Assembly: GCF_029433115.1 (NCBI RefSeq)
Contig: NZ_JARNTV010000003.1
Location: 1 to 64,000, forward strand
Direction of reading: 5' to 3'
Length of the DNA stretch: 64,000 nt
From: Sphingomonas sp. AOB5
Lineage (GTDB): Bacteria > Pseudomonadota > Alphaproteobacteria > Sphingomonadales > Sphingomonadaceae
The position numbers and the translations under genes were made by a program. Shown here piece after piece: positions 1 to 64,000 of the stretch. The notes under the pieces were generated by a model. That model worked only from the letters and a program-made list of their open reading frames with translations, ran no database searches and was not told the DNA's origin. Within the stretch, counting starts at the first letter, position 1. Every line of letters starts with the position of its first letter.

Positions 1-400
1 CGGGTTGCGACAGCCCGGTCGCTTGTGCAGCGCCGAGGAAGCTGCCCGCGTCCGACAGGCTCAGAAAGGCGTGGAGCTGGGTGGCGGTCATCAATTGTTC
101 GGGCCGCGCGAAACCACGTCCGCCGCTGCGCGCAATGGCCCGCGATGCGGCGCCGAGATGGAAGAAGGCAGCGCGGGCGCGTTCGGCGAACACCCTGCCC
201 TCCGCGGTCGGCACCATGCCGCCCGGGCGGCGCTCGAACAGCCGCGCCTCGACCTGCTTCTCCAGCTTGCCGAGCCCCTGGGTAAGCGCGGGCTGCGACA
301 GGCTGACCGCTTCGGCAGCCGCGCTCATGCTGCCGCGCGAGACGATGGCGGACAGCGCGCGCAGGTGGCGCAGGTTGAGATCGAAGGGTGTCACGGTCAT
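1..400 (-). CDS. LysR-family regulator with tandem HTH domains (partial, N-terminus)
   Basis: This is the N-terminal part of a LysR-type activator; the gene runs off the left edge. The ATG at 398-400 opens a LysR winged helix (SMSAAAEAVSLSQPAL then LEKQVEARLFERR, about residues 1-75). After a short linker a second LysR-like helix-turn-helix begins (LHAFLSLSDAGSFLGAAQ, about residues 110-130), reaching GLSQP at the edge. A normal LysR protein would enter its ligand-binding domain here, so the doubling is unusual. It is divergent from the lig operon by 94 bp, the usual layout for a regulator controlling its neighbour. The family and position are clear; the inducer is not visible. Confidence 0.85.
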   Translation of the reverse strand, partial: MTVTPFDLNLRHLRALSAIVSRGSMSAAAEAVSLSQPALTQGLGKLEKQVEARLFERRPGGMVPTAEGRVFAERARAAFFHLGAASRAIARSGGRGFARPEQLMTATQLHAFLSLSDAGSFLGAAQATGLSQP

Positions 401-494
401 GCACGACCTATCGTAAAAACTTATCGTCGGGCTGCAATTGTTAGTTGCTCCCCGCCCTGCCCCCGCCCATCCCGGCCGGCAAAGGAGTCAGACC
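401..494. promoter_or_regulatory. Divergent lysR/ligK control region with candidate operator repeats
   Basis: Between the LysR start and ligK there is a direct repeat TATCGT at 409-414 and 422-427 (13 bp apart). An interrupted dyad GCAATTGTTAGTTGC lies at 434-448, similar to a LysR-type T-N11-A box. A ribosome site AAAGGAG (481-487) serves the ATG at 495. Operator function is inferred from position and symmetry only. Confidence 0.4.
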
Positions 495-1161
495 ATGGCA
501 GGACGCGTCGTCCAGAATATCCTCCGCGCCGATCCGGCAGTGATCGACGGTCTCGCCGAGTGCGGCGTCGCGACGGTGCATGAGGCGCAGGGTCGGATCG
601 GACTGCTCGGCCCGCAGATGCGGCCGATCTATGCGGGCGCGCGGATCGCAGGCTCGGCAGTGACGATCTCGGCGCCTCCCGGAGACAACTGGATGGTGCA
701 TGTCGCCATCGAACAGCTGGGCCCGGGCGACATCATCGTGCTGGCGCCGACCAGCCCCTGCGACGACGGCTATTTCGGCGATCTGCTCGCCACCTCGGCA
801 ATCGCGCGGGGCTGTCGCGGGCTGGTGATCGATGCGGGCGTGCGCGACGTGCGCGACCTGACGCAGATGGGCTTCCCGGTCTGGTCGAAGAGCGTGTTCG
901 CGCAGGGGACCGTCAAGGCGACGCTCGGGTCGGTCAACGTCCCCATCGTGTGCGCCGGTGCCGCGATCGAGGCCGGTGATGTGATCGTTGCCGATGACGA
1001 CGGCGTGTGCGTGGTGAAGCGGGCCGATGCCGAAGCGGTGCTGGAAAAGGCCCGTACCCGCGAGGCCGCGGAAACCGACAAGCGCGCGCGGCTGGCCGCG
1101 GGCGAGCTTGGGCTCGACATCTACAAGATGCGGGAGAAGCTCGAAGCGATGGGGCTGAAAT

Positions 1162-1169
<8 letters not shown>
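495..1169 (+). CDS. ligK: 4-carboxy-4-hydroxy-2-oxoadipate / HMG aldolase (LigK type)
   Basis: This class II pyruvate aldolase cleaves 4-carboxy-4-hydroxy-2-oxoadipate to pyruvate and oxaloacetate, the last step of protocatechuate 4,5-cleavage and gallate degradation. The 224-residue protein has the RraA-like fold, with the metal and substrate motif running from [13 protein letters not shown] through LVIDAGVRD around residues 95-125, including the key RD pair. The ATG at 495 follows AAAGGAG; upstream in-frame start codons lack a ribosome site and are ignored. It overlaps the next gene by 8 bp, so translation is probably coupled. RraA-type proteins of other function share the fold, but the ligU and ligI neighbours support the aldolase. 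Confidence 0.88.
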
Positions 1170-3098
<1,929 letters not shown>

Positions 3099-3200
3099 CC
3101 CGGCGGCGGCACAACCCCGCTGCCAATCGGCAAACGCCCGGTTCGTACAGCGGCGTCGCGTTGCGATATGCCTCTCACGAATATCGAGAGGATCGGACCG

Positions 3201-4745
3201 ATGAAGCTCCTGCTGGCCGCAACCGCCGCGCTTGCCCTCGCCTTGCCTGCACTCGCGCAGAAAGCACCCGTCGTCACCACGGCACAGGGAAAGCTGAGCG
3301 GCACCCGCACCGATGGCGTCTATCGCTTCCTCGGCATCCACTATGGCGCCGACACAAGCGGGCAAAACCGCTTCCGCGCGCCGAAGCCCGTCGCGCCATG
3401 GACCGGCGTGCGAACCGCGGACAAGTTCGGCGACCGCTGCCCCCAGCCCAAGCTCGAGAACCCGCTCACGATCATCTCATTCTCCGACCTGCCGGTGAGC
3501 GAGGACTGTCTGGTCCTCAACATCTGGTCGGCCAGCCTGAAGCCAGCAGCGAAGAAGCCGGTGATGGTGTGGCTGCATGGCGGCGGGTTCGGCTTCGGTT
3601 CGGCCAGCGACAAATATTATGACGGCACCGCGCTGGCGAAGCGCGAGGGCGTGGTGGTCGTAACGCTCAATCACCGGCTCAACGGCTTCGGCTATCTGAA
3701 CCTCGGCCCCGAGGCGAAAGGCGATTTCGACGCCAATGCGGGGCAACTCGATATCGTCGCCGCGCTGCAATGGGTACGCGACAATATCGCCCGGTTCGGC
3801 GGCGATCCGGGCAATGTGACGATCTTCGGCCAGTCGGGCGGCGGCGGGAAGATCTCGTCGCTGCTCGCCATGCCGGCCGCGCACGGCCTGTTCCACAAGG
3901 CGATCATCCAGTCCGGATCCGATCCGCGCATCGCCACCGCGGAGGAGTCGGTTGCGACCCGCAATCAGGCGCTCGCCAATGTGCGGATGAAGCCGGAGGA
4001 CGTCCTCAAGCTGCGCGAACTGCCGCTGGCCGATCTGATCCGCGCGTTCGGCGAGAAGGCCCAATTGCTCAGCTATCGCCCCTGGGTCGATGGCAGCGTG
4101 ATGCCGACGCATCCCTATGATCCCGTCGCCAACCCGGTTTCCGCGAACGTGCCGCTGATGCTGGGCAACACCCGCGACGAAGGCACATCTGTGCTGCTCG
4201 CCGATCCGGGCTGGCCCAAGACCGACGATGCGAAGCTTACCCTGATGGCGACGATCCTGACCGGCCAATATGCGCAGGAAGCGATCGCGCTCTACAAAGC
4301 ACGCTCGCCCGGCGACGCACCGATGCACCTGCTCGCCAGCATCCTGAGCGACAGCATGTTCTGGGCGAACACCGTGGCGCTGGGCGAACGCAAGGCGGCA
4401 CAGGGTGCGCCGGTCTATATGTACCGGATCGACTGGCAGACGCCGGTCCAGGGCAATATCCTGCGCGCGCCGCACGGCGTGGAACTGCCGTTCGTGTTCG
4501 GCACCACCGGGATTTCGGAGGAACTGGTCGGCAAGGGTCCGTCGCAGGACCGGATGACCGCGCTGATGATGCGCGTCTGGGCCAATTTCGCGCGGCGCGG
4601 CAATCCCAACGGCAAGGGTATCCCCGCCTGGGCGCCGTACAACACGACCACGCGCACCACCTTCCTGTTCAACGATCCGCCCAGCGTGGTGCACGATCCC
4701 GATCCCCGGATCAGGGAATTCTGGGTGAAGGCGAAGAAGAAATAG
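3201..4745 (+). CDS. Secreted type-B carboxylesterase
   Basis: An alpha/beta-hydrolase of 514 residues in the carboxylesterase type B (para-nitrobenzyl esterase) family. The chosen ATG at 3201 starts a clear signal peptide (MKLLLAATAALALALPALAQ) and follows GAGAGGATC; an ATG at 3168 would bury that signal. The nucleophile elbow reads FGQSGGGG instead of the common GESAGG. NTRDEGTSVL supplies the acidic residue and APHGVELPFVFG the histidine. WLHGGGFGFGS is the oxyanion loop. It follows ligI by about 100 bp on the same strand, so it may release aromatic acids from esters for the lig pathway; that link is inference. Confidence 0.85.
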   Translation: MKLLLAATAALALALPALAQKAPVVTTAQGKLSGTRTDGVYRFLGIHYGADTSGQNRFRAPKPVAPWTGVRTADKFGDRCPQPKLENPLTIISFSDLPVSEDCLVLNIWSASLKPAAKKPVMVWLHGGGFGFGSASDKYYDGTALAKREGVVVVTLNHRLNGFGYLNLGPEAKGDFDANAGQLDIVAALQWVRDNIARFGGDPGNVTIFGQSGGGGKISSLLAMPAAHGLFHKAIIQSGSDPRIATAEESVATRNQALANVRMKPEDVLKLRELPLADLIRAFGEKAQLLSYRPWVDGSVMPTHPYDPVANPVSANVPLMLGNTRDEGTSVLLADPGWPKTDDAKLTLMATILTGQYAQEAIALYKARSPGDAPMHLLASILSDSMFWANTVALGERKAAQGAPVYMYRIDWQTPVQGNILRAPHGVELPFVFGTTGISEELVGKGPSQDRMTALMMRVWANFARRGNPNGKGIPAWAPYNTTTRTTFLFNDPPSVVHDPDPRIREFWVKAKKK

Positions 4746-4857
4746 GCCCTCCGCGGCCGGTTGCTTGACTCGCCACGAACCTTGAACGAAGCGACTCCAC
4801 GGAAGCGCGATCTCCCCGGCCAAAGCGTCGCGTCCGCCATTGTTCGGGACGCTGTAT

Positions 4858-6192
4858 ATGCTCGGGGTTCGCCTACCGCTTTCATTTGCCGCAGCGATCA
4901 TCGCCGGGCCCGCCTTCGCGCAGGAGGCGGATGGTTTCGATATCTCGGGCAGCGCGCGGCTGCGCTACGAGACGATCACCAATCAGCCTCGCGCGGGCTT
5001 CAACACGGATGACGATCTCGTCAACCTGCGCACCACCCTGCTCGCGCGATACAGGTCGGGGCCGGTCAGCTTCGTCGCGGAACTCTGGGACAGCAGGGCG
5101 TATGCCAGCGAGACCGGAACTCCGGTCTCAACGAACGAGGTCAACGCACTTGAACTCGTCCAGGCCTATGCCGCCGTGGATCTCAGCCCCGGCAACGGAT
5201 CGAAGCTCAATCTGCGGGCGGGTCGATTCACCCTCAACATCGGCTCCCGCCGGCTGGTCGCGGCGGACGATTATCGCAACACCACCAATGGCTATACCGG
5301 CTTCCAGGCCAATCTGGCGGCGAAAGGCGGTGTCAACGCGACGCTGATCTATGTCCTACCGCAACAGCGCCGACCGGACGATCCAGCAGCGATCCGCCGC
5401 AACGCCATTGTGTTCGACCATGAAGGTTTCGACCTGGTCCTGTGGGGCGGTACCGCGGCAAAGGCCAGGGCGATTGGCCCGCTGACCGCGGAAATAAGCT
5501 ACTACCACCTCGGCGAGCGAGACACGCCAGGCCGGCCCACCCGCAATCGCTCATTGAACAGCTGGGGCGGGAGGATCCTGCGCGTTCCCGGCGCAGGAAA
5601 AGCGGACGTAGAGTTCGAAGCATATTATCAATCGGGCACCATCCGTGCCTCCACCGCCTCCAACGCGGCGGTACTGCCGGTCTCGGCCTGGTTCATTCAC
5701 GCCGAAGCCGGCTACACGTTCGCCGGGCCGTGGCAGCCGCGCCTATCGCTGGAATATGATCGCGCCAGCGGCGACCGCGCGGGCGGACGTTACGGTCGCT
5801 TCGACACGCTGTTCGGCATGCGCCGCGCCGACCTTGCTCCCGCCGGACTCTACAATGCGGTGGGACGCGCCAACATCTCGACGCCCGGCATACGTCTGGA
5901 GCTGGTTCCCTCAAAGCGTGTCGACCTGTTCGGCAGCTATCATGCGCTGTGGCTTGCCGAACCCACCGACAGTTTCTCGACCACCGGCGTCCGGGACGCG
6001 AGCGGCAGATCGGGAGGCTTTGCCGGGCACCAGCTGGACGCCCGTCTGCGCTGGTGGATCCGGCCCAATACGCTGCGGTTCGAAGCCAATGGCGTGATAC
6101 TCGCAAAGGGGCGGTTCCTCGAGCGGGCGCCCAATGCGCCTCGCGGCGGCGACACGGTTTATGGCTCGTTCAATCTGACGGCGAACTTCTAA
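4858..6192 (+). CDS. AlgE-like outer-membrane beta-barrel (alginate export family)
   Basis: A predicted outer-membrane channel of 444 residues. After the signal peptide (MLGVRLPLSFAAAIIAGPAFAQ) the protein begins FDISGSARLRYET, typical of the alginate-export/OprD-like family. It continues with alternating beta strands and closes with an aromatic C-terminus (NLTANF). ATG 4858 gives the best signal peptide; a TTG at 4840 is possible, and neither has a convincing ribosome site. No alginate genes accompany it, so a role in export or uptake of another small molecule, perhaps linked to the esterase upstream, is more likely. The substrate is unknown. Confidence 0.72.
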   Translation: MLGVRLPLSFAAAIIAGPAFAQEADGFDISGSARLRYETITNQPRAGFNTDDDLVNLRTTLLARYRSGPVSFVAELWDSRAYASETGTPVSTNEVNALELVQAYAAVDLSPGNGSKLNLRAGRFTLNIGSRRLVAADDYRNTTNGYTGFQANLAAKGGVNATLIYVLPQQRRPDDPAAIRRNAIVFDHEGFDLVLWGGTAAKARAIGPLTAEISYYHLGERDTPGRPTRNRSLNSWGGRILRVPGAGKADVEFEAYYQSGTIRASTASNAAVLPVSAWFIHAEAGYTFAGPWQPRLSLEYDRASGDRAGGRYGRFDTLFGMRRADLAPAGLYNAVGRANISTPGIRLELVPSKRVDLFGSYHALWLAEPTDSFSTTGVRDASGRSGGFAGHQLDARLRWWIRPNTLRFEANGVILAKGRFLERAPNAPRGGDTVYGSFNLTANF

Positions 6193-6224
6193 AACCGCCC
6201 GGTTACCGCTGTTTATAGACCCCG

Positions 6225-6273
6225 AATCCGCGGATTTACGTGCAAAACCGGGCGTGCGGACCGGCACGCCCGG
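6225..6273. repeat. Two palindromes between barrel gene and TonB receptor
   Basis: A perfect 12-bp palindrome AATCCGCGGATT (6225-6236) is followed by a perfect 10-bp stem (CCGGGCGTGC, 6248-6257; GCACGCCCGG, 6264-6273) with a 6-nt loop. There is no U-tract, so this is not a standard terminator. It could be a regulator site for the receptor downstream or an mRNA 3' end. Confidence 0.5.
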
Positions 6274-6380
6274 CCGCATAGAGTCCGAGCGGATCGGCAA
6301 ACGGCAAGCACGCGCATCGCGCAAAGCTGTCTGATAGGTAGCCTCCACAAGCGTTGAATATAAATTTTGGGAGGGATGCT

Positions 6381-8582
6381 TTGATCCAGATTCTGTCCAG
6401 CCGTTCGGTGCTGCTCGCCGGTACCGCCGCCGCGCTTCTCGCCGCGGCCCCGGCCTTTGCGCAGAGCGCCGATGCGGCAGCCGATGAAGGCGCCGCCAAT
6501 CAGGAAATCGTCGTCACCGCCCAGAAGCGCTCGCAGCGGCTTCAGGACGTGCCGGCATCGGTCGCGGTGGTCGACAGCGACACGCTGACCCAGCAGGGCG
6601 CGGTCAAGTTCGAGGATTATGCCTCGCGCGTTCCCGGCCTGTCGCTCTCGTCGGGCCGTCCGGGCCTGACCCAGGTCACGCTGCGCGGCATCACCACCGG
6701 CCCGGCCCAGTCGGCCGCCGCCACCTCCTTCTATGTCGACGAAGCGCCGATCGGTTCGGTGAATGCCTATACCGGCGGCAGCAACACCACGCTCGATCTC
6801 GATCCGGCAATCCTGAGCCAGATCGAGGTGCTGAAGGGGCCGCAGGGCACGCTGTACGGCGCCAACTCGATGGGCGGCCTGATCAAGTACGTCACCACCG
6901 CGCCGGACTTCACCACCGTCTCGGGTCGTATCTCGGCGGGCGTCAACGGCGTGCGCGGCGGCGGCACCGGCTATTCGGTGCGCGGCTCGGTCAGCGTGCC
7001 GCTGGTCACCGACTCGCTCGTAATCCGCGCGAGCGCGTTCAACCGCCGCGATGCCGGGTTCATCGACATCAATGGCGGCCCGGCGGCGCGCGAGAATGTG
7101 AACTATGCCGACGTCACCGGCGGCCGCGTCCAGCTTGCCGCGAAGCTCGGCTCGAACGTGCGCATCAGCCTGCAGGCGATCGGGCAGGATACCAAGGTGG
7201 GCGGCACCAGCGTGATCGACGTCAACCCGACGACGCTCGCACCGCTCTATGGCGACCTGCAGCAGCGGCATCTGTCGCGCGAGCGCGGCAAGGTTTCGTT
7301 CCGCCTCTACAACGGCACGATCAACGTCGATCTGGGCTCGGTCGAGCTGGTCTCGTCGACGACCTACCAGACCGCCAAGGCCGACACCGGCGTCGACGCT
7401 TCGTCGGGCTTCGGCGTCGCGCTGGGCGGGATCGGCGTGCGTTCGGTGCAGCACACCACCGTCGCGCGCTGGTCGCAGGAGTTCCGCGTCGATGCCAATG
7501 GGCTGGCCGGTGGCCTGCTCGATACGCAGGTCGGCTTCTATTACACCCACGAGAACGACGCGAACCGCATCCCGAAATTCTACACCTTCAACACGGTGAC
7601 GGGTGCCGACGTCGCTTTCCCGAACATCGCGACGGCATCGATCACCTCGAAATACACCGAATATTCGGTGTTCGCGAACGCCACCGTCCATTTCAGCGAG
7701 CAGTTCGACGTGCTGCTGGGCGGCCGCTACTCGCATGACAGCCAGGTCTATGATCACAATTATGCCGGCCTGATCATCCCGGGCGGATCGAATGTCGGCC
7801 ACGGCACCGAGAAGGCGGACGTGTTCACCTTCCTGGTGACGCCGCGCCTGAAGATCTCGGACAATGCGATGGTCTATCTGCGGGTGTCGTCGGGCTATCG
7901 TCCGGGCGGTCCGAATGCGCCGGGCGTCGGTGCGCCGGTCACCTTCGATCCGGATCGCCTGACCAGCTATGAAGCCGGGTTCAAGGTCTCGGCGCTCGAT
8001 CGCATGCTGACCTTCGACGCAGCCGTGTTCCACACCGACTGGAAGGACGTTCAGATCCAGACAAGCGCGGGCGGGTTCAACTTCTTCGTCAATGGCGGCG
8101 ACGCTGTGAGCACCGGCGGCGAAGCGACGATCCGCCTGACGCCGACGCGCGGCCTGACCTTCGGCCTCAACGCCGCCTATACCGACGCGCACCTGACCGA
8201 GGATGCGGCGGCTGCCGGCGGCCTGAAGGGCGATCGCATGCCGCTGGTGCCGCGCTGGTCGGGTTCGCTGACCGCGCAGTATGAGACGACACTGAGCGGC
8301 GATCTCGATCTGTCGCTGGGCGGCGTGATCAGCCATGTGAGCGATCGCATCTCGAACTACACCAACCGGGCGCCGCGCACCCTGCCGGCCTATACGACGA
8401 TCGGCCTCAATGCCGGGCTGTCGTACAAGAATTACAGCCTGACGGTGTACGCCAAGAACCTGACCGACGAGCGCGGGATCACCGCGCTGGGCACGCTGGG
8501 CCTCACCCCGGCATCCAGCCCGTTCGCGATGGGGATTATCACCCCCCGCACCATCGGCGCGGAGCTGGCGATCCGGTTCTGA
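6381..8582 (+). CDS. TonB-dependent outer-membrane receptor
   Basis: A 733-residue siderophore- or carbohydrate-type TonB-dependent receptor. It has a signal peptide ending APAFAQ, a TonB-box region NQEIVVTAQKRSQRLQDVP, a plug domain (IEVLKGPQGTLYGANSMGG around residues 150-168) and a 22-strand barrel ending in ELAIRF. TTG at 6381 is preferred because GGGAGGG (6369-6375) sits five bases before it; the ATG at 6376 is out of frame and hits a stop after two codons. It is convergent with the receptor at 8721-11171. The ligand cannot be told from sequence. Sphingomonads use such receptors widely for aromatic, sugar and iron uptake. Confidence 0.88.
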   Translation: MIQILSSRSVLLAGTAAALLAAAPAFAQSADAAADEGAANQEIVVTAQKRSQRLQDVPASVAVVDSDTLTQQGAVKFEDYASRVPGLSLSSGRPGLTQVTLRGITTGPAQSAAATSFYVDEAPIGSVNAYTGGSNTTLDLDPAILSQIEVLKGPQGTLYGANSMGGLIKYVTTAPDFTTVSGRISAGVNGVRGGGTGYSVRGSVSVPLVTDSLVIRASAFNRRDAGFIDINGGPAARENVNYADVTGGRVQLAAKLGSNVRISLQAIGQDTKVGGTSVIDVNPTTLAPLYGDLQQRHLSRERGKVSFRLYNGTINVDLGSVELVSSTTYQTAKADTGVDASSGFGVALGGIGVRSVQHTTVARWSQEFRVDANGLAGGLLDTQVGFYYTHENDANRIPKFYTFNTVTGADVAFPNIATASITSKYTEYSVFANATVHFSEQFDVLLGGRYSHDSQVYDHNYAGLIIPGGSNVGHGTEKADVFTFLVTPRLKISDNAMVYLRVSSGYRPGGPNAPGVGAPVTFDPDRLTSYEAGFKVSALDRMLTFDAAVFHTDWKDVQIQTSAGGFNFFVNGGDAVSTGGEATIRLTPTRGLTFGLNAAYTDAHLTEDAAAAGGLKGDRMPLVPRWSGSLTAQYETTLSGDLDLSLGGVISHVSDRISNYTNRAPRTLPAYTTIGLNAGLSYKNYSLTVYAKNLTDERGITALGTLGLTPASSPFAMGIITPRTIGAELAIRF

Positions 8583-8602
8583 TTTCGTCGCGCAGAATGA
8601 AG

Positions 8603-8633
8603 AAGGGGACCGGAGCGATCCGGTCCCCTTTTT
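8603..8633 (+). terminator. Rho-independent terminator of the TonB receptor gene
   Basis: A perfect 10-bp stem GGGGACCGGA / TCCGGTCCCC with GCGA tetraloop (8605-8628) is followed by a run of five T. It sits 20 bp after the receptor stop codon. Confidence 0.88.
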
Positions 8634-8720
8634 CGTGTGTGGGAAGGAGGGGATCGCGCGGGCGGCGATCCCCTCCCCTCAGCCCTCCCCGGCCATGGTG
8701 GAGGACCAAGCTCGATTGGT

Positions 8721-11171
8721 TCAGAAGCTGAGCGAGACCGTGGCGCCGAAGGTGCGCGGATCGCCCGGATTGCCCGCGATCAGGCCGGTATTGCCCGGCG
8801 TGGTCGCCAGCAGGTCGAAATACTCCTGGTCGAAGGCGTTGCGGACCCATCCGAAGATGTTGAACTTGTCCGTGCGGAAGCCGAGCCGGAAGTTGGCCAG
8901 CGCATAGCCGTCGATATCGGTGTAGATCGAGCGCGAGGCGTTCGACGAGAATTTCGAGCGGTAATTGCCGTCCGCACCGAAATAGACCTCGCCATCCTCG
9001 CCCAGCAGGTTGGCGGGGATGTTATATTCGCCGCCGAACGAGAAGGCCCAGTTCGAGATACCGGGCAGCCACTGGCCCGAAATATCGCATGCCGTGGGGC
9101 TGTTCGTGCCCGGGGTGCCGGGCGCGCCGATCACCGCGCCGGTGCCACCGCCGGACAGTTCGGGCGGGCACGGTGCGTTACGGAACTCGACATATTCGTG
9201 ATCGGTATAGGCGCCGTTGACGTACAGGCTCAGGCGATCCGAGGGACGGAACGACAGGTCGGCCTCGATACCGCGCACCCGCACTTCGCCGGCATTCGCC
9301 AGATAGCCGCGCAGGGTGGCGTTCTGGCCGTCATTCACCAGCGCCTGATAATCCTTGATCGACGTCCAGTAGCCGGTGAGGTTGAAGGTCACGCGGCGAT
9401 CCCAGAACTGGGTCTTTGCGCCGATCTCGAAATGATCGACCTTTTCCGGCTTCACCTGCGCGAACTGGGTCTGCGCCACGCCGGCGACGACCGGCACACC
9501 GTTCAGGTTCAGGCCGCCCGATTTGAAGGTGTGGGCATAGGTTGCGTAGACCAGGATATCGCGGGTCGGCTTGTACGACGCGGTGAAATCGTAGGAGAGG
9601 TTCCACTCGCGGAACTTCTCGCCGCGGAACGCCTGCGGGGTCAGCGCGGTACGCTGTTCGATCTGACGCGCAGTGCCGCCGGTCGAGGGAACCAGATTGC
9701 CCTGACCGTCACGCACGATGCTGACATAGCTGCCCAGCTTATCGTCATAATTGACGCGGATGCCCGGCGAGAGGGTGAACCGGTCAGTGATCTCCCAGTT
9801 CACCTTGGCGAACACGGCGCCGCTGAAGTTCTTCAGACGGATATCGTTGTTCGCGGTCAGGCCGTCGAGCACCGTCGGATCGTTCGACAGCGCGTTGCTC
9901 GGGTTGATCAGCCAGCGGCTCGCGGCCGAGCCCTGACGCTGCGTACCGGTGGTGTGGATGTCCTGATAGAAGGCGAAGGCGCCGACGACATAGTCGAACC
10001 CGTTGCCCTCACCCGCATAGCGCAGTTCCTGGGTGAACTGGGTCTGCTCGGTCGGGTTCTGCGACAGGGTGGTGATCGGAAGACCGGTGAAGTCGCGATC
10101 GTTCTTCGGACCCCAGTCCCAGAAGCGCCAGGCCGAGACCGAAGTCAGCGTGCCGTTGCCCAGTTCCAGCTCGGCGCGCAGCGAAGCGCCGCCAAGGACG
10201 TTGAGCGCGTTAAGTTCGGCGTCGACGTCGGTCAGGCGATCGAACGGATTGGTGCTGGGCACCGCATAGCCGAGCGCGGCGGTCAGCGCCGGATACTGCC
10301 GGTTGGCGGCACGCTGGGTCGGGCCGTAGCGCACATAGATCTGGGCGCAGCAATTGGGGTTCTGGCGGTTGTAATCGCCCGAGAGGGTCAGCTTCAGCGT
10401 GTCGCTGACCTTCCACAGCAGCGCGCCGCGGATGCCGATATTATCCTGGCCGTTGATATAGGTGCCGCTGGCAACGTTGTAGACCGTGCCCTGGCGGCTG
10501 GTGGTCGAGGCGCCGAGGCGGACCGCGACCGTATCGGACAGCGGGCCGGAGACCGACGCCTTGGCCTGCTTGAACTCGAGATTGCCGACGGTCAGTTCCG
10601 CGCGGCCCTCGAAGGTGAAGCTTGGCGCCTTGCTGGTGATGTTGATCGCGCCGGCGACGGTGTTCTTGCCGTACAGCGTGCCCTGCGGACCGCGTAGCGT
10701 CTCGACCTGCTGGATATCAAGGAAGTCGAGCGTGGCGACCGCGACGCGGCTGAAATAGACCTGATCGATATAGACGCCGACGCCCTGATCGATGCCGTCA
10801 TTGGTAAGGCCCAGCGGCGCGCCCAGGCCGCGGATGTTGACCGACGAGTTGCGCGGGTTGGACGAATAGAATTGCAGCGTCGGCTGGATCTGCTGGAGAC
10901 GCTGCACGTTGAAGCTGCCGGTCGAATCGAGTTCCTTCACGCCGACCACCGAGATCGGGATCGGCACGTCCTGCGCCTGTTCCAGACGGCGGCGTGCGGT
11001 GACGATGATCTCGGACGAGGCTGCGCTGCGCTGGACGTCCTCCTCGCCGCGATCCTGATCGCCCGGGGTCGACGGACCCTGCTGAGCCGGGACCGGATCG
11101 CTCGACTGGGCATAGGCCGCAATCGGCGTGGTGGTCACGAGTAAGGTCAGTGCGAGTTTCGACAGGCTCAT
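8721..11171 (-). CDS. TonB-dependent outer-membrane receptor
   Basis: An 816-residue TonB-dependent receptor. The ATG at 11169-11171 follows AAGGGG on the minus strand and opens a signal peptide (MSLSKLALTLLVTTTPIAAYAQ). The TonB box region (SEIIVTARRRLEQAQDVPIP) and plug motif VETLRGPQGTLYGKNTVAGA are typical of the FecA/CirA-like sphingomonad clade. The barrel ends RTFGATVSLSF with the terminal phenylalanine used for BAM recognition. It converges on the other receptor (6381-8582) but is not a close copy of it. The substrate is unknown. Confidence 0.88.
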   Translation of the reverse strand: MSLSKLALTLLVTTTPIAAYAQSSDPVPAQQGPSTPGDQDRGEEDVQRSAASSEIIVTARRRLEQAQDVPIPISVVGVKELDSTGSFNVQRLQQIQPTLQFYSSNPRNSSVNIRGLGAPLGLTNDGIDQGVGVYIDQVYFSRVAVATLDFLDIQQVETLRGPQGTLYGKNTVAGAINITSKAPSFTFEGRAELTVGNLEFKQAKASVSGPLSDTVAVRLGASTTSRQGTVYNVASGTYINGQDNIGIRGALLWKVSDTLKLTLSGDYNRQNPNCCAQIYVRYGPTQRAANRQYPALTAALGYAVPSTNPFDRLTDVDAELNALNVLGGASLRAELELGNGTLTSVSAWRFWDWGPKNDRDFTGLPITTLSQNPTEQTQFTQELRYAGEGNGFDYVVGAFAFYQDIHTTGTQRQGSAASRWLINPSNALSNDPTVLDGLTANNDIRLKNFSGAVFAKVNWEITDRFTLSPGIRVNYDDKLGSYVSIVRDGQGNLVPSTGGTARQIEQRTALTPQAFRGEKFREWNLSYDFTASYKPTRDILVYATYAHTFKSGGLNLNGVPVVAGVAQTQFAQVKPEKVDHFEIGAKTQFWDRRVTFNLTGYWTSIKDYQALVNDGQNATLRGYLANAGEVRVRGIEADLSFRPSDRLSLYVNGAYTDHEYVEFRNAPCPPELSGGGTGAVIGAPGTPGTNSPTACDISGQWLPGISNWAFSFGGEYNIPANLLGEDGEVYFGADGNYRSKFSSNASRSIYTDIDGYALANFRLGFRTDKFNIFGWVRNAFDQEYFDLLATTPGNTGLIAGNPGDPRTFGATVSLSF

Positions 11172-11317
11172 TTGGATCCCCTTGGAACGTTACGCACTTA
11201 AACTCCCCTATTCCGATAGGAATAATCGACAAAGGTAATCTTTGGGAAGCCCTAGCCCGTGTTTTCCGGCGCTGGGATCGGGCATTCCGGCGCAGATTTC
11301 CGCGGTTTTTCGCCCCT

Positions 11318-11348
11318 CTTGAAACCGCGACCCATCGATCCAAGATTA
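11318..11348 (+). promoter_or_regulatory. Candidate heat-shock (RpoH-type) promoter for hsp20
   Basis: CTTGAAA (11318-11324) matches the RpoH -35 core, and CCAAGATTA (11340-11348) is an imperfect -10 about 16 bp downstream. It lies 95 bp before the hsp20 start, leaving room for a structured leader. The -10 match is weak. Confidence 0.4.
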
Positions 11349-11379
11349 GGGAAGCGGCGCCGTAAAGGGCCGCGAATGA

Positions 11380-11442
11380 CTAGCGGATGCCGGTTTCGGA
11401 TCCGGGTTTCAGGCGTTCAACTTGCTCAAATGAGGCTTTGAC
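11380..11442 (+). promoter_or_regulatory. ROSE-like RNA thermometer in the hsp20 leader
   Basis: The leader directly before hsp20 can fold into two hairpins. The upstream one is GGAT-CCG / CGG-ATCC (11385-11403). The downstream one pairs TTGCTC (11422-11427) with the Shine-Dalgarno segment GAGG (11432-11435) across a short AAAT loop. A TTGCT segment opposite the SD, giving a G-G mismatch, is the hallmark of ROSE thermometers that unmask small heat-shock mRNAs on warming. Known ROSE elements sit in the same place on alphaproteobacterial hsp20 genes. The fold was judged by eye. Confidence 0.6.
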
Positions 11443-11913
11443 ATGCGTCAGTTCGATTTCACCCCGTTCCGCCGTTCGACCATCGGTTTCGACCGGCTGT
11501 TCGACATGCTGGAAGCCAGCGCCCGCCAGCAGGCGTCGGAAAACTATCCCCCCTTCAATCTCGAGCGCGTCGCCGATGACCGCTATCGGATCACCCTCGC
11601 CATCGCCGGCTTCAAGTCGGACGAGATCGACATCACCGCGCAGCAGAACCTGCTGGTCGTTGCCGGCAAGAAGGCCGAGAACGAGAACAGCCAGGGTGCG
11701 TTTCTGCACGTCGGCATCGCCAACCGCAGCTTCGAGCGCCGGTTCGAGCTGGCCGATTTCGTCCGCGTCGAGAGCGCCGATCTGGCCGATGGCCTGCTGA
11801 CCATCGAGCTGGTCCGCGAAGTGCCCGAAGCGATGAAGCCCAAGAAGATCGCGGTCGGCGGCGGCAGCAAGCCCGCCGAAGCAATTGATCATACGGCTGC
11901 GAACGCAGCCTGA
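11443..11913 (+). CDS. Small heat-shock protein, Hsp20/IbpA class
   Basis: A cytoplasmic holdase of 156 residues that binds unfolding proteins during heat stress. The N-terminus (MRQFDFTPFRRSTIGFDRLFDMLEA) is the IbpA-type leader. The alpha-crystallin domain runs from about residue 35 (YPPFNLERVADDRYRITLAI) to about 130 and includes LLVVAGKK and the strand before LLTIELVREVPE. ATG 11443 lies 7 nt after GAGG. The gene stands alone with its own terminator and a thermometer-like leader. Confidence 0.93.
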   Translation: MRQFDFTPFRRSTIGFDRLFDMLEASARQQASENYPPFNLERVADDRYRITLAIAGFKSDEIDITAQQNLLVVAGKKAENENSQGAFLHVGIANRSFERRFELADFVRVESADLADGLLTIELVREVPEAMKPKKIAVGGGSKPAEAIDHTAANAA

Positions 11914-11995
11914 GGCGAGCATTCGGCCGCCAACGCGGCGTAACCAACCCACCACGGCTCGCGGCGTCTTCCTCCCTTTGGACGCCGCGCCAGGG

Positions 11996-12026
11996 GGCGC
12001 CCGGACCTAAAGTCCGGGCGCCTTTT
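11996..12026 (+). terminator. Rho-independent terminator after hsp20
   Basis: A perfect 11-bp stem GGCGCCCGGAC / GTCCGGGCGCC with a 5-nt loop (11996-12022) is followed by TTTTC and a T-rich stretch. Confidence 0.88.
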
Positions 12027-12103
12027 CATTTTTTCTTGCGTCCCCGGGAACCATTGTACGGATTCGACGTTTCGTGCGCGGGATCGGGGCTTTGTTGGGC
12101 GTA

Positions 12104-12325
12104 ATGGACGATAATCTCGACAGTTCGAATCAGGCGCAAAATATCGCGCCGATCAGCTTTTCCGACGACGGCGATCGCGAGACGCGGGCCGAATCGTTGC
12201 GGTCGCAGGCGGCGCGATGCCGGCGGCTGTGCAGCAGCGTGCTCGATCCGCGCACCCGCGAATCGCTGACCGGCATGGCCGAGGAATATGAGGCGGAGGC
12301 CGCGCGGCTCGACGCCGGCGAATAG
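12104..12325 (+). CDS. Small conserved alpha-helical protein
   Basis: A 73-residue acidic protein. The C-terminal half (SLRSQAARCRRLCSSV, then TGMAEEYEAEAARLDAGE) resembles a short helical hairpin seen in many small alphaproteobacterial proteins of unknown role. ATG 12104 is chosen; a GTG at 12074 would add ten residues. No clear ribosome site is visible for either start. It lies between the hsp20 terminator and the convergent pyrG end. No function can be assigned. Confidence 0.6.
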   Translation: MDDNLDSSNQAQNIAPISFSDDGDRETRAESLRSQAARCRRLCSSVLDPRTRESLTGMAEEYEAEAARLDAGE

Positions 12326-12337
12326 CCTCCCCCTTCG

Positions 12338-13969
12338 TTACACCAGACGCGACTGACGCACCGCGGCTTCGATGAAACTGCGGAACAGCGGGTGCGGATC
12401 GAACGGTTTCGACTTCAGCTCCGGGTGGAACTGCACGCCGACGAACCAGGGGTGATCCGGTCGCTCGACGATTTCCGGCAGCGTGCCGTCAGGCGACATG
12501 CCCGAGAACACCAAGCCGCCGCTTTCCAGCACGTCCTTGTAATGGGTGTTCACTTCGTAGCGGTGGCGGTGACGCTCGCTGATGTCATCCTCGCCATAGA
12601 TCGAGTTGACGACGCTGTTGCCGCTCAACCGCGCCGGATAGGCGCCCAGGCGCATCGTGCCGCCCAGATCGCCGCCCTGCTCGCGCTTCTGAAGCCCGTC
12701 CTTGCCCATCCACTCGGTGATGAGGCCGACGATCGGCGTCTCGGTGTCGCCGAACTCGGTGGTCGAGGCATGCGCCAGACCCTGTTCGCGCGCCCCCTCG
12801 ATACAGGCCATCTGCATACCCAGGCAGATGCCGAAGAACGGCACGCCGCGCTGACGGGCGAAACGGACGCTGGCGATCTTGCCCTCGCTGCCGCGCTCGC
12901 CGAAGCCGCCGGGGACCAGGATCGCGTGCATCGGCTCGAGCTGAGCAGCGATCTCGTCCTCGTCGCCTTCGAACAGTTCGGCGTCGAGCCAGCGGATATT
13001 GACCTTCACCCGGTTGGCGATGCCGCCATGAACCAGCGCCTCATGGAGCGACTTGTAGGCGTCGGGCAGGCCGACATATTTGCCGACCACGCCGATCGTG
13101 ACCTCGCCCTCGGGGTTTTCGAGGCGGTCCATAATATCTTCCCAGCGCGCCAGCGACGGCGCCGGACCGGGTTCGATCCCGAACGCGCGCAGCACTTCGC
13201 TGTCGAGGCCCTGAGCATGGTACTGGGCGGGCACCGCATAGATGCTCTTGGCGTCGAGCGCGGGGATGACCGCTTCCTTGCGGACGTTGCAGAACAGCGC
13301 GATCTTGGCGCGCTCGCCCTCCGGCAGAGGCTGCTCGCTGCGGCAGACCAGCACGTCGGGCTGCACGCCCAGCGCCGCGAGTTCGCGCACGCTGTGCTGG
13401 GTCGGCTTGGTCTTCAGCTCGCCCGCGGCCGCGATGTACGGCACCAAAGTCAGGTGGACGCTGACCGAATTGCCGCGGCCCAGATCGTTGCGGAGCTGGC
13501 GGATCGCTTCGATGAACGGCAGCGATTCGATGTCGCCCACGGTGCCGCCGATCTCGCACAGCACGAAATCGAGGCCCTCGGTATCCGCCTGTGCGAATTC
13601 CTTGATCGCGTCGGTCACGTGCGGAATCACCTGCACGGTGGCGCCCAGATAGTCGCCCTTGCGCTCGCGCGTGATGATCTGCTGGTAGATTCGGCCCGAG
13701 GTGACGTTATCCGACTGGCGCGACGCGACGCCGGTGAAGCGCTCGTAATGGCCAAGGTCGAGATCGGTCTCCGCGCCGTCGTCGGTCACATAGACTTCGC
13801 CATGCTGATAGGGCGACATCGTGCCCGGATCGACGTTCAGATAGGGATCGAATTTCCGGATTCGGGCCGAATAGCCCCGCGCCTGAAGGAGAGCGGCGAG
13901 CGATGCCGCCATGAGACCCTTGCCGAGCGAGGAGACCACGCCGCCGGTGATGAAGATATACCGCGCCAT
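12338..13969 (-). CDS. pyrG: CTP synthase
   Basis: Converts UTP, ATP and glutamine to CTP. The 543-residue length is normal. The N-terminal synthetase domain (residues 1-265) shows [16 protein letters not shown] with the P-loop and [19 protein letters not shown]. The C-terminal class-I glutamine amidotransferase has the nucleophile in FFGICLGMQ near residue 380 and the catalytic pair in [11 protein letters not shown] near residue 515. It lies downstream of secG on the same strand, an order common in alphaproteobacteria; the tpiA gene often found upstream of secG is absent here. Confidence 0.97.
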
Positions 13970-14073
13970 GGGAGAAAATGCCTAGCGTGATTGGACGCGC
14001 GCCGAAAGCACCCGAATCCGGGAGCGCGCATTTTTTTGTGGGAAAGCCACGGCTCGCGCCGGGCTAAGCGAGG

Positions 14074-14097
14074 GAAAACCCCGCGTTTCCGCGGGGT
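14074..14097 (-). terminator. Rho-independent terminator after secG
   Basis: On the minus strand AACCCCGCG-GAAA-CGCGGGGTT is followed by TTCCCT. It sits directly after the secG stop, so pyrG probably also has its own promoter in the 14000-14070 gap. Confidence 0.75.
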
Positions 14098-14103
14098 TCG
14101 CCG

Positions 14104-14478
14104 TTACTGACCGAAAGGCCGCGTCGAATTGCCGGCAGCCGGGGTGGCCGGAGCCAGCGGCGTGGTGGCCGGGGTGGCGCCGGGTGCCGGTGCAGTCTGC
14201 GCCGGAGCGGCTGCGGCAGGCTTCTTCTGCAGGGTCGCGTCGACCGACGACGAGCGGCGGCTGGCCGCCAGCACCGCCAGCGCGATGCACAGCACGATGA
14301 ACGCAGTCGCCAGGATCGCGGTGGCACGCGTGAGGAAATCCGCAGCGCCGCGTGCCGACATCAGGCCCGACGGGCTGCCACCCGTGGTGAGGCCGCCGCC
14401 TTCCGACTTTTGCATGAGGATCACGGTCACCAGCATGGCGGCAACGGCGAACTGGAGGACCAGCAGGAAAGTGAACAT
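14104..14478 (-). CDS. secG: Preprotein translocase subunit SecG
   Basis: Inner-membrane subunit of the SecYEG channel, 124 residues. Two membrane helices are visible: FTFLLVLQFAVAAMLVTVIL (residues 2-21) and TAILATAFIVLCIALAVLAA (about residues 53-72). Between them is the family signature LMQKSEGGGLTTGGSP. The tail is an alanine/proline-rich extension (PAAAAPAQTAPAPGATPATT) common in sphingomonads. The ATG at 14478 is chosen from family alignment; the open frame extends upstream without homology. Confidence 0.93.
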   Translation of the reverse strand: MFTFLLVLQFAVAAMLVTVILMQKSEGGGLTTGGSPSGLMSARGAADFLTRATAILATAFIVLCIALAVLAASRRSSSVDATLQKKPAAAAPAQTAPAPGATPATTPLAPATPAAGNSTRPFGQ

Positions 14479-14691
14479 CGGGAAGCGCAGACCTTTTGCG
14501 GAAAGGCGCGACATAGTGGAGGCGATCCGCGGTATCAACCTGCCAGTTTCGGGCCGCCCGCGAAACGATCCACCGCATATCCGTAACATTTCGGCTCCGC
14601 ACTGAAACTTTGCGGGGCATATGGACGTTTGTGGCGGATAATCCCGGCCTGTGCCGGGACCGTAACGGATAGAGTAAAGACCGTGAACGCC

Positions 14692-15045
14692 ATGTCCGAC
14701 CGTACGCTTGCATCGTGGAAGAACACCCTGATCGACTATGTGCGATCCGGAGAACCGGATCTCACCAATCGACAGATGGCCCTGCTGATGCTCGTTTATC
14801 TCGATCCGGGGCCCCATACCGTGCGTGGCTTGGCGCGGGCGCTCAATGTCTCTAAGCCAGTCGTGACGCGAGCCTTGAACCGGCTAGGCGCGCTCGGCTA
14901 TCTGCGCCGACAGCGCGACGATACCGACAAGCGTAACATCTTTGTCGCGCGAACGACTGAAGGGGCTGATTTTCTTGCAGAATTCGGGCACTTCCTCTCA
15001 GGAGGAAACATCAGCGAGCCTGCCGCCCAAAGGGCTAACGCATAA
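14692..15045 (+). CDS. MarR-family transcriptional regulator
   Basis: A small winged-helix regulator of 117 residues. The DNA-binding helices are in TVRGLARALNVSKPVVTRALNRL (about residues 43-65) and the wing is LRRQRDDTDKRNIFVART, both typical of MarR. The start ATG at 14692 is preferred; the frame continues upstream into a palindrome (TCCCGGC-CTGT-GCCGGGA at 14642-14659) that gives an unlikely N-terminus. It overlaps the next reading frame and precedes argC. The target is unknown. Confidence 0.75.
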   Translation: MSDRTLASWKNTLIDYVRSGEPDLTNRQMALLMLVYLDPGPHTVRGLARALNVSKPVVTRALNRLGALGYLRRQRDDTDKRNIFVARTTEGADFLAEFGHFLSGGNISEPAAQRANA

Positions 15046-15361
15046 GCGCTTCGCGCTGACCGGAGTCTCGGCGCACGTCGACCCGCGCGTCGATGCCGTG
15101 CGAGGCGATCTTGCCGACATTCGTCTCGCGGATCGCGTCTTCGCGCCGCATTACGCTGTGCCGATGGCGCGGCGCGTGAGCCGTTCGGTTGCGTTGCGAC
15201 TGGGTCCCAAGGCCGACTCGGAAGTGATTGCCGAACTGAACGCCGGCGAAGTCTTCGAGGCGCTCGAACTGGCGGGCCTCAACGCCTGGGGTGTCGCCGC
15301 GACGCCGGGGCTGGTCGGCTATATCGAAGCCAATGCGCTGGGTGAGGCGCCGGACGCATGA
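14975..15361 (+). CDS. SH3-like domain protein, probably a truncated NlpC/P60 N-terminal module
   Basis: This frame of about 128 residues contains DPRVDAVRGDLADIRLADRVFAP and then a bacterial SH3-like repeat (VALRLGPKADSEVIAELNAGE to GLVGYIEANAL). This pattern is seen at the N-terminus of sphingomonad NlpC/P60 peptidoglycan endopeptidases, but the catalytic domain is missing: the stop comes right after the SH3 part and overlaps the argC start (ATGA). No ATG or GTG precedes the conserved part; TTG 14975 is the best guess although an AGGAGG lies at 15000-15005. It overlaps the MarR gene by 71 bp. It may be a shortened relic kept for coupling to argC, or a stand-alone wall-binding domain. Confidence 0.55.
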   Translation: MQNSGTSSQEETSASLPPKGLTHKRFALTGVSAHVDPRVDAVRGDLADIRLADRVFAPHYAVPMARRVSRSVALRLGPKADSEVIAELNAGEVFEALELAGLNAWGVAATPGLVGYIEANALGEAPDA

Positions 15362-16302
15362 CCCACAAGGTTTTTATCGATGGCGCGGTCGGCACGACCG
15401 GCCTGGAGATTCGCGAGCGGCTGGAAGGGCGCAGCGAAATCGAACTCGTCGTGCTCGACGACAAGGCGCGCAAGAATGCGAAGAAGCGTGCAGCGGCGCT
15501 GAACGCCGCGGATTTCGTGATCCTTTGCCTGCCCGACGATGCCGCCATCGAAGCGGTGGCGATGATCGAGAATCCCGCGACGCGGGTGATCGACGCATCG
15601 ACCGCGCATCGCGTGGCCGAAGGCTGGACCTATGGCTTTGCCGAACTGGAGCCGAGCCAGTCGGCGGCGATCGCCGCGGCGCGCTTCGTCAGCAATCCGG
15701 GTTGCTACCCCACCGGTTATCTCGCGCTGATCCGCCCGCTGGTCCGCGCAGGCTTCATCCCGGTCGACTGGGTGCTGAGCGTCAACGCGACCTCGGGCTA
15801 TTCGGGTGGCGGCAAGGCGATGATCGCCGAGTTCGAAAACGAGACCGCCAAGGGCCACACCAAAACCGCGTTCCGCCCCTATGGCCTCAGCCTCGCGCAC
15901 AAGCATGTGCCCGAGATGCAGAAGCATGCGAAGATGGAGCATCCGCCGATCTTCATGCCGGCGGTGGCACGCACCTATCGCGGCATGGTGGTCGAAGTGC
16001 CGCTGCCGCTCCACGCCCTGCCCCGCAAGCCTTCGCTGGCGACGATCGAGGCCGCGCTGAGCGACGCGTACAAGGACAGCCCGATCGTGCGCGTGCTGCC
16101 CGCGGGCGACATCGCGACCGTGGCGATCGAGGACGATGCGGGCACCGACCGGCTGACCCTGCGCGTGTTCGGTAATGCCGAGCGCGGTCAGGCGCGGTTG
16201 GTGGCGACGCTCGACAATCTCGGCAAGGGCGCGGCCGGTGCGGCGGTGCAGAACCTCAATATCATGGCCGGTCTGGATCAGACTGCGGGTCTGGTGCTCT
16301 GA
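15358..16302 (+). CDS. argC: N-acetyl-gamma-glutamyl-phosphate reductase
   Basis: Third step of arginine synthesis: NADPH-dependent reduction of N-acetylglutamyl-5-phosphate. The protein is 314 residues, the short type-2 ArgC form. The N-terminus HKVFIDGAVGTTGLEIRERL is the dinucleotide site, the catalytic cysteine is in SNPGCYPTGY near residue 118, and RTYRGMVVEVPL is typical of the dimer and active-site region. The ATG overlaps the stop of the SH3-like frame. zwf follows 72 bp later on the same strand. Confidence 0.95.
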   Translation: MTHKVFIDGAVGTTGLEIRERLEGRSEIELVVLDDKARKNAKKRAAALNAADFVILCLPDDAAIEAVAMIENPATRVIDASTAHRVAEGWTYGFAELEPSQSAAIAAARFVSNPGCYPTGYLALIRPLVRAGFIPVDWVLSVNATSGYSGGGKAMIAEFENETAKGHTKTAFRPYGLSLAHKHVPEMQKHAKMEHPPIFMPAVARTYRGMVVEVPLPLHALPRKPSLATIEAALSDAYKDSPIVRVLPAGDIATVAIEDDAGTDRLTLRVFGNAERGQARLVATLDNLGKGAAGAAVQNLNIMAGLDQTAGLVL

Positions 16303-16374
16303 TCTGCGCTTCGGCGGCTTGATCTTTCCGCACCGTTGGTGTCGAGCGGAGCCGTAACGAAGGAGCATGCACGC

Positions 16375-17832
16375 ATGAGTCAGCCGGTCGGAAAGCTGCT
16401 GCTGTTCGGAGCGACGGGCGATCTCGCCCAGCGCATGCTGCTCCCTTCGCTCTATGGCCTGCATGCCGATGGCCTGTTGCCCGAGGGGCTGACTATCACC
16501 GGCACGGCGCGTTCGGATCATGACGATGCGGGCTATCGCGATTTCGCGGCCAAGGCGCTCGATGAATTCCTGCCTGCGGACCGCAAGGACGACAGCGCTG
16601 TCGGGGCGTTTCTGGAGCGGATCAACTATCAGCCGCTCGACGCATCTAAGACCGAGGGTTTCGCGGCGCTGGCGGAGAAGCTGGGCGATATCTCGGGCGG
16701 GCTGGCGATCTTCCTGTCGACCGCGCCGTGGCTGTTCGGGCCGACGATCAAGGGTCTCGAATCGGCGGGTCTGGCGGGCAATAATGTGCGGATCGGGCTG
16801 GAGAAGCCGCTGGGCCGAGATCTCCAGTCCAGCCGCGAGATCAACGATATCGTCGCCTCGGCCTTTCCCGAGGACCGGACCTTCCGGATCGATCACTATC
16901 TGGGCAAGGAAACCGTCCAGAACATCCTGGCGCTGCGCTTCGGCAACTCGCTGTTCGAGCCGGTGTGGAATGCGCAGGGCATCGATCATGTCCAGATCAC
17001 CATCTCAGAGACGGTGGGACTCGAGGGACGCGCAGGCTTTTACGACGATACCGGCGCGCTGCGCGACATGGTGCAGAACCATATGCTCCAGCTGCTCGCG
17101 CTGATCGCGATGGAGCCCCCTGCCCGCTTCGACGGCACCGCGATCCGCGACGAGAAGGTCAAGGTGCTCCGCTCGCTGCGCAAGATGAAACCGGCCGAAG
17201 TGCCGAACCTGACGGTGACCGGCCAATATGGCGCAGGCGCATCCAAGGGCGAGATCGTGAAGGGCTATGTCGAGGAGCTGGAAAAGCCCTCGAACACCGA
17301 GACCTTCGTCGCGATCAAGGCGCATGTCGACAATTGGCGCTGGCAGGGCGTGCCCTTCTATCTGCGCACCGGCAAGCGGCTGGCCGAGCGCCGGTCGGAG
17401 ATCGTGGTCCAGTTCAAGCCGGTGCCGCACTCGATCTTCTCCGAACGCGGCGGGCTGTTGCACGCCAACACGCTCGTCATCCGCCTACAGCCCGAGGAAT
17501 ATATCCGGCTGCTGGTAATGGCCAAGCAGCCCGGACTGGACCGCGACGGCATCCGCCTGCGCGAAGTACCGCTTAACCTTGCCCTGGACCATGAATTCGC
17601 GGGCACGCGCCGCCGTATCGCCTATGAGCGGCTGCTGCTCGACCTGATCGAGGGCGATCCCACCCTGTTCGTCCGCCGGGACGAGGTTGAGGCGCAATGG
17701 GAATGGGTGGACGGCATCCGCGCCGGATGGGAGGCGAACGACGTGCATCCCAAGCCCTATGCCTCGGGCAGCTGGGGTCCGAGCGCGGGGATCGCGCTGA
17801 CCGAACGCGACGGGGTGACGTGGAACGAGTGA
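16375..17832 (+). CDS. zwf: Glucose-6-phosphate 1-dehydrogenase
   Basis: Oxidises glucose 6-phosphate to 6-phosphogluconolactone with NADP+, feeding the Entner-Doudoroff pathway. The 485-residue protein has the coenzyme motif LLLFGATGDLAQRML (residues 7-21) and the substrate and catalytic signature RIDHYLGKETVQNIL near residue 170. The ATG at 16375 follows AAGGAG (16359-16364). It is the first gene of zwf-pgl-edd-glk-eda, separated from pgl by a palindromic repeat element at 17847-17982. Confidence 0.97.
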   Translation: MSQPVGKLLLFGATGDLAQRMLLPSLYGLHADGLLPEGLTITGTARSDHDDAGYRDFAAKALDEFLPADRKDDSAVGAFLERINYQPLDASKTEGFAALAEKLGDISGGLAIFLSTAPWLFGPTIKGLESAGLAGNNVRIGLEKPLGRDLQSSREINDIVASAFPEDRTFRIDHYLGKETVQNILALRFGNSLFEPVWNAQGIDHVQITISETVGLEGRAGFYDDTGALRDMVQNHMLQLLALIAMEPPARFDGTAIRDEKVKVLRSLRKMKPAEVPNLTVTGQYGAGASKGEIVKGYVEELEKPSNTETFVAIKAHVDNWRWQGVPFYLRTGKRLAERRSEIVVQFKPVPHSIFSERGGLLHANTLVIRLQPEEYIRLLVMAKQPGLDRDGIRLREVPLNLALDHEFAGTRRRIAYERLLLDLIEGDPTLFVRRDEVEAQWEWVDGIRAGWEANDVHPKPYASGSWGPSAGIALTERDGVTWNE

Positions 17833-17846
17833 TCCGCTTTTTCTTC

Positions 17847-17982
17847 CCTCTCCCGCTTTCGCGGGAGAGGCGCGAGACTTAGAGAGCAAAGCGAGCTTAG
17901 TCGCAGCGGTGAGGGTCTTCTTCTTCGCCGCCGCGTTTAAGAAGAAGACCCTCACCCAGCCTCTCCCGCGAAAGCGGGAGAG
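17847..17982. repeat. Composite palindromic intergenic repeat (REP-like)
   Basis: Two copies of a 24-bp near-palindrome (stem CCTCTCCCGC / GCGGGAGAGG) lie at 17847-17870 and 17959-17982 in inverted order. They enclose a second inverted repeat with arms 17909-17926 and 17941-17955 (GTGAGGGTCTTCTTC and its complement). The symmetric hairpin-long hairpin-hairpin structure is like mobile REP/BIME elements dispersed in intergenic DNA. It lies inside the zwf-pgl gap and could stabilise or end the zwf message. Confidence 0.8.
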
Positions 17983-18008
17983 GAGCAGAATAGAAGAGCA
18001 GAAGACGC

Positions 18009-18713
18009 ATGACCGAGATCGAATGGTGGGAATATGACGATGCCGACGAGATGGCGGAGGCCGTCGCGGGCGATATCGGCTTCATCATCGAAAGCGCGAT
18101 CGATGCGCGCGGCGCGGCGGTGATTGCGCTGGCTGGCGGCAAGACGCCGCTGCCGATCTACGAGAAGCTGGCCAAGGCCAAGATCGACTGGAAGCGCGTG
18201 ACCATCGTGCCGGGCGACGACCGGATGGTGCCGCTGGGCGATCCGCTGTCGAACGTCACCGCGATCGGCAAGATCTTCATCCCCAAGGGCGCACGCGTGA
18301 TCCCGCTGATCAGCCAGACCGTGGCAGACTACAAGGCCGCGGGCCGTTCGGCCGACGCGATCCTGCAGGACCTGCACTGGCCGCTCGACCTGTGCCTGCT
18401 GGGCATCGGCGCGGACGGCCACGCGGCTTCGATCTTCCCCGGCCCGGACTTCGACGAAGCGCTGAACGGCCCCAAGGAGCGTCGCGCGCTGGGCGTGATG
18501 CCCGATCCGCTACCGCCCGAAGCGCCGGTCTCGCGCGTGACGCTGAGCAAGGCCGCCATCGTCTCCGCCCGCGCGCTGATGATCGCACTCACCGGCGACA
18601 AGAAGCGCGAAGTGCTGGAAGCGGCGATCGAACAGGGTGCTTCGTCGGCCTATCCGGCGGGCCGTATCCTGGCCGATGTCGAGCTGCCCGTGGATATCCA
18701 CTGGGCCGCCTGA
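18009..18713 (+). CDS. pgl: 6-phosphogluconolactonase
   Basis: Hydrolyses 6-phosphogluconolactone, the product of Zwf. The 234-residue DevB/NagB-like protein shows ALAGGKTPLPIYEKL (residues 39-53), VTIVPGDDRMVPLGDPLSN and LCLLGIGADGHAASIFPG (about residue 130), the last being the family core. It ends one base before the edd start, so the two are tightly co-translated. Confidence 0.95.
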   Translation: MTEIEWWEYDDADEMAEAVAGDIGFIIESAIDARGAAVIALAGGKTPLPIYEKLAKAKIDWKRVTIVPGDDRMVPLGDPLSNVTAIGKIFIPKGARVIPLISQTVADYKAAGRSADAILQDLHWPLDLCLLGIGADGHAASIFPGPDFDEALNGPKERRALGVMPDPLPPEAPVSRVTLSKAAIVSARALMIALTGDKKREVLEAAIEQGASSAYPAGRILADVELPVDIHWAA

Positions 18714-18714
18714 C

Positions 18715-20535
18715 GTGACCCTCCATCCCGAGATCGCCGCCGTCACCGATCGCATTATCGAGCGATCCCGGGAGAAGCGCGCCGCCTATCTGGCGCTGAT
18801 GGCGCGCGAGCTTGGGTCGGGGAACGACCGGCCGAAGCTCGGCTGCGCCAATCTCGCCCACGCCTATGCGGGTACGGACGAGCAGCGCGACGAGCTGAAG
18901 CTGGGCGACCGGATGAATATCGGGATCGTCACCGCCTATAACGACATGCTGTCGGCGCATGCGGTGTATTACCGCTATCCCGAGCAGATGAAGATCTGGG
19001 CGCACGAGGCCGGTGCCACCGCGCAGGTGGCGGGCGGTGTGCCCGCGATGTGCGACGGCGTGACCCAGGGCTATCAGGGGATGGAGCTGTCGCTGTTCAG
19101 CCGCGACACCATCGCGATGAGCACCGCGGTCGCCCTCTCCCACCGCACTTTCGAGGGCGCGGCCTTGCTTGGTATCTGCGACAAGATTGTGCCGGGCCTG
19201 CTGATCGGGGCGCTGCGCTTCGGGCATCTGCCGATGCTGCTGATCCCCGGCGGACCGATGCGCACCGGCATCGCCAACAAGGAAAAGGCCCGCGTCCGCG
19301 AGCTTTATGCCGAGGGCAAGGCGACCCGCGACGAACTGCTCGATTCGGAGATCGCCGCCTATCATTCGAAGGGCACCTGCACCTTTTACGGCACGGCCAA
19401 TTCGAACCAGATGATGATGGAGGCGATGGGGCTGCACATCCCCGGCGCGTCCTTCGCCAATCCCAACACCAAGCTGCGTCAGGAACTGACTCGAGCCGCG
19501 GTGCACCGGCTGGCCGATATCGGCTGGAAGGGCGAGGATTACCGGCCGATCGGCCATGTCGTCGACGAACGCGCCATCGTGAACGCCGCCGTGGTGCTGC
19601 TGGCGACCGGCGGATCGACCAACCACCTGATCCACCTGCCCGCCATCGCCCGCTCCGCCGGGATCCTGATCGACTGGGAGGATTTCGACCGGCTGTCGCG
19701 CGTCGTGCCACTGCTCGCGCGGGTCTATCCCAACGGATCGGCCGACGTGAACGGGTTCGAGGATGCGGGTGGCCCGACCTTCGTGATCCGCGAGCTGCTG
19801 AAGGGCGGGCTGATGCACGCCGACGCGCTCACCGCGGGTTCGGACACGATGGCCGACTATGCCCGCAAGCCTGACCTCGAGGACGACAAACTCGTCTGGC
19901 GCGATCATGACGCGATCTCGAGCGATCCCGGCATCGTCGCCACGCTCGACGCGCCCTTCTCGGTCGAAGGCGGTTTCCGCATCCTCACCGGCAATCTCGG
20001 CCGCGCGTGCATCAAGGTGTCCGCGGTCGACGAGGATCGCTGGACGATCGAGGCGCCCTGCCGCGTGTTCGATGACCAGCAGGCGGTGCAGGACGCATTC
20101 AAGGCAGGCGAACTCGACCGCGACGTCGTGGTGGTCGTCCGCTTCCAGGGGCCGCGCGCCAACGGCATGCCCGAGCTGCACAAGCTGACCCCGCCGCTGG
20201 GCGTGCTCCAGAACAAGGGCTTCCGGGTCGCGCTGGTGACCGATGGCCGCATGTCCGGGGCGTCGGGCAAGGTGCCGGCCGCGATCCACCTTTCGCCCGA
20301 AGCGCTGGGTGGCGGACCGATCGGCAAGCTGCGCGATGGCGATGTCGTCCGGCTGTGCGCCGAGCAAGGCACGCTTCAGGCGCTGGTCGATCCGGCCGAA
20401 TGGGCAGCCCGCGAGCAATGCGCGGCTCCGCCCCCCGCCGAAGGCACCGGCCGCGAGCTGTTTGCGCTGATGCGGCTCACCGCCAGCGAAGCCGAAATGG
20501 GCGGTTCGGCGATGCTTTCTGCGGCGGGGCTATAA
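18715..20535 (+). CDS. edd: Phosphogluconate dehydratase
   Basis: An iron-sulfur dehydratase that turns 6-phosphogluconate into KDPG. The GTG at 18715, one base after the pgl stop, gives 606 residues, the usual length. Cluster-binding cysteines lie in [20 protein letters not shown] and [20 protein letters not shown]. The C-terminal ILV_EDD part has [19 protein letters not shown]. Longer in-frame starts inside pgl give no homology. Confidence 0.97.
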
Positions 20536-20611
20536 GATCGCTCACTGACAACGATGACATTCCCGCCGCAACCGGATAGGGAATGGAGGAAACGAAGGTT
20601 TGGGAGCGGGA

Positions 20612-21580
20612 ATGGAAGTCGTCGCGGTCGATATCGGCGGAACCCATGCGCGCTTTGCCATCGCCGAAGTCGCAAACGGCCGCGTCGTCTCGATGAGCGA
20701 GACGGTGAAGCAGAAGGTCGCCGAGCATTCGAGCCTGCAGCTTGCGTGGCAGGCCTATGGCGAGGCAATCGGCCGCCCCCTGCCCCCCGCCGCCGCCATC
20801 GGTCTCGCTTCCCCGATCAATGGCGAGCTGATCAAGCTCACCAATAATCCCTGGATCATCCGCCCCCCACTGATCCCCGAGCGGCTGGGCGCGACCACCT
20901 GGACGCTGGTCAATGATTTCGAGGCGATCGGCCATGCGGTCGCGCAGCTGGACGAGGATTCGTTCGAGCATCTCTGCGGCCCGGCCGTCGCAATGCCCGA
21001 ACACGGATCGATCACCGTCTGCGGTCCCGGCACCGGTCTGGGCGTGGCGCAGGTGTTCCGTCACAAGGGCGGATACGAGATCATCGCGACCGAGGGCGGC
21101 CATCTCGATTTCGCGCCGCTCGACGCGATCGAGGATGCGATCGTCAAGCGGCTGCGCAAGGCCCATGGCCGCGTCTCGGCCGAACGCGTGGTGGCCGGCC
21201 CGGGCATCGTCGGCATCTATGAGACGCTCGCCGAGATCGAGGGCAAGCCGGTCGCGACTCGCGACGACAAGCTGCTGTGGACCATGGCGCTGGAGGGGCA
21301 GGACAGCCTCGCCACCGCCGCGCTCGACCGCTTTTGCATGAGCCTTGGCGCAGTCGCCGGAGACCTTGCGCTCGCCCATGGGCCAACCGGTGTCATAATT
21401 GCGGGCGGTTTGGGCTTGCGGCTGAAGGACCGTCTGTTGCAATCGGGTTTTGGCGAACGTTTCGTCGCCAAAGGGAGGTTCCGTAACCTGATGTCCTCGA
21501 TCCCCGTAAAGCTGATCACCCATCCCGAACCGGGCCTGTACGGCGCCGCCGCCGCCTTTGCGCAGGAGCATGCGCAATGA
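20612..21580 (+). CDS. glk: Glucokinase
   Basis: Phosphorylates glucose to glucose 6-phosphate, the substrate of Zwf. The 322-residue protein belongs to the proteobacterial Glk family, with ATP site VDIGGTHARFAIAE near the N-terminus, sugar-binding and catalytic NDFEAIGHAV, and GPGTGLGVAQVF. ATG 20612 follows GGGAGCGGG; a TTG at 20600 is possible. The stop overlaps the eda start (ATGA). Placing glk inside the ED operon is a familiar sphingomonad/caulobacter arrangement. Confidence 0.95.
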   Translation: MEVVAVDIGGTHARFAIAEVANGRVVSMSETVKQKVAEHSSLQLAWQAYGEAIGRPLPPAAAIGLASPINGELIKLTNNPWIIRPPLIPERLGATTWTLVNDFEAIGHAVAQLDEDSFEHLCGPAVAMPEHGSITVCGPGTGLGVAQVFRHKGGYEIIATEGGHLDFAPLDAIEDAIVKRLRKAHGRVSAERVVAGPGIVGIYETLAEIEGKPVATRDDKLLWTMALEGQDSLATAALDRFCMSLGAVAGDLALAHGPTGVIIAGGLGLRLKDRLLQSGFGERFVAKGRFRNLMSSIPVKLITHPEPGLYGAAAAFAQEHAQ

Positions 21581-22194
21581 GTGCGATCGGCGAAGGCATC
21601 GAAAAGATCATGCTGACCGCGCCGGTGATCCCGGTGCTGGTGATCGAGGATGCGGCGACCGCGAAGCCGCTGGCCGAAGCGCTGGTGCGCGGCGGATTGA
21701 AGGTGTTGGAAGTGACCCTGCGCACCGGCGCGGCGCTGGAAGCCATCGCCGAGATGAAGAAGGTGCCAGGCGCCATCGTCGGCGCGGGCACGGTGGTGAA
21801 CGCCTCGCAGTTCGCGCAGGTGATGGACGCGGGCGCCGAGTTCATCGTCTCGCCGGGCCTGACCGAGAGGCTGGCCGATCCGATCATCGCCAGCGGCGTG
21901 CCCTATCTGCCCGGTATCGCGACCGCGGGCGACATCATGCGCGGCCTCGACCTCGGCCTTGAGCATTTCAAATTCTTCCCGGCCGAGACGTCGGGCGGAC
22001 TGAAGGCACTGAAGGCGCTGGCGGCGCCCTTCTATCAGGCGAAATTCTGCCCGACCGGCGGGATCACGCTGGCGACCGCACCGGACTGGCTGGCGTTCGA
22101 ACGCATCCTGTGCGTCGGCGGCAGCTGGATCACCAGCGGATCGCTGGAAGAGATCGAAGCCAAGGCGCGTGAGGCGGCCGCGCTGAAGGGCTGA
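21577..22194 (+). CDS. eda: 2-dehydro-3-deoxyphosphogluconate (KDPG) aldolase
   Basis: Splits KDPG into pyruvate and glyceraldehyde 3-phosphate, closing the Entner-Doudoroff pathway. The 205-residue class I aldolase has the catalytic glutamate in LKVLEVTLRT (about residues 42-51) and the Schiff-base lysine in LEHFKFFPAE (about residue 131). Its ATG overlaps the glk stop. It is the last gene of the operon and converges with the minus-strand membrane protein gene. Confidence 0.96.
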   Translation: MSAIGEGIEKIMLTAPVIPVLVIEDAATAKPLAEALVRGGLKVLEVTLRTGAALEAIAEMKKVPGAIVGAGTVVNASQFAQVMDAGAEFIVSPGLTERLADPIIASGVPYLPGIATAGDIMRGLDLGLEHFKFFPAETSGGLKALKALAAPFYQAKFCPTGGITLATAPDWLAFERILCVGGSWITSGSLEEIEAKAREAAALKG

Positions 22195-22240
22195 GGCCAA
22201 CCGGCGCCGGATTCGCCGACGCAGGCAAGCCGCTCCCGCC

Positions 22241-22549
22241 TCATTCAAAGATTTTCGAAAGATCCTTATCGTCGGCGCGTCTGCGTCCCAACCACGCCCA
22301 TAGCGATACAAACGCCACGAGCGGCGCGCCGACTTGTACGAACAGATAATCCAGCGTGGCCGGACCGGCGGCCGATGGATCAACATCGAACAGCCGCCTG
22401 ATCAGAAGAGGCGACCAGCTGATCGCTATGCCAATCGCAACGCACAGCGCTGCACGGACCGGAGCGGGACCGCTGCGCACCATTTCGCTGACCTTCCAGC
22501 CCAGGAACATCAGCCAGACGGAATAGAGCGCGAGTTGGAATACGGCCAT
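22241..22549 (-). CDS. Small inner-membrane protein of unknown function
   Basis: A 102-residue hydrophobic protein with three likely membrane helices: AVFQLALYSVWLMFLGWKV, AALCVAIGIAISWSPLLI, and LDYLFVQVGAPLVAFVSLWAW. A charged tail follows (GRRRADDKDLSKIFE). The ATG at 22549 is chosen because longer in-frame versions run into the mltG coding region. It lies 31 bp after mltG on the same strand. No family is recognised. Confidence 0.6.
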   Translation of the reverse strand: MAVFQLALYSVWLMFLGWKVSEMVRSGPAPVRAALCVAIGIAISWSPLLIRRLFDVDPSAAGPATLDYLFVQVGAPLVAFVSLWAWLGRRRADDKDLSKIFE

Positions 22550-22580
22550 CACCGGATGCAATCCGGGCCGACCGTCACCG

Positions 22581-23534
22581 TTACATTTCCCCGCGCTGGC
22601 GCCGGATCTCGCGCCATTTCTCGACATTCGCGTTATGCTGGTCGAGCGTCTCGGCGAACACATGGCCACCGGTGCCGTCCGCCACGAAGAAGATCGCGTT
22701 GGTCTGGGCCGGGTTCAGCACGGCGTCGATCGATTCGCGGCCGGGATTGGCGATCGGCCCCTTGGGCAGCCCGGTCATCGAATAGGTGTTGTAGTCGTTC
22801 ACCTGATCGATTTCCGAACGCAGGATGCGGCGGCCGATAGGCTTGCCCTTGGTGATCGGATAGATGATCGTCGGATCGGCCTGCAGCTTGATGTTGCGCT
22901 TCAGCCGGTTCGAATAGACGCCCGCGACCAGCCCGCGCTCCTCCGCCTTGCCGGTTTCCTTCTCGACGATGGAGGCAAGGATCAGCGCATCGCGCGGATT
23001 GCTGACCGCGATGCCCGGCGCGCGCTTTTCCCAGGCCTTGGCGAGATAGTTGACCATTGCCTTCTGCATCCGGTCGAGCACCATCTGGCGCGTGTCGCCG
23101 CGATTATAGGCATAGCTGTCGGGCAGGACCGAGCCCTCGGCGGGGATCTCGATCTCGCCGGTCAGATGCGGCGCCTTCATCAGCGCTTCGTAGACCAGGA
23201 TGGAGGGGGTGCCGGGCGTCACCGTGACCATGCGTTGCAGGGTCTTGCCGCCCTGAAGCATCGCCAGCACGTCCGACTGGCGCAGGCCCGCGGGGATGCG
23301 ATACTCGCCCGCCTTGATAGGCTCGCTGCCGCCAAGGAATTGCGAGAGGATCACGAAGACCCGCGCCGAGCGGATCGCGCCGGCCTTTTCCAGTTCGCTC
23401 GCCGCGCGGGTCAGGCTCGCGCCCTCCGGGATGATCACCGATACGTTGCTGCGCGACGGGCCCGGGCCGGCCCAGAGCTGAAGCACGCCGAAACCGCCCA
23501 CCAGCGCCACCGCCAGCAGGAGGAGCAGGACCAC
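22581..23534 (-). CDS. mltG: Endolytic murein transglycosylase MltG (YceG-like)
   Basis: A membrane-anchored enzyme that cuts nascent glycan strands and sets peptidoglycan chain length. An N-terminal anchor (VLLLLLAVALVGGFGVLQLW) precedes a LysM-like region (VSVIIPEGASLTRAASEL) and the YceG domain. The catalytic glutamate is in ALILASIVEKETGKAEERG near residue 215. The start is uncertain: GTG 23534 begins right at the membrane helix. The same frame runs upstream through a basic, proline-rich segment (PKKKRSKGG) to a stop within the fabF end, with no ATG, GTG or TTG. It follows fabF, a common order in Alphaproteobacteria. Confidence 0.9.
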   Translation of the reverse strand: MVLLLLLAVALVGGFGVLQLWAGPGPSRSNVSVIIPEGASLTRAASELEKAGAIRSARVFVILSQFLGGSEPIKAGEYRIPAGLRQSDVLAMLQGGKTLQRMVTVTPGTPSILVYEALMKAPHLTGEIEIPAEGSVLPDSYAYNRGDTRQMVLDRMQKAMVNYLAKAWEKRAPGIAVSNPRDALILASIVEKETGKAEERGLVAGVYSNRLKRNIKLQADPTIIYPITKGKPIGRRILRSEIDQVNDYNTYSMTGLPKGPIANPGRESIDAVLNPAQTNAIFFVADGTGGHVFAETLDQHNANVEKWREIRRQRGEM

Positions 23535-23595
23535 ACAGCCGCCTTTGCTCCGCTTCTTCTTCGGCGGAGCGGGCGGCGGCGGTGCGGGCGTGTCT

Positions 23596-24855
23596 TCAGA
23601 CAGCTTTCATCACCAGGCTGGCGTTGGTACCGCCAAAGCCGAACGAGTTGTTCAGCACGGCCTTCACCTTGCGTTCCTTGGCCTTGAACGGGACCAGATC
23701 GACGCCCGCGCAATTCTCGCTCGGATTGTCGAGATTGAGCGTCGGCGGCACGATCTGGTCGCGCAACGCCAGAATGCAGAAGATGCTCTCCACCGCACCG
23801 GCGCCGCCCAGCAGGTGGCCGATTGCCGACTTGGTCGACGACATCGAAAGCGTGTCGATGCTGCTGCCGAACAGCTTGCGCACCGCACCCAGTTCCAGCT
23901 CGTCGCCCAGCGGGGTCGAGGTGCCGTGCGCGTTGATGTAATCGATCTCGCTGACGTCGAGGCCCGACTTCTTCACCGCCATCTGCATCGAACGGAACGC
24001 GCCCGAACCCTCGGGATGCGGCGCCGTCACGTGATAGGCATCGCCCGACAGGCCATAGCCCACCACTTCGCAGTAGATTGTCGCGCCGCGCGCCTTGGCA
24101 TGCTCATATTCCTCGAGCACCACAACGCCCGCGCCCTCGCCCATGACGAAGCCGTCGCGGCCCTGATCCCAGGGACGGCTGGCGCGCCACGGCTCGTCGC
24201 GGAAATTGGTCGAGAGCGCTCGGGCCTGACCGAAACCGGCGATACCGATCGGGCAGATCGTGCTTTCCGCGCCGCCCGCGAGCATCACATCGGCGTCGTC
24301 CATCGCGATCATCCGCGCGGCGTCGCCGATCGAATGCGCGCCGGTCGAGCAGGCGGTGACGACCGCATGGTTCGGACCCATCAGGCCATATTTGATCGAG
24401 ACCTGACCCGAGATCAGGTTGATCAGGCGGCCATGGACGAAGTGCGGCGAGACGCGCTTCGGACCCTTTTCGGCGAGCACCAGCGATTCGCTCTCGATGC
24501 CCGGAAGGCCGCCAATGCCCGAACCGATCGAGCAGCCCGCGCGGAACCGCAGTTCCTCGCTCATGTCGGTCAGTCCGGCATCCTCGATCGCCTGTCCGGC
24601 AGCATCGATGCCATAGACGATGAACGGATCGACCTGACGCTGGATCTTGTGATCCACCCGCTTCGAAGCGTCGAAGCCATATTCATGGTCGGCCGGCTTC
24701 ACTTCGCAGGCATAGTTGCTCTGGAAGTCGGTCGCGTCGAAACGCGTGATCGTTCCTGCGCCCGACTTGGCGGCCAGAATGTTCTTCCATGCGGTCTCGA
24801 CATCCGCCCCGAGGGGGGTGACGAGGCCGAGGCCGGTCACGACTACGCGGCGCAT
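23596..24855 (-). CDS. fabF: 3-oxoacyl-ACP synthase II
   Basis: Elongates acyl-ACP with malonyl-ACP in fatty-acid synthesis. The 419-residue condensing enzyme starts MRRVVVTGLGLVTPLG and has the Cys-His-His triad: the cysteine in VVTACSTGAHSIGDA near residue 165, and histidines in NAHGTSTPLGD and KSAIGHLLGGAGAVE. It lies downstream of acpP, separated by a strong hairpin terminator at 24913-24964, so it may rely on readthrough or its own promoter. Confidence 0.96.
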   Translation of the reverse strand: MRRVVVTGLGLVTPLGADVETAWKNILAAKSGAGTITRFDATDFQSNYACEVKPADHEYGFDASKRVDHKIQRQVDPFIVYGIDAAGQAIEDAGLTDMSEELRFRAGCSIGSGIGGLPGIESESLVLAEKGPKRVSPHFVHGRLINLISGQVSIKYGLMGPNHAVVTACSTGAHSIGDAARMIAMDDADVMLAGGAESTICPIGIAGFGQARALSTNFRDEPWRASRPWDQGRDGFVMGEGAGVVVLEEYEHAKARGATIYCEVVGYGLSGDAYHVTAPHPEGSGAFRSMQMAVKKSGLDVSEIDYINAHGTSTPLGDELELGAVRKLFGSSIDTLSMSSTKSAIGHLLGGAGAVESIFCILALRDQIVPPTLNLDNPSENCAGVDLVPFKAKERKVKAVLNNSFGFGGTNASLVMKAV

Positions 24856-24912
24856 CGCATCTCTCCGTCAATCTTCATCGGCTTCGCTCCATAGGGATCA
24901 AACGAAGCGGAG

Positions 24913-24964
24913 TAAAAAAAGAAACGGCCCCCCGCCCCTCGTGAAAAATCACGTACGGGGCGGG
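24913..24964 (-). terminator. Rho-independent terminator between acpP and fabF
   Basis: On the minus strand CCCGCCCC-GTACGTGA pairs with TCACGAGGGGCGGG across a T-rich loop, followed by TTTCTTTTTTT. It lies just after acpP. Partial termination would explain high ACP relative to FabF. Confidence 0.8.
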
Positions 24965-25015
24965 AAGCCGCCTATCCTGCACCATTCGCCATCAGGCGCG
25001 CGTGCGGGACGCCGA

Positions 25016-25252
25016 TCAGGCGCCCTGATTCTCGCTGATATACTTGATCGCGTCGCCGACGGTGGTGATCTTCTCAGCCGCATCGTCGGGGATTTCGACG
25101 CCGAATTCTTCCTCGAACGCCATCACCAGCTCGACGATGTCGAGGCTGTCGGCGCCCAGATCGTCGATGAAGCTCGCTTCGGGCTTCACTTCGCTGGCTT
25201 CGACGCCGAGGTGATCGACTACGATCGTCTTGACGCGTTCCTCGGTGCTCAT
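25016..25252 (-). CDS. acpP: Acyl carrier protein
   Basis: The 78-residue acidic carrier of growing acyl chains. The phosphopantetheine serine is in [11 protein letters not shown] (Ser about 37), and the four-helix pattern and acidic composition are typical. ATG at 25252. It sits between three secreted-protein genes and fabF; the usual direct fabG-acpP adjacency is broken here. Confidence 0.97.
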
Positions 25253-25340
25253 GGTCCCTGTTTTCCTTCTCTATCGGGGTATGAATTCGTTGAACGCACG
25301 TAGAACGCCGCAAGTGCCGTTGCAAGAGGGGCAGCTTTGC

Positions 25341-25880
25341 TCAGTTCGCCTTGAAGTCGGCGGCGCCCCGCTCACGTAGCGCAACGATCCCCAGGATCAT
25401 CCCGGCAAGGACGGCATTCGAATCGTCCGCCAGCCGGTTCTTCGACGCGGACTCGGCGAGCCGGGTGAAGATTGCGGTATCCGGCTGCCCTTCGGCCGAA
25501 ATCGCCTTGAGCCGGTCGGTCTCCGGCATCGCCATGAACAGGCTCTCGAGTGCGGCGGCGTCCAGCCCCTTGGTCCGGCCGACCCGAGCCGCGACCGGCC
25601 ACATCAGAGTCGCCATCGCGTGAAGGAACGCGCTCGATTTCGCCTTCTGGCTCCAGCCATGCTTCGCCGCACAACTCGTCACCGCTTCATCGATCAGTTG
25701 ATACGCCGCGGGATCGGGACTGCCATTGCTCGGATCGGAAATAGACTTCTCGAACGCCTGGTCGATCGTCGTCCGCCCCGCCGGCGTCAGGCTCTGCGTG
25801 ATGCAGCCGATCGTGGCGATATCCGCGGCCTGAGCCGGGGCGGCGGCGGCAAGCGCCGCCGCCAGCAGAATCCACCGCAT
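25341..25880 (-). CDS. Secreted two-cysteine protein, paralog A
   Basis: A predicted periplasmic protein of 179 residues. The signal peptide is MRWILLAAALAAAAPAQA, and the mature protein begins ADIATIGCI. A second conserved cysteine lies in TSCAAKHGWS (about residue 70), and the tail reads RERGAADFKAN. It is clearly a tandem duplicate of the next gene upstream (25883-26422): same length, same ADIATIGC start, same C-x3-HGW motif and similar end. Only two bases separate them. No known family is recognised. Confidence 0.75.
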   Translation of the reverse strand: MRWILLAAALAAAAPAQAADIATIGCITQSLTPAGRTTIDQAFEKSISDPSNGSPDPAAYQLIDEAVTSCAAKHGWSQKAKSSAFLHAMATLMWPVAARVGRTKGLDAAALESLFMAMPETDRLKAISAEGQPDTAIFTRLAESASKNRLADDSNAVLAGMILGIVALRERGAADFKAN

Positions 25881-25882
25881 CC

Positions 25883-26422
25883 TCAGTTCGCCTGGAAGTC
25901 CGCCAGACCCTTTTCGCGCACCGCGAGCAGGCCCAGAAGTCCGCCAGCCAGGGTCGCGTTGTCCCCGTTGATCTCGCCGGCGTTGATCGCGTCGGTCGCG
26001 ATCTTCTCGAAGGTGCTGGGATTGTCCATCGCAGTGGCGCGCACGGCCTGCGGCAGTGCCATGAAGCGGGCCTCGACCTTCTTCGGATCGATCTTCGCTG
26101 CACGGCCCATGCGATCGGCAACCGGCCAGCCGAGCTTTGGCACGGTGTACAGCAGCGCGCCCATGGTTGCCGCATCGCTCCAGCCATGCTTGGCCTGACA
26201 GGCCAGCGAGGCCTTGCGCATGCCCTCGATCGTGGATTGGCTGTAGGTCTGCGGGCCGCCGGCATCGGCAAGGTTCTTTTCCAGATCCTTGTTCAACTGC
26301 GCACGGGTCGCCGCATCGACGGTGTTTTCGACACAGCCGATAGTCGCGATATCGGCAGCATAAGCCGGAGCAACGAGCATGACGGGCGCGGCAACAGCCA
26401 GCGCGACGGCGAATTTAAGCAT
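25883..26422 (-). CDS. Secreted two-cysteine protein, paralog B
   Basis: A predicted periplasmic protein of 179 residues. The signal peptide is LKFAVALAVAAPVMLVAPAYA and the mature start is ADIATIGCVENTVDAATRA. The second cysteine motif is LACQAKHGWSD and the end is REKGLADFQAN. ATG 26422 follows GGGAGGG at good spacing; longer in-frame starts lack a signal peptide. It pairs with the downstream paralog, and a more distant relative at 26476-27078 shares the C-x3-(H/Y)GW element. The two cysteines probably form one disulfide. Role unknown. Confidence 0.75.
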   Translation of the reverse strand: MLKFAVALAVAAPVMLVAPAYAADIATIGCVENTVDAATRAQLNKDLEKNLADAGGPQTYSQSTIEGMRKASLACQAKHGWSDAATMGALLYTVPKLGWPVADRMGRAAKIDPKKVEARFMALPQAVRATAMDNPSTFEKIATDAINAGEINGDNATLAGGLLGLLAVREKGLADFQAN

Positions 26423-26475
26423 TACACTACCCTCCCGAAAAACTTGCCGCATGCTGTACCTGCAGCGCGCCGTAA

Positions 26476-27078
26476 TCAAGCCTCGTTGAACGCCTTTTGT
26501 CCTTCAAGCTGAAGGATTTGTCCCAATATGCCCTGCGCCAGCTTATGCGCGAACGCGGCGCGCTCTTCGGCGGGCACTGCGTTGAAATCGATGCCGACCT
26601 TCGCCAGCGCCGCCATCGTCTCCGCTGATTGCTCGCTCGTCACCTGGTTCGATACATAGGCCCTGCGCGTCGCCGGATCGAGCAGATCGACCAATTCGAC
26701 GAGCTTGGGATAGGTCAGGCCATATTTCTTGAGGTGGAAGGTCGAGTCCGACCCAAGCACCCGGCCCGCGAAATAGCGCAGCGCGGCGCTCTCACGCGGC
26801 CTGCCCCAGCCATAGCGGGCGCGGCACCGCGCAGTTGACTGACCGATCTGGTCGACCAGCACCTTCTCGGCCGAAGTCTCGCCGTTCATGCCCGAACGGA
26901 CGACCTTGACCAGCATCGGCCAGTCGCCCTTCTTCAGGCCGTAATAAATGCACGCGACCGGACCGGTCTTGTCATCCTTCTCACGCTCGGCCTGACGATC
27001 CTGCGTCTGTGCCTGAGCGGGGAATGCGATGACGGCCGCCGCGGTGGCGAGCGCGAGAGGAAGGGCGAAACGGCGCAA
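26476..27078 (-). CDS. Secreted protein distantly related to the downstream pair
   Basis: A predicted periplasmic protein of 200 residues with signal peptide RRFALPLALATAAAVIAFPA. It carries cysteines in GPVACIYYG and TARCRARYGWGRP; the latter matches the C-x3-HGW motif of the next two genes. The start is TTG at 27078, preceded by CGGAG; no ATG gives an intact signal peptide. It lies between fabG and the paralog pair. Relationship to the pair is inferred from the shared motif, similar size and position. Confidence 0.7.
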   Translation of the reverse strand: MRRFALPLALATAAAVIAFPAQAQTQDRQAEREKDDKTGPVACIYYGLKKGDWPMLVKVVRSGMNGETSAEKVLVDQIGQSTARCRARYGWGRPRESAALRYFAGRVLGSDSTFHLKKYGLTYPKLVELVDLLDPATRRAYVSNQVTSEQSAETMAALAKVGIDFNAVPAEERAAFAHKLAQGILGQILQLEGQKAFNEA

Positions 27079-27162
27079 GGATAGTCTCCGGAAAATCGAA
27101 CGGCGGCGGATTAGCCGAAGCCGGACGCGCCGCCAAGCCGGGCTGCCGCCGCCCTTCCCGGA

Positions 27163-27906
27163 TCAGACCATCGCCATGCCACCATTCACATGCAGGGTCT
27201 GGCCGGTGACGTAGCCAGCCTCCTTGCTGGCGAGATAGACGACCGCCGCGGCGATATCCTCGCCCGTGCCCAGATCGCCCGCGGGGATCTTCGTCAGCAG
27301 CGCGGTCTTCTGTGCCTCGGGCAGAACGTCGGTCATCGCCGAACGGATGAAGCCCGGCGCGACGCAGTTCACGGTGATGTTGCGGCTGGCCAGTTCCTGC
27401 CCCAGCGCCTTCGACATGCCGACCAGGCCTGCCTTGGACGCGGCATAGTTGGCCTGGCCCGGATTGCCGGTCTGGCCGACGACCGACGTGATCGAGATGA
27501 CGCGGCCGAAGCGCGCCTTCATCATCGGCTTGGCGGCGGCGCGGATCAGGCGGAACGCGGCTTCGAGATTGACGGTGATGACCTGCTGCCACTCCTCGTC
27601 CTTCATCCGCATAGCAAGATTGTCGCGGGTCACGCCGGCATTGTTGACCAGGATATCGAGCTTGCCGCCCAGTGCCTCGACCGCGCGGGGAACGAGGCCA
27701 TCCACTTCCGCCGGATCGGAGAGGTTGCACACCAGCGCAACATGATCGCCGCCCAACTCGGCGAGGAAAGCGTCCAATTTCGCGGCGTTGGAACCCGAAA
27801 CCGCAAGCCGCGCACCCTGCGCAGCAAGGCCCTTGGCGATCGCCGAACCGATCCCGCCCGAAGCGCCGGTAACGAGAGCGGTCATGCCTGTGAGGTCGAA
27901 CATCAT
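27163..27906 (-). CDS. fabG: 3-oxoacyl-ACP reductase
   Basis: NADPH-dependent reductase of the fatty-acid cycle, 247 residues, short-chain dehydrogenase fold. TGASGGIGSAIAKGLA is the nucleotide site (residues 14-29), NNAG lies near residue 90, and the Ser-Tyr-Lys triad is in SITSVVGQ and ANYAASKAG. The tandem ATG at 27904-27906 and 27901-27903 follows AGGACAGG; the first is chosen. It follows fabD by 26 bp. Confidence 0.96.
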   Translation of the reverse strand: MMFDLTGMTALVTGASGGIGSAIAKGLAAQGARLAVSGSNAAKLDAFLAELGGDHVALVCNLSDPAEVDGLVPRAVEALGGKLDILVNNAGVTRDNLAMRMKDEEWQQVITVNLEAAFRLIRAAAKPMMKARFGRVISITSVVGQTGNPGQANYAASKAGLVGMSKALGQELASRNITVNCVAPGFIRSAMTDVLPEAQKTALLTKIPAGDLGTGEDIAAAVVYLASKEAGYVTGQTLHVNGGMAMV

Positions 27907-27932
27907 CCTGTCCTTTATTCTACGGGGTCGGA

Positions 27933-28868
27933 TTACAGGCTCTTCGCCAGATTCTCGATGTCTTCCATCGACACCACGCTTGTCACGGTCGAGTCAGGAG
28001 CGATGCGTTTCACCATGCCGCCCAGCACCTTCCCGCCCAGTTCGACGAACTCGGTCACGTCCGCCGCGAACATCGCCGAGACCGACTCGCGCCAGCGGAC
28101 CATGCCCGTTACCTGCTCGATCAGCAGGGTGCGGATCGTGGCAGGGTCGGAAACCGGGGCGGCGGTGACATTGGCGTAGACCGGCACAAGCGGGGCCTGA
28201 ATTACGACATCGGCCAGCGCCTTTTCCATCGCATCGGCGGCAGGCTGCATCAGCGGGCAGTGGAACGGTGCGGAGACCGGCAGCAGCAGCGCGCGCTTGG
28301 CGCCATGATCCTTGGCGATGGCGACGGCCCGCTCGATCGCGGCCTTTGCGCCCGAAATCACCACCTGAGTGGGATCATTGTCGTTCGCGACGGTGCAGAT
28401 CTCGCCCTCGGCTGCCGCATCGGCAATTGCCTGCGCCTTGGTGAGATCGGCGCCGAGCAGGGCTGCCATTGCGCCGACGCCCACCGGCACCGCCGCCTGC
28501 ATCGCATCGCCGCGGATGCGCAGCAGCTTCGCGGTGGTCGACAGGTCAAGCGCGCCCGCGGCGCACAGGGCGGTATATTCGCCAAGGCTGTGGCCCGCGA
28601 CGAAATCGGCCTTGTCGGCCAGGCTGATGCCGGCTTCCTTCTCCAGCACACGCAGCACCGCGATGGCATGCGCCATGATCGCCGGCTGGGCATTGGCGGT
28701 CAGGGTCAGTTGATCCTCAGGGCCTTCCGACATCAGCTTGAACAGGCTCTGTCCCAGCGCGTCGTCGACTTCCTGAAAGACTTCGCGCGCGGCGGCGCTG
28801 GCCGCGGCGAGCGCGCTGCCCATGCCGACTGCCTGACTGCCCTGACCGGGGAAGATGAATGCGCGCAT
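27933..28868 (-). CDS. fabD: Malonyl-CoA:ACP transacylase
   Basis: Loads malonate onto ACP. The 311-residue protein starts MRAFIFPGQGSQAVGMG, has the nucleophile in VAGHSLGEYTALC near residue 91 and the catalytic histidine in SAPFHCPLM near residue 200. ATG 28868 is the family start; the frame upstream has no homology. It is the first gene of the minus-strand fab cluster and is divergent from the RcnB-like gene. Confidence 0.96.
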   Translation of the reverse strand: MRAFIFPGQGSQAVGMGSALAAASAAAREVFQEVDDALGQSLFKLMSEGPEDQLTLTANAQPAIMAHAIAVLRVLEKEAGISLADKADFVAGHSLGEYTALCAAGALDLSTTAKLLRIRGDAMQAAVPVGVGAMAALLGADLTKAQAIADAAAEGEICTVANDNDPTQVVISGAKAAIERAVAIAKDHGAKRALLLPVSAPFHCPLMQPAADAMEKALADVVIQAPLVPVYANVTAAPVSDPATIRTLLIEQVTGMVRWRESVSAMFAADVTEFVELGGKVLGGMVKRIAPDSTVTSVVSMEDIENLAKSL

Positions 28869-29058
28869 GGCCGCTGCTCCCGTAAAATTGAAGGGCGCCG
28901 CGTTAGAACCGTTGGCCTGAGATGCCAAGCCCGACACAGATGCGAAACATCCGCGACAAAGTGCGACCATTTCACCCCATTGCCGGGAAATGCCTGCGAC
29001 ACCTGCTCCCCAGATTGCACTCAACGCCAATGACGGCGTTCAGTTGAGGAGTGCAGTC

Positions 29059-29424
29059 ATGAAGAAGTTCATTCTCGCCGCCGTCGCGGTTTCGATGGTC
29101 GCTACCCCGGTTCTCGCCGCGCCACAGGCCTACAAGGCCCCCGTGACCAAGACGGTCGTCAAGCAGAAGCCCAATGGCAAGGTCGTGGTGAAGCAGACCG
29201 TCAAGCGTCAGCCGGTGGTCCAGTATCGCAACGACTGGCGCAAGGGTCAGCGCTTCGACAGCCGCTATGCCCGCAACTACCGCCAGGTCGATTACCGGGC
29301 GACCCATGGCCGGCTGAAGGCCCCGCCGCGCGGCTATCGCTATGTCCAGTCGGGCAATGACGCAGTGCTGGTGGGCATCACCAGCGGCATCGTCGCCGCG
29401 GTGTTCGCCAACATCCTGCGCTAA
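29059..29424 (+). CDS. RcnB-family periplasmic protein
   Basis: A 121-residue exported protein with signal peptide MKKFILAAVAVSMVATPVLA, a basic lysine-rich middle, and a C-terminal RcnB-type core (APPRGYRYVQSGNDAVLVG) followed by a hydrophobic end ITSGIVAAVFANIL. E. coli RcnB helps nickel and cobalt homeostasis, but the broad alphaproteobacterial family has no assigned role. ATG 29059 follows GAGGAG. It has its own terminator and stands alone, divergent from fabD. Confidence 0.78.
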   Translation: MKKFILAAVAVSMVATPVLAAPQAYKAPVTKTVVKQKPNGKVVVKQTVKRQPVVQYRNDWRKGQRFDSRYARNYRQVDYRATHGRLKAPPRGYRYVQSGNDAVLVGITSGIVAAVFANILR

Positions 29425-29461
29425 ATTCCTCCGCCGGCTCTCCCCTTGCCGGCATCCCGGG

Positions 29462-29495
29462 AAACGGCGGGACCTTCGGGTTCCGCCGTTTCTGT
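29462..29495 (+). terminator. Hairpin terminator with TTCG tetraloop
   Basis: AAACGGCGGGACC (29462-29474), loop TTCG, and GGTTCCGCCGTTT (29479-29491) form a 13-bp stem with one wobble pair. Only a short T-run follows. It lies after the RcnB-like gene. Confidence 0.7.
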
Positions 29496-29606
29496 GTGTC
29501 CTTCAGGCGCCACTCCGCCCCTCCAATCCATATCAAGAAGATTCCGTCTTCGTTTCGGAGGCGATGGTGATATGGTTAACGGCCCGCAACGGAGGAGCGA
29601 GTCCCG

Positions 29607-30551
29607 ATGATCCGCGCATGTCTGATCGCCCTGCTCACGCTTTTCCTTGCGCCGATCGCGCTCGCGAACGGTTTCGAGGACCCGGATACGGGCGAACTGC
29701 CCGCAGGTTTTCAGGGCCAGGTCGCCTATTTCGGCAATTATACCGGCCGCACTTCGGTGATGGCATCGCGCAATTCGCGCGCGCCCGACGTGCCCTGCCC
29801 CTACAAGGACAATCGCTGCTGGGAACAGGTGGTGGGCGGCGGCGTGAAGGTGGTGCTCACCTTCAACGGCGATCAGGTGACCGGCTTCTACTTCAGCGTC
29901 GGCGGCTTTATCGGTCCGAACGGGCTGAGCCAGGGCTCGCTGACCGGACGCCGCACCCCCGGCGGATGCGAACTGTTCGAGGCTGACGGCACCACCTGGG
30001 TCGCGACGCTTTGCAACCGCCGCGAGTTCCGCGGCCAGATCATCTCGGTGAAGGGCATTCCGAAACAGTCCGACGTGCGCTTCGGTACCGTCGGCATGTT
30101 CGTCCGCGATCTCGGGTGGGTGAACGAGCAGACCGGGCGGATCGAATCGCGCAATCGCCGGATCGACTGGCTGGGCAATCGCCTCAACCGGCCAGGCACC
30201 GACGAATCGCATTTCCGCATCGCGATCGAACTCGATTCGTACAGCCGTCGTCCTTACGGCCTCGACGATGACCGGCTCTCGCCGCCGACCGTCCCGTCGC
30301 GCTGGAACGGCGCAAGGAACAAGGCGGGCAAGAACCGCCGCTATTTCATGGAAACCACCTACACCCGGCGCGACAATTCGACCGGCCGGGTCGGTGCCGT
30401 GCTGTACAATGGCAATGTCGAGTGCGTGCAATGGGAGGGCGAGGAATGCCAGCCGATCCGCCCGCCGATCGTGCTCACCCCGCCCCAGCCCGACGATGAC
30501 GGCGGATGGCTGTCGCGCAGCACTGCGCCGATCGTGATGGGCGGCAACTGA
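29607..30551 (+). CDS. Exported protein of unknown function
   Basis: A 314-residue protein with signal peptide MIRACLIALLTLFLAPIALA, then a mature domain with several cysteines (VPCPYKDNRCWE, GGCELFEAD, ATLCNRRE, VECVQWEGEEC) that could form disulfides. The middle is rich in aromatic and glycine residues (FYFSVGGFIGPNGLSQGSL). The C-terminus is proline-rich. ATG 29607 follows GGAGGAG. No family is recognised. It is monocistronic, followed by the ribosomal rpsF operon after 165 bp. Confidence 0.65.
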   Translation: MIRACLIALLTLFLAPIALANGFEDPDTGELPAGFQGQVAYFGNYTGRTSVMASRNSRAPDVPCPYKDNRCWEQVVGGGVKVVLTFNGDQVTGFYFSVGGFIGPNGLSQGSLTGRRTPGGCELFEADGTTWVATLCNRREFRGQIISVKGIPKQSDVRFGTVGMFVRDLGWVNEQTGRIESRNRRIDWLGNRLNRPGTDESHFRIAIELDSYSRRPYGLDDDRLSPPTVPSRWNGARNKAGKNRRYFMETTYTRRDNSTGRVGAVLYNGNVECVQWEGEECQPIRPPIVLTPPQPDDDGGWLSRSTAPIVMGGN

Positions 30552-30656
30552 GCGCCCTCTCCCGGGCTTGCCTTTTGAGGGGTCCTGCGTCATAGGGCCG
30601 CCTTCGCATCGGGCGGGAAGCTGATTCCCGCTCGTTTGCGTTTGAAGAAGACGACA

Positions 30657-30698
30657 GCCGGAGGGGCGCCCGTGATGGTCACGGCGTCAGCGATCGGC
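30657..30698 (+). promoter_or_regulatory. Possible S6:S18 autoregulatory leader before rpsF
   Basis: A stem CGCC(C)GTGA / TCACGGCG with TGG loop (30667-30686) is framed by GCCG (30657-30660) and CGGC (30695-30698), 20 to 60 nt upstream of the rpsF start. Many rpsF-rpsR operons carry a leader in this place that binds S6:S18 through a CCG element. The match is positional and structural only. Confidence 0.35.
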
Positions 30699-30716
30699 CA
30701 ACAGTGAGAAGAAAGC

Positions 30717-31088
30717 ATGGCTCTTTACGAGCATGTGTTCCTTGCGCGCCAGGATCTGGCACAGGCGCAGGTGGACGCACTGGCGGAAATCGCCACCAAG
30801 ATCGTCGAAGATCACAACGGCAAGGTCGTCAAGACCGAGTCGTGGGGTCTTCGCAGCCTCGCCTATCGCATCGCGAAGAACCGCAAGGCGCATTACGTGA
30901 TGCTCGAGATCGACGCGCCCGCGGGCACCGTCGCCGAGCTGGAGCGCCAGACGCAGATCAACGAAGACGTGATCCGCTACATGACCGTCAAGGTTGACGC
31001 TCATGAAGAGGGTCCTTCGGTGATGATGCGCAAGGGTGACCGCGAGCGTCGCGGCCGCCGCGACCGCGACGGCGGCTTCGAGGAGTAA
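30717..31088 (+). CDS. rpsF: 30S ribosomal protein S6
   Basis: A small-subunit protein of 123 residues that binds S18 on the platform. The N-terminus [19 protein letters not shown] and the strand [23 protein letters not shown] are characteristic. The tail is basic and repetitive ([15 protein letters not shown]). It is the first gene of rpsF-rpsR-rplI. Confidence 0.97.
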
Positions 31089-31094
31089 TAGACA

Positions 31095-31319
31095 ATGGCA
31101 CGACCCTTTTTCCGCCGCCGCAAGAGCTGCCCCTTCTCCGCGAAGGACGCGCCCCGGATCGACTATAAGGACGTCCGGCTGCTGCAGGGCTTCGTCTCCG
31201 AGCGTGGCAAGATCGTCCCGTCGCGCATCACTTCGGTGAGCGCCAAGAAGCAGCGCGAACTGGCCCAGGCCATCAAGCGTTCGCGTCACCTGGGCCTGCT
31301 GCCCTACATCGTTAAGTAA
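31095..31319 (+). CDS. rpsR: 30S ribosomal protein S18
   Basis: A 74-residue basic protein of the 30S platform. [23 protein letters not shown] followed by [20 protein letters not shown] is the full family signature. It starts 6 bp after the rpsF stop. Confidence 0.97.
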
Positions 31320-31331
31320 GGAGCAGATCCG

Positions 31332-31940
31332 ATGGAAGTCATTCTGCTGGAACGCGTCGAGAAGCTCGGCGCCATCGGCGACATCGTGAAGGTCAAGGAC
31401 GGGTTCGCCCGCAACTACCTTCTTCCGAACAAGAAGGCGCTCCGTTCGAACGCCGCCAACAAGAAGGTGTTCGAAGCGAACCGTGCGCGGATCGAAGCGG
31501 ACAACGCCAACCGTCGCGGCGAAGCCGAGAAGGATGCGGTCAACTTCAAGGACGTGTCGGTCACGCTGATCCGTCAGGCATCGAACACCGGCCAGCTCTA
31601 CGGTTCGGTCGCGGTTCGCGATCTGGTCGAAGCGCTCGTCGCCGATGGCCACAAGGTCAACAAGGCGCAGGTCGTCCTGAACAAGCCGATCAAGTCGATC
31701 GGCGTGTATGACGTCACTGTCGCGCTGCACCCCGAAGTGTCGGTGACCGTCAAGGTCAACGTCGCTCGCTCGCCGGAAGAGGCCGAGATGCAGTCGCAGG
31801 GCGTCGACGTGATGGCCGCGATGTTCGAGAAGGACGAGACCGGCTTCGTCGAGGATTACGATCCGAACGCCGAGCCGGGCGCAACCGCCGAAGTCCAGTC
31901 GGCTCCGGCCGAAGACGAAAGCGAGACCGCCGAGGGCTGA
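31332..31940 (+). CDS. rplI: 50S ribosomal protein L9
   Basis: A large-subunit protein of 202 residues. The N-terminal domain MEVILLERVEKLGAIGDIV and the long connecting helix are clear. It is longer than the roughly 150-residue enterobacterial form because of an acidic C-terminal tail (EDYDPNAEPGATAEVQ), common in Alphaproteobacteria. It starts 12 bp after rpsR and is followed by a terminator. Confidence 0.97.
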   Translation: MEVILLERVEKLGAIGDIVKVKDGFARNYLLPNKKALRSNAANKKVFEANRARIEADNANRRGEAEKDAVNFKDVSVTLIRQASNTGQLYGSVAVRDLVEALVADGHKVNKAQVVLNKPIKSIGVYDVTVALHPEVSVTVKVNVARSPEEAEMQSQGVDVMAAMFEKDETGFVEDYDPNAEPGATAEVQSAPAEDESETAEG

Positions 31941-31961
31941 GCCCTTCGCTTGTCAGCTACG

Positions 31962-31999
31962 AAAAGGGCCGTTCCGGGATGCCGGGACGGCCCTTTTTC
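31962..31999 (+). terminator. Terminator of the rpsF-rpsR-rplI operon
   Basis: AAAAGGGCCGT (31962-31972) pairs with ACGGCCCTTTTT (from 31987), with an inner CCGGGATGCCGGG section, followed by a T-rich run. Confidence 0.88.
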
Positions 32000-32061
32000 T
32001 TTTGGCGCACCTGTCCTACCGTGCAGGTCTGGCATGAGTCCGTATCGGGGGGAGTACCACC

Positions 32062-32529
32062 ATGATCTACAAGTTCGCCGCCGCGCTTGCGCTGTCGTTC
32101 GCTGCTGCGCCCGCCATGGCGCAGGACATGCAGCAGGTCGACGGATGGTATCTTGCCGAAGTGCGCCCGGGCGTATGCCAGATGGTCGCGCCGTTTCAGG
32201 ATCCGACGATGATCAGCTTCATCGCATCGGAGACACTGCCGGGCATGATCGTGCTGATCGACGAAACCTGGAAGCTGGAGAATGGCGGGACCTATCAGGT
32301 CCAGTTCTCGTGGGACAACTGGCGCAGCTCGCGCTCGGTCGCAGGGAAAGCAAATCTGTCGAGCAACGGCCGCTACACGATCGGCATGCAGACCGATATC
32401 GCGACCAACCGTTTGATCCGGCAAGCGAGGCGGATCTCCGTGCGCGTGCCCCAGCTCGGCATCGACAGCTCGGTTACGCTACCCGCAAACGCGCTTGCCG
32501 CGCTGGTCACCTGCTTCAACGGGGGCTGA
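32062..32529 (+). CDS. Small secreted protein, tandem paralog 1
   Basis: A predicted periplasmic protein of 155 residues with signal peptide MIYKFAAALALSFAAAPAMA. It has one cysteine near the mature N-terminus (RPGVCQMVAPF) and one at the end (LAALVTCFNGG), probably paired. It shares the layout cysteine, LPGMIVLIDETWKLENG, RISVRVPQLGIDSSVTLPANAL with the next gene, which matches at MGGMIGLVDGNWAFKEG and LQLRIPSLGVDRKIALPAEAL. ATG 32062 follows GGGGGGAG. The family is not recognised. Confidence 0.7.
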   Translation: MIYKFAAALALSFAAAPAMAQDMQQVDGWYLAEVRPGVCQMVAPFQDPTMISFIASETLPGMIVLIDETWKLENGGTYQVQFSWDNWRSSRSVAGKANLSSNGRYTIGMQTDIATNRLIRQARRISVRVPQLGIDSSVTLPANALAALVTCFNGG

Positions 32530-32530
32530 C

Positions 32531-32986
32531 ATGCTGAAGGCGCTGGCCTTCGCGACCGCGCTGGTCGCCCTGCCCGCGCCGGCGATGGCGCAGGAACTGA
32601 CGCGGTGGCTGGTCAAGCCGGCGCCGCCCAAGGCGTGCGAGCTGCTCGGCGCGGTCGACGACAGCGTGTTCAGCTATATCGAGTCCACCGACATGGGCGG
32701 CATGATCGGGCTGGTCGATGGCAACTGGGCGTTCAAGGAAGGCGATACGTTTCCCGGACAACTCTCTTTCGACGGCGGGAAGAACTGGCAGGCGGTGTCG
32801 CTGTTCACCGGCAAGTCCGAAAGCGGCAGATGGGCGGTCGCGATGCTGATCGAAAGCGAGACATTCGCCCGCATACGCGCGCAACGTGGCCTCCAGCTGC
32901 GGATCCCGTCACTGGGCGTCGACCGGAAGATCGCCCTGCCCGCCGAAGCCCTTGCCAAACTGGCGGATTGCGTCCCGAAAAGCTGA
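32531..32986 (+). CDS. Small secreted protein, tandem paralog 2
   Basis: A predicted periplasmic protein of 151 residues with signal peptide LKALAFATALVALPAPAMA. Cysteines are at KACELLGA and LADCVPKS, matching those of the preceding gene. It starts one base after that gene's stop, so both arose by tandem duplication and remain co-transcribed. The second half (IPSLGVDRKIALPAEALAKL) is the best-conserved part of the pair. Function unknown. Confidence 0.7.
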   Translation: MLKALAFATALVALPAPAMAQELTRWLVKPAPPKACELLGAVDDSVFSYIESTDMGGMIGLVDGNWAFKEGDTFPGQLSFDGGKNWQAVSLFTGKSESGRWAVAMLIESETFARIRAQRGLQLRIPSLGVDRKIALPAEALAKLADCVPKS

Positions 32987-33005
32987 CCTGCCCAGGCCGG
33001 AAAAG

Positions 33006-33044
33006 AAAAAGGGGCGCCGGGGAAAGATCCGGCACCCCTTTTCC
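33006..33044. terminator. Bidirectional terminator
   Basis: AAAAAGGGGCGCCGG (33006-33020) and CCGGCACCCCTTTT (33029-33042) form a stem with A/T runs on both sides. It can stop transcripts arriving from the paralog pair on the plus strand and from the 25-codon gene on the minus strand. Confidence 0.78.
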
Positions 33045-33070
33045 GGGTGAGCTGGTGAAAAAATGCCGCG

Positions 33071-33148
33071 TCAGGGGCAAGCCACGCATGCGCCGATGAC
33101 TGCAGCGAGCGGTATCAGTGCGAGCACTACCGGAAAAACCTGCTTCAT
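33071..33148 (-). CDS. 25-residue hydrophobic small protein
   Basis: A short gene encoding MKQVFPVVLALIPLAAVIGA followed by CVACP and a stop. A charged start, a single hydrophobic helix and a terminal CxxC suggest a tiny membrane peptide or a processed lipopeptide. AGGGAAATC precedes the ATG at 33148, and a terminator with a good U-run on this strand follows 27 bp after the stop. Those flanking signals are the main reason to call it a gene. Function unknown. Confidence 0.5.
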   Translation of the reverse strand: MKQVFPVVLALIPLAAVIGACVACP

Positions 33149-33268
33149 CGTGATTTCCCTGTTATCTTCGTTGCTTGTGGTTGAAACGAGCGGGATCGAT
33201 TAAGGTTGCAAGAATATGAATCGGTTGTTCATCGCCGGTTCGGAATGGAGGCGGGACTGAAGACCGCA

Positions 33269-33886
33269 ATGCGCCCGCTCCTGCTGATCCTGCTGTCTGC
33301 CCTGCTCGCCGCCAGTGCGCCGCCGACGCCCCAGATCACGCTGGAAACCGCGGTGATTGCCGAGATCAACTATGCCCGCGCCAACCCGAAAGCCTATGCC
33401 AACCGGCTGCGCGAGTATCGCAAGGGGTTTCGCGGCAACACCGTCTACTACCCCGGCAACCGCGACGGGCTGTACACCTACGAAGGCGTGGCCGCGGTGG
33501 ACGAGGCGATCCGCTTTCTCGACCGCCAGACGCCGCTAGGCCCGCTCCGGCACGCCCCGTTGCTCGCCCGCGCCGCAAGGGACCATATCGACGAGCAGGG
33601 ACCGCGCGGCGTAACCGGGCATGAGTCTCGCAATGGCGACCGGGCGGCACAGCGGGTGCTTAAGCGCGGCGGCGGCACCTATGTGGCGGAGAACATCACC
33701 TATGGCCCGCCCAGCGCCGCGGAGGTGGTGCGCCAGCTGATCGTCGACGATGGAGTGCCCGGGCGCGGGCATCGGCGGGTGATCTATGCCGGGGAATTCC
33801 GTTTCGCCGGAGCAGCTTGCGGCGGGCACCGCGTCTATCGCCATATGTGCGTGATCGTCTCCGGCCGCACCGCTGACGGGCATTAG
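33269..33886 (+). CDS. Secreted CAP-domain (SCP-like) protein 1
   Basis: A 205-residue exported protein with signal sequence MRPLLLILLSALLAASA and a CAP/SCP domain. ITLETAVIAEINYARANPKA forms the first helix, LLARAARDHIDEQGPRGVTGHES supplies cavity histidines, and GVPGRGHRRVIYAGEFRFAGAAC closes the fold. Bacterial CAP proteins bind or cleave extracellular ligands, but the activity is rarely known. ATG 33269 is favoured by the signal peptide; an ATG at 33245 adds eight residues. The next gene but for a palindrome is a clear paralog. Confidence 0.8.
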   Translation: MRPLLLILLSALLAASAPPTPQITLETAVIAEINYARANPKAYANRLREYRKGFRGNTVYYPGNRDGLYTYEGVAAVDEAIRFLDRQTPLGPLRHAPLLARAARDHIDEQGPRGVTGHESRNGDRAAQRVLKRGGGTYVAENITYGPPSAAEVVRQLIVDDGVPGRGHRRVIYAGEFRFAGAACGGHRVYRHMCVIVSGRTADGH

Positions 33887-33899
33887 GGTTGCGGTACCA

Positions 33900-33962
33900 G
33901 CCCGCTCCCCCACCCGGCCACCCATAGAATACTTCCGTTGGGTGGCCGGGTGGGGAGCGGGC
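33900..33962. repeat. Long inverted repeat between the two CAP genes
   Basis: A left arm at 33900-33924 (core CCACCCGGCCACCCA) and a right arm at 33939-33962 (core TGGGTGGCCGGGTGG) form a stem of about 24 bp with one bulged C and a 14-nt loop. No U-tract follows, so it acts as an RNA-stabilising hairpin or a REP-type element as readily as a terminator. Confidence 0.75.
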
Positions 33963-34114
33963 CGGTGCCGCCTCCGGTTCGACCACGCCGAACCGGCTGA
34001 AAAGGTAAACCGTGAATCTACGGACTGTTTTGGGCGGGCGTTAACCGGCTAAAGGCAAGTCTCTGATTTCCATCCGCGAATTGGTCGCGGATCGGTTCCC
34101 GGGGGGGAACTCGC

Positions 34115-34807
34115 TTGACCCTGTTCGCTCGCGCCGCCGCTGCGCTCGGCATGTGCTGGCTTGCCCTGTGCGGCATGTCCGATCCCAAGGCCACCGCCTC
34201 GCTGGAAGCCGGGGTGCTCGAGCGGATCAACTTCGCCCGCCAATATCCGCAGGAATATGCCGAACTGCTGCGCGACTATCGCCGCTTCTTCGAGGGCAAT
34301 ATCCTGTTCCTGCCCGGCGATCCCAACGGGCTGATCACCCGCGAGGGGCCGCGCGCGGTGGACGAGGCGATCGACTTTCTGGAGGCACAGGCGCCCCTGC
34401 CCCCGCTGACCCGCGCGGAGATACTGACCCTGGCCGCGCGCGACCATGCCGATATGCAGGGCCCGGTGGGCGGCACCGGCCATGTCTCACGCGACGGCGC
34501 CAGCCCCGGCGAGCGGGTGAAACGGCGCGGCGGCGACATCTATGTCGGCGAGAGCATCTCCTATGGCCATGCCGATCCGGACAGCGTGGTGATGCAGTTC
34601 ATCATCGACGACGGCGTGCCTTCACGCGGCCACCGCAAGCTGATCTTCGCCAGCGACTTCCGCTACGCCGGGGTCGGCTGCGGTTCGCATCGCAGCTATC
34701 GCCACATGTGCGTGGTAGACCTGAGCGGCACCGCAACCGGCGCGCCGGTGATGCCCGAATGGGCCAGCGCGCAGGGCGGGCAGCTGTTCCGGATGCCGGA
34801 GCGCTAA
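34115..34807 (+). CDS. Secreted CAP-domain (SCP-like) protein 2
   Basis: A 230-residue paralog of the preceding CAP protein. Shared elements include LEAGVLERINFARQYPQEYA, LTLAARDHADMQGPVGGTGH, RGGDIYVGESISYG and GVPSRGHRKLIFASDFRYAG. TTG 34115 follows GGGGGGG and begins a hydrophobic leader (LFARAAAALGMCWLALCG). The C-terminal extension GAPVMPEWASAQGG is absent from the first copy. The two probably differ in ligand or expression; no function is assigned. Confidence 0.78.
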   Translation: MTLFARAAAALGMCWLALCGMSDPKATASLEAGVLERINFARQYPQEYAELLRDYRRFFEGNILFLPGDPNGLITREGPRAVDEAIDFLEAQAPLPPLTRAEILTLAARDHADMQGPVGGTGHVSRDGASPGERVKRRGGDIYVGESISYGHADPDSVVMQFIIDDGVPSRGHRKLIFASDFRYAGVGCGSHRSYRHMCVVDLSGTATGAPVMPEWASAQGGQLFRMPER

Positions 34808-34818
34808 GGGGAGCGGGC

Positions 34819-35220
34819 TTACTCGTTATAACCGTACGCGATGGTCTGGGTCGTGCCGGCGGTGATGGTGAAACGGCGCGATTGTGACTGGAGCCAGTTG
34901 CAGCTGCTCGCGCCATTGGACTGAACATTGCAGGTGCCCGAACGCCCGACCATGATATCCCAGCAACCCGCACCGAGCGGGAAGCGCATGCTGGAATTAT
35001 TGTAGATCACCTGCTGGTTGCCCAGCCGGTTGAGACCATGGCTCATCGCGGAGCAGCGCGAGAGGGTGACGACATCGATCCCGACGCCGCTCTGGTTCTG
35101 GACGATGAGCCAGCCCGACGCCTCACCCTGACGGACGAGATCGCCGCCGGTGAGCGTGGCGCAGCCGGTGAGTGCGGCCGCACCCGAAAGCGCGGCGAGG
35201 AACGAAAGACGCAGTTTCAT
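34819..35220 (-). CDS. Small lipoprotein
   Basis: A 133-residue protein with a lipobox (AALTGC, cysteine at about residue 20) after a short signal peptide MKLRLSFLAALSGAA. The mature part contains SGWLIVQNQSGVGIDVVTLSRC and GAGCWDIMVGRSGTCNV with four further cysteines, and ends TQTIAYGYNE. It reads like a small immunoglobulin-like or carbohydrate-binding type domain, but no family is recognised. It converges with the second CAP gene. Confidence 0.7.
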   Translation of the reverse strand: MKLRLSFLAALSGAAALTGCATLTGGDLVRQGEASGWLIVQNQSGVGIDVVTLSRCSAMSHGLNRLGNQQVIYNNSSMRFPLGAGCWDIMVGRSGTCNVQSNGASSCNWLQSQSRRFTITAGTTQTIAYGYNE

Positions 35221-35648
35221 GAACGATGCCCCTGTGTTGTTCGCGATTCGACAGTGATGAAATGCTTTCGACCTGGCGGATACCCCCATTTGGAGGATGC
35301 GGGCGTCGAAGTGCAAAGTCCCGCAACTCACGCCATTCGTGACCTTTGCCCGAGGGGAAATGCGCATTTCGGCACTGGCGGGGAGCGCCATGCGCGGGGT
35401 GGTTCGACGGTTCAAAGAGCTGCGATGACGGGAGCAGGCGGACTCCAACATTGCAAGCTCGTCCCTTTGGACAAGTTGGATGAGCGGGATTGTGCTCCGG
35501 CGAAGGCCGGAGCGTTGGCGAGTGCCCGGGCTCTTTCCAAGGCTCCGGCCTTCGCCGGAGCACAGCTACTTGTCGCAGGCGGCGGCCGCGGCGTTAACCG
35601 GAGCCAAGCCCTTTGCTGATAAGACGCGGGCATCCAGGAGAAACGCTC
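35221..35648. other. Intergenic region with a REP-like inverted pair
   Basis: This stretch holds no supported gene. Its main feature is a pair of 23-bp arms at 35491-35513 and 35542-35564 in inverted orientation. Each arm is itself a hairpin (GCTCCGGC-GAAG-GCCGGAGC and the mirror), giving a double-hairpin REP/BIME-like unit. The rest contains the promoter region of the lipoprotein gene and the ribosome site GGAG for 35649. Confidence 0.7.
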
Positions 35649-35825
35649 ATGAAGTTCGTCGAATTCCATTCCCGCGGCGGCAACTATTATGTCGTGGTAG
35701 AGAACATCGCCTATCTGCGCACCGACGAGAACGGGCAGACCAAGATCGGGATGATCGGCGGGGATTCGCTGCTGGTGGTGGGATCGATGGCGGAGATTGC
35801 GGCGAAGGCGAGCGCGGAGGGGTAG
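35649..35825 (+). CDS. Small protein of unknown function
   Basis: A 58-residue protein (FVEFHSRGGNYYVVVENIAY, then IGGDSLLVVGSMAEIAAKA) predicted as a short beta sheet with a C-terminal helix. The pattern resembles FlbD-like small proteins in shape, but there is no flagellar context and similarity is weak. ATG 35649 follows GGAGAAACGCTC. Confidence 0.6.
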   Translation: MKFVEFHSRGGNYYVVVENIAYLRTDENGQTKIGMIGGDSLLVVGSMAEIAAKASAEG

Positions 35826-35900
35826 GCGTCTTCCGGCTCTCCGGTCGACAATGCACCGGGGCATGTCACATCATGCGACGACCCTGCCAATGGAGTCGAC

Positions 35901-36365
35901 ATGACACTCACCATCCGCCCGCCAGGCGATGCCGGCGACCGTGACTTCATCCGTGACCTGAATGCGCGCCTGACCGGCGTTATCGAAGCTCCGGCCCATT
36001 CCAGAGAGGAGGTCGTGTCCTTTCAGGAGCGTTTCACCGCGGCCTGGGAAGACGAAGCGGGCGATAGTGCGACCTTCATCGCCGCCAGCCAAGACGGAGA
36101 GCGGCTTGGCTATATCAATGTCCGGGGAAGCACCGATGAGATCGCCGACGAGAGATGCGGCTATATCGCGCTTCTGGCCGTGGTGGCTCATGCCGAGGGC
36201 GAAGGCGTGGGGCAGTCGCTTCTGGAAGCGGCCGAAACATGGTCGCGGCAAATGGGTTTCCGCCGGCTCGCGCTGGATGTCTTCGCCAGCAACCATCGCG
36301 GGCTACGCTTCTACGAGAAGAGCGGGTTCCAGCCGGAAACCATCCGGGTGATCAAGCAGCTCTGA
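35901..36365 (+). CDS. GNAT-family N-acetyltransferase
   Basis: A 154-residue acetyl-CoA-dependent acetyltransferase. Motif A is in IALLAVVAHAEGEGVGQSLL (about residues 91-110), followed by LALDVFASNHRGLRFYEKSGF near the C-terminus, the standard GNAT end. The acceptor is unknown. It lies alone, convergent with the mutL-tail remnant and the 102-residue gene. Confidence 0.85.
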   Translation: MTLTIRPPGDAGDRDFIRDLNARLTGVIEAPAHSREEVVSFQERFTAAWEDEAGDSATFIAASQDGERLGYINVRGSTDEIADERCGYIALLAVVAHAEGEGVGQSLLEAAETWSRQMGFRRLALDVFASNHRGLRFYEKSGFQPETIRVIKQL

Positions 36366-36389
36366 GAACCAGGCACGCGCACCCTGCCC

Positions 36390-36440
36390 TCACTTCCGCC
36401 CGAACAGCTTCTCGATATCGCCGTGCGCCGGTTTCACCCA
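36390..36440 (-). pseudogene. Second copy of the mutL 3' end (51-bp remnant)
   Basis: This 51-bp segment matches the last 51 bp of mutL (36792-36842) at about 47 positions. On the minus strand it encodes WVKPAHGDIEKLFGRK and a TGA, the MutL C-terminus with one changed residue. It is not part of any intact gene. It lies 14 bp beyond the 3' end of the small gene at 36454-36762, so that gene is bracketed by direct repeats. Confidence 0.82.
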
Positions 36441-36453
36441 AGTGGAAGCAGGC

Positions 36454-36762
36454 TTAAAGGTCCACCCGCACCTCAGCGACCGTTCCAAACGCTTCCAAGC
36501 GCGCGACCCTGAAACCAGCGCCCTTTAGGCGATCGGCTTGTCCGTCTTCCGAGTCGGAGACGATGACCCAAAGCGGCAGATCGTCATAATCGCTGTCGCC
36601 CATTGAAACTTTGATTTCAGTTTCTGCCCGAAAATATCGCCCCTCGGCATAATGGCTGCTTTCGCGCTCTTCGCGGCGTGATGCCCCAAAGGCATCGAAG
36701 ACCATCGATGCACAAATTGCGCTGTCGGCACAGTCGTCATGGGAGGCCGCCAAAACCAACAT
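36454..36762 (-). CDS. Unknown protein lying between duplicated mutL tails
   Basis: A 102-residue acidic protein with no recognised family: MLVLAASHDDCADSAICASM, a middle rich in charged residues (RREERESSHYAEGRYF) and a C-terminal alpha/beta part (LPLWVIVSDSEDGQADRLKG). ATG 36762 is preceded by GAGAGGTGG. The gene is 29 bp downstream of the mutL stop on the same strand and sits between two copies of the mutL 3' end, which suggests it arrived by insertion or recombination. Confidence 0.55.
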   Translation of the reverse strand: MLVLAASHDDCADSAICASMVFDAFGASRREERESSHYAEGRYFRAETEIKVSMGDSDYDDLPLWVIVSDSEDGQADRLKGAGFRVARLEAFGTVAEVRVDL

Positions 36763-36791
36763 TCTTCCACCTCTCGAACTGAGTTAGGCGA

Positions 36792-38567
36792 TCACTTCCG
36801 TCCGAACAGCTTCTCGATATCGCCATGCGCCAGCTTCACCCATGTCGGCCGCCCGTGGTTGCATTGCCCCGAGTGCGGCGTGACTTCCATCTCGCGCAGC
36901 AGGGCGTTCATTTCGGCGACAGACAGGATGCGGCCGGCGCGGACCGAGCCGTGGCAGGCCATGGTCGAGGCGACGTGATCGAGGCGTTCCTTCAGCGACA
37001 GGGCTTCGTCGAAGCTGGCGAGTTCGTCGGCGAGATCGGTGACGAGGCCGTGCACATCGCCCTGCCCCAGTGCGGCGGGCGTGGCGCGGACCAGCATGGC
37101 GCGGGGGCCGAAGCGTTCGAGTTCGAGGCCGAATGCGGCAAGTTCGGCGGCGCGGGATTCGAGGCGGTCGCAACCGGGTTCATCGAGTTCGACGACTTCG
37201 GGGAGGAGCAGCGCCTGACTGGCGACGCCGCCGCCCTGCATCGCACGACGCATCCGTTCGAGGACGAGGCGTTCGTGCGCGGCGTGCTGATCGACCAGCA
37301 CTAGGCCGTCTTCGGCTTCGGCGACGATATAGGTCTTGGCGACCTGGCCGCGGGCGACGCCGAGGGGGAACTGCGTGGCCTCGGGGATCGGCGCGTAGGC
37401 GGGTTCGGCGCGGGCCTGTGGCGGGGCGATGAAGCTGGGACGGCGTTCGTAGACGGCCGAACCGGAATAGGTCTGGACTTCGTTGGCGGAGGCAGGCCGT
37501 TCGTCCCAGAGCTGCGGCACCGGTGCCTGCGGCTCGCTTTGCCACATCCCCAGTGCAGCCTCGCTCGGGCGCTGGACGCTGCGGTGGCCGGCTTCGTCGA
37601 GCGCGCGGCGCAGGCCGCTGACGATCAGGCCGCGGACCAGCGACGGATCGCGGAAGCGGACTTCGGTCTTGGCGGGATGAACGTTCACATCGACCTGATC
37701 GACCGGCACGTCGAGGAACAAGGCCACCACCGGATGGCGGTCGCGCGCCAGCATCTCGGCATAGGCGCCGCGGATCGCGCCCATCAGCAGGCGGTCCTTC
37801 ACCGGCCGTCCGTTGACGAACAGATATTGGTGATCGGCCACGCCGCGATTGAAAGTCGGCAGCCCGGCGACGCCGCCCAGCACGATCCCTTCGCGCTCGA
37901 AATCGATGGCGACGCTGTTTTCGACCAATGCGCGATCGGTGAGGCCCGCGACGCGATCGGGCCGCGATTCCTCGCCCTGCACGCCCAGCACGCGGCGGCC
38001 GTCATGCTCGACCGAGAAGGCGACGTCCGGACGCGCCATGGCGAGGCGCTTCATCACGTCGAGGCAGGCGGCATATTCGGAACGGGCCGAGCGCATGAAC
38101 TTGCGCCGGGCAGGCACGCGGGCGAAGAGTTGCTCGACGCGGACGCGGGTGCCGGGCGGGAACGCGGCGGGGCCTTCGGCGACCAGTTCGCCATTGTCGA
38201 CGGTTCGCGACCAGCCTTCGGCGCCCCGCACCCGGCTTTCGATGCTCAGCCGCGCGACGCTGGCGATGGAGGGCAGCGCTTCGCCGCGAAAACCCAACGT
38301 CGTGACCTGATCGATCTCGTCGTCGGGCAGCTTGGAGGTGGCATGGCGTTCGAGTGCGAGGGCCATTTCGGCGGGGTTCATCCCGCATCCGTCGTCGGTC
38401 ACTTCGATCAGTTCGGTGCCGCCGCCGCCAAGGCGCACGGCAACGCGGGACGCGCCCGCATCGATCGCGTTTTCGACCAGTTCCTTCAAGGCGCTGGCAG
38501 GTCTTTCGACCACTTCGCCGGCGGCAATTCGATTGACGAGATGTTCGGGGAGACGGCGTATTGACAC
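36792..38567 (-). CDS. mutL: DNA mismatch repair endonuclease MutL
   Basis: The 591-residue matchmaker and nickase of mismatch repair. The N-terminal GHKL ATPase shows LPEHLVNRIAAGEVVERPAS, KELVENAIDAGA, VTDDGCGM and TTLGFRGEAL. The C-terminal domain has the endonuclease motif VLVDQHAAHERLVLERM plus SVRAGRILS and QCNHGRPTW, so this MutL is of the nicking type, as expected without MutH. GTG 38567 gives the canonical start SIRRLPEHLV. The last 51 bp are duplicated downstream. It is divergent from mreB. Confidence 0.95.
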   Translation of the reverse strand: MSIRRLPEHLVNRIAAGEVVERPASALKELVENAIDAGASRVAVRLGGGGTELIEVTDDGCGMNPAEMALALERHATSKLPDDEIDQVTTLGFRGEALPSIASVARLSIESRVRGAEGWSRTVDNGELVAEGPAAFPPGTRVRVEQLFARVPARRKFMRSARSEYAACLDVMKRLAMARPDVAFSVEHDGRRVLGVQGEESRPDRVAGLTDRALVENSVAIDFEREGIVLGGVAGLPTFNRGVADHQYLFVNGRPVKDRLLMGAIRGAYAEMLARDRHPVVALFLDVPVDQVDVNVHPAKTEVRFRDPSLVRGLIVSGLRRALDEAGHRSVQRPSEAALGMWQSEPQAPVPQLWDERPASANEVQTYSGSAVYERRPSFIAPPQARAEPAYAPIPEATQFPLGVARGQVAKTYIVAEAEDGLVLVDQHAAHERLVLERMRRAMQGGGVASQALLLPEVVELDEPGCDRLESRAAELAAFGLELERFGPRAMLVRATPAALGQGDVHGLVTDLADELASFDEALSLKERLDHVASTMACHGSVRAGRILSVAEMNALLREMEVTPHSGQCNHGRPTWVKLAHGDIEKLFGRK

Positions 38568-38686
38568 GACCGACGCTCTAGACCAAGCGAAGGCATTCCG
38601 CGACCCGCATCCGCCAGAAATCCAGGACTGGATTCGATCCATCCCGGAGGGTTGGGGATAAATATTTGTGCGAACAGCGGCGCTGA

Positions 38687-39757
<1,071 letters not shown>

Positions 39758-39775
39758 TTCGGAAAGCGGGGGGAC

Positions 39776-40672
39776 ATGGCGCCGCCAAGAAACCGGCGCC
39801 CGGGCTTTTCCAGGCGGGCGCAATACGGCCTCTTCCTTGGATATGTGGGCACGGTCGCCGGAGCGGTGATCGCGGCCGGCCTGCTGCTGCTCTCGACGTT
39901 CAACCCGCCAGTGTTCGCCGCGGTGCGCGGGTTCTTTGCCGAGATCACGACGCCCATTTCGTCCGCCTTCGCCTGGGCCTCCAGCGGCATCGCCAATACG
40001 CCGCAGGGCATCGCCGAGCATTTCAACGTCCGCGCCGAGAATGAGCGGCTGCGCAAGCAACTGGCCGACAACGAGACTCTGGTCGGCCGCGCGCGCACGC
40101 TGAACCAGGAGAATCGTCGCCTGCGCGAGTTGCTGAAGGTGCGCGACGTGACGACCGATGCGGTGGTGACGGCGCGACTGGTCAACAGTTCGGCTTCGTC
40201 GACGCGGCGCTATGCCACGCTGAACGCCGGTTCGTGGCAGCATGTAAAGCGCGGCCAGCCGGTGCGCGAAGCGGCAGGCCTGATCGGTCAGGTGATCGAG
40301 GTGAGCCCCAATACCTCGCGCGTGCTGCTGATCATCGATCCCGACAGCAACGTGCCGGTGCGCCGCACCCGCGACGGCATGCCCGCCATCGCCAAGGGCC
40401 GCGGCGACGGGCTGCTCGATATCCGCTCGGCCGGGCTTTCCAGCATGGTCTTCCAGCCCGGCGACGTGTTCGTCACCTCGGGCACCGGCGGCATCTTCCC
40501 GCCGAACATCGCGGTAGCGCGGGTAATCAGCAACCAGCGCGATTCGGCGATCGCCGAACCCGCGGCCAATCCCGATGCGCTCGATTTCGCGCTGGTGATG
40601 CAGGCGTTCCTGCCCGAACCGCCGCCCGCGCCCAGCCCCACCCCCGCTCCCAAGGCGGCGCCGAAGAAATGA
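39776..40672 (+). CDS. mreC: Cell shape protein MreC
   Basis: A bitopic membrane protein of 298 residues linking MreB to the periplasmic elongasome and activating PBP2. A basic start (RNRRPGFSRRAQYGLF) precedes a membrane helix (VGTVAGAVIAAGLLLLSTF), a coiled coil (ENERLRKQLADNETLVGRAR) and two beta domains. The proline-rich tail ends before a four-base overlap with mreD. Confidence 0.94.
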   Translation: MAPPRNRRPGFSRRAQYGLFLGYVGTVAGAVIAAGLLLLSTFNPPVFAAVRGFFAEITTPISSAFAWASSGIANTPQGIAEHFNVRAENERLRKQLADNETLVGRARTLNQENRRLRELLKVRDVTTDAVVTARLVNSSASSTRRYATLNAGSWQHVKRGQPVREAAGLIGQVIEVSPNTSRVLLIIDPDSNVPVRRTRDGMPAIAKGRGDGLLDIRSAGLSSMVFQPGDVFVTSGTGGIFPPNIAVARVISNQRDSAIAEPAANPDALDFALVMQAFLPEPPPAPSPTPAPKAAPKK

Positions 40673-41181
40673 GGCAGCCGGTCCGGTTCGTGCCCCTGGG
40701 CGCCAGCGAGGAAGCGTCCCGCGCACGCTGGCTCGCGCCGCTGTCGGTGATGATCGGATCGCTGGTGACGATCCTGCCGTTCATCGCGGGCTTTGCGTGG
40801 CTGCCGCCGTTCGGGCTGCTGCTGCTGGTCGGCTGGCGGCTGCACCGTGCCGATACGCTGAAGGTGTGGGCCGCAGTGCCGCTGGGCCTGTTCGACGACA
40901 TGTTCAGCGGACAGCCGCTGGGCAGCGCGATGCTGCTGTGGACGCTGTGCTTCATCGCCATCGACATTCTCGACACGCGGCTGGTGTGGCGTGACTATTG
41001 GCAGGACTGGCTGATCGCGTCGGGATCGATCGCATTCTGCCTGATCTTCGGCCGTCTGATCGCAACACCGCTCGACGCCCATGTCGAAACCACGCTGGTT
41101 TTGCAGATTTTCATCTCCGCGGCGCTTTTTCCGCTCATCACCCGCTATTGCGCGTGGCTGGATCGCGATACGAGGGGCTGA
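40669..41181 (+). CDS. mreD: Rod-shape determining protein MreD
   Basis: A 170-residue inner-membrane protein with about five helices, for example PLSVMIGSLVTILPFIAGFA and LGSAMLLWTLCFIAIDILD, and GLFDDMFSGQPLG between them as the MreD hallmark. The ATG overlaps the mreC stop (ATGA). It is a partner of MreC, PBP2 and RodA. Confidence 0.92.
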   Translation: MRQPVRFVPLGASEEASRARWLAPLSVMIGSLVTILPFIAGFAWLPPFGLLLLVGWRLHRADTLKVWAAVPLGLFDDMFSGQPLGSAMLLWTLCFIAIDILDTRLVWRDYWQDWLIASGSIAFCLIFGRLIATPLDAHVETTLVLQIFISAALFPLITRYCAWLDRDTRG

Positions 41182-41186
41182 CGGTC

Positions 41187-43181
41187 ATGCGTATCACCGA
41201 AGCGGCCCAATCCTACAGCTTTTCCCGCCGCGCTCTGGTGCTCGGCGGATTGCAGGCTGGCGTGGGCATGATCCTGGCCGCACGGATGACCTGGCTGGCG
41301 GTGTTCGAGAACGACAAATACCGCCTGCTTGCCGACAGCAACCGCATCAACCTGACGCTGACCCCGCCGCGGCGTGGCTGGATCCTCGACCGCCACAACA
41401 AGCCGCTGGCGCTGAACCGCACCTCGTTCCGAGTCGACCTGATCCCCGACCGGATCGAGGACAAGGAAGCGGTGGTCCAGCAGCTGAAGGAAGTGCTGAA
41501 GCTGACCCCCGAAGAGGTCGCCAAGATCGAGATCGATCTGAAGCGTGCCGCGGGTTTCCAGCCGGTGCAGGTGGCCGAAAATCTCGACTGGGAACGCTAT
41601 GCCGCGGTCAGCGTGCGCCTGCCCGAAATGCCGGGCGTCCAGCCGACCCAGGGCTATGCGCGCTATTATCCGCTGGCGGCGGGCGTAGCGCATCTGCTCG
41701 GCTATGTCGGCGCGGCGTCGGCCGAGGAATATCGCAAGCTGAAGGACCCGCTGCTCATCACGCCCGGTTTCAAGATGGGCAAGGACGGGCTGGAGAAGGT
41801 CGAGGAAGACGTGCTGCGCGGCACGCCCGGCGCCAAGCGCGTCGAGGTGACCGCGCGCGGGCGGCTGGTCAACGAGTTGGCGACGCGGCCCGACCAGCCG
41901 GGCAAGAACGTCAAGCTGACCATCGATGCCGGGCTTCAGGAATATGCGGCGCGCAGGCTGGGTCCGGAATCGGGTTCGACCGCGCTGATCGACCTGCACA
42001 CCGGCGGCCTGCTCGCACTGGTGTCGATGCCGGCCTACGATCCCAACAGCTTCTCCGACGGGATCAGCCGCAGCGAATGGGCGATGCTTTCGGGCGACGA
42101 GCGCATCCCGCTGATGAACAAGGCGCTGCAGGGCCTGTATCCGCCGGGATCGACCTTCAAGCCGGCAACCGCGCTGGCGGCGCTGGGTGGCGGACTGGAT
42201 CCGAACAAGGTGGTTTATTGCAGCGGCGGGTACACGCTGGGTAATCGCCGCTTCGGCTGCCTTGGCCGCCATGGCCCGATGACGCTGCACACCGCGATCG
42301 CGCGCAGCTGCAACACCTATTTCTACACGGTCGGGCGCGAAGTCGGCCCCGATGCCATCGCCATCGCCGCGCGCAAGCTGGGGCTTGGCGCCGAGTACAA
42401 GCTCCCCCTGCCCTCCCAGCGTTACGGCACCGTGCCCGATCCGGCATGGATGATGCGCCGTCGCAAGACGCAGTGGAGCGTGGCGAACACGCTGAACATG
42501 TCGATCGGCCAGGGCGATCTGCTGGTCTCACCGCTCCAGCTTGCCATCCTCGCCGCGCGGGTGGGATCGGGCAAGGCGCTGGTGCCGCAGTTGCTCGCCG
42601 ATCAGGCCAAGGGTGCCGAAGCGCTCGATTTCCCCGAAGAGCATCTCGCCATGGTCCGTTCGGGCATGGACGAGGTGGTCAACGGCCATGGCACCGCGGG
42701 CCGATCCAAGCTGCCCTTCCCCGATATCCGCATGGGCGGAAAGACCGGCACCGCGCAGGTGCGCCGGATCGCCGGCGGCGCGCGCGGCGGCATGAACGTG
42801 CCGTGGAAGTATCGCGATCACGGCCTGTTCGTCTGCTTCGCGCCGGTCGAGAACCCGCGCTATGCCGCCGCGGTGGTGATCGAGCATGGCATGTCGGGTT
42901 CGGGCGCCGCGGCCCCGGTAGCGCGCGACATGATGACCTATCTGTTCGACCAGACCCAGGCGATGACCAAGTTGACCGAACTCGAGACCGGCTGGGGCGG
43001 CGATTACAAGATGCGCATGGCCAAGCAGTCCGAGGAATTCCGTGCATCGCAGGCGGCGCCCCCGCCCCCGCCGCCCGAGGATACTGCAGGCGCGGCCGAA
43101 GCGACCGCCGCCGCCGCATCCAACGAAACCGCGCAATCGGCCGACACCGCCGCCACCCGTTCCGGCGAGGCGCCCGAATGA
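41187..43181 (+). CDS. mrdA: Penicillin-binding protein 2 (elongation transpeptidase)
   Basis: Class B PBP of the Rod complex, 664 residues, crosslinking lateral peptidoglycan. A single N-terminal helix (ALVLGGLQAGVGMILAARMTW) anchors it. The dimerisation domain follows, and the transpeptidase has GSTFKPATAL (SxxK serine), SCNTYF (SxN) and GGKTGTAQV (KTG). The C-terminus is a long Pro/Ala-rich low-complexity tail, longer than in enterobacteria. It overlaps rodA by four bases. Confidence 0.95.
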   Translation: MRITEAAQSYSFSRRALVLGGLQAGVGMILAARMTWLAVFENDKYRLLADSNRINLTLTPPRRGWILDRHNKPLALNRTSFRVDLIPDRIEDKEAVVQQLKEVLKLTPEEVAKIEIDLKRAAGFQPVQVAENLDWERYAAVSVRLPEMPGVQPTQGYARYYPLAAGVAHLLGYVGAASAEEYRKLKDPLLITPGFKMGKDGLEKVEEDVLRGTPGAKRVEVTARGRLVNELATRPDQPGKNVKLTIDAGLQEYAARRLGPESGSTALIDLHTGGLLALVSMPAYDPNSFSDGISRSEWAMLSGDERIPLMNKALQGLYPPGSTFKPATALAALGGGLDPNKVVYCSGGYTLGNRRFGCLGRHGPMTLHTAIARSCNTYFYTVGREVGPDAIAIAARKLGLGAEYKLPLPSQRYGTVPDPAWMMRRRKTQWSVANTLNMSIGQGDLLVSPLQLAILAARVGSGKALVPQLLADQAKGAEALDFPEEHLAMVRSGMDEVVNGHGTAGRSKLPFPDIRMGGKTGTAQVRRIAGGARGGMNVPWKYRDHGLFVCFAPVENPRYAAAVVIEHGMSGSGAAAPVARDMMTYLFDQTQAMTKLTELETGWGGDYKMRMAKQSEEFRASQAAPPPPPPEDTAGAAEATAAAASNETAQSADTAATRSGEAPE

Positions 43182-44296
43182 GCCAGCTTGGCCCGGGCTT
43201 CGTTCCCACTCCCGTCGCGCAGCTTCCGTGGAAGATCCTGTTGCTGGTCACCGCGATCGGCATGTTCGGGCTGGTGGTGCTCTATTCGGCGGCCAGCGGC
43301 AGCCTGACCCCTTGGGCGATGTCGCAGGGCATCCGCTTCTTCGTGTTTCTGGCGATGGCGATCGTGCTCTCGCGCGTGCCGGAGACATTCTGGGCGCTGG
43401 GCGCGCTACCGATCTATGTCATCATCCTGGTGATGCTGATCGGTGTGGAATTGCTCGGCGCAGTCGCGGGCGGCAGCCAGCGATGGCTGGATCTGGGCGT
43501 GATCCGCATCCAGCCATCCGAACTGATGAAGCCGGCGATCGTGCTGGCGGTGGCGCGCTTCTACGAAATGCTGCCTGCGGGCGAGATACGGCGCTTCTCG
43601 GCGATCTGGCCGGCGGCGGTGATGATCGGCGTGCCCGCAGTGCTGGTGATGCTCCAGCCCGACCTCGGCACTGCGCTGATGATCGTGGCAGGCGGCCTGA
43701 CCGTGATGTTCCTGTCCGGCCTGCCGATCCGGCTGTTCATCGGCGGTGCGCTGCTGGTGGCGATCGCCGCGCCGCTGGCGTTCAACTTCCTGCTGCACGA
43801 TTATCAGCGCAATCGCGTGCTGATCTTCCTCGATCCCGAAAGCGACCCGCTGGGCACCGGCTATCATATCAGCCAGTCCAAGATCGCGATCGGATCGGGC
43901 GGCATCACCGGCAAGGGCTTCCTGCAGGGCACGCAGAGCCATCTCGACTATCTGCCCGAAGGCCATACCGACTTCGCGCTGGCGACGATGATGGAAGAAT
44001 GGGGCCTGCTGGGCGGCTTCTTCCTGCTGCTGGCGTTCGGCGCGCTTATCCGCTGGGGCATCAATGTCGGCGTGCGTGCGCAGAGCCGCTTCGCCCGGCT
44101 GACGGCCGCGGGGCTGGCCTCGACCATCTTCTTCTACTGCGCGATCAACATGGCGATGGTGATGGGCCTGGCGCCGGTGGTGGGCATCCCGCTGCCGATG
44201 ATCAGCTTCGGCGGCACCGCGCTGATGACGACGATGATCTGCCTGGGAATCCTGATGTCGATCGACCGCCAGAACCGGAAAGTGACGCGCTGGTAA
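43178..44296 (+). CDS. mrdB: Peptidoglycan glycosyltransferase RodA
   Basis: SEDS-family polymerase of the elongasome, 372 residues with about ten membrane helices. The conserved stretch ITGKGFLQGTQSHLDYLPEG and HTDFALATMMEEWGLLGG contains the periplasmic loop with the catalytic aspartate region, and GIPLPMISFGGTALM is the family C-terminal signature. Starts inside the mrdA stop (ATGA). It ends the mre operon, 123 bp before tRNA-Lys. Confidence 0.95.
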   Translation: MSQLGPGFVPTPVAQLPWKILLLVTAIGMFGLVVLYSAASGSLTPWAMSQGIRFFVFLAMAIVLSRVPETFWALGALPIYVIILVMLIGVELLGAVAGGSQRWLDLGVIRIQPSELMKPAIVLAVARFYEMLPAGEIRRFSAIWPAAVMIGVPAVLVMLQPDLGTALMIVAGGLTVMFLSGLPIRLFIGGALLVAIAAPLAFNFLLHDYQRNRVLIFLDPESDPLGTGYHISQSKIAIGSGGITGKGFLQGTQSHLDYLPEGHTDFALATMMEEWGLLGGFFLLLAFGALIRWGINVGVRAQSRFARLTAAGLASTIFFYCAINMAMVMGLAPVVGIPLPMISFGGTALMTTMICLGILMSIDRQNRKVTRW

Positions 44297-44313
44297 CGCC
44301 GGTTCGGCGCAAC

Positions 44314-44332
44314 TTGCGATTTTCGCAATTTT
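44314..44332 (+). terminator. Short hairpin terminator after rodA
   Basis: TTGCGA-TTT-TCGCAA followed by TTTT (44314-44332), 18 bp after the rodA stop. The stem is only 6 bp. Confidence 0.5.
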
Positions 44333-44419
44333 AGGGTTTGCAATCCGCGAAGAGGGTGCTAACCGCGCCCCTCCCGAACGGCAGGCGCCTCACCAAGTCG
44401 CCACCACATGCCCCGGAAT

Positions 44420-44495
<76 letters not shown>

Positions 44496-44563
44496 CCTTC
44501 TTCTAGTAAAAACAGTAACTTACACAGTGTTAACGGTCGCTCCGTGGTCTGCTAATTTTGCGT

Positions 44564-44594
44564 GCTAGCACTATGCTAGCTGCACACGGCTAGA
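44564..44594. promoter_or_regulatory. Left-end CTAGC repeat cluster (candidate recombinase arm sites)
   Basis: GCTAGCACTATGCTAGC (44564-44580) and GGCTAG (44588-44593) lie about 70 bp inside the left end. The same 17-bp design, GCTAGCAC-N-AT-N-CTAGC, occurs near the right end at 53738-53754. Shared repeats at both ends are typical of integrase or excisionase arm-type sites. Confidence 0.6.
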
Positions 44595-45105
44595 CCTCGA
44601 AGTACTCGCGCCGCCCGCTCAACGCGGAGAGCACCGAGCGGCACATGTGCAAGACGTCATGCTTCGTGCCGTCCGGCGTCTCCACCACCACGGTCTCTGG
44701 CACATCCGACCAAGTCGACCCGTCCGAGAAATACGAGCCATCGCTAAATGCCGCGCCCTTGCCCCTCGTCAGATGCTCCGCACGGAGTCCCACGAGTGCG
44801 GTGTTAGGATGACGCGTAAGTTCCACGTGCTTGCCCGCGTTCGCTATGGCCCGAACAGTGTGGAACTCAGGAATGGTCGCGGAAATCTCGTCCGCCACTT
44901 CGTGAGCTTTGCGACCCCGGACATGAGCAACCACATCGGCGAAGTGATAGAGGATGATGCAACTCGAAATTGCCAGCTCGTAGCTTGTCGGTTCAGCCTC
45001 GAAGCGGTGGCAAAGGGGTTGCGCGAGTTCGCTCAGATAGACTTCGGGGTTCGAGAATGCCATGCGGCAAATCTCGCTGGGTTCCGCGCCGAGATCAAGG
45101 TTCAT
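44590..45105 (-). CDS. Accessory protein of unknown function
   Basis: A 171-residue, mostly helical protein. ELAISSCIILYHFADVVAHV and TVRAIANAGKHVELTRHP are the best features; the RAIANAGKHVEL stretch has the look of a HEPN-type helical protein, though an Rx4-6H active site is not clean. A small beta region (GSYFSDGSTWSDVPETVVVE) follows. ATG 45105. It is the leftmost gene of the element, the usual position of cargo. Confidence 0.6.
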   Translation of the reverse strand: MNLDLGAEPSEICRMAFSNPEVYLSELAQPLCHRFEAEPTSYELAISSCIILYHFADVVAHVRGRKAHEVADEISATIPEFHTVRAIANAGKHVELTRHPNTALVGLRAEHLTRGKGAAFSDGSYFSDGSTWSDVPETVVVETPDGTKHDVLHMCRSVLSALSGRREYFEV

Positions 45106-45144
45106 AACGGCGCCTCGCCCCCGACGGAGCGAGGCGCTTGCGAT

Positions 45145-45612
45145 TCACCAATCGTCGCGTCGAGGTGAGGTCATAACGCATCGTGCGACGGCATCCGCAG
45201 AAGTCTTGAACGCATCCTCAGCGCCGCGCCACTGCGATCCGGGCCATTTGCCGATCGGTCCCCATCGACCTTGGTTGAACCGCTCAAGCTCCGTCTGCTC
45301 GATGCGGAAACGTCCATCCCGCGCTTCAAAGGTGAACCGGCTGCGGAGCTGCCACCGCATTGAGCCACCTTGCTCGATAGCATTTCGGGCGACGATGATA
45401 CCACCTTCAAGGTCGCTGCTGATAATGAGTTGAGCATCGACGGTGCCGGGCGAGAGGTGTTGCGAGATGCACGTGCTAGCCCGGGTGGCGATCTCACGTG
45501 GTGTGCCGGTAGTTTGGTACACCTCGCTTGCCACAGACGTCAGGTATTCGGCGGCCCAAGCGGGGGAGCTAAGCCCAGCCATAATCAATGTGATCACCCA
45601 ATAGCGTCGCAT
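45145..45612 (-). CDS. Exported protein with DUF4468-like beta domain
   Basis: A 155-residue protein with signal peptide MRRYWVITLIMAGLSSPAWA. The mature part (CISQHLSPGTVDAQLIISSD, then RWQLRSRFTFEARDGRFRIE) has the strand pattern of DUF4468 (TBP-like fold) proteins, and ends ADAVARCVMTSPRRDDW. ATG 45612 follows GGAAGGG. It is divergent from the XRE regulator, sharing a control region with two dyads. Role unknown; an exported cargo protein is unusual for a phage satellite. Confidence 0.6.
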   Translation of the reverse strand: MRRYWVITLIMAGLSSPAWAAEYLTSVASEVYQTTGTPREIATRASTCISQHLSPGTVDAQLIISSDLEGGIIVARNAIEQGGSMRWQLRSRFTFEARDGRFRIEQTELERFNQGRWGPIGKWPGSQWRGAEDAFKTSADAVARCVMTSPRRDDW

Positions 45613-45631
45613 TTGATAGCCCTTCCAATTC

Positions 45632-45675
45632 GGGAAACTTCCCAACAGTAACCCGATTAGGGATTATAGTCCCTA
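45632..45675. promoter_or_regulatory. Two dyads between divergent genes: candidate XRE operator
   Basis: TAGGGATTATAGTCCCTA (45658-45675) is an 18-bp dyad resembling controller-protein boxes with a central TATA. GGGAAACTTCCC (45632-45643) is a second, perfect-arm dyad. Both lie between the exported protein start (45612) and the XRE start (45709), so one repressor could control both promoters. Confidence 0.65.
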
Positions 45676-45708
45676 GAGAATATATGCCCGAGGGCGTTCC
45701 TTCGCGCC

Positions 45709-45921
45709 GTGATCGACTGGCGCGCCATTGTGGGAACCAACGTGCGACGCGCTCGCCAAGCAGCCGGGCTGACACAAGAGCAGTTGGCTCTCGATGCCAA
45801 AATTGATCTTACATACGCGGGCGGTATCGAACGCGGACGAAGAAACCCAAGCGTGCAAGTGCTTGCCCGGATCGCCGACGCGCTCGGCGTAGAGCCCTCA
45901 GATCTGCTCAAACGCGACTGA
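45709..45921 (+). CDS. XRE-family HTH regulator (controller-like)
   Basis: A 70-residue protein consisting of one HTH_3 domain: RRARQAAGLTQEQLALDAKI, then GIERGRRNPSVQVLARIADA. This is the size and form of restriction-modification controller proteins and small phage repressors. The start is GTG 45709. An 18-bp dyad 33 bp upstream is the probable autoregulatory operator. No restriction-modification genes accompany it. Its 3' end overlaps the convergent gene by 24 bp. Confidence 0.85.
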   Translation: MIDWRAIVGTNVRRARQAAGLTQEQLALDAKIDLTYAGGIERGRRNPSVQVLARIADALGVEPSDLLKRD

Positions 45922-46134
45922 ACTGCTAAAGTGAATCAGTTGCCGCTCCCATCGCGCAAGGCTGCACAGCACTACCGAGAAATCCGCGCGGTCGAGCTTG
46001 CCCGCTTCCATGCCAGCCTCGCACTCAGCGGCGAACGCCTCGAAGGAGCCGAAGGCGACAGCGAACGGTGAGCGGACCGGGGCGCGGACCTGCTCCAGCC
46101 GCTGCACCCGCGCAAGCATGGCGCGGACCGACAC
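45898..46134 (-). CDS. Small protein of unknown function
   Basis: A 78-residue protein (SVRAMLARVQRLEQVRAPVR, then FAAECEAGMEAGKLDRADF) with a helical, phage-like composition. GTG 46134 lies 3 bp after the stop of the preceding gene; an ATG at 46121 is an alternative. It is the last gene in a five-gene minus-strand block. Confidence 0.55.
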   Translation of the reverse strand: MSVRAMLARVQRLEQVRAPVRSPFAVAFGSFEAFAAECEAGMEAGKLDRADFSVVLCSLARWERQLIHFSSSVAFEQI

Positions 46135-46137
46135 GTG

Positions 46138-46335
46138 TCAGCCCTCCTTCCCCATATGCAGGACGCGGTCGAACTGCACGGCGAGGTAGCTTTCCCGGTA
46201 TCTCGCGTTGGCGAGATGGCGGCGGGTAAGGCCTTCCTGTAGCTCGCGCTGCTTTTCGACTTCTAGGCGTTCGCGCTCCGAGAGCGGTAGATCGGCTAAG
46301 CCCGGAGGTACTGCGTTGTGAGGCACGTCTTTCAC
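46138..46335 (-). CDS. Small helical protein of unknown function
   Basis: A 65-residue, highly charged protein with a predicted long helix (SERERLEVEKQRELQEGLTR). GTG 46335 overlaps the preceding stop (GTGA), so it is translationally coupled. Not recognised. Confidence 0.6.
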   Translation of the reverse strand: MKDVPHNAVPPGLADLPLSERERLEVEKQRELQEGLTRRHLANARYRESYLAVQFDRVLHMGKEG

Positions 46336-46706
46336 GGTCGGAATACTCCCATGGCAGTGAGCAGTGCGACGGCGTCACCCCGAGCGTCCGCGTCGCTGCT
46401 CTCGCAAACGACCTGCGTGAGCGTGTCGATGATCTGCTGGCGCACTGCTGCGTCGATCGGCTCGGGGTGATCGGGGAGGCCGATGCCGAGCAGGTTGCGA
46501 ACCTCGGTCCCCGTCATCGGCAGCACTTTCACCTGGCACCGATGGTCGCGGAGGAAGGCTTCGGCCTTCGTCAGCGCAGCCTCGTAGTCCAGGATCGGGT
46601 CGACGGTGGCGCGCCTGCCATCGATGAAGGTCACGGCGAACAGGTCGAGCTTGCCGGGCCTGATCGTGGTCACTCGGTGACGCGGCTCCCAAGATGCGTA
46701 GGTCAT
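46332..46706 (-). CDS. Protein of unknown function
   Basis: A 124-residue protein. An N-terminal beta region (DLFAVTFIDGRRATVDPILD) precedes a helical C-terminus (AVRQQIIDTLTQVVCESSDA). ATG 46706 overlaps the previous gene's stop by four bases. Part of the phage-like block; no family recognised. Confidence 0.6.
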   Translation of the reverse strand: MTYASWEPRHRVTTIRPGKLDLFAVTFIDGRRATVDPILDYEAALTKAEAFLRDHRCQVKVLPMTGTEVRNLLGIGLPDHPEPIDAAVRQQIIDTLTQVVCESSDADARGDAVALLTAMGVFRP

Positions 46707-47161
46707 ACTTGCTTGGCCTCCAATGTCATGATGCGCGCCTCAAGCTCCTCGACGGCGCGAGCGTCGCTGAGGGTGCCGATGGCGTCGATGATCTGCTTGC
46801 CCACCTCCGGCGAGACCGCCCCGGCGGACATTGCTTCCAGAACCTGCTCGATCTGACGGGCGATTGGGGCCGACGCGTCGAAGCCGAACTGCACCGGATA
46901 GGTCTCGGGCCGGAGCGCCGGAGCGATCCTGCTGAGCACGATGGAGCAGGCCTGTAGGTCGCCCTCCTTCGCCGCTGCGGTGACCACGCGGGCAATCTCA
47001 AGACCCTCGTCCATGAGCGCCTGAGTCACCTTAGAGCGCTTATCGATGATGCCTCTGGGCCTGCCCTTCGGGTTCGGCGACGGCATCCCCTTGACCCATC
47101 GGGCGGGGGTCGAGGTTGGCACGAAGTTGGTCATCCACTCGGGTTGCGTCGGCTCGGTCAT
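46703..47161 (-). CDS. DUF5681-type phage-associated protein
   Basis: A 152-residue protein with the PNPKGRPRGIIDKRS signature near residue 35 and a following helix ALMDEGLEIARVVTAAAKEG. This matches the short basic motif of DUF5681 proteins, often found near terminase or DNA-handling genes of phages and gene transfer agents. ATG 47161 is chosen over a GTG eight codons upstream. A C-terminal coiled coil (RAVEELEARIMTLEAKQV) suggests oligomerisation. Confidence 0.65.
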   Translation of the reverse strand: MTEPTQPEWMTNFVPTSTPARWVKGMPSPNPKGRPRGIIDKRSKVTQALMDEGLEIARVVTAAAKEGDLQACSIVLSRIAPALRPETYPVQFGFDASAPIARQIEQVLEAMSAGAVSPEVGKQIIDAIGTLSDARAVEELEARIMTLEAKQV

Positions 47162-47188
47162 CGGACACCTAATCTCAACAACCACCGA

Positions 47189-47902
47189 TCAGACCGTCGG
47201 CTCGATCTTCAGCGCCGCAAGCGCCTGCTCGTTCGCCTTGCTGAGCGCGGCAACGATGCCCGGCTTGGCCCCGACCGGCTTGGCGAACTGCTCGTGGACG
47301 ATCGGAGCAATGCGGTCGAGCCGGTCGCGGAAGCGCTGCATCACGTCGAGCCGTCGCACGAGGTCGGGCCGCCTCTTCTGGTGGTAGAGGCGTAGGTAGT
47401 GATCGTGGTCCAGGGGGGTCAGGCCACTCAGGAACGATTGGGCGCCAAGGATGGCGGTCAGCGTCGGTTCGTCGTCCCCCTCAAGCGTCGCGTTCATGAA
47501 GGCCTCGCGCTCGCTGCGGTCCAGCCCGCGCGCGAACGCTCGCACCTCGCCGTTGAGCGACCCGAGGCCAGCCTGCTCCGTCAGCGGCCGCATCAACTGC
47601 TCCTCGGTGTGGGCGATGGTGGCGGCGAGGTCCCTCTCTGCGAGGTCGAGCCGCTTCAGGATCCGCAGCTTGTGCTCCTCGGCCACCTGCCCGACGTGGA
47701 GGATGCGCTGCTCCTCGGTGAAGGCTCCGTTCGAGTCCGCCAGCCGCCGGGCATCGTGGACCTTCCCAAGCGTGACGTATGCGTCGTTCATCGCGTTGAC
47801 GACGCCTCCGACAAACTGGGCGTTTTCCTCGTAGCCTTCGATGGCCCGGTAGGTCTCGGGGTCGAGCGCAGGCGATACGCGGGTGTCGATCTTGTCGGGC
47901 AT
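47189..47902 (-). CDS. Helical phage-type protein of unknown function
   Basis: A 237-residue protein, nearly all alpha-helical and charged (RILKRLDLAERDLAATIAHT, RLYHQKRRPDLVRRLDVMQR). ATG 47902 follows GGAGCGCATC. It heads the minus-strand block 47902-45898 whose members are separated by at most 27 bp, so they are one operon. Not recognised. Confidence 0.6.
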   Translation of the reverse strand: MPDKIDTRVSPALDPETYRAIEGYEENAQFVGGVVNAMNDAYVTLGKVHDARRLADSNGAFTEEQRILHVGQVAEEHKLRILKRLDLAERDLAATIAHTEEQLMRPLTEQAGLGSLNGEVRAFARGLDRSEREAFMNATLEGDDEPTLTAILGAQSFLSGLTPLDHDHYLRLYHQKRRPDLVRRLDVMQRFRDRLDRIAPIVHEQFAKPVGAKPGIVAALSKANEQALAALKIEPTV

Positions 47903-48100
47903 GATGCGCTCCAAGGCTTGATACGGCTTGTATTGCGCTATTGTTGCGCTGTTCACGCATAGGTCCGCTAGCGATTTTTGTTGCTGAACAGGTGCTTGCA
48001 TCTGTTCCAGTAGCCGTGGCAGCAATACTGGACATTTGTGGGCCGCTTGATTGCTGAAGTTATGTCGGGCAGTATCGGTCTCTGTTTGGGGGTTACTAGG

Positions 48101-48571
48101 ATGACGAATAGGGTCCACATCGACGCGCCTGCTGGCGTGGTCGAAATTGAAGGCGAGAAGGATTTCGTCGAGGGACTTCTTGCGAAGCTCTTTCCGCTCC
48201 TTGAGGAGGCTGGTTTCGGCAGCAAACGTCCAAGGGGAGCCGCGCCCCCGTCGGACGAGGAGCCTGATGACACCGGCGAAGAGGATGGAGATGAGGTTGG
48301 GGCTGGCGCCGGAAAACCCAAAATTAAGCGGAAGCGAGGCGTTACTCCAAAGGGTCACTCCTGCGCCGACAGAATGATGACGCTTAAAGAGGAGGGTTTT
48401 TTCAAAACGCAGCGCGGCACTGGGGACATAGTGGGCGGCCTTGCTTCAAAGGGGTTCACGCACAAGAGCAATCAGGTCGCTGCCGCTGGCGAATCCCTGT
48501 TCAAAAGAGGGATGCTTCAGCGCACCAAAGACGGCAACGGACCTTTCAAGTATTTCTGGGATCGGGACTAG
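48101..48571 (+). CDS. Putative defence-module protein A (wHTH-like C-terminus)
   Basis: A 156-residue protein in two parts. The N-terminus (RVHIDAPAGVVEIEGEKDFV then EGLLAKLFPLLEEAGFG) is a short beta-alpha module seen in various prokaryotic proteins of unknown role. An acidic linker (SDEEPDDTGEEDGDEVG) follows. The C-terminus (MTLKEEGFFKTQRGTGDIVG, GFTHKSNQVAAAGESLFKRG) is winged-helix-like and ends KYFWDRD. ATG 48101 is used because upstream starts add only an unlikely leader. The stop is 3 bp before the next gene, so the two form a unit. Function is not known; the pairing is the main clue. Confidence 0.6.
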   Translation: MTNRVHIDAPAGVVEIEGEKDFVEGLLAKLFPLLEEAGFGSKRPRGAAPPSDEEPDDTGEEDGDEVGAGAGKPKIKRKRGVTPKGHSCADRMMTLKEEGFFKTQRGTGDIVGGLASKGFTHKSNQVAAAGESLFKRGMLQRTKDGNGPFKYFWDRD

Positions 48572-48574
48572 GGG

Positions 48575-49348
48575 TTGAGCCTTCCCACACTCAGCGCCGC
48601 GCTGGGCGCAATCCCCGCTGGGCTCCGCGACCCTCTTATCGACGAGTTCAATCAGGCGCTTGATGAGTACCGCGCCGCCGATTGGGAGAAAGTCGGTCTC
48701 AAAGCGGGCAAGTTTTGCGAGGTCGCCTATTGCGTATGCGCAGGCCATGCGACGGGAAGTTATCAGGCCGCGCCTTCCAAGCCCGCGAACTTCCCAAAGG
48801 CATGCCAAGACTTAGAACCGCACAACAAGACGAAGGGGCGGTCGCTGTGTATGCAAGTCCCGAAGGTCTTGGCGGCGCTGTACGAATTGCGAAATAACCG
48901 TGCGATCGGTCACGTCTCGTCCGAGATTAGCCCTAACCACATGGACGCCGAACTGTACCTCCGCGGCATGAAGTGGGTGATGGGCGAGTTCGTCCGCAAT
49001 TATTCCAACCTCGCGCTCGCCGACTCCTACGCCGTCGTCGAAGCTGTGACTGCGCGAACCTTCCACATGGTCTGGTCGAGCGGGGACGTGCGGCGGGTGC
49101 TTGAGCCGGCCAAGTCGGCGGGTCAGAAGGTGCTGATCCTGCTGTATGCTGAAGGCAAGCCCGTGACGGTCGCTACGCTGCAATCCTGGGTGGAATACAA
49201 GAATGGCACCGACTTCAAGCGCAAGGTGCTCCGAGACCTGCACAAGAAGGCGCTTGTTCACTTTGATGAGAGCGCCGCGACCGTCCAGATTCTGCCAACG
49301 GGGCAGGCCTTAGTCGAGAAGTCGGGCCTGCTGATAACCACGGGCTAG
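48575..49348 (+). CDS. Putative defence-module protein B (HEPN-like motif, wHTH-like C-terminus)
   Basis: A 257-residue protein starting at TTG 48575. The helical N-terminal half contains LYELRNNRAIGHVSSEISPN near residues 103-121, with R106 and H113 in an R-x6-H arrangement like HEPN ribonucleases, and a following NHMDAEL. The C-terminal third (VLILLYAEGKPVTVATLQSW, RDLHKKALVHFDESAATVQI) is a winged helix. I recall similar RNN-x4-H proteins in diverse bacteria without an assigned role. Its 3-bp spacing to protein A and its location in a tRNA-borne element suggest an antiphage or toxin-type module; this is inference. Confidence 0.6.
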   Translation: MSLPTLSAALGAIPAGLRDPLIDEFNQALDEYRAADWEKVGLKAGKFCEVAYCVCAGHATGSYQAAPSKPANFPKACQDLEPHNKTKGRSLCMQVPKVLAALYELRNNRAIGHVSSEISPNHMDAELYLRGMKWVMGEFVRNYSNLALADSYAVVEAVTARTFHMVWSSGDVRRVLEPAKSAGQKVLILLYAEGKPVTVATLQSWVEYKNGTDFKRKVLRDLHKKALVHFDESAATVQILPTGQALVEKSGLLITTG

Positions 49349-49358
49349 CCGGGTCGCT

Positions 49359-49484
49359 GTTACCGAGAGCCCCTAGACCCCCAGTCGAGTAACAACAGTA
49401 ACATCGGTAACATCGCCTCTTCAGTCGTTACCGAGGTTACCGATGTAGCCCAGCGTGGTCATAGCAGGCGGCGGTAACACCGAA
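49359..49484. repeat. Iteron-like GTTACCGA repeats beside the RepA-like gene
   Basis: GTTACCGA or its complement recurs at 49359-49366, 49398-49415 (two tandem GTAACATCG), 49427-49434, 49436-49445 and near 49473. CATCGGTAAC (49402-49411) and GTTACCGATG (49436-49445) form an exact dyad. Clustered short repeats at the 3' side of a RepA-like ATPase gene resemble an origin or operator array. Confidence 0.65.
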
Positions 49485-49485
49485 G

Positions 49486-50784
49486 CTAGGGCAGCTTCGC
49501 GTAGAGTCGCCTGTTCTGCGGCCCGGTCGCGAATCCGACCTTGTAGACGAACGGGGTCATGGCGAGCATGTCGTCCGCCTTGCCCCACTCGCGACGGCTG
49601 AACGTCCGGCCTGCCTTCGCCTCTACGCAGTCGCGCGTAACGGGCTCGCTGGTTGCCTCAACCATCTGACTGACCAGCGTCACCATCTGGCTGACGACGC
49701 TCGGCCTGTGGTCACCGCCACCGCTCTCCTCGCCTTCCGCAGGCTGAGGCTTGGTAGCCGAGTGGAACAGTTCGCTGGCTTCCTCTTCGCCCCAGACAAC
49801 CTCCCCAAACCGGGTTTGGCACAGCACCGAGTCAGCCCCTTCGTCGCGCTCGTGAAGCGTGTGGACCGGCTCCGTCGTATAGGTCGCCGCGAACCGCTGT
49901 GTCAGGTTGGACTTGGCGACCAGCATCACACAGGCGAACTCCTCCCGGCGGTCGCGCGCGTGGACGAACGACAGGCGCGGCGAGTTGGTCCAAGCGCTCG
50001 CCCCTGCCACGGTGTCAGCGAAGTGGTCGTGCTTCCCCTTGTTGGAGTGACCGATGATGGCGATGGTGACGCCGTGCTTCTCGGCCAGCGCTTGGAGGTA
50101 GCCGAGCAGGCGCTTCACGCTGGCGTCGTCATTCGGGCTCTCGCCCTTCGCCCACGTAGTCAGCCCCACGGCGGTGTCGAGTACGACAAGGCGAAGCGGC
50201 TTCGGCGGGATGTAGGTTGAGTCGAACTCGCCCTTGGCGGCGATGATCGCTGGCTCGAGGTGTTCGTACACGTTGAAGTTCGATCCGATGACGCGACCGT
50301 GGGCGTCGGTCTTGCTTGCCACCGCCTTGACGACGGCCAGCGTTCTTTCGACGCCGCCGATCTTCATGTGCCTGACCTTGATCCAATCGGTAGGCTCCTC
50401 GACGCTGACCCAGAGGGTTGAGGCACCCACATCGCTGATCTGTGCAGCGAGAGACGCGAGGAACGACGACTTGGCCGACCCGCCTCGTCCGAAGAATCCA
50501 ACGACACACGCGCTTGGTAGGTAGGGGTCAACGAGGTACGACAACCTCACGGTGGCCGTGTCTTTTGCCATAGCGAACTCCAATGTGATGCTGTCGGGGC
50601 TGGCGATAGGCTGGGGAATCGGAGTGCCCACACCCCGCTTCAGTCGCTCCTTCTCAAGCCCGGCCTCCTCAGCGGCGCGGAGGTTCTCGATCATCTTAGC
50701 GCGCTGTTGCTCGTCGGCGCGCTTTGACTCGGCACTGCGAAAGTCCGGTTGCGGACTTATCGGGCTATCCGGTAAATTGCTCAT
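49486..50784 (-). CDS. RepA-like AAA ATPase (replicative helicase type)
   Basis: A 432-residue RecA-fold ATPase of the RSF1010 RepA / AAA_25 type found in plasmids, phages and satellites. Walker A is GFFGRGGSAKSSF near residues 97-109, Walker B is LRLVVLDTAVGLTTW, and AIIGHSNKGKHDHFADTVAG includes the sensor region. The C-terminus (TFSRREWGKADDMLAMTPFV) looks winged-helix-like. ATG 50784 is chosen; an upstream GTG at 50925 adds a basic, low-complexity leader. It probably replicates the excised element. Confidence 0.78.
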   Translation of the reverse strand: MSNLPDSPISPQPDFRSAESKRADEQQRAKMIENLRAAEEAGLEKERLKRGVGTPIPQPIASPDSITLEFAMAKDTATVRLSYLVDPYLPSACVVGFFGRGGSAKSSFLASLAAQISDVGASTLWVSVEEPTDWIKVRHMKIGGVERTLAVVKAVASKTDAHGRVIGSNFNVYEHLEPAIIAAKGEFDSTYIPPKPLRLVVLDTAVGLTTWAKGESPNDDASVKRLLGYLQALAEKHGVTIAIIGHSNKGKHDHFADTVAGASAWTNSPRLSFVHARDRREEFACVMLVAKSNLTQRFAATYTTEPVHTLHERDEGADSVLCQTRFGEVVWGEEEASELFHSATKPQPAEGEESGGGDHRPSVVSQMVTLVSQMVEATSEPVTRDCVEAKAGRTFSRREWGKADDMLAMTPFVYKVGFATGPQNRRLYAKLP

Positions 50785-50946
50785 TGCTGGAAGTGCTCCA
50801 ATGAAGCGGCGGGATGGTGATGCGTCCCGCCGCTTTCGTGAGTTCGGCTGTGACTGCGCTGGAGCGTCGGCTCGGTCTGGACCTAAGCGATTCCAATGCT
50901 TCGGTTTCAGCGAGGCATCCCGCACATTGATGGTTTGAGGGTCGGC

Positions 50947-51201
50947 CTAAGCTGCCGCCTGCTCGCTCGTGCTGCGCTTCGCGCCGGAGGCCAGCCAAGC
51001 CAGAACGTCTCGCTCCGCGTACCAGACGCGGCGGGTTCCGGGCGGGCTGAAGAAGCGCGGACCCTCCCCGCGGAAGCGGTACTGGTCCACGGTGTTGGGA
51101 TGCACTCCCAAGATGCCAGCTACCTCTCGGCTATCGAGGGGGCGCCGCTTGGGCTCATAGTTGAACAGTTCACATAGCTGCTCGAAGGTCGGCTCGGTCA
51201 C
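50947..51201 (-). CDS. AlpA/MerR-like excisionase or regulator
   Basis: An 84-residue protein with the helix-turn-helix RPLDSREVAGILGVHPNTVD and the wing FFSPPGTRRVWYAERDVLAWL, the pattern of AlpA/excisionase HTH_17 proteins. GTG 51201 follows GGGAG at good spacing. In satellites such proteins switch on the replication and excision genes. It lies 162 bp upstream of the RepA-like gene on the same strand. Confidence 0.75.
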   Translation of the reverse strand: MTEPTFEQLCELFNYEPKRRPLDSREVAGILGVHPNTVDQYRFRGEGPRFFSPPGTRRVWYAERDVLAWLASGAKRSTSEQAAA

Positions 51202-51380
51202 GGAGGATACTCCCGCGAAATTGTGCGCGCGAGAGACCCAGCGGAGCAACGGGTGCAGGCCGTATCAAGGTGCGCGGCCTGTAAGCTAGCTGTAGCGTAA
51301 ACAAAGAGGCCGGTGTTTGATAATTTGTCGCCGATATGCGCGATCTGTTCTGGGTGGCGCAACGCAACCTCTGATGTATA

Positions 51381-51405
51381 GTGTGTATGGTTCAACTATA
51401 CACAC
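51381..51405. promoter_or_regulatory. Dyad overlapping the start of the 51387 gene
   Basis: GTGTGTAT (51381-51388) and ATACACAC (51398-51405) are perfect inverted arms separated by 9 bp. They span both candidate start codons (GTG 51381, ATG 51387), so a bound protein or an RNA hairpin would block expression. Confidence 0.55.
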
Positions 51406-51920
51406 GGTACATCGCATTGACTGACTTCCCAATCCACAAGCCGCCACGAGCGAAGCCTAAGCCGGGCTCGCTCCCGCTCAACGACACGCACGCGGACGAT
51501 GGACCTCATCCGGCGCAAACTGCGCCCCCTCCTTGGGTTGATCTTAAGTTTCGGGATGCTCCTTGGAATCAGCCGGAGCCGCCTCCAGCGAAGCGGGCCG
51601 TCAGCTACGGGAAGCTGCGAACAGCGCGCCGCAAGGCGGAGCAACTTGCCGCTGTGGTCAGAGATGAAGCGTTTGACGACTGGGTGCGGCGGTGCCTCGT
51701 GGCTGCCGATCGCCCAGACGAGTGGATGCGAGCGAACGAACTCTACGAGAACTACCTCCAGCGGGCAGCGCGCCACGGAGTGTCTCGGAGCGCGCGTGCG
51801 CTGTCGCGTGAGGTCGTGGCCACAGGGACGCGCTGGGGCAAGATGATGGGATCGCTGTTCGCGAAGACCCGGCGCGCGAAGGGCTGGTACTACGCCGTGC
51901 GCCTCAAGCGGGGCGCGTAA
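51387..51920 (+). CDS. Basic protein with wHTH-like C-terminus
   Basis: A 177-residue basic protein. A proline-rich N-terminus (PHPAQTAPPPWVDLKFRDAP) precedes helical segments (SYGKLRTARRKAEQLAAVVR). The C-terminal module (WMRANELYENYLQRAARHGV to KGWYYAVRLKRGA) resembles the wHTH tail of phage or plasmid primases and VapE proteins. It is divergent from the AlpA-like gene. ATG 51387 or GTG 51381. A DNA-binding role in replication or control is likely; no family is firmly recognised. Confidence 0.6.
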   Translation: MVQLYTRYIALTDFPIHKPPRAKPKPGSLPLNDTHADDGPHPAQTAPPPWVDLKFRDAPWNQPEPPPAKRAVSYGKLRTARRKAEQLAAVVRDEAFDDWVRRCLVAADRPDEWMRANELYENYLQRAARHGVSRSARALSREVVATGTRWGKMMGSLFAKTRRAKGWYYAVRLKRGA

Positions 51921-52017
51921 CCACCGGCTGCGGGCGACGCGGGGCAGCGTGGGGCGCAGGGGGCAGCACGCCGCCGCTTGCACTGGCGCTCCGCGACGGT
52001 CAGCGCTGTGCGCGGCG

Positions 52018-52395
52018 CTATGCCGAGAAGTAGGTGATGGAACGCGGCTCGCCGGTCAGGAACGGGTTGGCCCATGTCCGTGACATCCCATCATGCCAGA
52101 CGTGGAACGGCACGCCGGGGAAGATCGCCATGATCGTGGAGGGGTTCGACAGGGGCACGATTCGCTCGACCTTCTTGCCGTGCACCCTGCTGACCTTTGT
52201 AGCTGTCCCCCGGAGTTGCTCGCCGACGGTGGCCGTCCAGACCTCCATGTTGTGCGTGTAGGTGATGGAGTAAATGCGCTGGCCGAGCGGCGGAACAGAA
52301 CGGCCGGCCAGCCGGGCTAGTTCGGCGTAGGCATCCTCCTGCTTCTCGGCTACGACCTTGGGCACGAAGAACGCGGGCGGTCCACTAGACGACAC
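52018..52395 (-). CDS. Protein of unknown function next to the integrase
   Basis: A 125-residue protein, mainly beta (RIYSITYTHNMEVWTATVGE, IMAIFPGVPFHVWHDGMSRT), starting at GTG 52395 after GGGAG. It follows the integrase by 24 bp on the same strand. Not recognised. Confidence 0.6.
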   Translation of the reverse strand: MSSSGPPAFFVPKVVAEKQEDAYAELARLAGRSVPPLGQRIYSITYTHNMEVWTATVGEQLRGTATKVSRVHGKKVERIVPLSNPSTIMAIFPGVPFHVWHDGMSRTWANPFLTGEPRSITYFSA

Positions 52396-52419
52396 GGCAG
52401 GCTCCCTAGTCAGCGACGA

Positions 52420-53718
52420 TCACGCCCGCAGCGGCACCACGTTCTCGCTGTTCGCCTTTGCTTCCGCAAGTCGGGCCCGCTGCTCGACCCAGTCACCGAT
52501 CTTTTGCACCTCGGGTTGCAGCCAGTCGAGGCGCGCAAGGTCGAGGTAGTTGCGGGCGGTGATGTCCTCCTGCGCGGGCTTGTGGCCAGTCAGGAGGTCG
52601 GTGCGGAACTTCTCTATCAGGCACTCGCGCATCGCATAGTTCGTGAACGACCGGCGGAGGTCATGGAGGCTCAGGTGCTTGCCCGCCACCTCGCTCACCA
52701 ACTCCATCGGCGCTCGCGCGTCGGTAACGTGGCCGGTCTTTGACCACGACGGGAACACGAACGGGCTCTCTGTGCCGTCCGCCAGCTTGAGGCGCGGGCG
52801 CAGCTTGAGCAGCGCCACGGCCTGCGACGACAGCGGGAGCCAGATGGGGTCGCCGCGCTTGCGGTCGTCCAGGTGCCACCAGCAGTTCGACGCGTCCTCG
52901 TCATCGATGTTGACGTGCTCCCAACGCAGCGTGGCCATTTCGTCGCGTCTCGCACCCGTGAGCAACCCGAAGATCGTCAGGTCGATGGACGAGAGGTGGT
53001 CGCGGTTCTTGGGGGTGGCGCGAGCCTCAACCAGCTTATTCCAGACCTCGCCGATCTTGCGGCGGTCGATGTAGCGGTCAGTGCGACTGCCGAGCTTGGC
53101 CCAGTGGTCCTTGAGCACGTCCACAGGGTTGCGCTGGATCAGCGGCGACCCGTCCGCGCGGCGATACTGGCGGGCGGCGAAGTTGATGAGGATGCGGAGC
53201 GTGACCATCGCCGCGTTGGCGCTGGCGGGTGCCCCCTTCTTGCCCTCCAAGCCCTGCTCGACGATCTCGCGGTGGCGGCGGCGAACGTCGTCCTCGGTGA
53301 TGGCGAGGATGGGCTTGTCCTTCCAAGCGGTGAACACCTTGTCCACGTGGCGCTGGTACTCGTCCCTCGTGCTCCGCTTGAGCTTTCCGGGGCGCTCGAC
53401 GTAGGCCGTGCAGACCTCGCCCAGCGTCACCTTCATGGCCTCGTCCTGCCGCTTCACGTCGCGCGGGTCGATGCCGTCGCGCATCTGCTGCAAGACCTTC
53501 TGCGCCTTGCCCCGCGCTTGGTCCTCGGTGAATAGGCCGTACCTTCCGATGGTGACGATGACCGCCTTCCCGAGCACCCTGCCCTGCGCGACGAAGCTGC
53601 GCACGCCGCTGGACGTGACTCGCAGGCCGTAGCCGGGGACCTTGTCGTCCCAGTGGATCGCGTATCCCGACGCGGGCGGCAGGACCTTGTCCGCGAACGT
53701 CTTGGTGAGCTTCGCCAC
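52420..53718 (-). CDS. Tyrosine-type site-specific integrase
   Basis: A 432-residue P4-type phage integrase. The N-terminal DUF4102-like arm-binding domain (SGYAIHWDDKVPGYGLRVTS) is followed by a SAM-like core and the catalytic domain: LLTGARRDEMATLRWEHV (Arg), LSLHDLRRSFTNYA (His-x-x-Arg), LLTGH, and the nucleophile in ITARNYLDLARL. GTG 53718 follows GGAGG. It lies next to the right attachment site, with CTAGC-repeat arms between, and presumably targets the tRNA-Lys 3' end. Confidence 0.95.
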   Translation of the reverse strand: MAKLTKTFADKVLPPASGYAIHWDDKVPGYGLRVTSSGVRSFVAQGRVLGKAVIVTIGRYGLFTEDQARGKAQKVLQQMRDGIDPRDVKRQDEAMKVTLGEVCTAYVERPGKLKRSTRDEYQRHVDKVFTAWKDKPILAITEDDVRRRHREIVEQGLEGKKGAPASANAAMVTLRILINFAARQYRRADGSPLIQRNPVDVLKDHWAKLGSRTDRYIDRRKIGEVWNKLVEARATPKNRDHLSSIDLTIFGLLTGARRDEMATLRWEHVNIDDEDASNCWWHLDDRKRGDPIWLPLSSQAVALLKLRPRLKLADGTESPFVFPSWSKTGHVTDARAPMELVSEVAGKHLSLHDLRRSFTNYAMRECLIEKFRTDLLTGHKPAQEDITARNYLDLARLDWLQPEVQKIGDWVEQRARLAEAKANSENVVPLRA

Positions 53719-53736
53719 GCTATTCCTCCAGTCTGA

Positions 53737-53857
53737 TGCTAGCACCATACTAGCAAGCTAGGAACAGCTACGACAAGGAACCGCAAACTAGCAACGGCTC
53801 AAATGGTTGAAATACCAAGGGTTTGTCAGGTAGGACAAGCTAGCACAATCTAGCCGT
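53737..53857. promoter_or_regulatory. Right-end CTAGC repeat cluster (candidate recombinase arm sites)
   Basis: TGCTAGCACCATACTAGCA starts at 53737, AAGCTAGG at 53755, ACTAGCAACG at 53788, and AGCTAGCACAATCTAGCC begins near 53838. The first shares the GCTAGCAC-N-AT-N-CTAGC design with the left end. At least five half-sites lie between integrase and attR, as expected for arm-type and Xis sites; some may also repress int. Confidence 0.65.
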
Positions 53858-53873
53858 GGCGTCTGATTCCAAA

Positions 53874-53919
53874 ACTCTTAATCAGCGGGTCCTTGGTTCG
53901 AGCCCAAGTGCGTCCACCA
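53874..53919 (+). repeat. attR: right 46-bp attachment repeat
   Basis: An exact copy of the tRNA-Lys 3' 46 bp. The D-arm and the 5' acceptor strand are absent upstream, so it is not a second tRNA gene. Confidence 0.95.
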
Positions 53920-54026
53920 TTCCTCTCTGCAAATATGGTCACCTGAGCGAGCGTTGCCGCGGATTGCGTTCGTGCGGTTCAGTCCCGTGTATAGATCGCG
54001 CCAGCGCAAGCGATTGAACAACCGCG

Positions 54027-55100
54027 CTACTTCGAGCGAATGTCGCTGATGGTTCCGCCCGTCCAGCGGCGGATCGCGCGGCGCAGATTGGCGCTGTCGC
54101 TGAAGCCCACCTTCCAGGCCACGTCGTCGACGCTCATGCGGGTCGTCTGCAGATATTCGATCGCCAGCTTGCGGCGGACATCGTCGACGATCGCGCCATA
54201 GGTGGTGTCTTCGGCCGCAAGGTGCCGCCGCAACGTTCGCTCCTGCAGGCCCAGTTGCGCGGCAGCCGATGTCATCGAGGGGAGCTGGCTGGGGGCGTTC
54301 AGCAGCAGCTGATACACCTCCCCCGACAGACCCGAGGAGATCCGAGACTGCCCGATCAGACGTTCGCAGGTCTGCTCGAGCATGGTGCGGGTAAGGCTGT
54401 TGCCCAGTTCCGGCGTCTGGTCGAGAATCCCGATGGGATAGTGGAGCTCGTTGGCTTCCTGAGCATAGAGGCACGGGCAGGATAGCGCGCGCTCGTCTCC
54501 GGCTGCATGCGGATCTTCCGGGAGGGCGAACAGGGCGCGGACCGGCAGATTGTCGGTCCCCGCCGTGTCGCGGATATGGGTGAAGGTCATCTTCATCTGC
54601 TGCCGCACGAGGAAGGTGCGCACGCCGCTGCTCATGACGTCGCGGTAGATCTCCCGGAACCGCCAGATCGCGACATCGCCTTCGCTGCGCCATTCGAGGC
54701 GCACGGTGGGGGTGGCGAGCGGCTGGTAACGCACCGCGAAATCGAAAAAGTCGCGCATGCTGGGCGAGCACATCAGGGCGTAGCCGTACATGCCATAGGC
54801 CGACAAATGCAGGCGGGCGCCGATCGCGAACGCGTCGGCGAACTCGGCACCGGCCGCCACGATATTCTCGCACGCGATCAGATATTGCCCGATGGAGGTC
54901 AGCGCATTGGGATCGCGCACCTCCGCCAGCGTCAGTCCGGTACGTTCCAGCACCGTCTCCGGCGCGATGCCGCGGGAAGCGACCGTGTCGATGACCGTGG
55001 CGATCTTGAACGGCGCGAAGCTGCGCTGGTTGAGCGAAGGAAAACCGGCGCGGCCGTTTGGCTCCGCTGAGCCGGTTTCATCATCGATCGCGATCGCCAT
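54027..55100 (-). CDS. AraC-family transcriptional regulator
   Basis: A 357-residue regulator with an N-terminal arabinose-binding-type domain (IDTVASRGIAPETVLERTGL through AYGMYGYALMCSPSMRDFF) and a C-terminal AraC double HTH (MTSAAAQLGLQERTLRRHLA, MSVDDVAWKVGFSDSANLRR). ATG 55100 follows GGAGAGGG; ATG 55136 is an alternative. It is divergent from the receptor-ligase-transporter-esterase genes and is their likely regulator. Confidence 0.88.
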   Translation of the reverse strand: MAIAIDDETGSAEPNGRAGFPSLNQRSFAPFKIATVIDTVASRGIAPETVLERTGLTLAEVRDPNALTSIGQYLIACENIVAAGAEFADAFAIGARLHLSAYGMYGYALMCSPSMRDFFDFAVRYQPLATPTVRLEWRSEGDVAIWRFREIYRDVMSSGVRTFLVRQQMKMTFTHIRDTAGTDNLPVRALFALPEDPHAAGDERALSCPCLYAQEANELHYPIGILDQTPELGNSLTRTMLEQTCERLIGQSRISSGLSGEVYQLLLNAPSQLPSMTSAAAQLGLQERTLRRHLAAEDTTYGAIVDDVRRKLAIEYLQTTRMSVDDVAWKVGFSDSANLRRAIRRWTGGTISDIRSK

Positions 55101-55258
55101 GCTCGTCCACCCTCTCCACTTGTCCGCTAAAGACATAGTGATGTCCGCTAATGCGCTTACCTTCGCGCCTGTCAATCCATAATCAAGGCACCAAGCCGGC
55201 AGAGTCCGGCAGCGGCACCGACCGCAATCGCGTTGATCCAGGAGGGGAGAAAAACATC

Positions 55259-57904
55259 ATGTCGATCCGAGCCAAATTCGTCGGCCGCCGCGCGCATCTG
55301 CTGTGCCGGTCGGCCATCGCGCTGGCGATGATCAGCCTGCCGGTGGTGGCTCAGGCGCAGACCGCCGACGCCGGCAGTCAGGCGGAAGAAGGCAGCGTCG
55401 AGCCGGATTCCGAGATCGTCGTGACCGGCACCAGCATCCGCGGCATTCCGCCTACCGGCTCCGGCCTGATCAGCGTGTCGCGTGACGATGCCAAGCTGAT
55501 CGGCGCGGCCAGCACGCCCGAACTGCTGGCGACCGTGCCGCAGCTCAACAGCTTCAACACCGCGCCGCGCGTCAGCAATGGCGGGCTCGGCTCCTTCGCG
55601 CCGGGCCTGCGCGGCCTGCCGAGCGCTGCCACCCTGCCGCTGATGAACGGTCACCGCCTGATTTCCGGCAGCACCCAGCAGACCAATCCGGACTTCCCGT
55701 TCATCCCCGAGCTGGCGATCGAGCGCGTCGAGATCGTCGCCGACGGCGCATCGGCCATCTATGGTTCGGACGCGGTTGCCGGCGTCATCAACTTCATCAC
55801 CCGCAAGCGCGTGTCCGGGCTCGAAGCCAATGTCCGTTACGGCATGGCGGACGATTACCACGCCTTCAACGCGGGCGGCATCTTCGGGCAGGACTGGGGC
55901 AGCGGCTCGCTGGTCGTCGCCTATCAGTATCAGGAAAACAGCAACATCACCGGGGCCGACCGCCCCTATCGCTCGCTCGATTTCCGGTCGGCCGGCGGCG
56001 TGGATACGCGCTCGACCGTCTGTCCCGATGCGAACGTGAACCTGTTCGCCGGCACGATCTATGCAGCGCCCAGCCTGGCGCCGGGGATCAACACCTGCGA
56101 TCCGCGCGGCCCAGTCGATCTCCTGCCCCAGAACCGCACCCATGCCGGGCTAGTCTCGGTCCGGCAGCAGCTGTCAGGCAGTGTGAATCTGTGGGCGGAT
56201 GTGCTCTATTCGGATCGCCGCGACGTGGTGCAGGCAGCACTGCCGGGCCAGACCTTTGTTCTGATCACCGCCGCCAACCCCTTCTTCCGCGCGCCGCCGG
56301 GCACGGGTTCGCTGTTCGGCTATTTCGATTTCCGTCCGGACTATCTGGTCGGCGCCGATCATTTCGACCAGACCTTCCGGGTGCGCACCGGTAACGCCAC
56401 CGCCGGCATCGACATTGCCCTGCCCGGCGATTTCAAGGCAAGCGTGTTCGGGAGCTTCAACTGGTCCCGCAACGATACCTTCCAGCCCGGGATCAACACC
56501 ACGGCGCTCGCCGCCGCCGCGGCTGGAACGACGCCAGCAACTGCGCTCGATCCGTTCGGGACGCGGACCAGTCCGGCAGTCGTCGCCGCCATTCTCAACA
56601 ACCCCACCGATTTCGTGAACCGGCAGCGCACCCGCATCGGCGCGGCCAAGATCGACGGGCCGCTGGCGTCGCTGCCGGGCGGCGACGTCAAGGTCGCGGT
56701 CGGCGCCGAATATCGCCGCGAAACCTATATGCAGCGCGGTTCGAGCGGCGGGGTCGGCTTCCCCGAGGATCTGGAGCGCAATGTCCAGTCGGTTTACGGC
56801 GAACTGTTCGTGCCGATTTTCGGCGAGGGCAATGCCGCGCCGATGTTCCGCAGCCTCACCCTGTCGCTGTCGGGCCGCTACGATCACTATAGCGATTTCG
56901 GATCGACCACGAACCCCAAGATCGGCGTCACCTGGGAACCCGTTGATGGCGTGAACCTGCGCGGCAGCTTTGGCCGCTCGTTCCGCGCGCCCGGGCTTCG
57001 CGATCTGGGCTCCACCGTCGGCTCCTATTATTCCGCCGCGGCGCTGGTGGATGCCTTTGGTGCCCGCGATCCTTCGCGGGGCGCGGCGCAGGTCAACACC
57101 ATCCTGCTCTATGGCGGCAATGCGGCGCTGGAGCCCGAGACGGCACGCACCTTCTCGTTCGGGATCGACCTCCGGCCGAAATTCATCCCGAACCTGAGCG
57201 TGAGCGCGACCTTCTACGATATCGAGTATCAGAACGTCATCGGCACGCCGTCGGGCCTGGGTGCGCTGCTGTTCAGCGATCCTACCTTCGCCTCGCGCGT
57301 CATCCGTAACCCGACCGCCGGGCAGCTGAGCTCGGCGATCACCAATACCGTGCCGTTCTTCTACACCTTCTCGGCGGTGCCAACGATCGGCAACATCCTC
57401 GATCTGCGTCAGGGCAATTTCGGCGTACGCAAGACCAACGGTATCGATTTCGACGTTCGCTACCGCCAGCCGGTCGGCTTCGGAACGGTCTTCGGCGGTG
57501 TCGCTGGCAACTATATCCTGAACTATCGCAACCGGCTGTCACCGACATCGGTCGAGAGCAATTCGCTCGACGCCGGCATACCGCGTGCCACGCTGCGCAC
57601 CACGCTGGGCTTTACCGCAGGGCCGGTGACCTTCGTCAATTTCGTCAACCATCGCAGCGGCGTCACGGCGTCCTACGCGACCCCGACGGGATCGAGCATC
57701 TACAAGGCCAAGGGCTACACCACCGTGGACCTGCGCCTGTCGGTGCGGTTGCCGGATACCTTCCTCAAGCAGACCGAGTTCGGCATTCAGGTAAACGACC
57801 TGTTCGATGCGACGCCGCCCTTCTTCCCGGGCACCGACGGCATCGGCGGCGCCTACAATCCGATCGGGCGCTATGCGGCAATGAGCCTGCGGACCTCGTT
57901 CTGA
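55259..57904 (+). CDS. TonB-dependent outer-membrane receptor
   Basis: An 881-residue receptor whose plug resembles the iron/vitamin-B12/oligosaccharide class common in sphingomonads: PLMNGHRLISGSTQQTNPDF, IERVEIVADGASAIYGSDAV and GVINFITRK. The signal peptide ends VVAQAQ, and SEIVVTGTSIRGIPPTGS is the TonB-box region. ATG 55259 follows AGGAGGGGAG. The C-terminus is YAAMSLRTSF. It leads the AraC-linked cluster and presumably imports its substrate. Confidence 0.9.
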   Translation: MSIRAKFVGRRAHLLCRSAIALAMISLPVVAQAQTADAGSQAEEGSVEPDSEIVVTGTSIRGIPPTGSGLISVSRDDAKLIGAASTPELLATVPQLNSFNTAPRVSNGGLGSFAPGLRGLPSAATLPLMNGHRLISGSTQQTNPDFPFIPELAIERVEIVADGASAIYGSDAVAGVINFITRKRVSGLEANVRYGMADDYHAFNAGGIFGQDWGSGSLVVAYQYQENSNITGADRPYRSLDFRSAGGVDTRSTVCPDANVNLFAGTIYAAPSLAPGINTCDPRGPVDLLPQNRTHAGLVSVRQQLSGSVNLWADVLYSDRRDVVQAALPGQTFVLITAANPFFRAPPGTGSLFGYFDFRPDYLVGADHFDQTFRVRTGNATAGIDIALPGDFKASVFGSFNWSRNDTFQPGINTTALAAAAAGTTPATALDPFGTRTSPAVVAAILNNPTDFVNRQRTRIGAAKIDGPLASLPGGDVKVAVGAEYRRETYMQRGSSGGVGFPEDLERNVQSVYGELFVPIFGEGNAAPMFRSLTLSLSGRYDHYSDFGSTTNPKIGVTWEPVDGVNLRGSFGRSFRAPGLRDLGSTVGSYYSAAALVDAFGARDPSRGAAQVNTILLYGGNAALEPETARTFSFGIDLRPKFIPNLSVSATFYDIEYQNVIGTPSGLGALLFSDPTFASRVIRNPTAGQLSSAITNTVPFFYTFSAVPTIGNILDLRQGNFGVRKTNGIDFDVRYRQPVGFGTVFGGVAGNYILNYRNRLSPTSVESNSLDAGIPRATLRTTLGFTAGPVTFVNFVNHRSGVTASYATPTGSSIYKAKGYTTVDLRLSVRLPDTFLKQTEFGIQVNDLFDATPPFFPGTDGIGGAYNPIGRYAAMSLRTSF

Positions 57905-57910
57905 ACCCTT

Positions 57911-57943
57911 TCGGGCGGCGCTCTCCCACCGGGTGCCGCCCGA
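57911..57943 (+). terminator. Hairpin after the TonB receptor
   Basis: TCGGGCGGC (57911-57919) and GCCGCCCGA (57935-57943) form a 9-bp stem with a 15-nt loop but no U-run. It may attenuate expression between the receptor and the ligase gene, or just stabilise the message. Confidence 0.4.
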
Positions 57944-57981
57944 TCCCGATCACCCGAAGACAAGCCGAGGCTCACCGATCG

Positions 57982-60012
57982 ATGACAGGTGCCAGTACCA
58001 GCGTGAACGCCGCGGTCCCCGTTCCACAGATCCGCCTGTACTCCGATTGGCTGAGTGTCGAACGCAACCGGACGTTTGCGGATTATGAGGCATTGCGCCG
58101 ATGGTCGGTTGAGGATCTCGATGGTTTCTGGCGGAGCATCTGGGACTATGACCGGATCGAATCGCCGACGCCCTGCAAGGCCGCGCTGAGCGGGGACGCG
58201 ATGCCGGACGCGCGCTGGTTCGAAGGGACGCGGGTCAATTATGCACGGCACGTGTTCCGCCACGTGATCGCCGCCGACGAAGCCGGCCAGCCCGCGATCA
58301 TTGCCATGGATGAGCGCGGCGGAAACGTTACACTCAGCTGGGCGGAGCTGAGGCGCCAGGCGGCGTCGCTGGCGCTGGAACTGCGCGGTCGAGGGATCGG
58401 GCCGGGAGACCGCGTCGCTGCCTATCTTCCCAATATTCCGGCGGCGGTGGTCGGCCTGCTCGCCTGCGCCAGCCTGGGGGCGATCTGGACGTTGTGCTCG
58501 CCCGACATGGGGATCAATGCGGTGCTTGACCGCTGGCGGCAGACCACGCCCAGGGCGCTCATCGCCGTCGACGGGATATTCTATGCCGGCAAGGCGATGG
58601 ACCGAAGCGCCGCGGTCAAAGACATCTGCGCGAGCCTGCCCTGTATCGAGGCAGTGTTCGTCATCGCTACGGGACATGGCGCGGGCGAAGTGCCCGGTGC
58701 CACCGATTTCGCGGCCGCCGTCGCGCGCAATGACGATGCGGTCGCGGCGTTCGAGCCCGAATGGCTGGCTTTCGATCATCCGCTGTGGATCCTCTATTCC
58801 AGCGGAACCACCGGCCTGCCCAAGGCGATCGTGCATGGCCATGGCGGCGTCATGCTGGCGACCGCTGCCGGGCGGCTCCACTTCGATCTGGGGCCAAGCT
58901 ATGCCCCGAACACGCTCGGCGACCGCTTCCACTGGTACAGCGCGAGCGGCTGGGTGATGTGGAACATTCAGGTGGGCGGGCTGCTCAGCGGCACCACGAT
59001 CTGCCTGTTCGATGGATCGCCGAGCGGAACCAGAGCCGACCCGGACTGGACCGCTTTATGGGACTTTGCGGCACGCAGCGGCGTCACCTGGTTCGGCGCC
59101 GGTGCCGCGTTTTTCGCCAGTTGCCGCAAAGCCGAAATCGATATTGCCAGTATCCCGGGCGTCGAGCGTATCCGTGCGCTGGGCAGTACCGGATCGCCAC
59201 TGCCGCCGGACGTGCAGCGCTGGGGTACGGCGCAATTCGCCGCGCTCGGCCGGCCGGACATCTGGTGGTGCAATGTCAGTGGCGGGACCGAGATTGCGGC
59301 CGCCTTCATGGCTGGCAATCCCGAACTGCCCGACACGCCGGGCCGGTTGCAGTGCCGCCATCTGGGCGCCGCGATCGAGGCATGGGATGAGCAAGGCCAA
59401 CCGGTGATCGGCGAGGTCGGCGAGCTGGTCTGCACCCTCCCCTTCCCCAGCATGCCGCTGTACTTCTGGGGCGATCCGGACGGCAGCCGCTACCGGGAAT
59501 CCTATTTCTCCGAATGGCCCGGCATCTGGCGGCACGGCGACTGGCTGACCGTTGGCGAGGACGGCAGTTGCACAATCTCGGGCCGCAGCGATGCGACGAT
59601 CAACCGGCACGGCGTACGCATGGGCACCGCCGAAATCTATGCCGCCGTCGAGCAACTGCCGCAGATTGCCGACACGATGATGATCGACGTCGAAGCGGAG
59701 GATGGCAGCAGCAAGCTGATCATGTTCGTCGTCCCGGCGGAGGGCCATGGCGTCGATGCGGCACTGGAAGTGGCCATCGCATCGGCGATCCGCACCAGCC
59801 TGTCGCCGCGCTTCGTGCCCGATCTGCTGATTGCAGCGCCGGCCATTCCGCTCACTTTGTCGGGCAAGAAGCAGGAACTCCCGATCAAACGGCTGTTCGC
59901 CGGTTGGCCCGTCGCCAAGGTCGTCAATGCCGACGCGAGCGCCACGCCGGAAGTCCTGCCCTGGTATATCGATCAGGCGCAGCGCTGGCAGCGTGCGGGG
60001 GCGATGTCGTGA
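57982..60012 (+). CDS. Acetoacetyl-CoA synthetase-like acyl-CoA ligase
   Basis: A 676-residue ANL-family ligase with the long acetoacetate-CoA ligase architecture. The N-terminal ACS domain has RRWSVEDLDGFWRSIWDYDR, the AMP-binding core shows WILYSSGTTGLPKAIVH near residue 270, WWCNVSGGTEIAAAF and YFSEWPGIWRHGDWLT, and the C-terminal lid has SGRSDATINRHGVRMG and LTLSGKKQELPIKR with the catalytic lysine. It would activate acetoacetate or a related short acid with ATP and CoA. The substrate in this cluster could be a different acid released by the esterase. Confidence 0.85.
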   Translation: MTGASTSVNAAVPVPQIRLYSDWLSVERNRTFADYEALRRWSVEDLDGFWRSIWDYDRIESPTPCKAALSGDAMPDARWFEGTRVNYARHVFRHVIAADEAGQPAIIAMDERGGNVTLSWAELRRQAASLALELRGRGIGPGDRVAAYLPNIPAAVVGLLACASLGAIWTLCSPDMGINAVLDRWRQTTPRALIAVDGIFYAGKAMDRSAAVKDICASLPCIEAVFVIATGHGAGEVPGATDFAAAVARNDDAVAAFEPEWLAFDHPLWILYSSGTTGLPKAIVHGHGGVMLATAAGRLHFDLGPSYAPNTLGDRFHWYSASGWVMWNIQVGGLLSGTTICLFDGSPSGTRADPDWTALWDFAARSGVTWFGAGAAFFASCRKAEIDIASIPGVERIRALGSTGSPLPPDVQRWGTAQFAALGRPDIWWCNVSGGTEIAAAFMAGNPELPDTPGRLQCRHLGAAIEAWDEQGQPVIGEVGELVCTLPFPSMPLYFWGDPDGSRYRESYFSEWPGIWRHGDWLTVGEDGSCTISGRSDATINRHGVRMGTAEIYAAVEQLPQIADTMMIDVEAEDGSSKLIMFVVPAEGHGVDAALEVAIASAIRTSLSPRFVPDLLIAAPAIPLTLSGKKQELPIKRLFAGWPVAKVVNADASATPEVLPWYIDQAQRWQRAGAMS

Positions 60013-60082
60013 AGATGGGCGGCGGCAAGGGTCGCGCGGACCGGATCGAAAAAGAATAGACAGGACGGGAGGGGAAAGGGCG

Positions 60083-61378
60083 ATGGCAATCAACATAGCG
60101 CCGCTCACTGAAGGACATGCGGATACCCGCCAGCGGGGCCATCGCGGCTTCGTGCTTGGCATGCTCTGCTTCGTCTATGTGCTGAATTTCCTCGATCGCC
60201 AGCTGGTCTCGATCCTGGCCAAGCCGATTCAGGATAGCCTGCAGATCACCGACAGCCAGCTCGGCTACATCACCGGCTTCTATTTCGCCCTGTTCTACTG
60301 CTTCATCGCGATCCCTGTCGGCTGGCTGGCCGACCGCACGAACCGGGTGAAGATCCTGTCGCTTGCCTGCGGGCTATGGAGCGCGGCGACCGTCGCCTGC
60401 GGCATGGCCTCGAGCTACGGGCAACTCGTGGCGGCCCGCATGGCCGTCGGCGTCGGGGAAGCGGGTGGCGTGCCGCCATCCTATGCGATCATCTCCGACT
60501 CCTTCCCGCGCGAGCAGCGCGGCAGCGCCATGGGAATCTTCAATCTCGGCCCGCCGCTCGGCTCCGCGCTGGGCGTGGCCTTCGGCGCATCGCTCGCGGC
60601 TGCCTATGACTGGCGCGTGCCCTTCTATGTCGTCGGTGCGATCGGCGTGGTCACGGCAATCGTCGTCTATTTGCTGGTGCCGGAACCGGTACGAGGCCGC
60701 TTCGATCCCAAGCCGGCCGCTACGGCACCGGTGCAGGGCTTCGGACAGGCAATCATCGGCTTCTTCAGCAACAAGCTGCTCGCGGTCGCTGCGCTCGCCA
60801 GCGGCGCGGCGAATTTCATCACCTATGGACTCAGCAATTTCGCCACCCTGTTCCTGATGCGGGAAAAGGGCATGACGCTGGATCAGGTCGCGATCTGGTA
60901 TGCGCTGGCCGTCGGCATCGGCATGGGCACCGGCATTTTCGTCTCGGGCAAGCTGATCGATCGCTTCGCCGTGCGCAACAAGGCGGCCTATGCCAGCATC
61001 CCTGCGTTCTCGCTGGTACTCGCATTGCCCTTCTTCCTCGGCTTCGCGACGGCGGACCGGTGGGAAGTCGCGCTGGCATTGCTGTTCGTGCCGCTCTTCC
61101 TCAATTCCTTCTTCCTTCCTGCGACCGTCACCTTCGTTCAGGGCGAAGTGGCCCCCGCTGCCCGGGTGATCTCTGGCGCGCTGCTGCTGCTGGTGATGAA
61201 CCTGGTCGGGCTAGGCCTTGGTCCGACCTTCGTGGGCTTCGCCAGCGACTATTTCCGCGCCGACTATGGCCCGCACTCGCTGCAAATGGCCTTTTACGCG
61301 CTGGCACCGATGTACCTGATCGCCGCGCTGCTGTTCCTGTGGCTGGCGAGGCTGATCAAGGCCGAGGGCCGGGCATGA
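60083..61378 (+). CDS. MFS transporter
   Basis: A 431-residue major facilitator with twelve predicted helices. GFVLGMLCFVYVLNFLDRQL and PVGWLADRTNRVKILSLACG (loop 2-3 signature) place it in the ACS/Spinster-like group that moves organic acids. ATG 60083 follows GGGAGGGG. It sits between the ligase and the esterase in the cluster, so it may import or export the acid. Its stop overlaps an ATG at 61375 of the next frame. Confidence 0.87.
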   Translation: MAINIAPLTEGHADTRQRGHRGFVLGMLCFVYVLNFLDRQLVSILAKPIQDSLQITDSQLGYITGFYFALFYCFIAIPVGWLADRTNRVKILSLACGLWSAATVACGMASSYGQLVAARMAVGVGEAGGVPPSYAIISDSFPREQRGSAMGIFNLGPPLGSALGVAFGASLAAAYDWRVPFYVVGAIGVVTAIVVYLLVPEPVRGRFDPKPAATAPVQGFGQAIIGFFSNKLLAVAALASGAANFITYGLSNFATLFLMREKGMTLDQVAIWYALAVGIGMGTGIFVSGKLIDRFAVRNKAAYASIPAFSLVLALPFFLGFATADRWEVALALLFVPLFLNSFFLPATVTFVQGEVAPAARVISGALLLLVMNLVGLGLGPTFVGFASDYFRADYGPHSLQMAFYALAPMYLIAALLFLWLARLIKAEGRA

Positions 61379-61404
61379 CCGGTTGCGTGAAGTTGGAGAG
61401 CAGA

Positions 61405-63042
61405 ATGAAACGCACCTATAGGGCCACCCTTCTCACGGCCGCCGCAATCGCCTGGACGGCGCCCGGCGCGGCGCTGGCGCAGAGCCGGAAGCCCGCGCCC
61501 GACGCCGCCGCCCGGTGTGCGGCGCTGACCGGCCTGAAGCTTCCCGACACGACCATCACCAGCGCGGTGATGGTGCCGCCCAAGCCGGCCGAGACGGGGA
61601 TTGCAGGCGACACGCCCGGCTATCCCGCCTTCTGCCGGGTCGTCGCTCGCGTGCGGTCCGAACCCGGCTCCGACATCGGGGTCGAGCTGTGGTTGCCCGC
61701 GCAGGGCTGGACCGGCGTCTTCCATGGCAATGGCAGCGGCGGGTTCGCGGGCACGTTCGCGCTCGGCTATTCCGGCATGGCCGAAGGCCTGCGCCGAGGC
61801 TTTGCGACTGCGACGACCGATGCGGGAACCGCACCCGCATCGCCGCTCGAAGGCGATGCCCTGATCGGTCAGCCGCGCAAGTGGCGCGACTGGGGCCGCC
61901 TTTCGACCCATGTCATGACGACGACGGGCAAGGCGATTACGCGGGCCTATTACGGCGAGCGGGCCCGGAAGTCCTTCTACACCGGCTGCTCGACCGGCGG
62001 GCAGATGGGCCTGATCGAGGCGCTCTACTATCCGGACGATTATGACGGCATTCTGGTGGGCGCGCCGGTGATGAACCGCACCTGGGGACATGCCGCGGTG
62101 CTGTGGAATTATCAGGCGGCGAACCGCACCCCGGGGAGCACACTTTCGGACAACAAGCTGAAGCTGCTGAACAATGCCGCCATCGCGACCTGCTCGCGGC
62201 AGGGGCATGGATTGCCGGGCGACCGCTTCATCTCCGATCCGATGCAGTGCAAATTCGATCCCAAGGTCCTGCAATGCACGGGCGCGGCATCGGACTCGTG
62301 CCTGACCGAAAGCGAAGTTGCGACCGCGCGCGCCTTCTACAGCGGCCCCACGGACCGAAACGGCAAGCCGACCTACTTCGGCTGGCTACCCGGCAGCGAG
62401 ATGCCCGACACGTTCGGCTGGTCATTCCTGCAAAAGCCGGTCAGCGGCCAGCCGCCCTTCGGCTCCCTGTTCAAATGGGTGTTCGGCACGGACTGGGACT
62501 GGAAAGGCTTCGATTTCGATCGCGACATGCCGATCGTCGATGCGCAGCTGGATCCGATCGTCAATGACGCGACGCGCGGGAGCCTGGCCGCCTTTGCAGC
62601 GCGCGGCGGCAAGCTGATTGTTTTCCACGGCCTTGCCGACACGCTCGTGGCACCGGGCCAGTCGGCGGCATTCTTCGACCGGCATGCGGCGCAGATGGGC
62701 GGCATGAGCAAGCTTGGCGGCAGCGCGCGCCTGTTTCTGGCGCCCGGCATGATGCATTGCGGCGGCGGGACCGGCCCGGACGCGTTCAACACGACCCTCG
62801 GCATCCCGCCGCGGCCGCCATCGGACGACACCCGGCACGACCTGTTCTCTGCGCTGATCGCGTGGACGGACCAGGGTCAGGCGCCCGACCGGATCGTCGC
62901 GACCCGGTTCTCGAGCGAGGATGCGGGCAGGATCGACATGCAGCGACCGCTCTGCCCCTATCCGCAGCGGGCCGTGTATCGCGGGTTCGGGTCGATCCAT
63001 GCGGCGAGCAATTTCCGCTGTGAGCTACCGTCCGATCGCTGA
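61405..63042 (+). CDS. Secreted tannase / feruloyl esterase family protein
   Basis: A 545-residue exported serine esterase. ATG 61405 follows GGAGAGC and begins a signal peptide (TYRATLLTAAAIAWTAPGAA); ATG 61375 overlapping the MFS stop is less likely. The CS-D-HC arrangement is complete: FYTGCSTGGQMG with adjacent Cys-Ser near residue 195, HGLADTLVAPG with the aspartate, and APGMMHCGGGTGPD with His-Cys. The family includes tannases, feruloyl esterases and MHETase, which cleave aromatic acid esters. The product may feed the acyl-CoA ligase upstream or, speculatively, the lig pathway at the window start. Confidence 0.88.
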   Translation: MKRTYRATLLTAAAIAWTAPGAALAQSRKPAPDAAARCAALTGLKLPDTTITSAVMVPPKPAETGIAGDTPGYPAFCRVVARVRSEPGSDIGVELWLPAQGWTGVFHGNGSGGFAGTFALGYSGMAEGLRRGFATATTDAGTAPASPLEGDALIGQPRKWRDWGRLSTHVMTTTGKAITRAYYGERARKSFYTGCSTGGQMGLIEALYYPDDYDGILVGAPVMNRTWGHAAVLWNYQAANRTPGSTLSDNKLKLLNNAAIATCSRQGHGLPGDRFISDPMQCKFDPKVLQCTGAASDSCLTESEVATARAFYSGPTDRNGKPTYFGWLPGSEMPDTFGWSFLQKPVSGQPPFGSLFKWVFGTDWDWKGFDFDRDMPIVDAQLDPIVNDATRGSLAAFAARGGKLIVFHGLADTLVAPGQSAAFFDRHAAQMGGMSKLGGSARLFLAPGMMHCGGGTGPDAFNTTLGIPPRPPSDDTRHDLFSALIAWTDQGQAPDRIVATRFSSEDAGRIDMQRPLCPYPQRAVYRGFGSIHAASNFRCELPSDR

Positions 63043-63061
63043 GGCTGCGTACCCCAGCGCC

Positions 63062-64000
63062 TCAAATCGACAGCTTCGGGTCCCCTTCCAGCACGCGCTG
63101 TTCCAGCTTCGGCGAGTCGCCCGGCTGCCACCGGCTTGCCCGGTGCGATACGCGGTAGCGAAGAGGACCGCCGTCGGGGGTGGTTGCCCTCGCAATCGGA
63201 CGGACGATGCAGACGAATTCGGTTTCGATGGCATCGGAAGAAGCGGTGACCACCGAATAGCCGTGCCCGGCCATATCGACGAACGCCAGATGCGGCGCCA
63301 CGTCGGGATTGGTCAGGGCGCGCGCCTTCACAATGTCACCGCTCGCCGCATATTCTAGGGCAGCGCGCACGCCGCGCTTGAGCATCAGGTTGATCACATG
63401 CTCGGGCGCGCCGCCTTCGGGCTTGCGTACGAATAGCGGGCGCAGAGGAAACTCGTTCCAATATTCCGAGGCTTCGCCGGTGCCCGGCGCGGAGATCGAT
63501 CCGGTGATGAAGCTGAGGCCCACCGGATCGAAGCCGACCGGCGGCAGGGCGGGCGCGGCATAGCCTGCCCAGAAGCTGTGGCGATCGCCCGAGACGGTGA
63601 CGAAACCGGTGACCTTGTGATCGCGGACGGTGTCATAGATTTCCGCACGCTCGCTGAACGCGCCGCTGAAATCGACGCCGCCGAAGACGCCATAGTCTTT
63701 GCCGGGCCACTCCCCTTCCACCAGCCCCGCGGGCAGGTTCTGCGGATCGCTGCGCATGTCGAGCGTGCCCTTGGTCGCCCCCCAGATCTTCCAGGTCGCG
63801 GTCGATCTCGTCAGCCGGTCCTTGAGCCACGCCTTCTGCTCGCGGCCGAGCATCGTATACGGCGGCTCGTCCTTGCGGAAATTGGGCACCGTCTTGCCGA
63901 ATGTGATCGTCTCTGGCGGCTTGCCGCCGGCATAGTCCCTGCCCGCATCAAGCACCTCAAGCACCTCCCGCGGGGTGAACGGGAATGCACCCGCGTCGAG
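63062..64000 (-). CDS. PhoD-family alkaline phosphatase (partial)
   Basis: The C-terminal part of a PhoD-like metallophosphatase, cut by the window edge; at least 312 residues are present. EPPYTMLGREQKAWLKDRL, TATWKIWGATKGTLDM, VTGFVTVSGDRHSFWAGYAA and VGLSFITGSISAPG are the family motifs, with GDRH supplying metal ligands. It would hydrolyse phosphomonoesters or diesters outside the cytoplasm, usually under phosphate limitation. It is convergent with the tannase-family gene, 19 bp apart. The N-terminus and any Tat signal are not visible. Confidence 0.87.
   Translation of the reverse strand, partial: LDAGAFPFTPREVLEVLDAGRDYAGGKPPETITFGKTVPNFRKDEPPYTMLGREQKAWLKDRLTRSTATWKIWGATKGTLDMRSDPQNLPAGLVEGEWPGKDYGVFGGVDFSGAFSERAEIYDTVRDHKVTGFVTVSGDRHSFWAGYAAPALPPVGFDPVGLSFITGSISAPGTGEASEYWNEFPLRPLFVRKPEGGAPEHVINLMLKRGVRAALEYAASGDIVKARALTNPDVAPHLAFVDMAGHGYSVVTASSDAIETEFVCIVRPIARATTPDGGPLRYRVSHRASRWQPGDSPKLEQRVLEGDPKLSI

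Follow-up and report, generated by a model that had tools for sequence, protein, structure and literature searches.

Integrative elements that enter gene 3′ ends, such as prophages, ICEs and IMEs, replace the end of their target gene, leave direct repeats at both borders and recombine at a common exchange point. The mutL cassettes that we describe here in Sphingomonas share the direct repeats and the exchange point, and in three genomes clearly also the replaced gene end; however, they measure hundreds of bases instead of many kilobases, and neither an integrase nor transfer genes were seen in them. They also resemble integron gene cassettes in their small size, their mostly orphan or immunity-type cargo, their single docking site and a recombinase that would be encoded off the cassette, but their site lies within a housekeeping gene and no arrays were seen. 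Integron attC sites carry RYYYAAC and GTTRRRY cores, and no attC-type core motif was noticed by eye in the mutL cassettes. A further related class is that of the CIMEs (cis-mobilizable elements), defined as remnants that have lost their integration and transfer genes and kept attL and attR (PMC5704250). The mutL inserts share this anatomy, with both borders and no integrase, but they are not visibly remnants: they turn up repeatedly in unrelated genomes, each time with one small gene or a few, and no accretion with ICEs or IMEs was seen. Finally, the SpyCI islands of Streptococcus pyogenes are described as site-specific mobile elements in the mutL 5′ end that switch mutL off (PMC4689407, PMC3430984, PMC4129442). 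The Sphingomonas cassettes have mutL as target in common with them, yet they take the 3′ end and leave the mutL frame intact. Integration at the 3′ ends of genes is already known, and so are CIMEs and, at the other mutL end, SpyCI; among the open-licence articles, at the level of their listings, no published description of mutL-end cassettes was found.

The locus lies in a stretch of 64,000 nucleotides from Sphingomonas sp. AOB5, hereafter the window. Its mutL gene is encoded on the minus strand at 36792-38564, with MutL_C, DNA_mis_repair and HATPase_c_3 of Pfam above cut-off, and the ORF possibly begins at an upstream start, reaching 38642. A sequence-only reading of this DNA had pointed out that the last 51 bp of mutL (36792-36842) are duplicated at 36390-36440 with about four changes. 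This was correct, and the direct repeat extends to 54 bp (36390-36443 and 36792-36845, 91% identity, start-to-start spacing of 402), with four of its five differences inside the 51 bp; it is the longest direct-repeat family within 34000-39000. Along mutL, on the minus strand, the stop codon at 36792 is followed by 348 bp containing an ORF of 102 residues and then by the second 54-bp tail. The proximal copy, on the attL side, is the last 54 bp of mutL, ends in TWVKLAHGDIEKLFGRK and a stop, and encodes WVKLAHGDIEKLFGRK. The distal copy, on the attR side, encodes WVKPAHGDIEKLFGRK and a stop, and is presumably the displaced native tail. From the repeat spacing and the exact register of a pair of related genomes described below (G250 and G251), the inserted unit would be 402 bp long (36390-36791, minus strand), made of the 348-bp interior and the distal tail. 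The GC content is 56.3% in the insert interior, 69.2% at the mutL end and 62.6% over about 1.5 kb downstream.

The ORF between the copies (36454-36762, minus strand) is in a different reading frame from the distal tail. As the sequence-only reading had stated, it belongs to no known family: the 102-aa protein matched no Pfam or PADLOC family, and among 295 Sphingomonas genomes only the window itself matched the gene strongly, which also agrees with the expectation that empty sites would lack it. Two weak matches (E 0.005 and 0.009) were dismissed, direct tblastn giving them no support. No relative of the protein held up among 100 relatives or in genome, viral, plasmid and phage collections, in searches limited to patterns or tblastn, and a structure predicted from the sequence alone is of low quality (mean pLDDT 49.9). 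In G236, whose MutL protein is the closest to that of the window (92%), a second tail copy is absent. About 10 bp past its mutL stop, its sequence already corresponds to window position 35458, so the window and this relative differ by more than the cassette. Close to this resumption point, at 35491-35564, the window has a spacer-less inverted repeat with 37-nt arms that are 89% complementary. Further along, two adjacent similar genes (33206-33886 and 34115-34807) are both matched by the same stretches of relatives.

We looked at how widely this arrangement recurs. As an estimate of chance, 992,863 bp (window and flanks) were compared with themselves, keeping pairs of 38-120 bp with at least 78% identity and lying 100-2,500 bp apart; only three other short direct-repeat pairs were found, none of them at a mutL end. 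When the mutL tails of 92 loci were each compared with the DNA downstream of the same gene, duplicated tails came to light in several further genomes. A mutL-tail profile run on 160 flanks (some genomes twice) detected second copies in 12 genomes at E<0.01, the best E in shuffled flanks being 0.76, and six additional filled genomes were found (G010, G208, G231, G106, G268 and G270). Altogether, 19 of 227 distinct Sphingomonas mutL ends are filled, 18 at E<0.01 and one weakly: in G259 the match is limited to the last 20 bp (E 4.9), and the cargo is related to that of G269. This rate is biased because part of the sites were fetched for their repeat matches, yet most of the 295 genomes are represented among the 227 sites, and the flank reaches at least 1.3 kb at 226 of them. 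The other 208 sites have no second copy, as anticipated for empty sites in relatives. All second copies are on the same strand, within 1.25 kb of mutL, and start at about the same mutL codons, start and end falling at identical codons in most filled genomes. The 102-aa gene, which had been proposed for a search at other mutL ends, had no strong match elsewhere in the genus; what recurs is the tail, present twice and enclosing different cargo in 18 further genomes.

On a weak mutL tree (about 195 bp), 14 filled tips could be placed and their distribution requires 13 changes, when shuffled labels give a mean of 13.8 (range 12-14). The filled tips thus appear scattered, which would mean many separate events or a fast turnover. 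One pair of near relatives combines an empty site (G250) with a filled one (G251). Their flanks share 98.5% identity across 3,003 columns, and the flank past the G251 distal copy aligns from its first base with the flank past the G250 mutL stop. By this alignment, cargo and tail were cleanly gained or lost together, in a single instance. The G251 distal copy matches the G250 tail at 32 of 42 positions, too few for a recent displacement, and therefore G250 may just as well have lost the insert as G251 have gained it. At seven loci (L112, L119, L121, L152, L153, L164 and L202), the downstream DNA is conserved and differing, partly AT-rich stretches stand right after mutL; by its sequence, the mutL end looks like a hot spot even where no second tail copy is visible. 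In G280 (C1:397427-398091), the mutL match is spread over two frames, possibly a frameshift.

The two tails of one site are not always of the same origin. The C-terminus of MutL varies by clade (AHGDIEKLFGRK, SMTDVEKLFGRK, DFPDIEKLFARR, DMKSVAKLFGRT and others), with TWVK and KLF nearly constant. In G175, G269, G329 and G112, mutL ends in a copy written with T-rich codons (CTTTTTGG) that were absent from the other tails compared at that stage, and such a recoded tail stands at mutL in ten filled genomes. A pattern for it matched 10 of 295 genomes, always at a mutL end. Six of these were new, and in four of the six the tail is repeated at a distance of about 460-1,150 bp downstream; in G008 and G300 no second copy was found within 19 kb despite the recoded tail. 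Filled sites number 8 of 10 among the pattern tails vs 11 of 217 among the others (Fisher p=2e-8, four of the eight having shaped the pattern), which suggests that a recoded tail predicts insertion. The G300 tail is similar to the G159 and G261 tails, so it may be the native form of its clade, and the G008 tail resembles those of G055 and G260. G270 and G268 have unusual tails that fall outside the exact recoded pattern.

Both tails were compared with those of the nearest single-copy relatives over 42 positions. The distal tail was the better match in G175 (35/42 vs 25/42 for the proximal), G269 (35 vs 29) and G270 (32 vs 21). G329 (37, 35), G208 (30, 29) and G106 (30, 27) gave near ties, as did G112. 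The proximal tail was nearer the relatives in G231 and G268 (33-35 vs 26-29 for the distal), neither tail fitted well in G010 (27 and 23), and G193, G251, G038, G141 and G259 have a native-looking proximal tail with a distal tail that seems decayed. By this comparison, a foreign proximal tail with a native distal tail is clear in three genomes (G175, G269 and G270), where replacement of the mutL end can be taken as demonstrated; in the other filled genomes it is inferred, and there the distal copy could be the one brought by the element. The window tails match their nearest relatives at 35-39 (proximal) and 34-40 (distal) of 42 positions depending on the relative, and its polarity is taken from the family because the two copies are too alike for the native one to be called. 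The question of which copy lies nearer the mutL tail of relatives, raised by the sequence-only reading, was therefore answered in the three genomes, where the distal copy is native, and not in the window.

These tails bear directly on the alternative that had been kept open, a tandem duplication of the mutL end later partly deleted, and on a transposon target-site duplication. Either would produce direct repeats, and G143, with 53 of 55 positions alike, does resemble a fresh duplication. However, duplicated copies should be host-derived and alike at birth, and the foreign proximal and native distal tails of G175, G269 and G270 are incompatible with this; moreover, neither terminal inverted repeats nor a transposase were seen by eye in the inserts. 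We consider both duplications highly improbable. The original proposal, in which the inserted DNA takes over the 3′ end of the gene it enters, is supported by these foreign proximal tails, by the G250/G251 pair and by the other cargo in 18 genomes. Site-specific integration that swaps the mutL 3′ end for a tail borne by the element, with the recombinase acting in trans, is in our judgement the likely explanation of these sequences.

To locate the exchange point, we took 163 single-tail loci as reference and counted the bases that are rarer than 5% there in the ten recoded-tail filled genomes, which represent at most nine lineages, G231 and G268 being related. Over tail positions 1-12, 13-18 and 19-60, the proximal copies hold 5, 1 and 71 rare bases and the distal copies 62, 7 and 46; for G175, G269 and G270 alone, the counts are 1, 1 and 28 for the proximal and 17, 2 and 2 for the distal. 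In both copies the switch thus falls on the GTGAAG of CTGGGTGAAGCT, after tail position 12 and before position 19. The arm adjoining the distal copy is also shared: GCTTCCA is found in the window (G000), G175, G269, G193 and G208, with GCTTGCA in G212 and GCTTTAC in G010, and GGTTGAC is found in G143, G329 and G112. In the window, this putative element arm lies at 36444-36450 (minus strand) and reads (T)GCTTCC before the AC of the copy. When 16 junctions are averaged, the arm zone agrees with GCTTCACC, which is GGTGAAGC inverted, at 5.06 of 8 positions, compared with 3.76 (sd 0.22) for controls within the inserts, the highest of 500 being 4.5. Native mutL left arms at 235 other loci score 4.75 in the same inverted-repeat test; therefore attB itself would be a weak inverted core, and arm and host are poorly separated. 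From these junction statistics and the exchange point, we propose a recombination-site core at 36431-36449 of the window (minus strand), a weak inverted repeat GCTTCCACTT-GGGTGAAAC. An inverted core is the substrate layout expected for a tyrosine recombinase.

The same data make it difficult to explain the locus by homologous recombination only, in which the cargo-plus-tail DNA of a relative would arrive by natural transformation and recombine in the 54-bp tail. A tail of 54 bp can act as a short homology, and the G143 copies are nearly identical. Yet this process predicts neither an exchange point confined to about 6 bp in many genomes, nor recoded tails that end exactly at one codon, nor shared distal-junction arms, and it leaves the original joining of cargo to tail unexplained. 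We regard it as improbable, although less so than a duplication, and retain site-specific integration.

Insert and distal copy together measure from 155 to about 1,220 bp. In G041 the copies are separated by 101 bp with no evident gene, G010 has at least two ORFs, and the typical insert carries a single small gene without a recombinase. The interior GC content ranges from 51.8 to 66.1% and is below that of the mutL end and below that of the downstream DNA in 13 of the 13 inserts measured. Cargo mostly differs between filled sites: G143 carries a relative of the Imm26 immunity protein, G329 a glyoxalase/VOC protein, G106 a DUF7010 protein, and G259 a DUF6386 protein, as does G269 by DNA similarity. 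G112 and G038 form a second related pair besides G269 and G259. The rest of the cargo had no family above cut-off among the part of the ORFs that was scanned, and PADLOC gave no match for nine cargo proteins. We rejected the idea that the distal copy provides the coding end of the cargo gene: the main ORF enters the copy in G251, and overlapping frames enter it in G270, G329 and G175, but the ORF of the window does not.

Several recoded-tail inserts have in addition a post-stop motif of about NCGRCTTA and inner repeats that flank the cargo. With an inner-repeat profile, the left repeat was detected in five inserts, at 53-58 bp from the stop, and the right repeat in four; the repeats are absent from the window insert. 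We compared G231 (L308) and G268 (L241) over the first 570 bp past mutL: their element ends (76 and 64 bp) are 89% alike and their flanks 91.6% and 95.5% alike, whereas the cargo between the hairpin-like inner repeats is unlike. This one pair suggests an exchange of cargo at the inner repeats. In seven relatives, the DNA further downstream is 93-97% alike and other DNA adjoins mutL. That the inner repeats might be a general dispersed repeat was rejected, since a profile from 13 of them matches nine times (E<0.01) within inserts, where it is circular, and nowhere else in 1.39 Mb. A looser regular expression gave two matches, both in inserts, vs six in shuffled DNA, and the exact pattern was found in 1 of 61 genomes (G003). 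There, at C5:321152-321621 (L366/L367) and away from mutL, two near-identical 27-bp hairpin repeats of the inner type lie in the same orientation, 416 bp apart.

The inserts could also be decayed remnants, that is full-size integrative elements or prophages with an integrase, reduced to one or a few genes between attL and attR in the manner of a CIME. This would yield an identical att anatomy, and the distal copies are indeed often decayed. Chance deletion, however, would hardly give 19 cases, nearly all of 0.15-1.2 kb, with both borders kept and no integrase locus in the scanned flanks, and G231 and G268 hold the same ends around different cargo. Such decay is therefore unlikely, though it is the least unlikely of the alternatives to site-specific integration of small cassettes.

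For integration in trans, a recombinase has to be sought elsewhere. No integrase was found in the inserts, and a motif scan, which recovers 12 of 13 PF00589 loci, recognised none in the mutL flanks over 0.8-19 kb; two matches there were judged false, one with no Pfam family (L029) and the other in a hydrophobic, membrane-like frame (L263). A helper far from mutL is possible, either XerC/D or the integrase of a phage or ICE located elsewhere. Among 25 of the 30 integrase loci of five filled genomes, which were read, a single group was present in all five; presumably this group is XerC/D, as its size fits, and no helper candidate emerges from it. The tyrosine recombinase of the window belongs to another element, and no link to mutL was seen. 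This element, an integrative one of the classical type, lies at the tRNA-Lys gene, the last 46 bp of which (44450-44495) are repeated exactly at 53874-53919, so that it spans 44450-53919; it encodes an integrase of 442 aa (52420-53748; Arm-DNA-bind_3 above cut-off, Phage_integrase just below) and an AAA_25 protein (49486-50925).

A parent element with an integrase was not found in pattern-limited searches of viral, phage, plasmid and genome contigs. The mutL-tail patterns had no match in viral contigs or in phages, and their one plasmid match is a mutL gene of S. parapaucimobilis on an 880-kb replicon. A distal-junction pattern run on all genome contigs gave three matches, which fit G329, G175 and G269. 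Across 396 genomes of the order, the recoded-tail pattern matched 14 genomes, four of the genus and ten others; the latter matches are all at mutL ends without a clear second copy, one of them having just 124 bp of flank. G515, from another genus, combines a recoded tail with a similar post-stop motif and has no second copy within 8.7 kb.

Altogether, the comparison of these genomes indicates that the Sphingomonas mutL 3′ end is a recurrent target of tiny mobile pieces that leave mutL readable, the insert in the window being one of about 19 cases, with a single insertion point, constant orientation, precise insertion, an intact mutL frame and a common exchange point. That these inserts form a recurrent family without integrase is what goes beyond the sequence-only reading. 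In the mechanism we propose, the element would bring its own version of the mutL tail, so that after insertion mutL would read into the element tail with its frame whole, and the original tail would be pushed to the far side of the cargo, where it would decay. Strands would be exchanged by a tyrosine-type recombinase, supplied in trans, at the weak inverted repeat around GGTGAAGC. The element might travel as a circle or as a passenger in a larger vehicle, and its cargo would consist of dispensable accessory genes of the immunity or orphan type. More tentatively, and with considerable doubt, this could be an integron-like cassette economy without a visible integron, in which the mutL end would serve as a docking port throughout the genus for integrase-less cassettes that replace the mutL end, preserve the protein and depend on a recombinase in trans, one sub-family swapping the cargo enclosed by two inner hairpin repeats and keeping its element ends in place, as G231 and G268 might illustrate.

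Such cassettes would be overlooked by scans keyed on integrases or on long islands. The recoded tails provide a signature, a gene end with foreign codons close to a native copy, for which all other genes can be scanned, and through them it becomes testable what moves integrase-less elements. For Sphingomonas, the mutL cassettes represent a possible route by which orphan and immunity-type genes may spread in very small units, a conserved repair gene offering them its end as a safe landing site.
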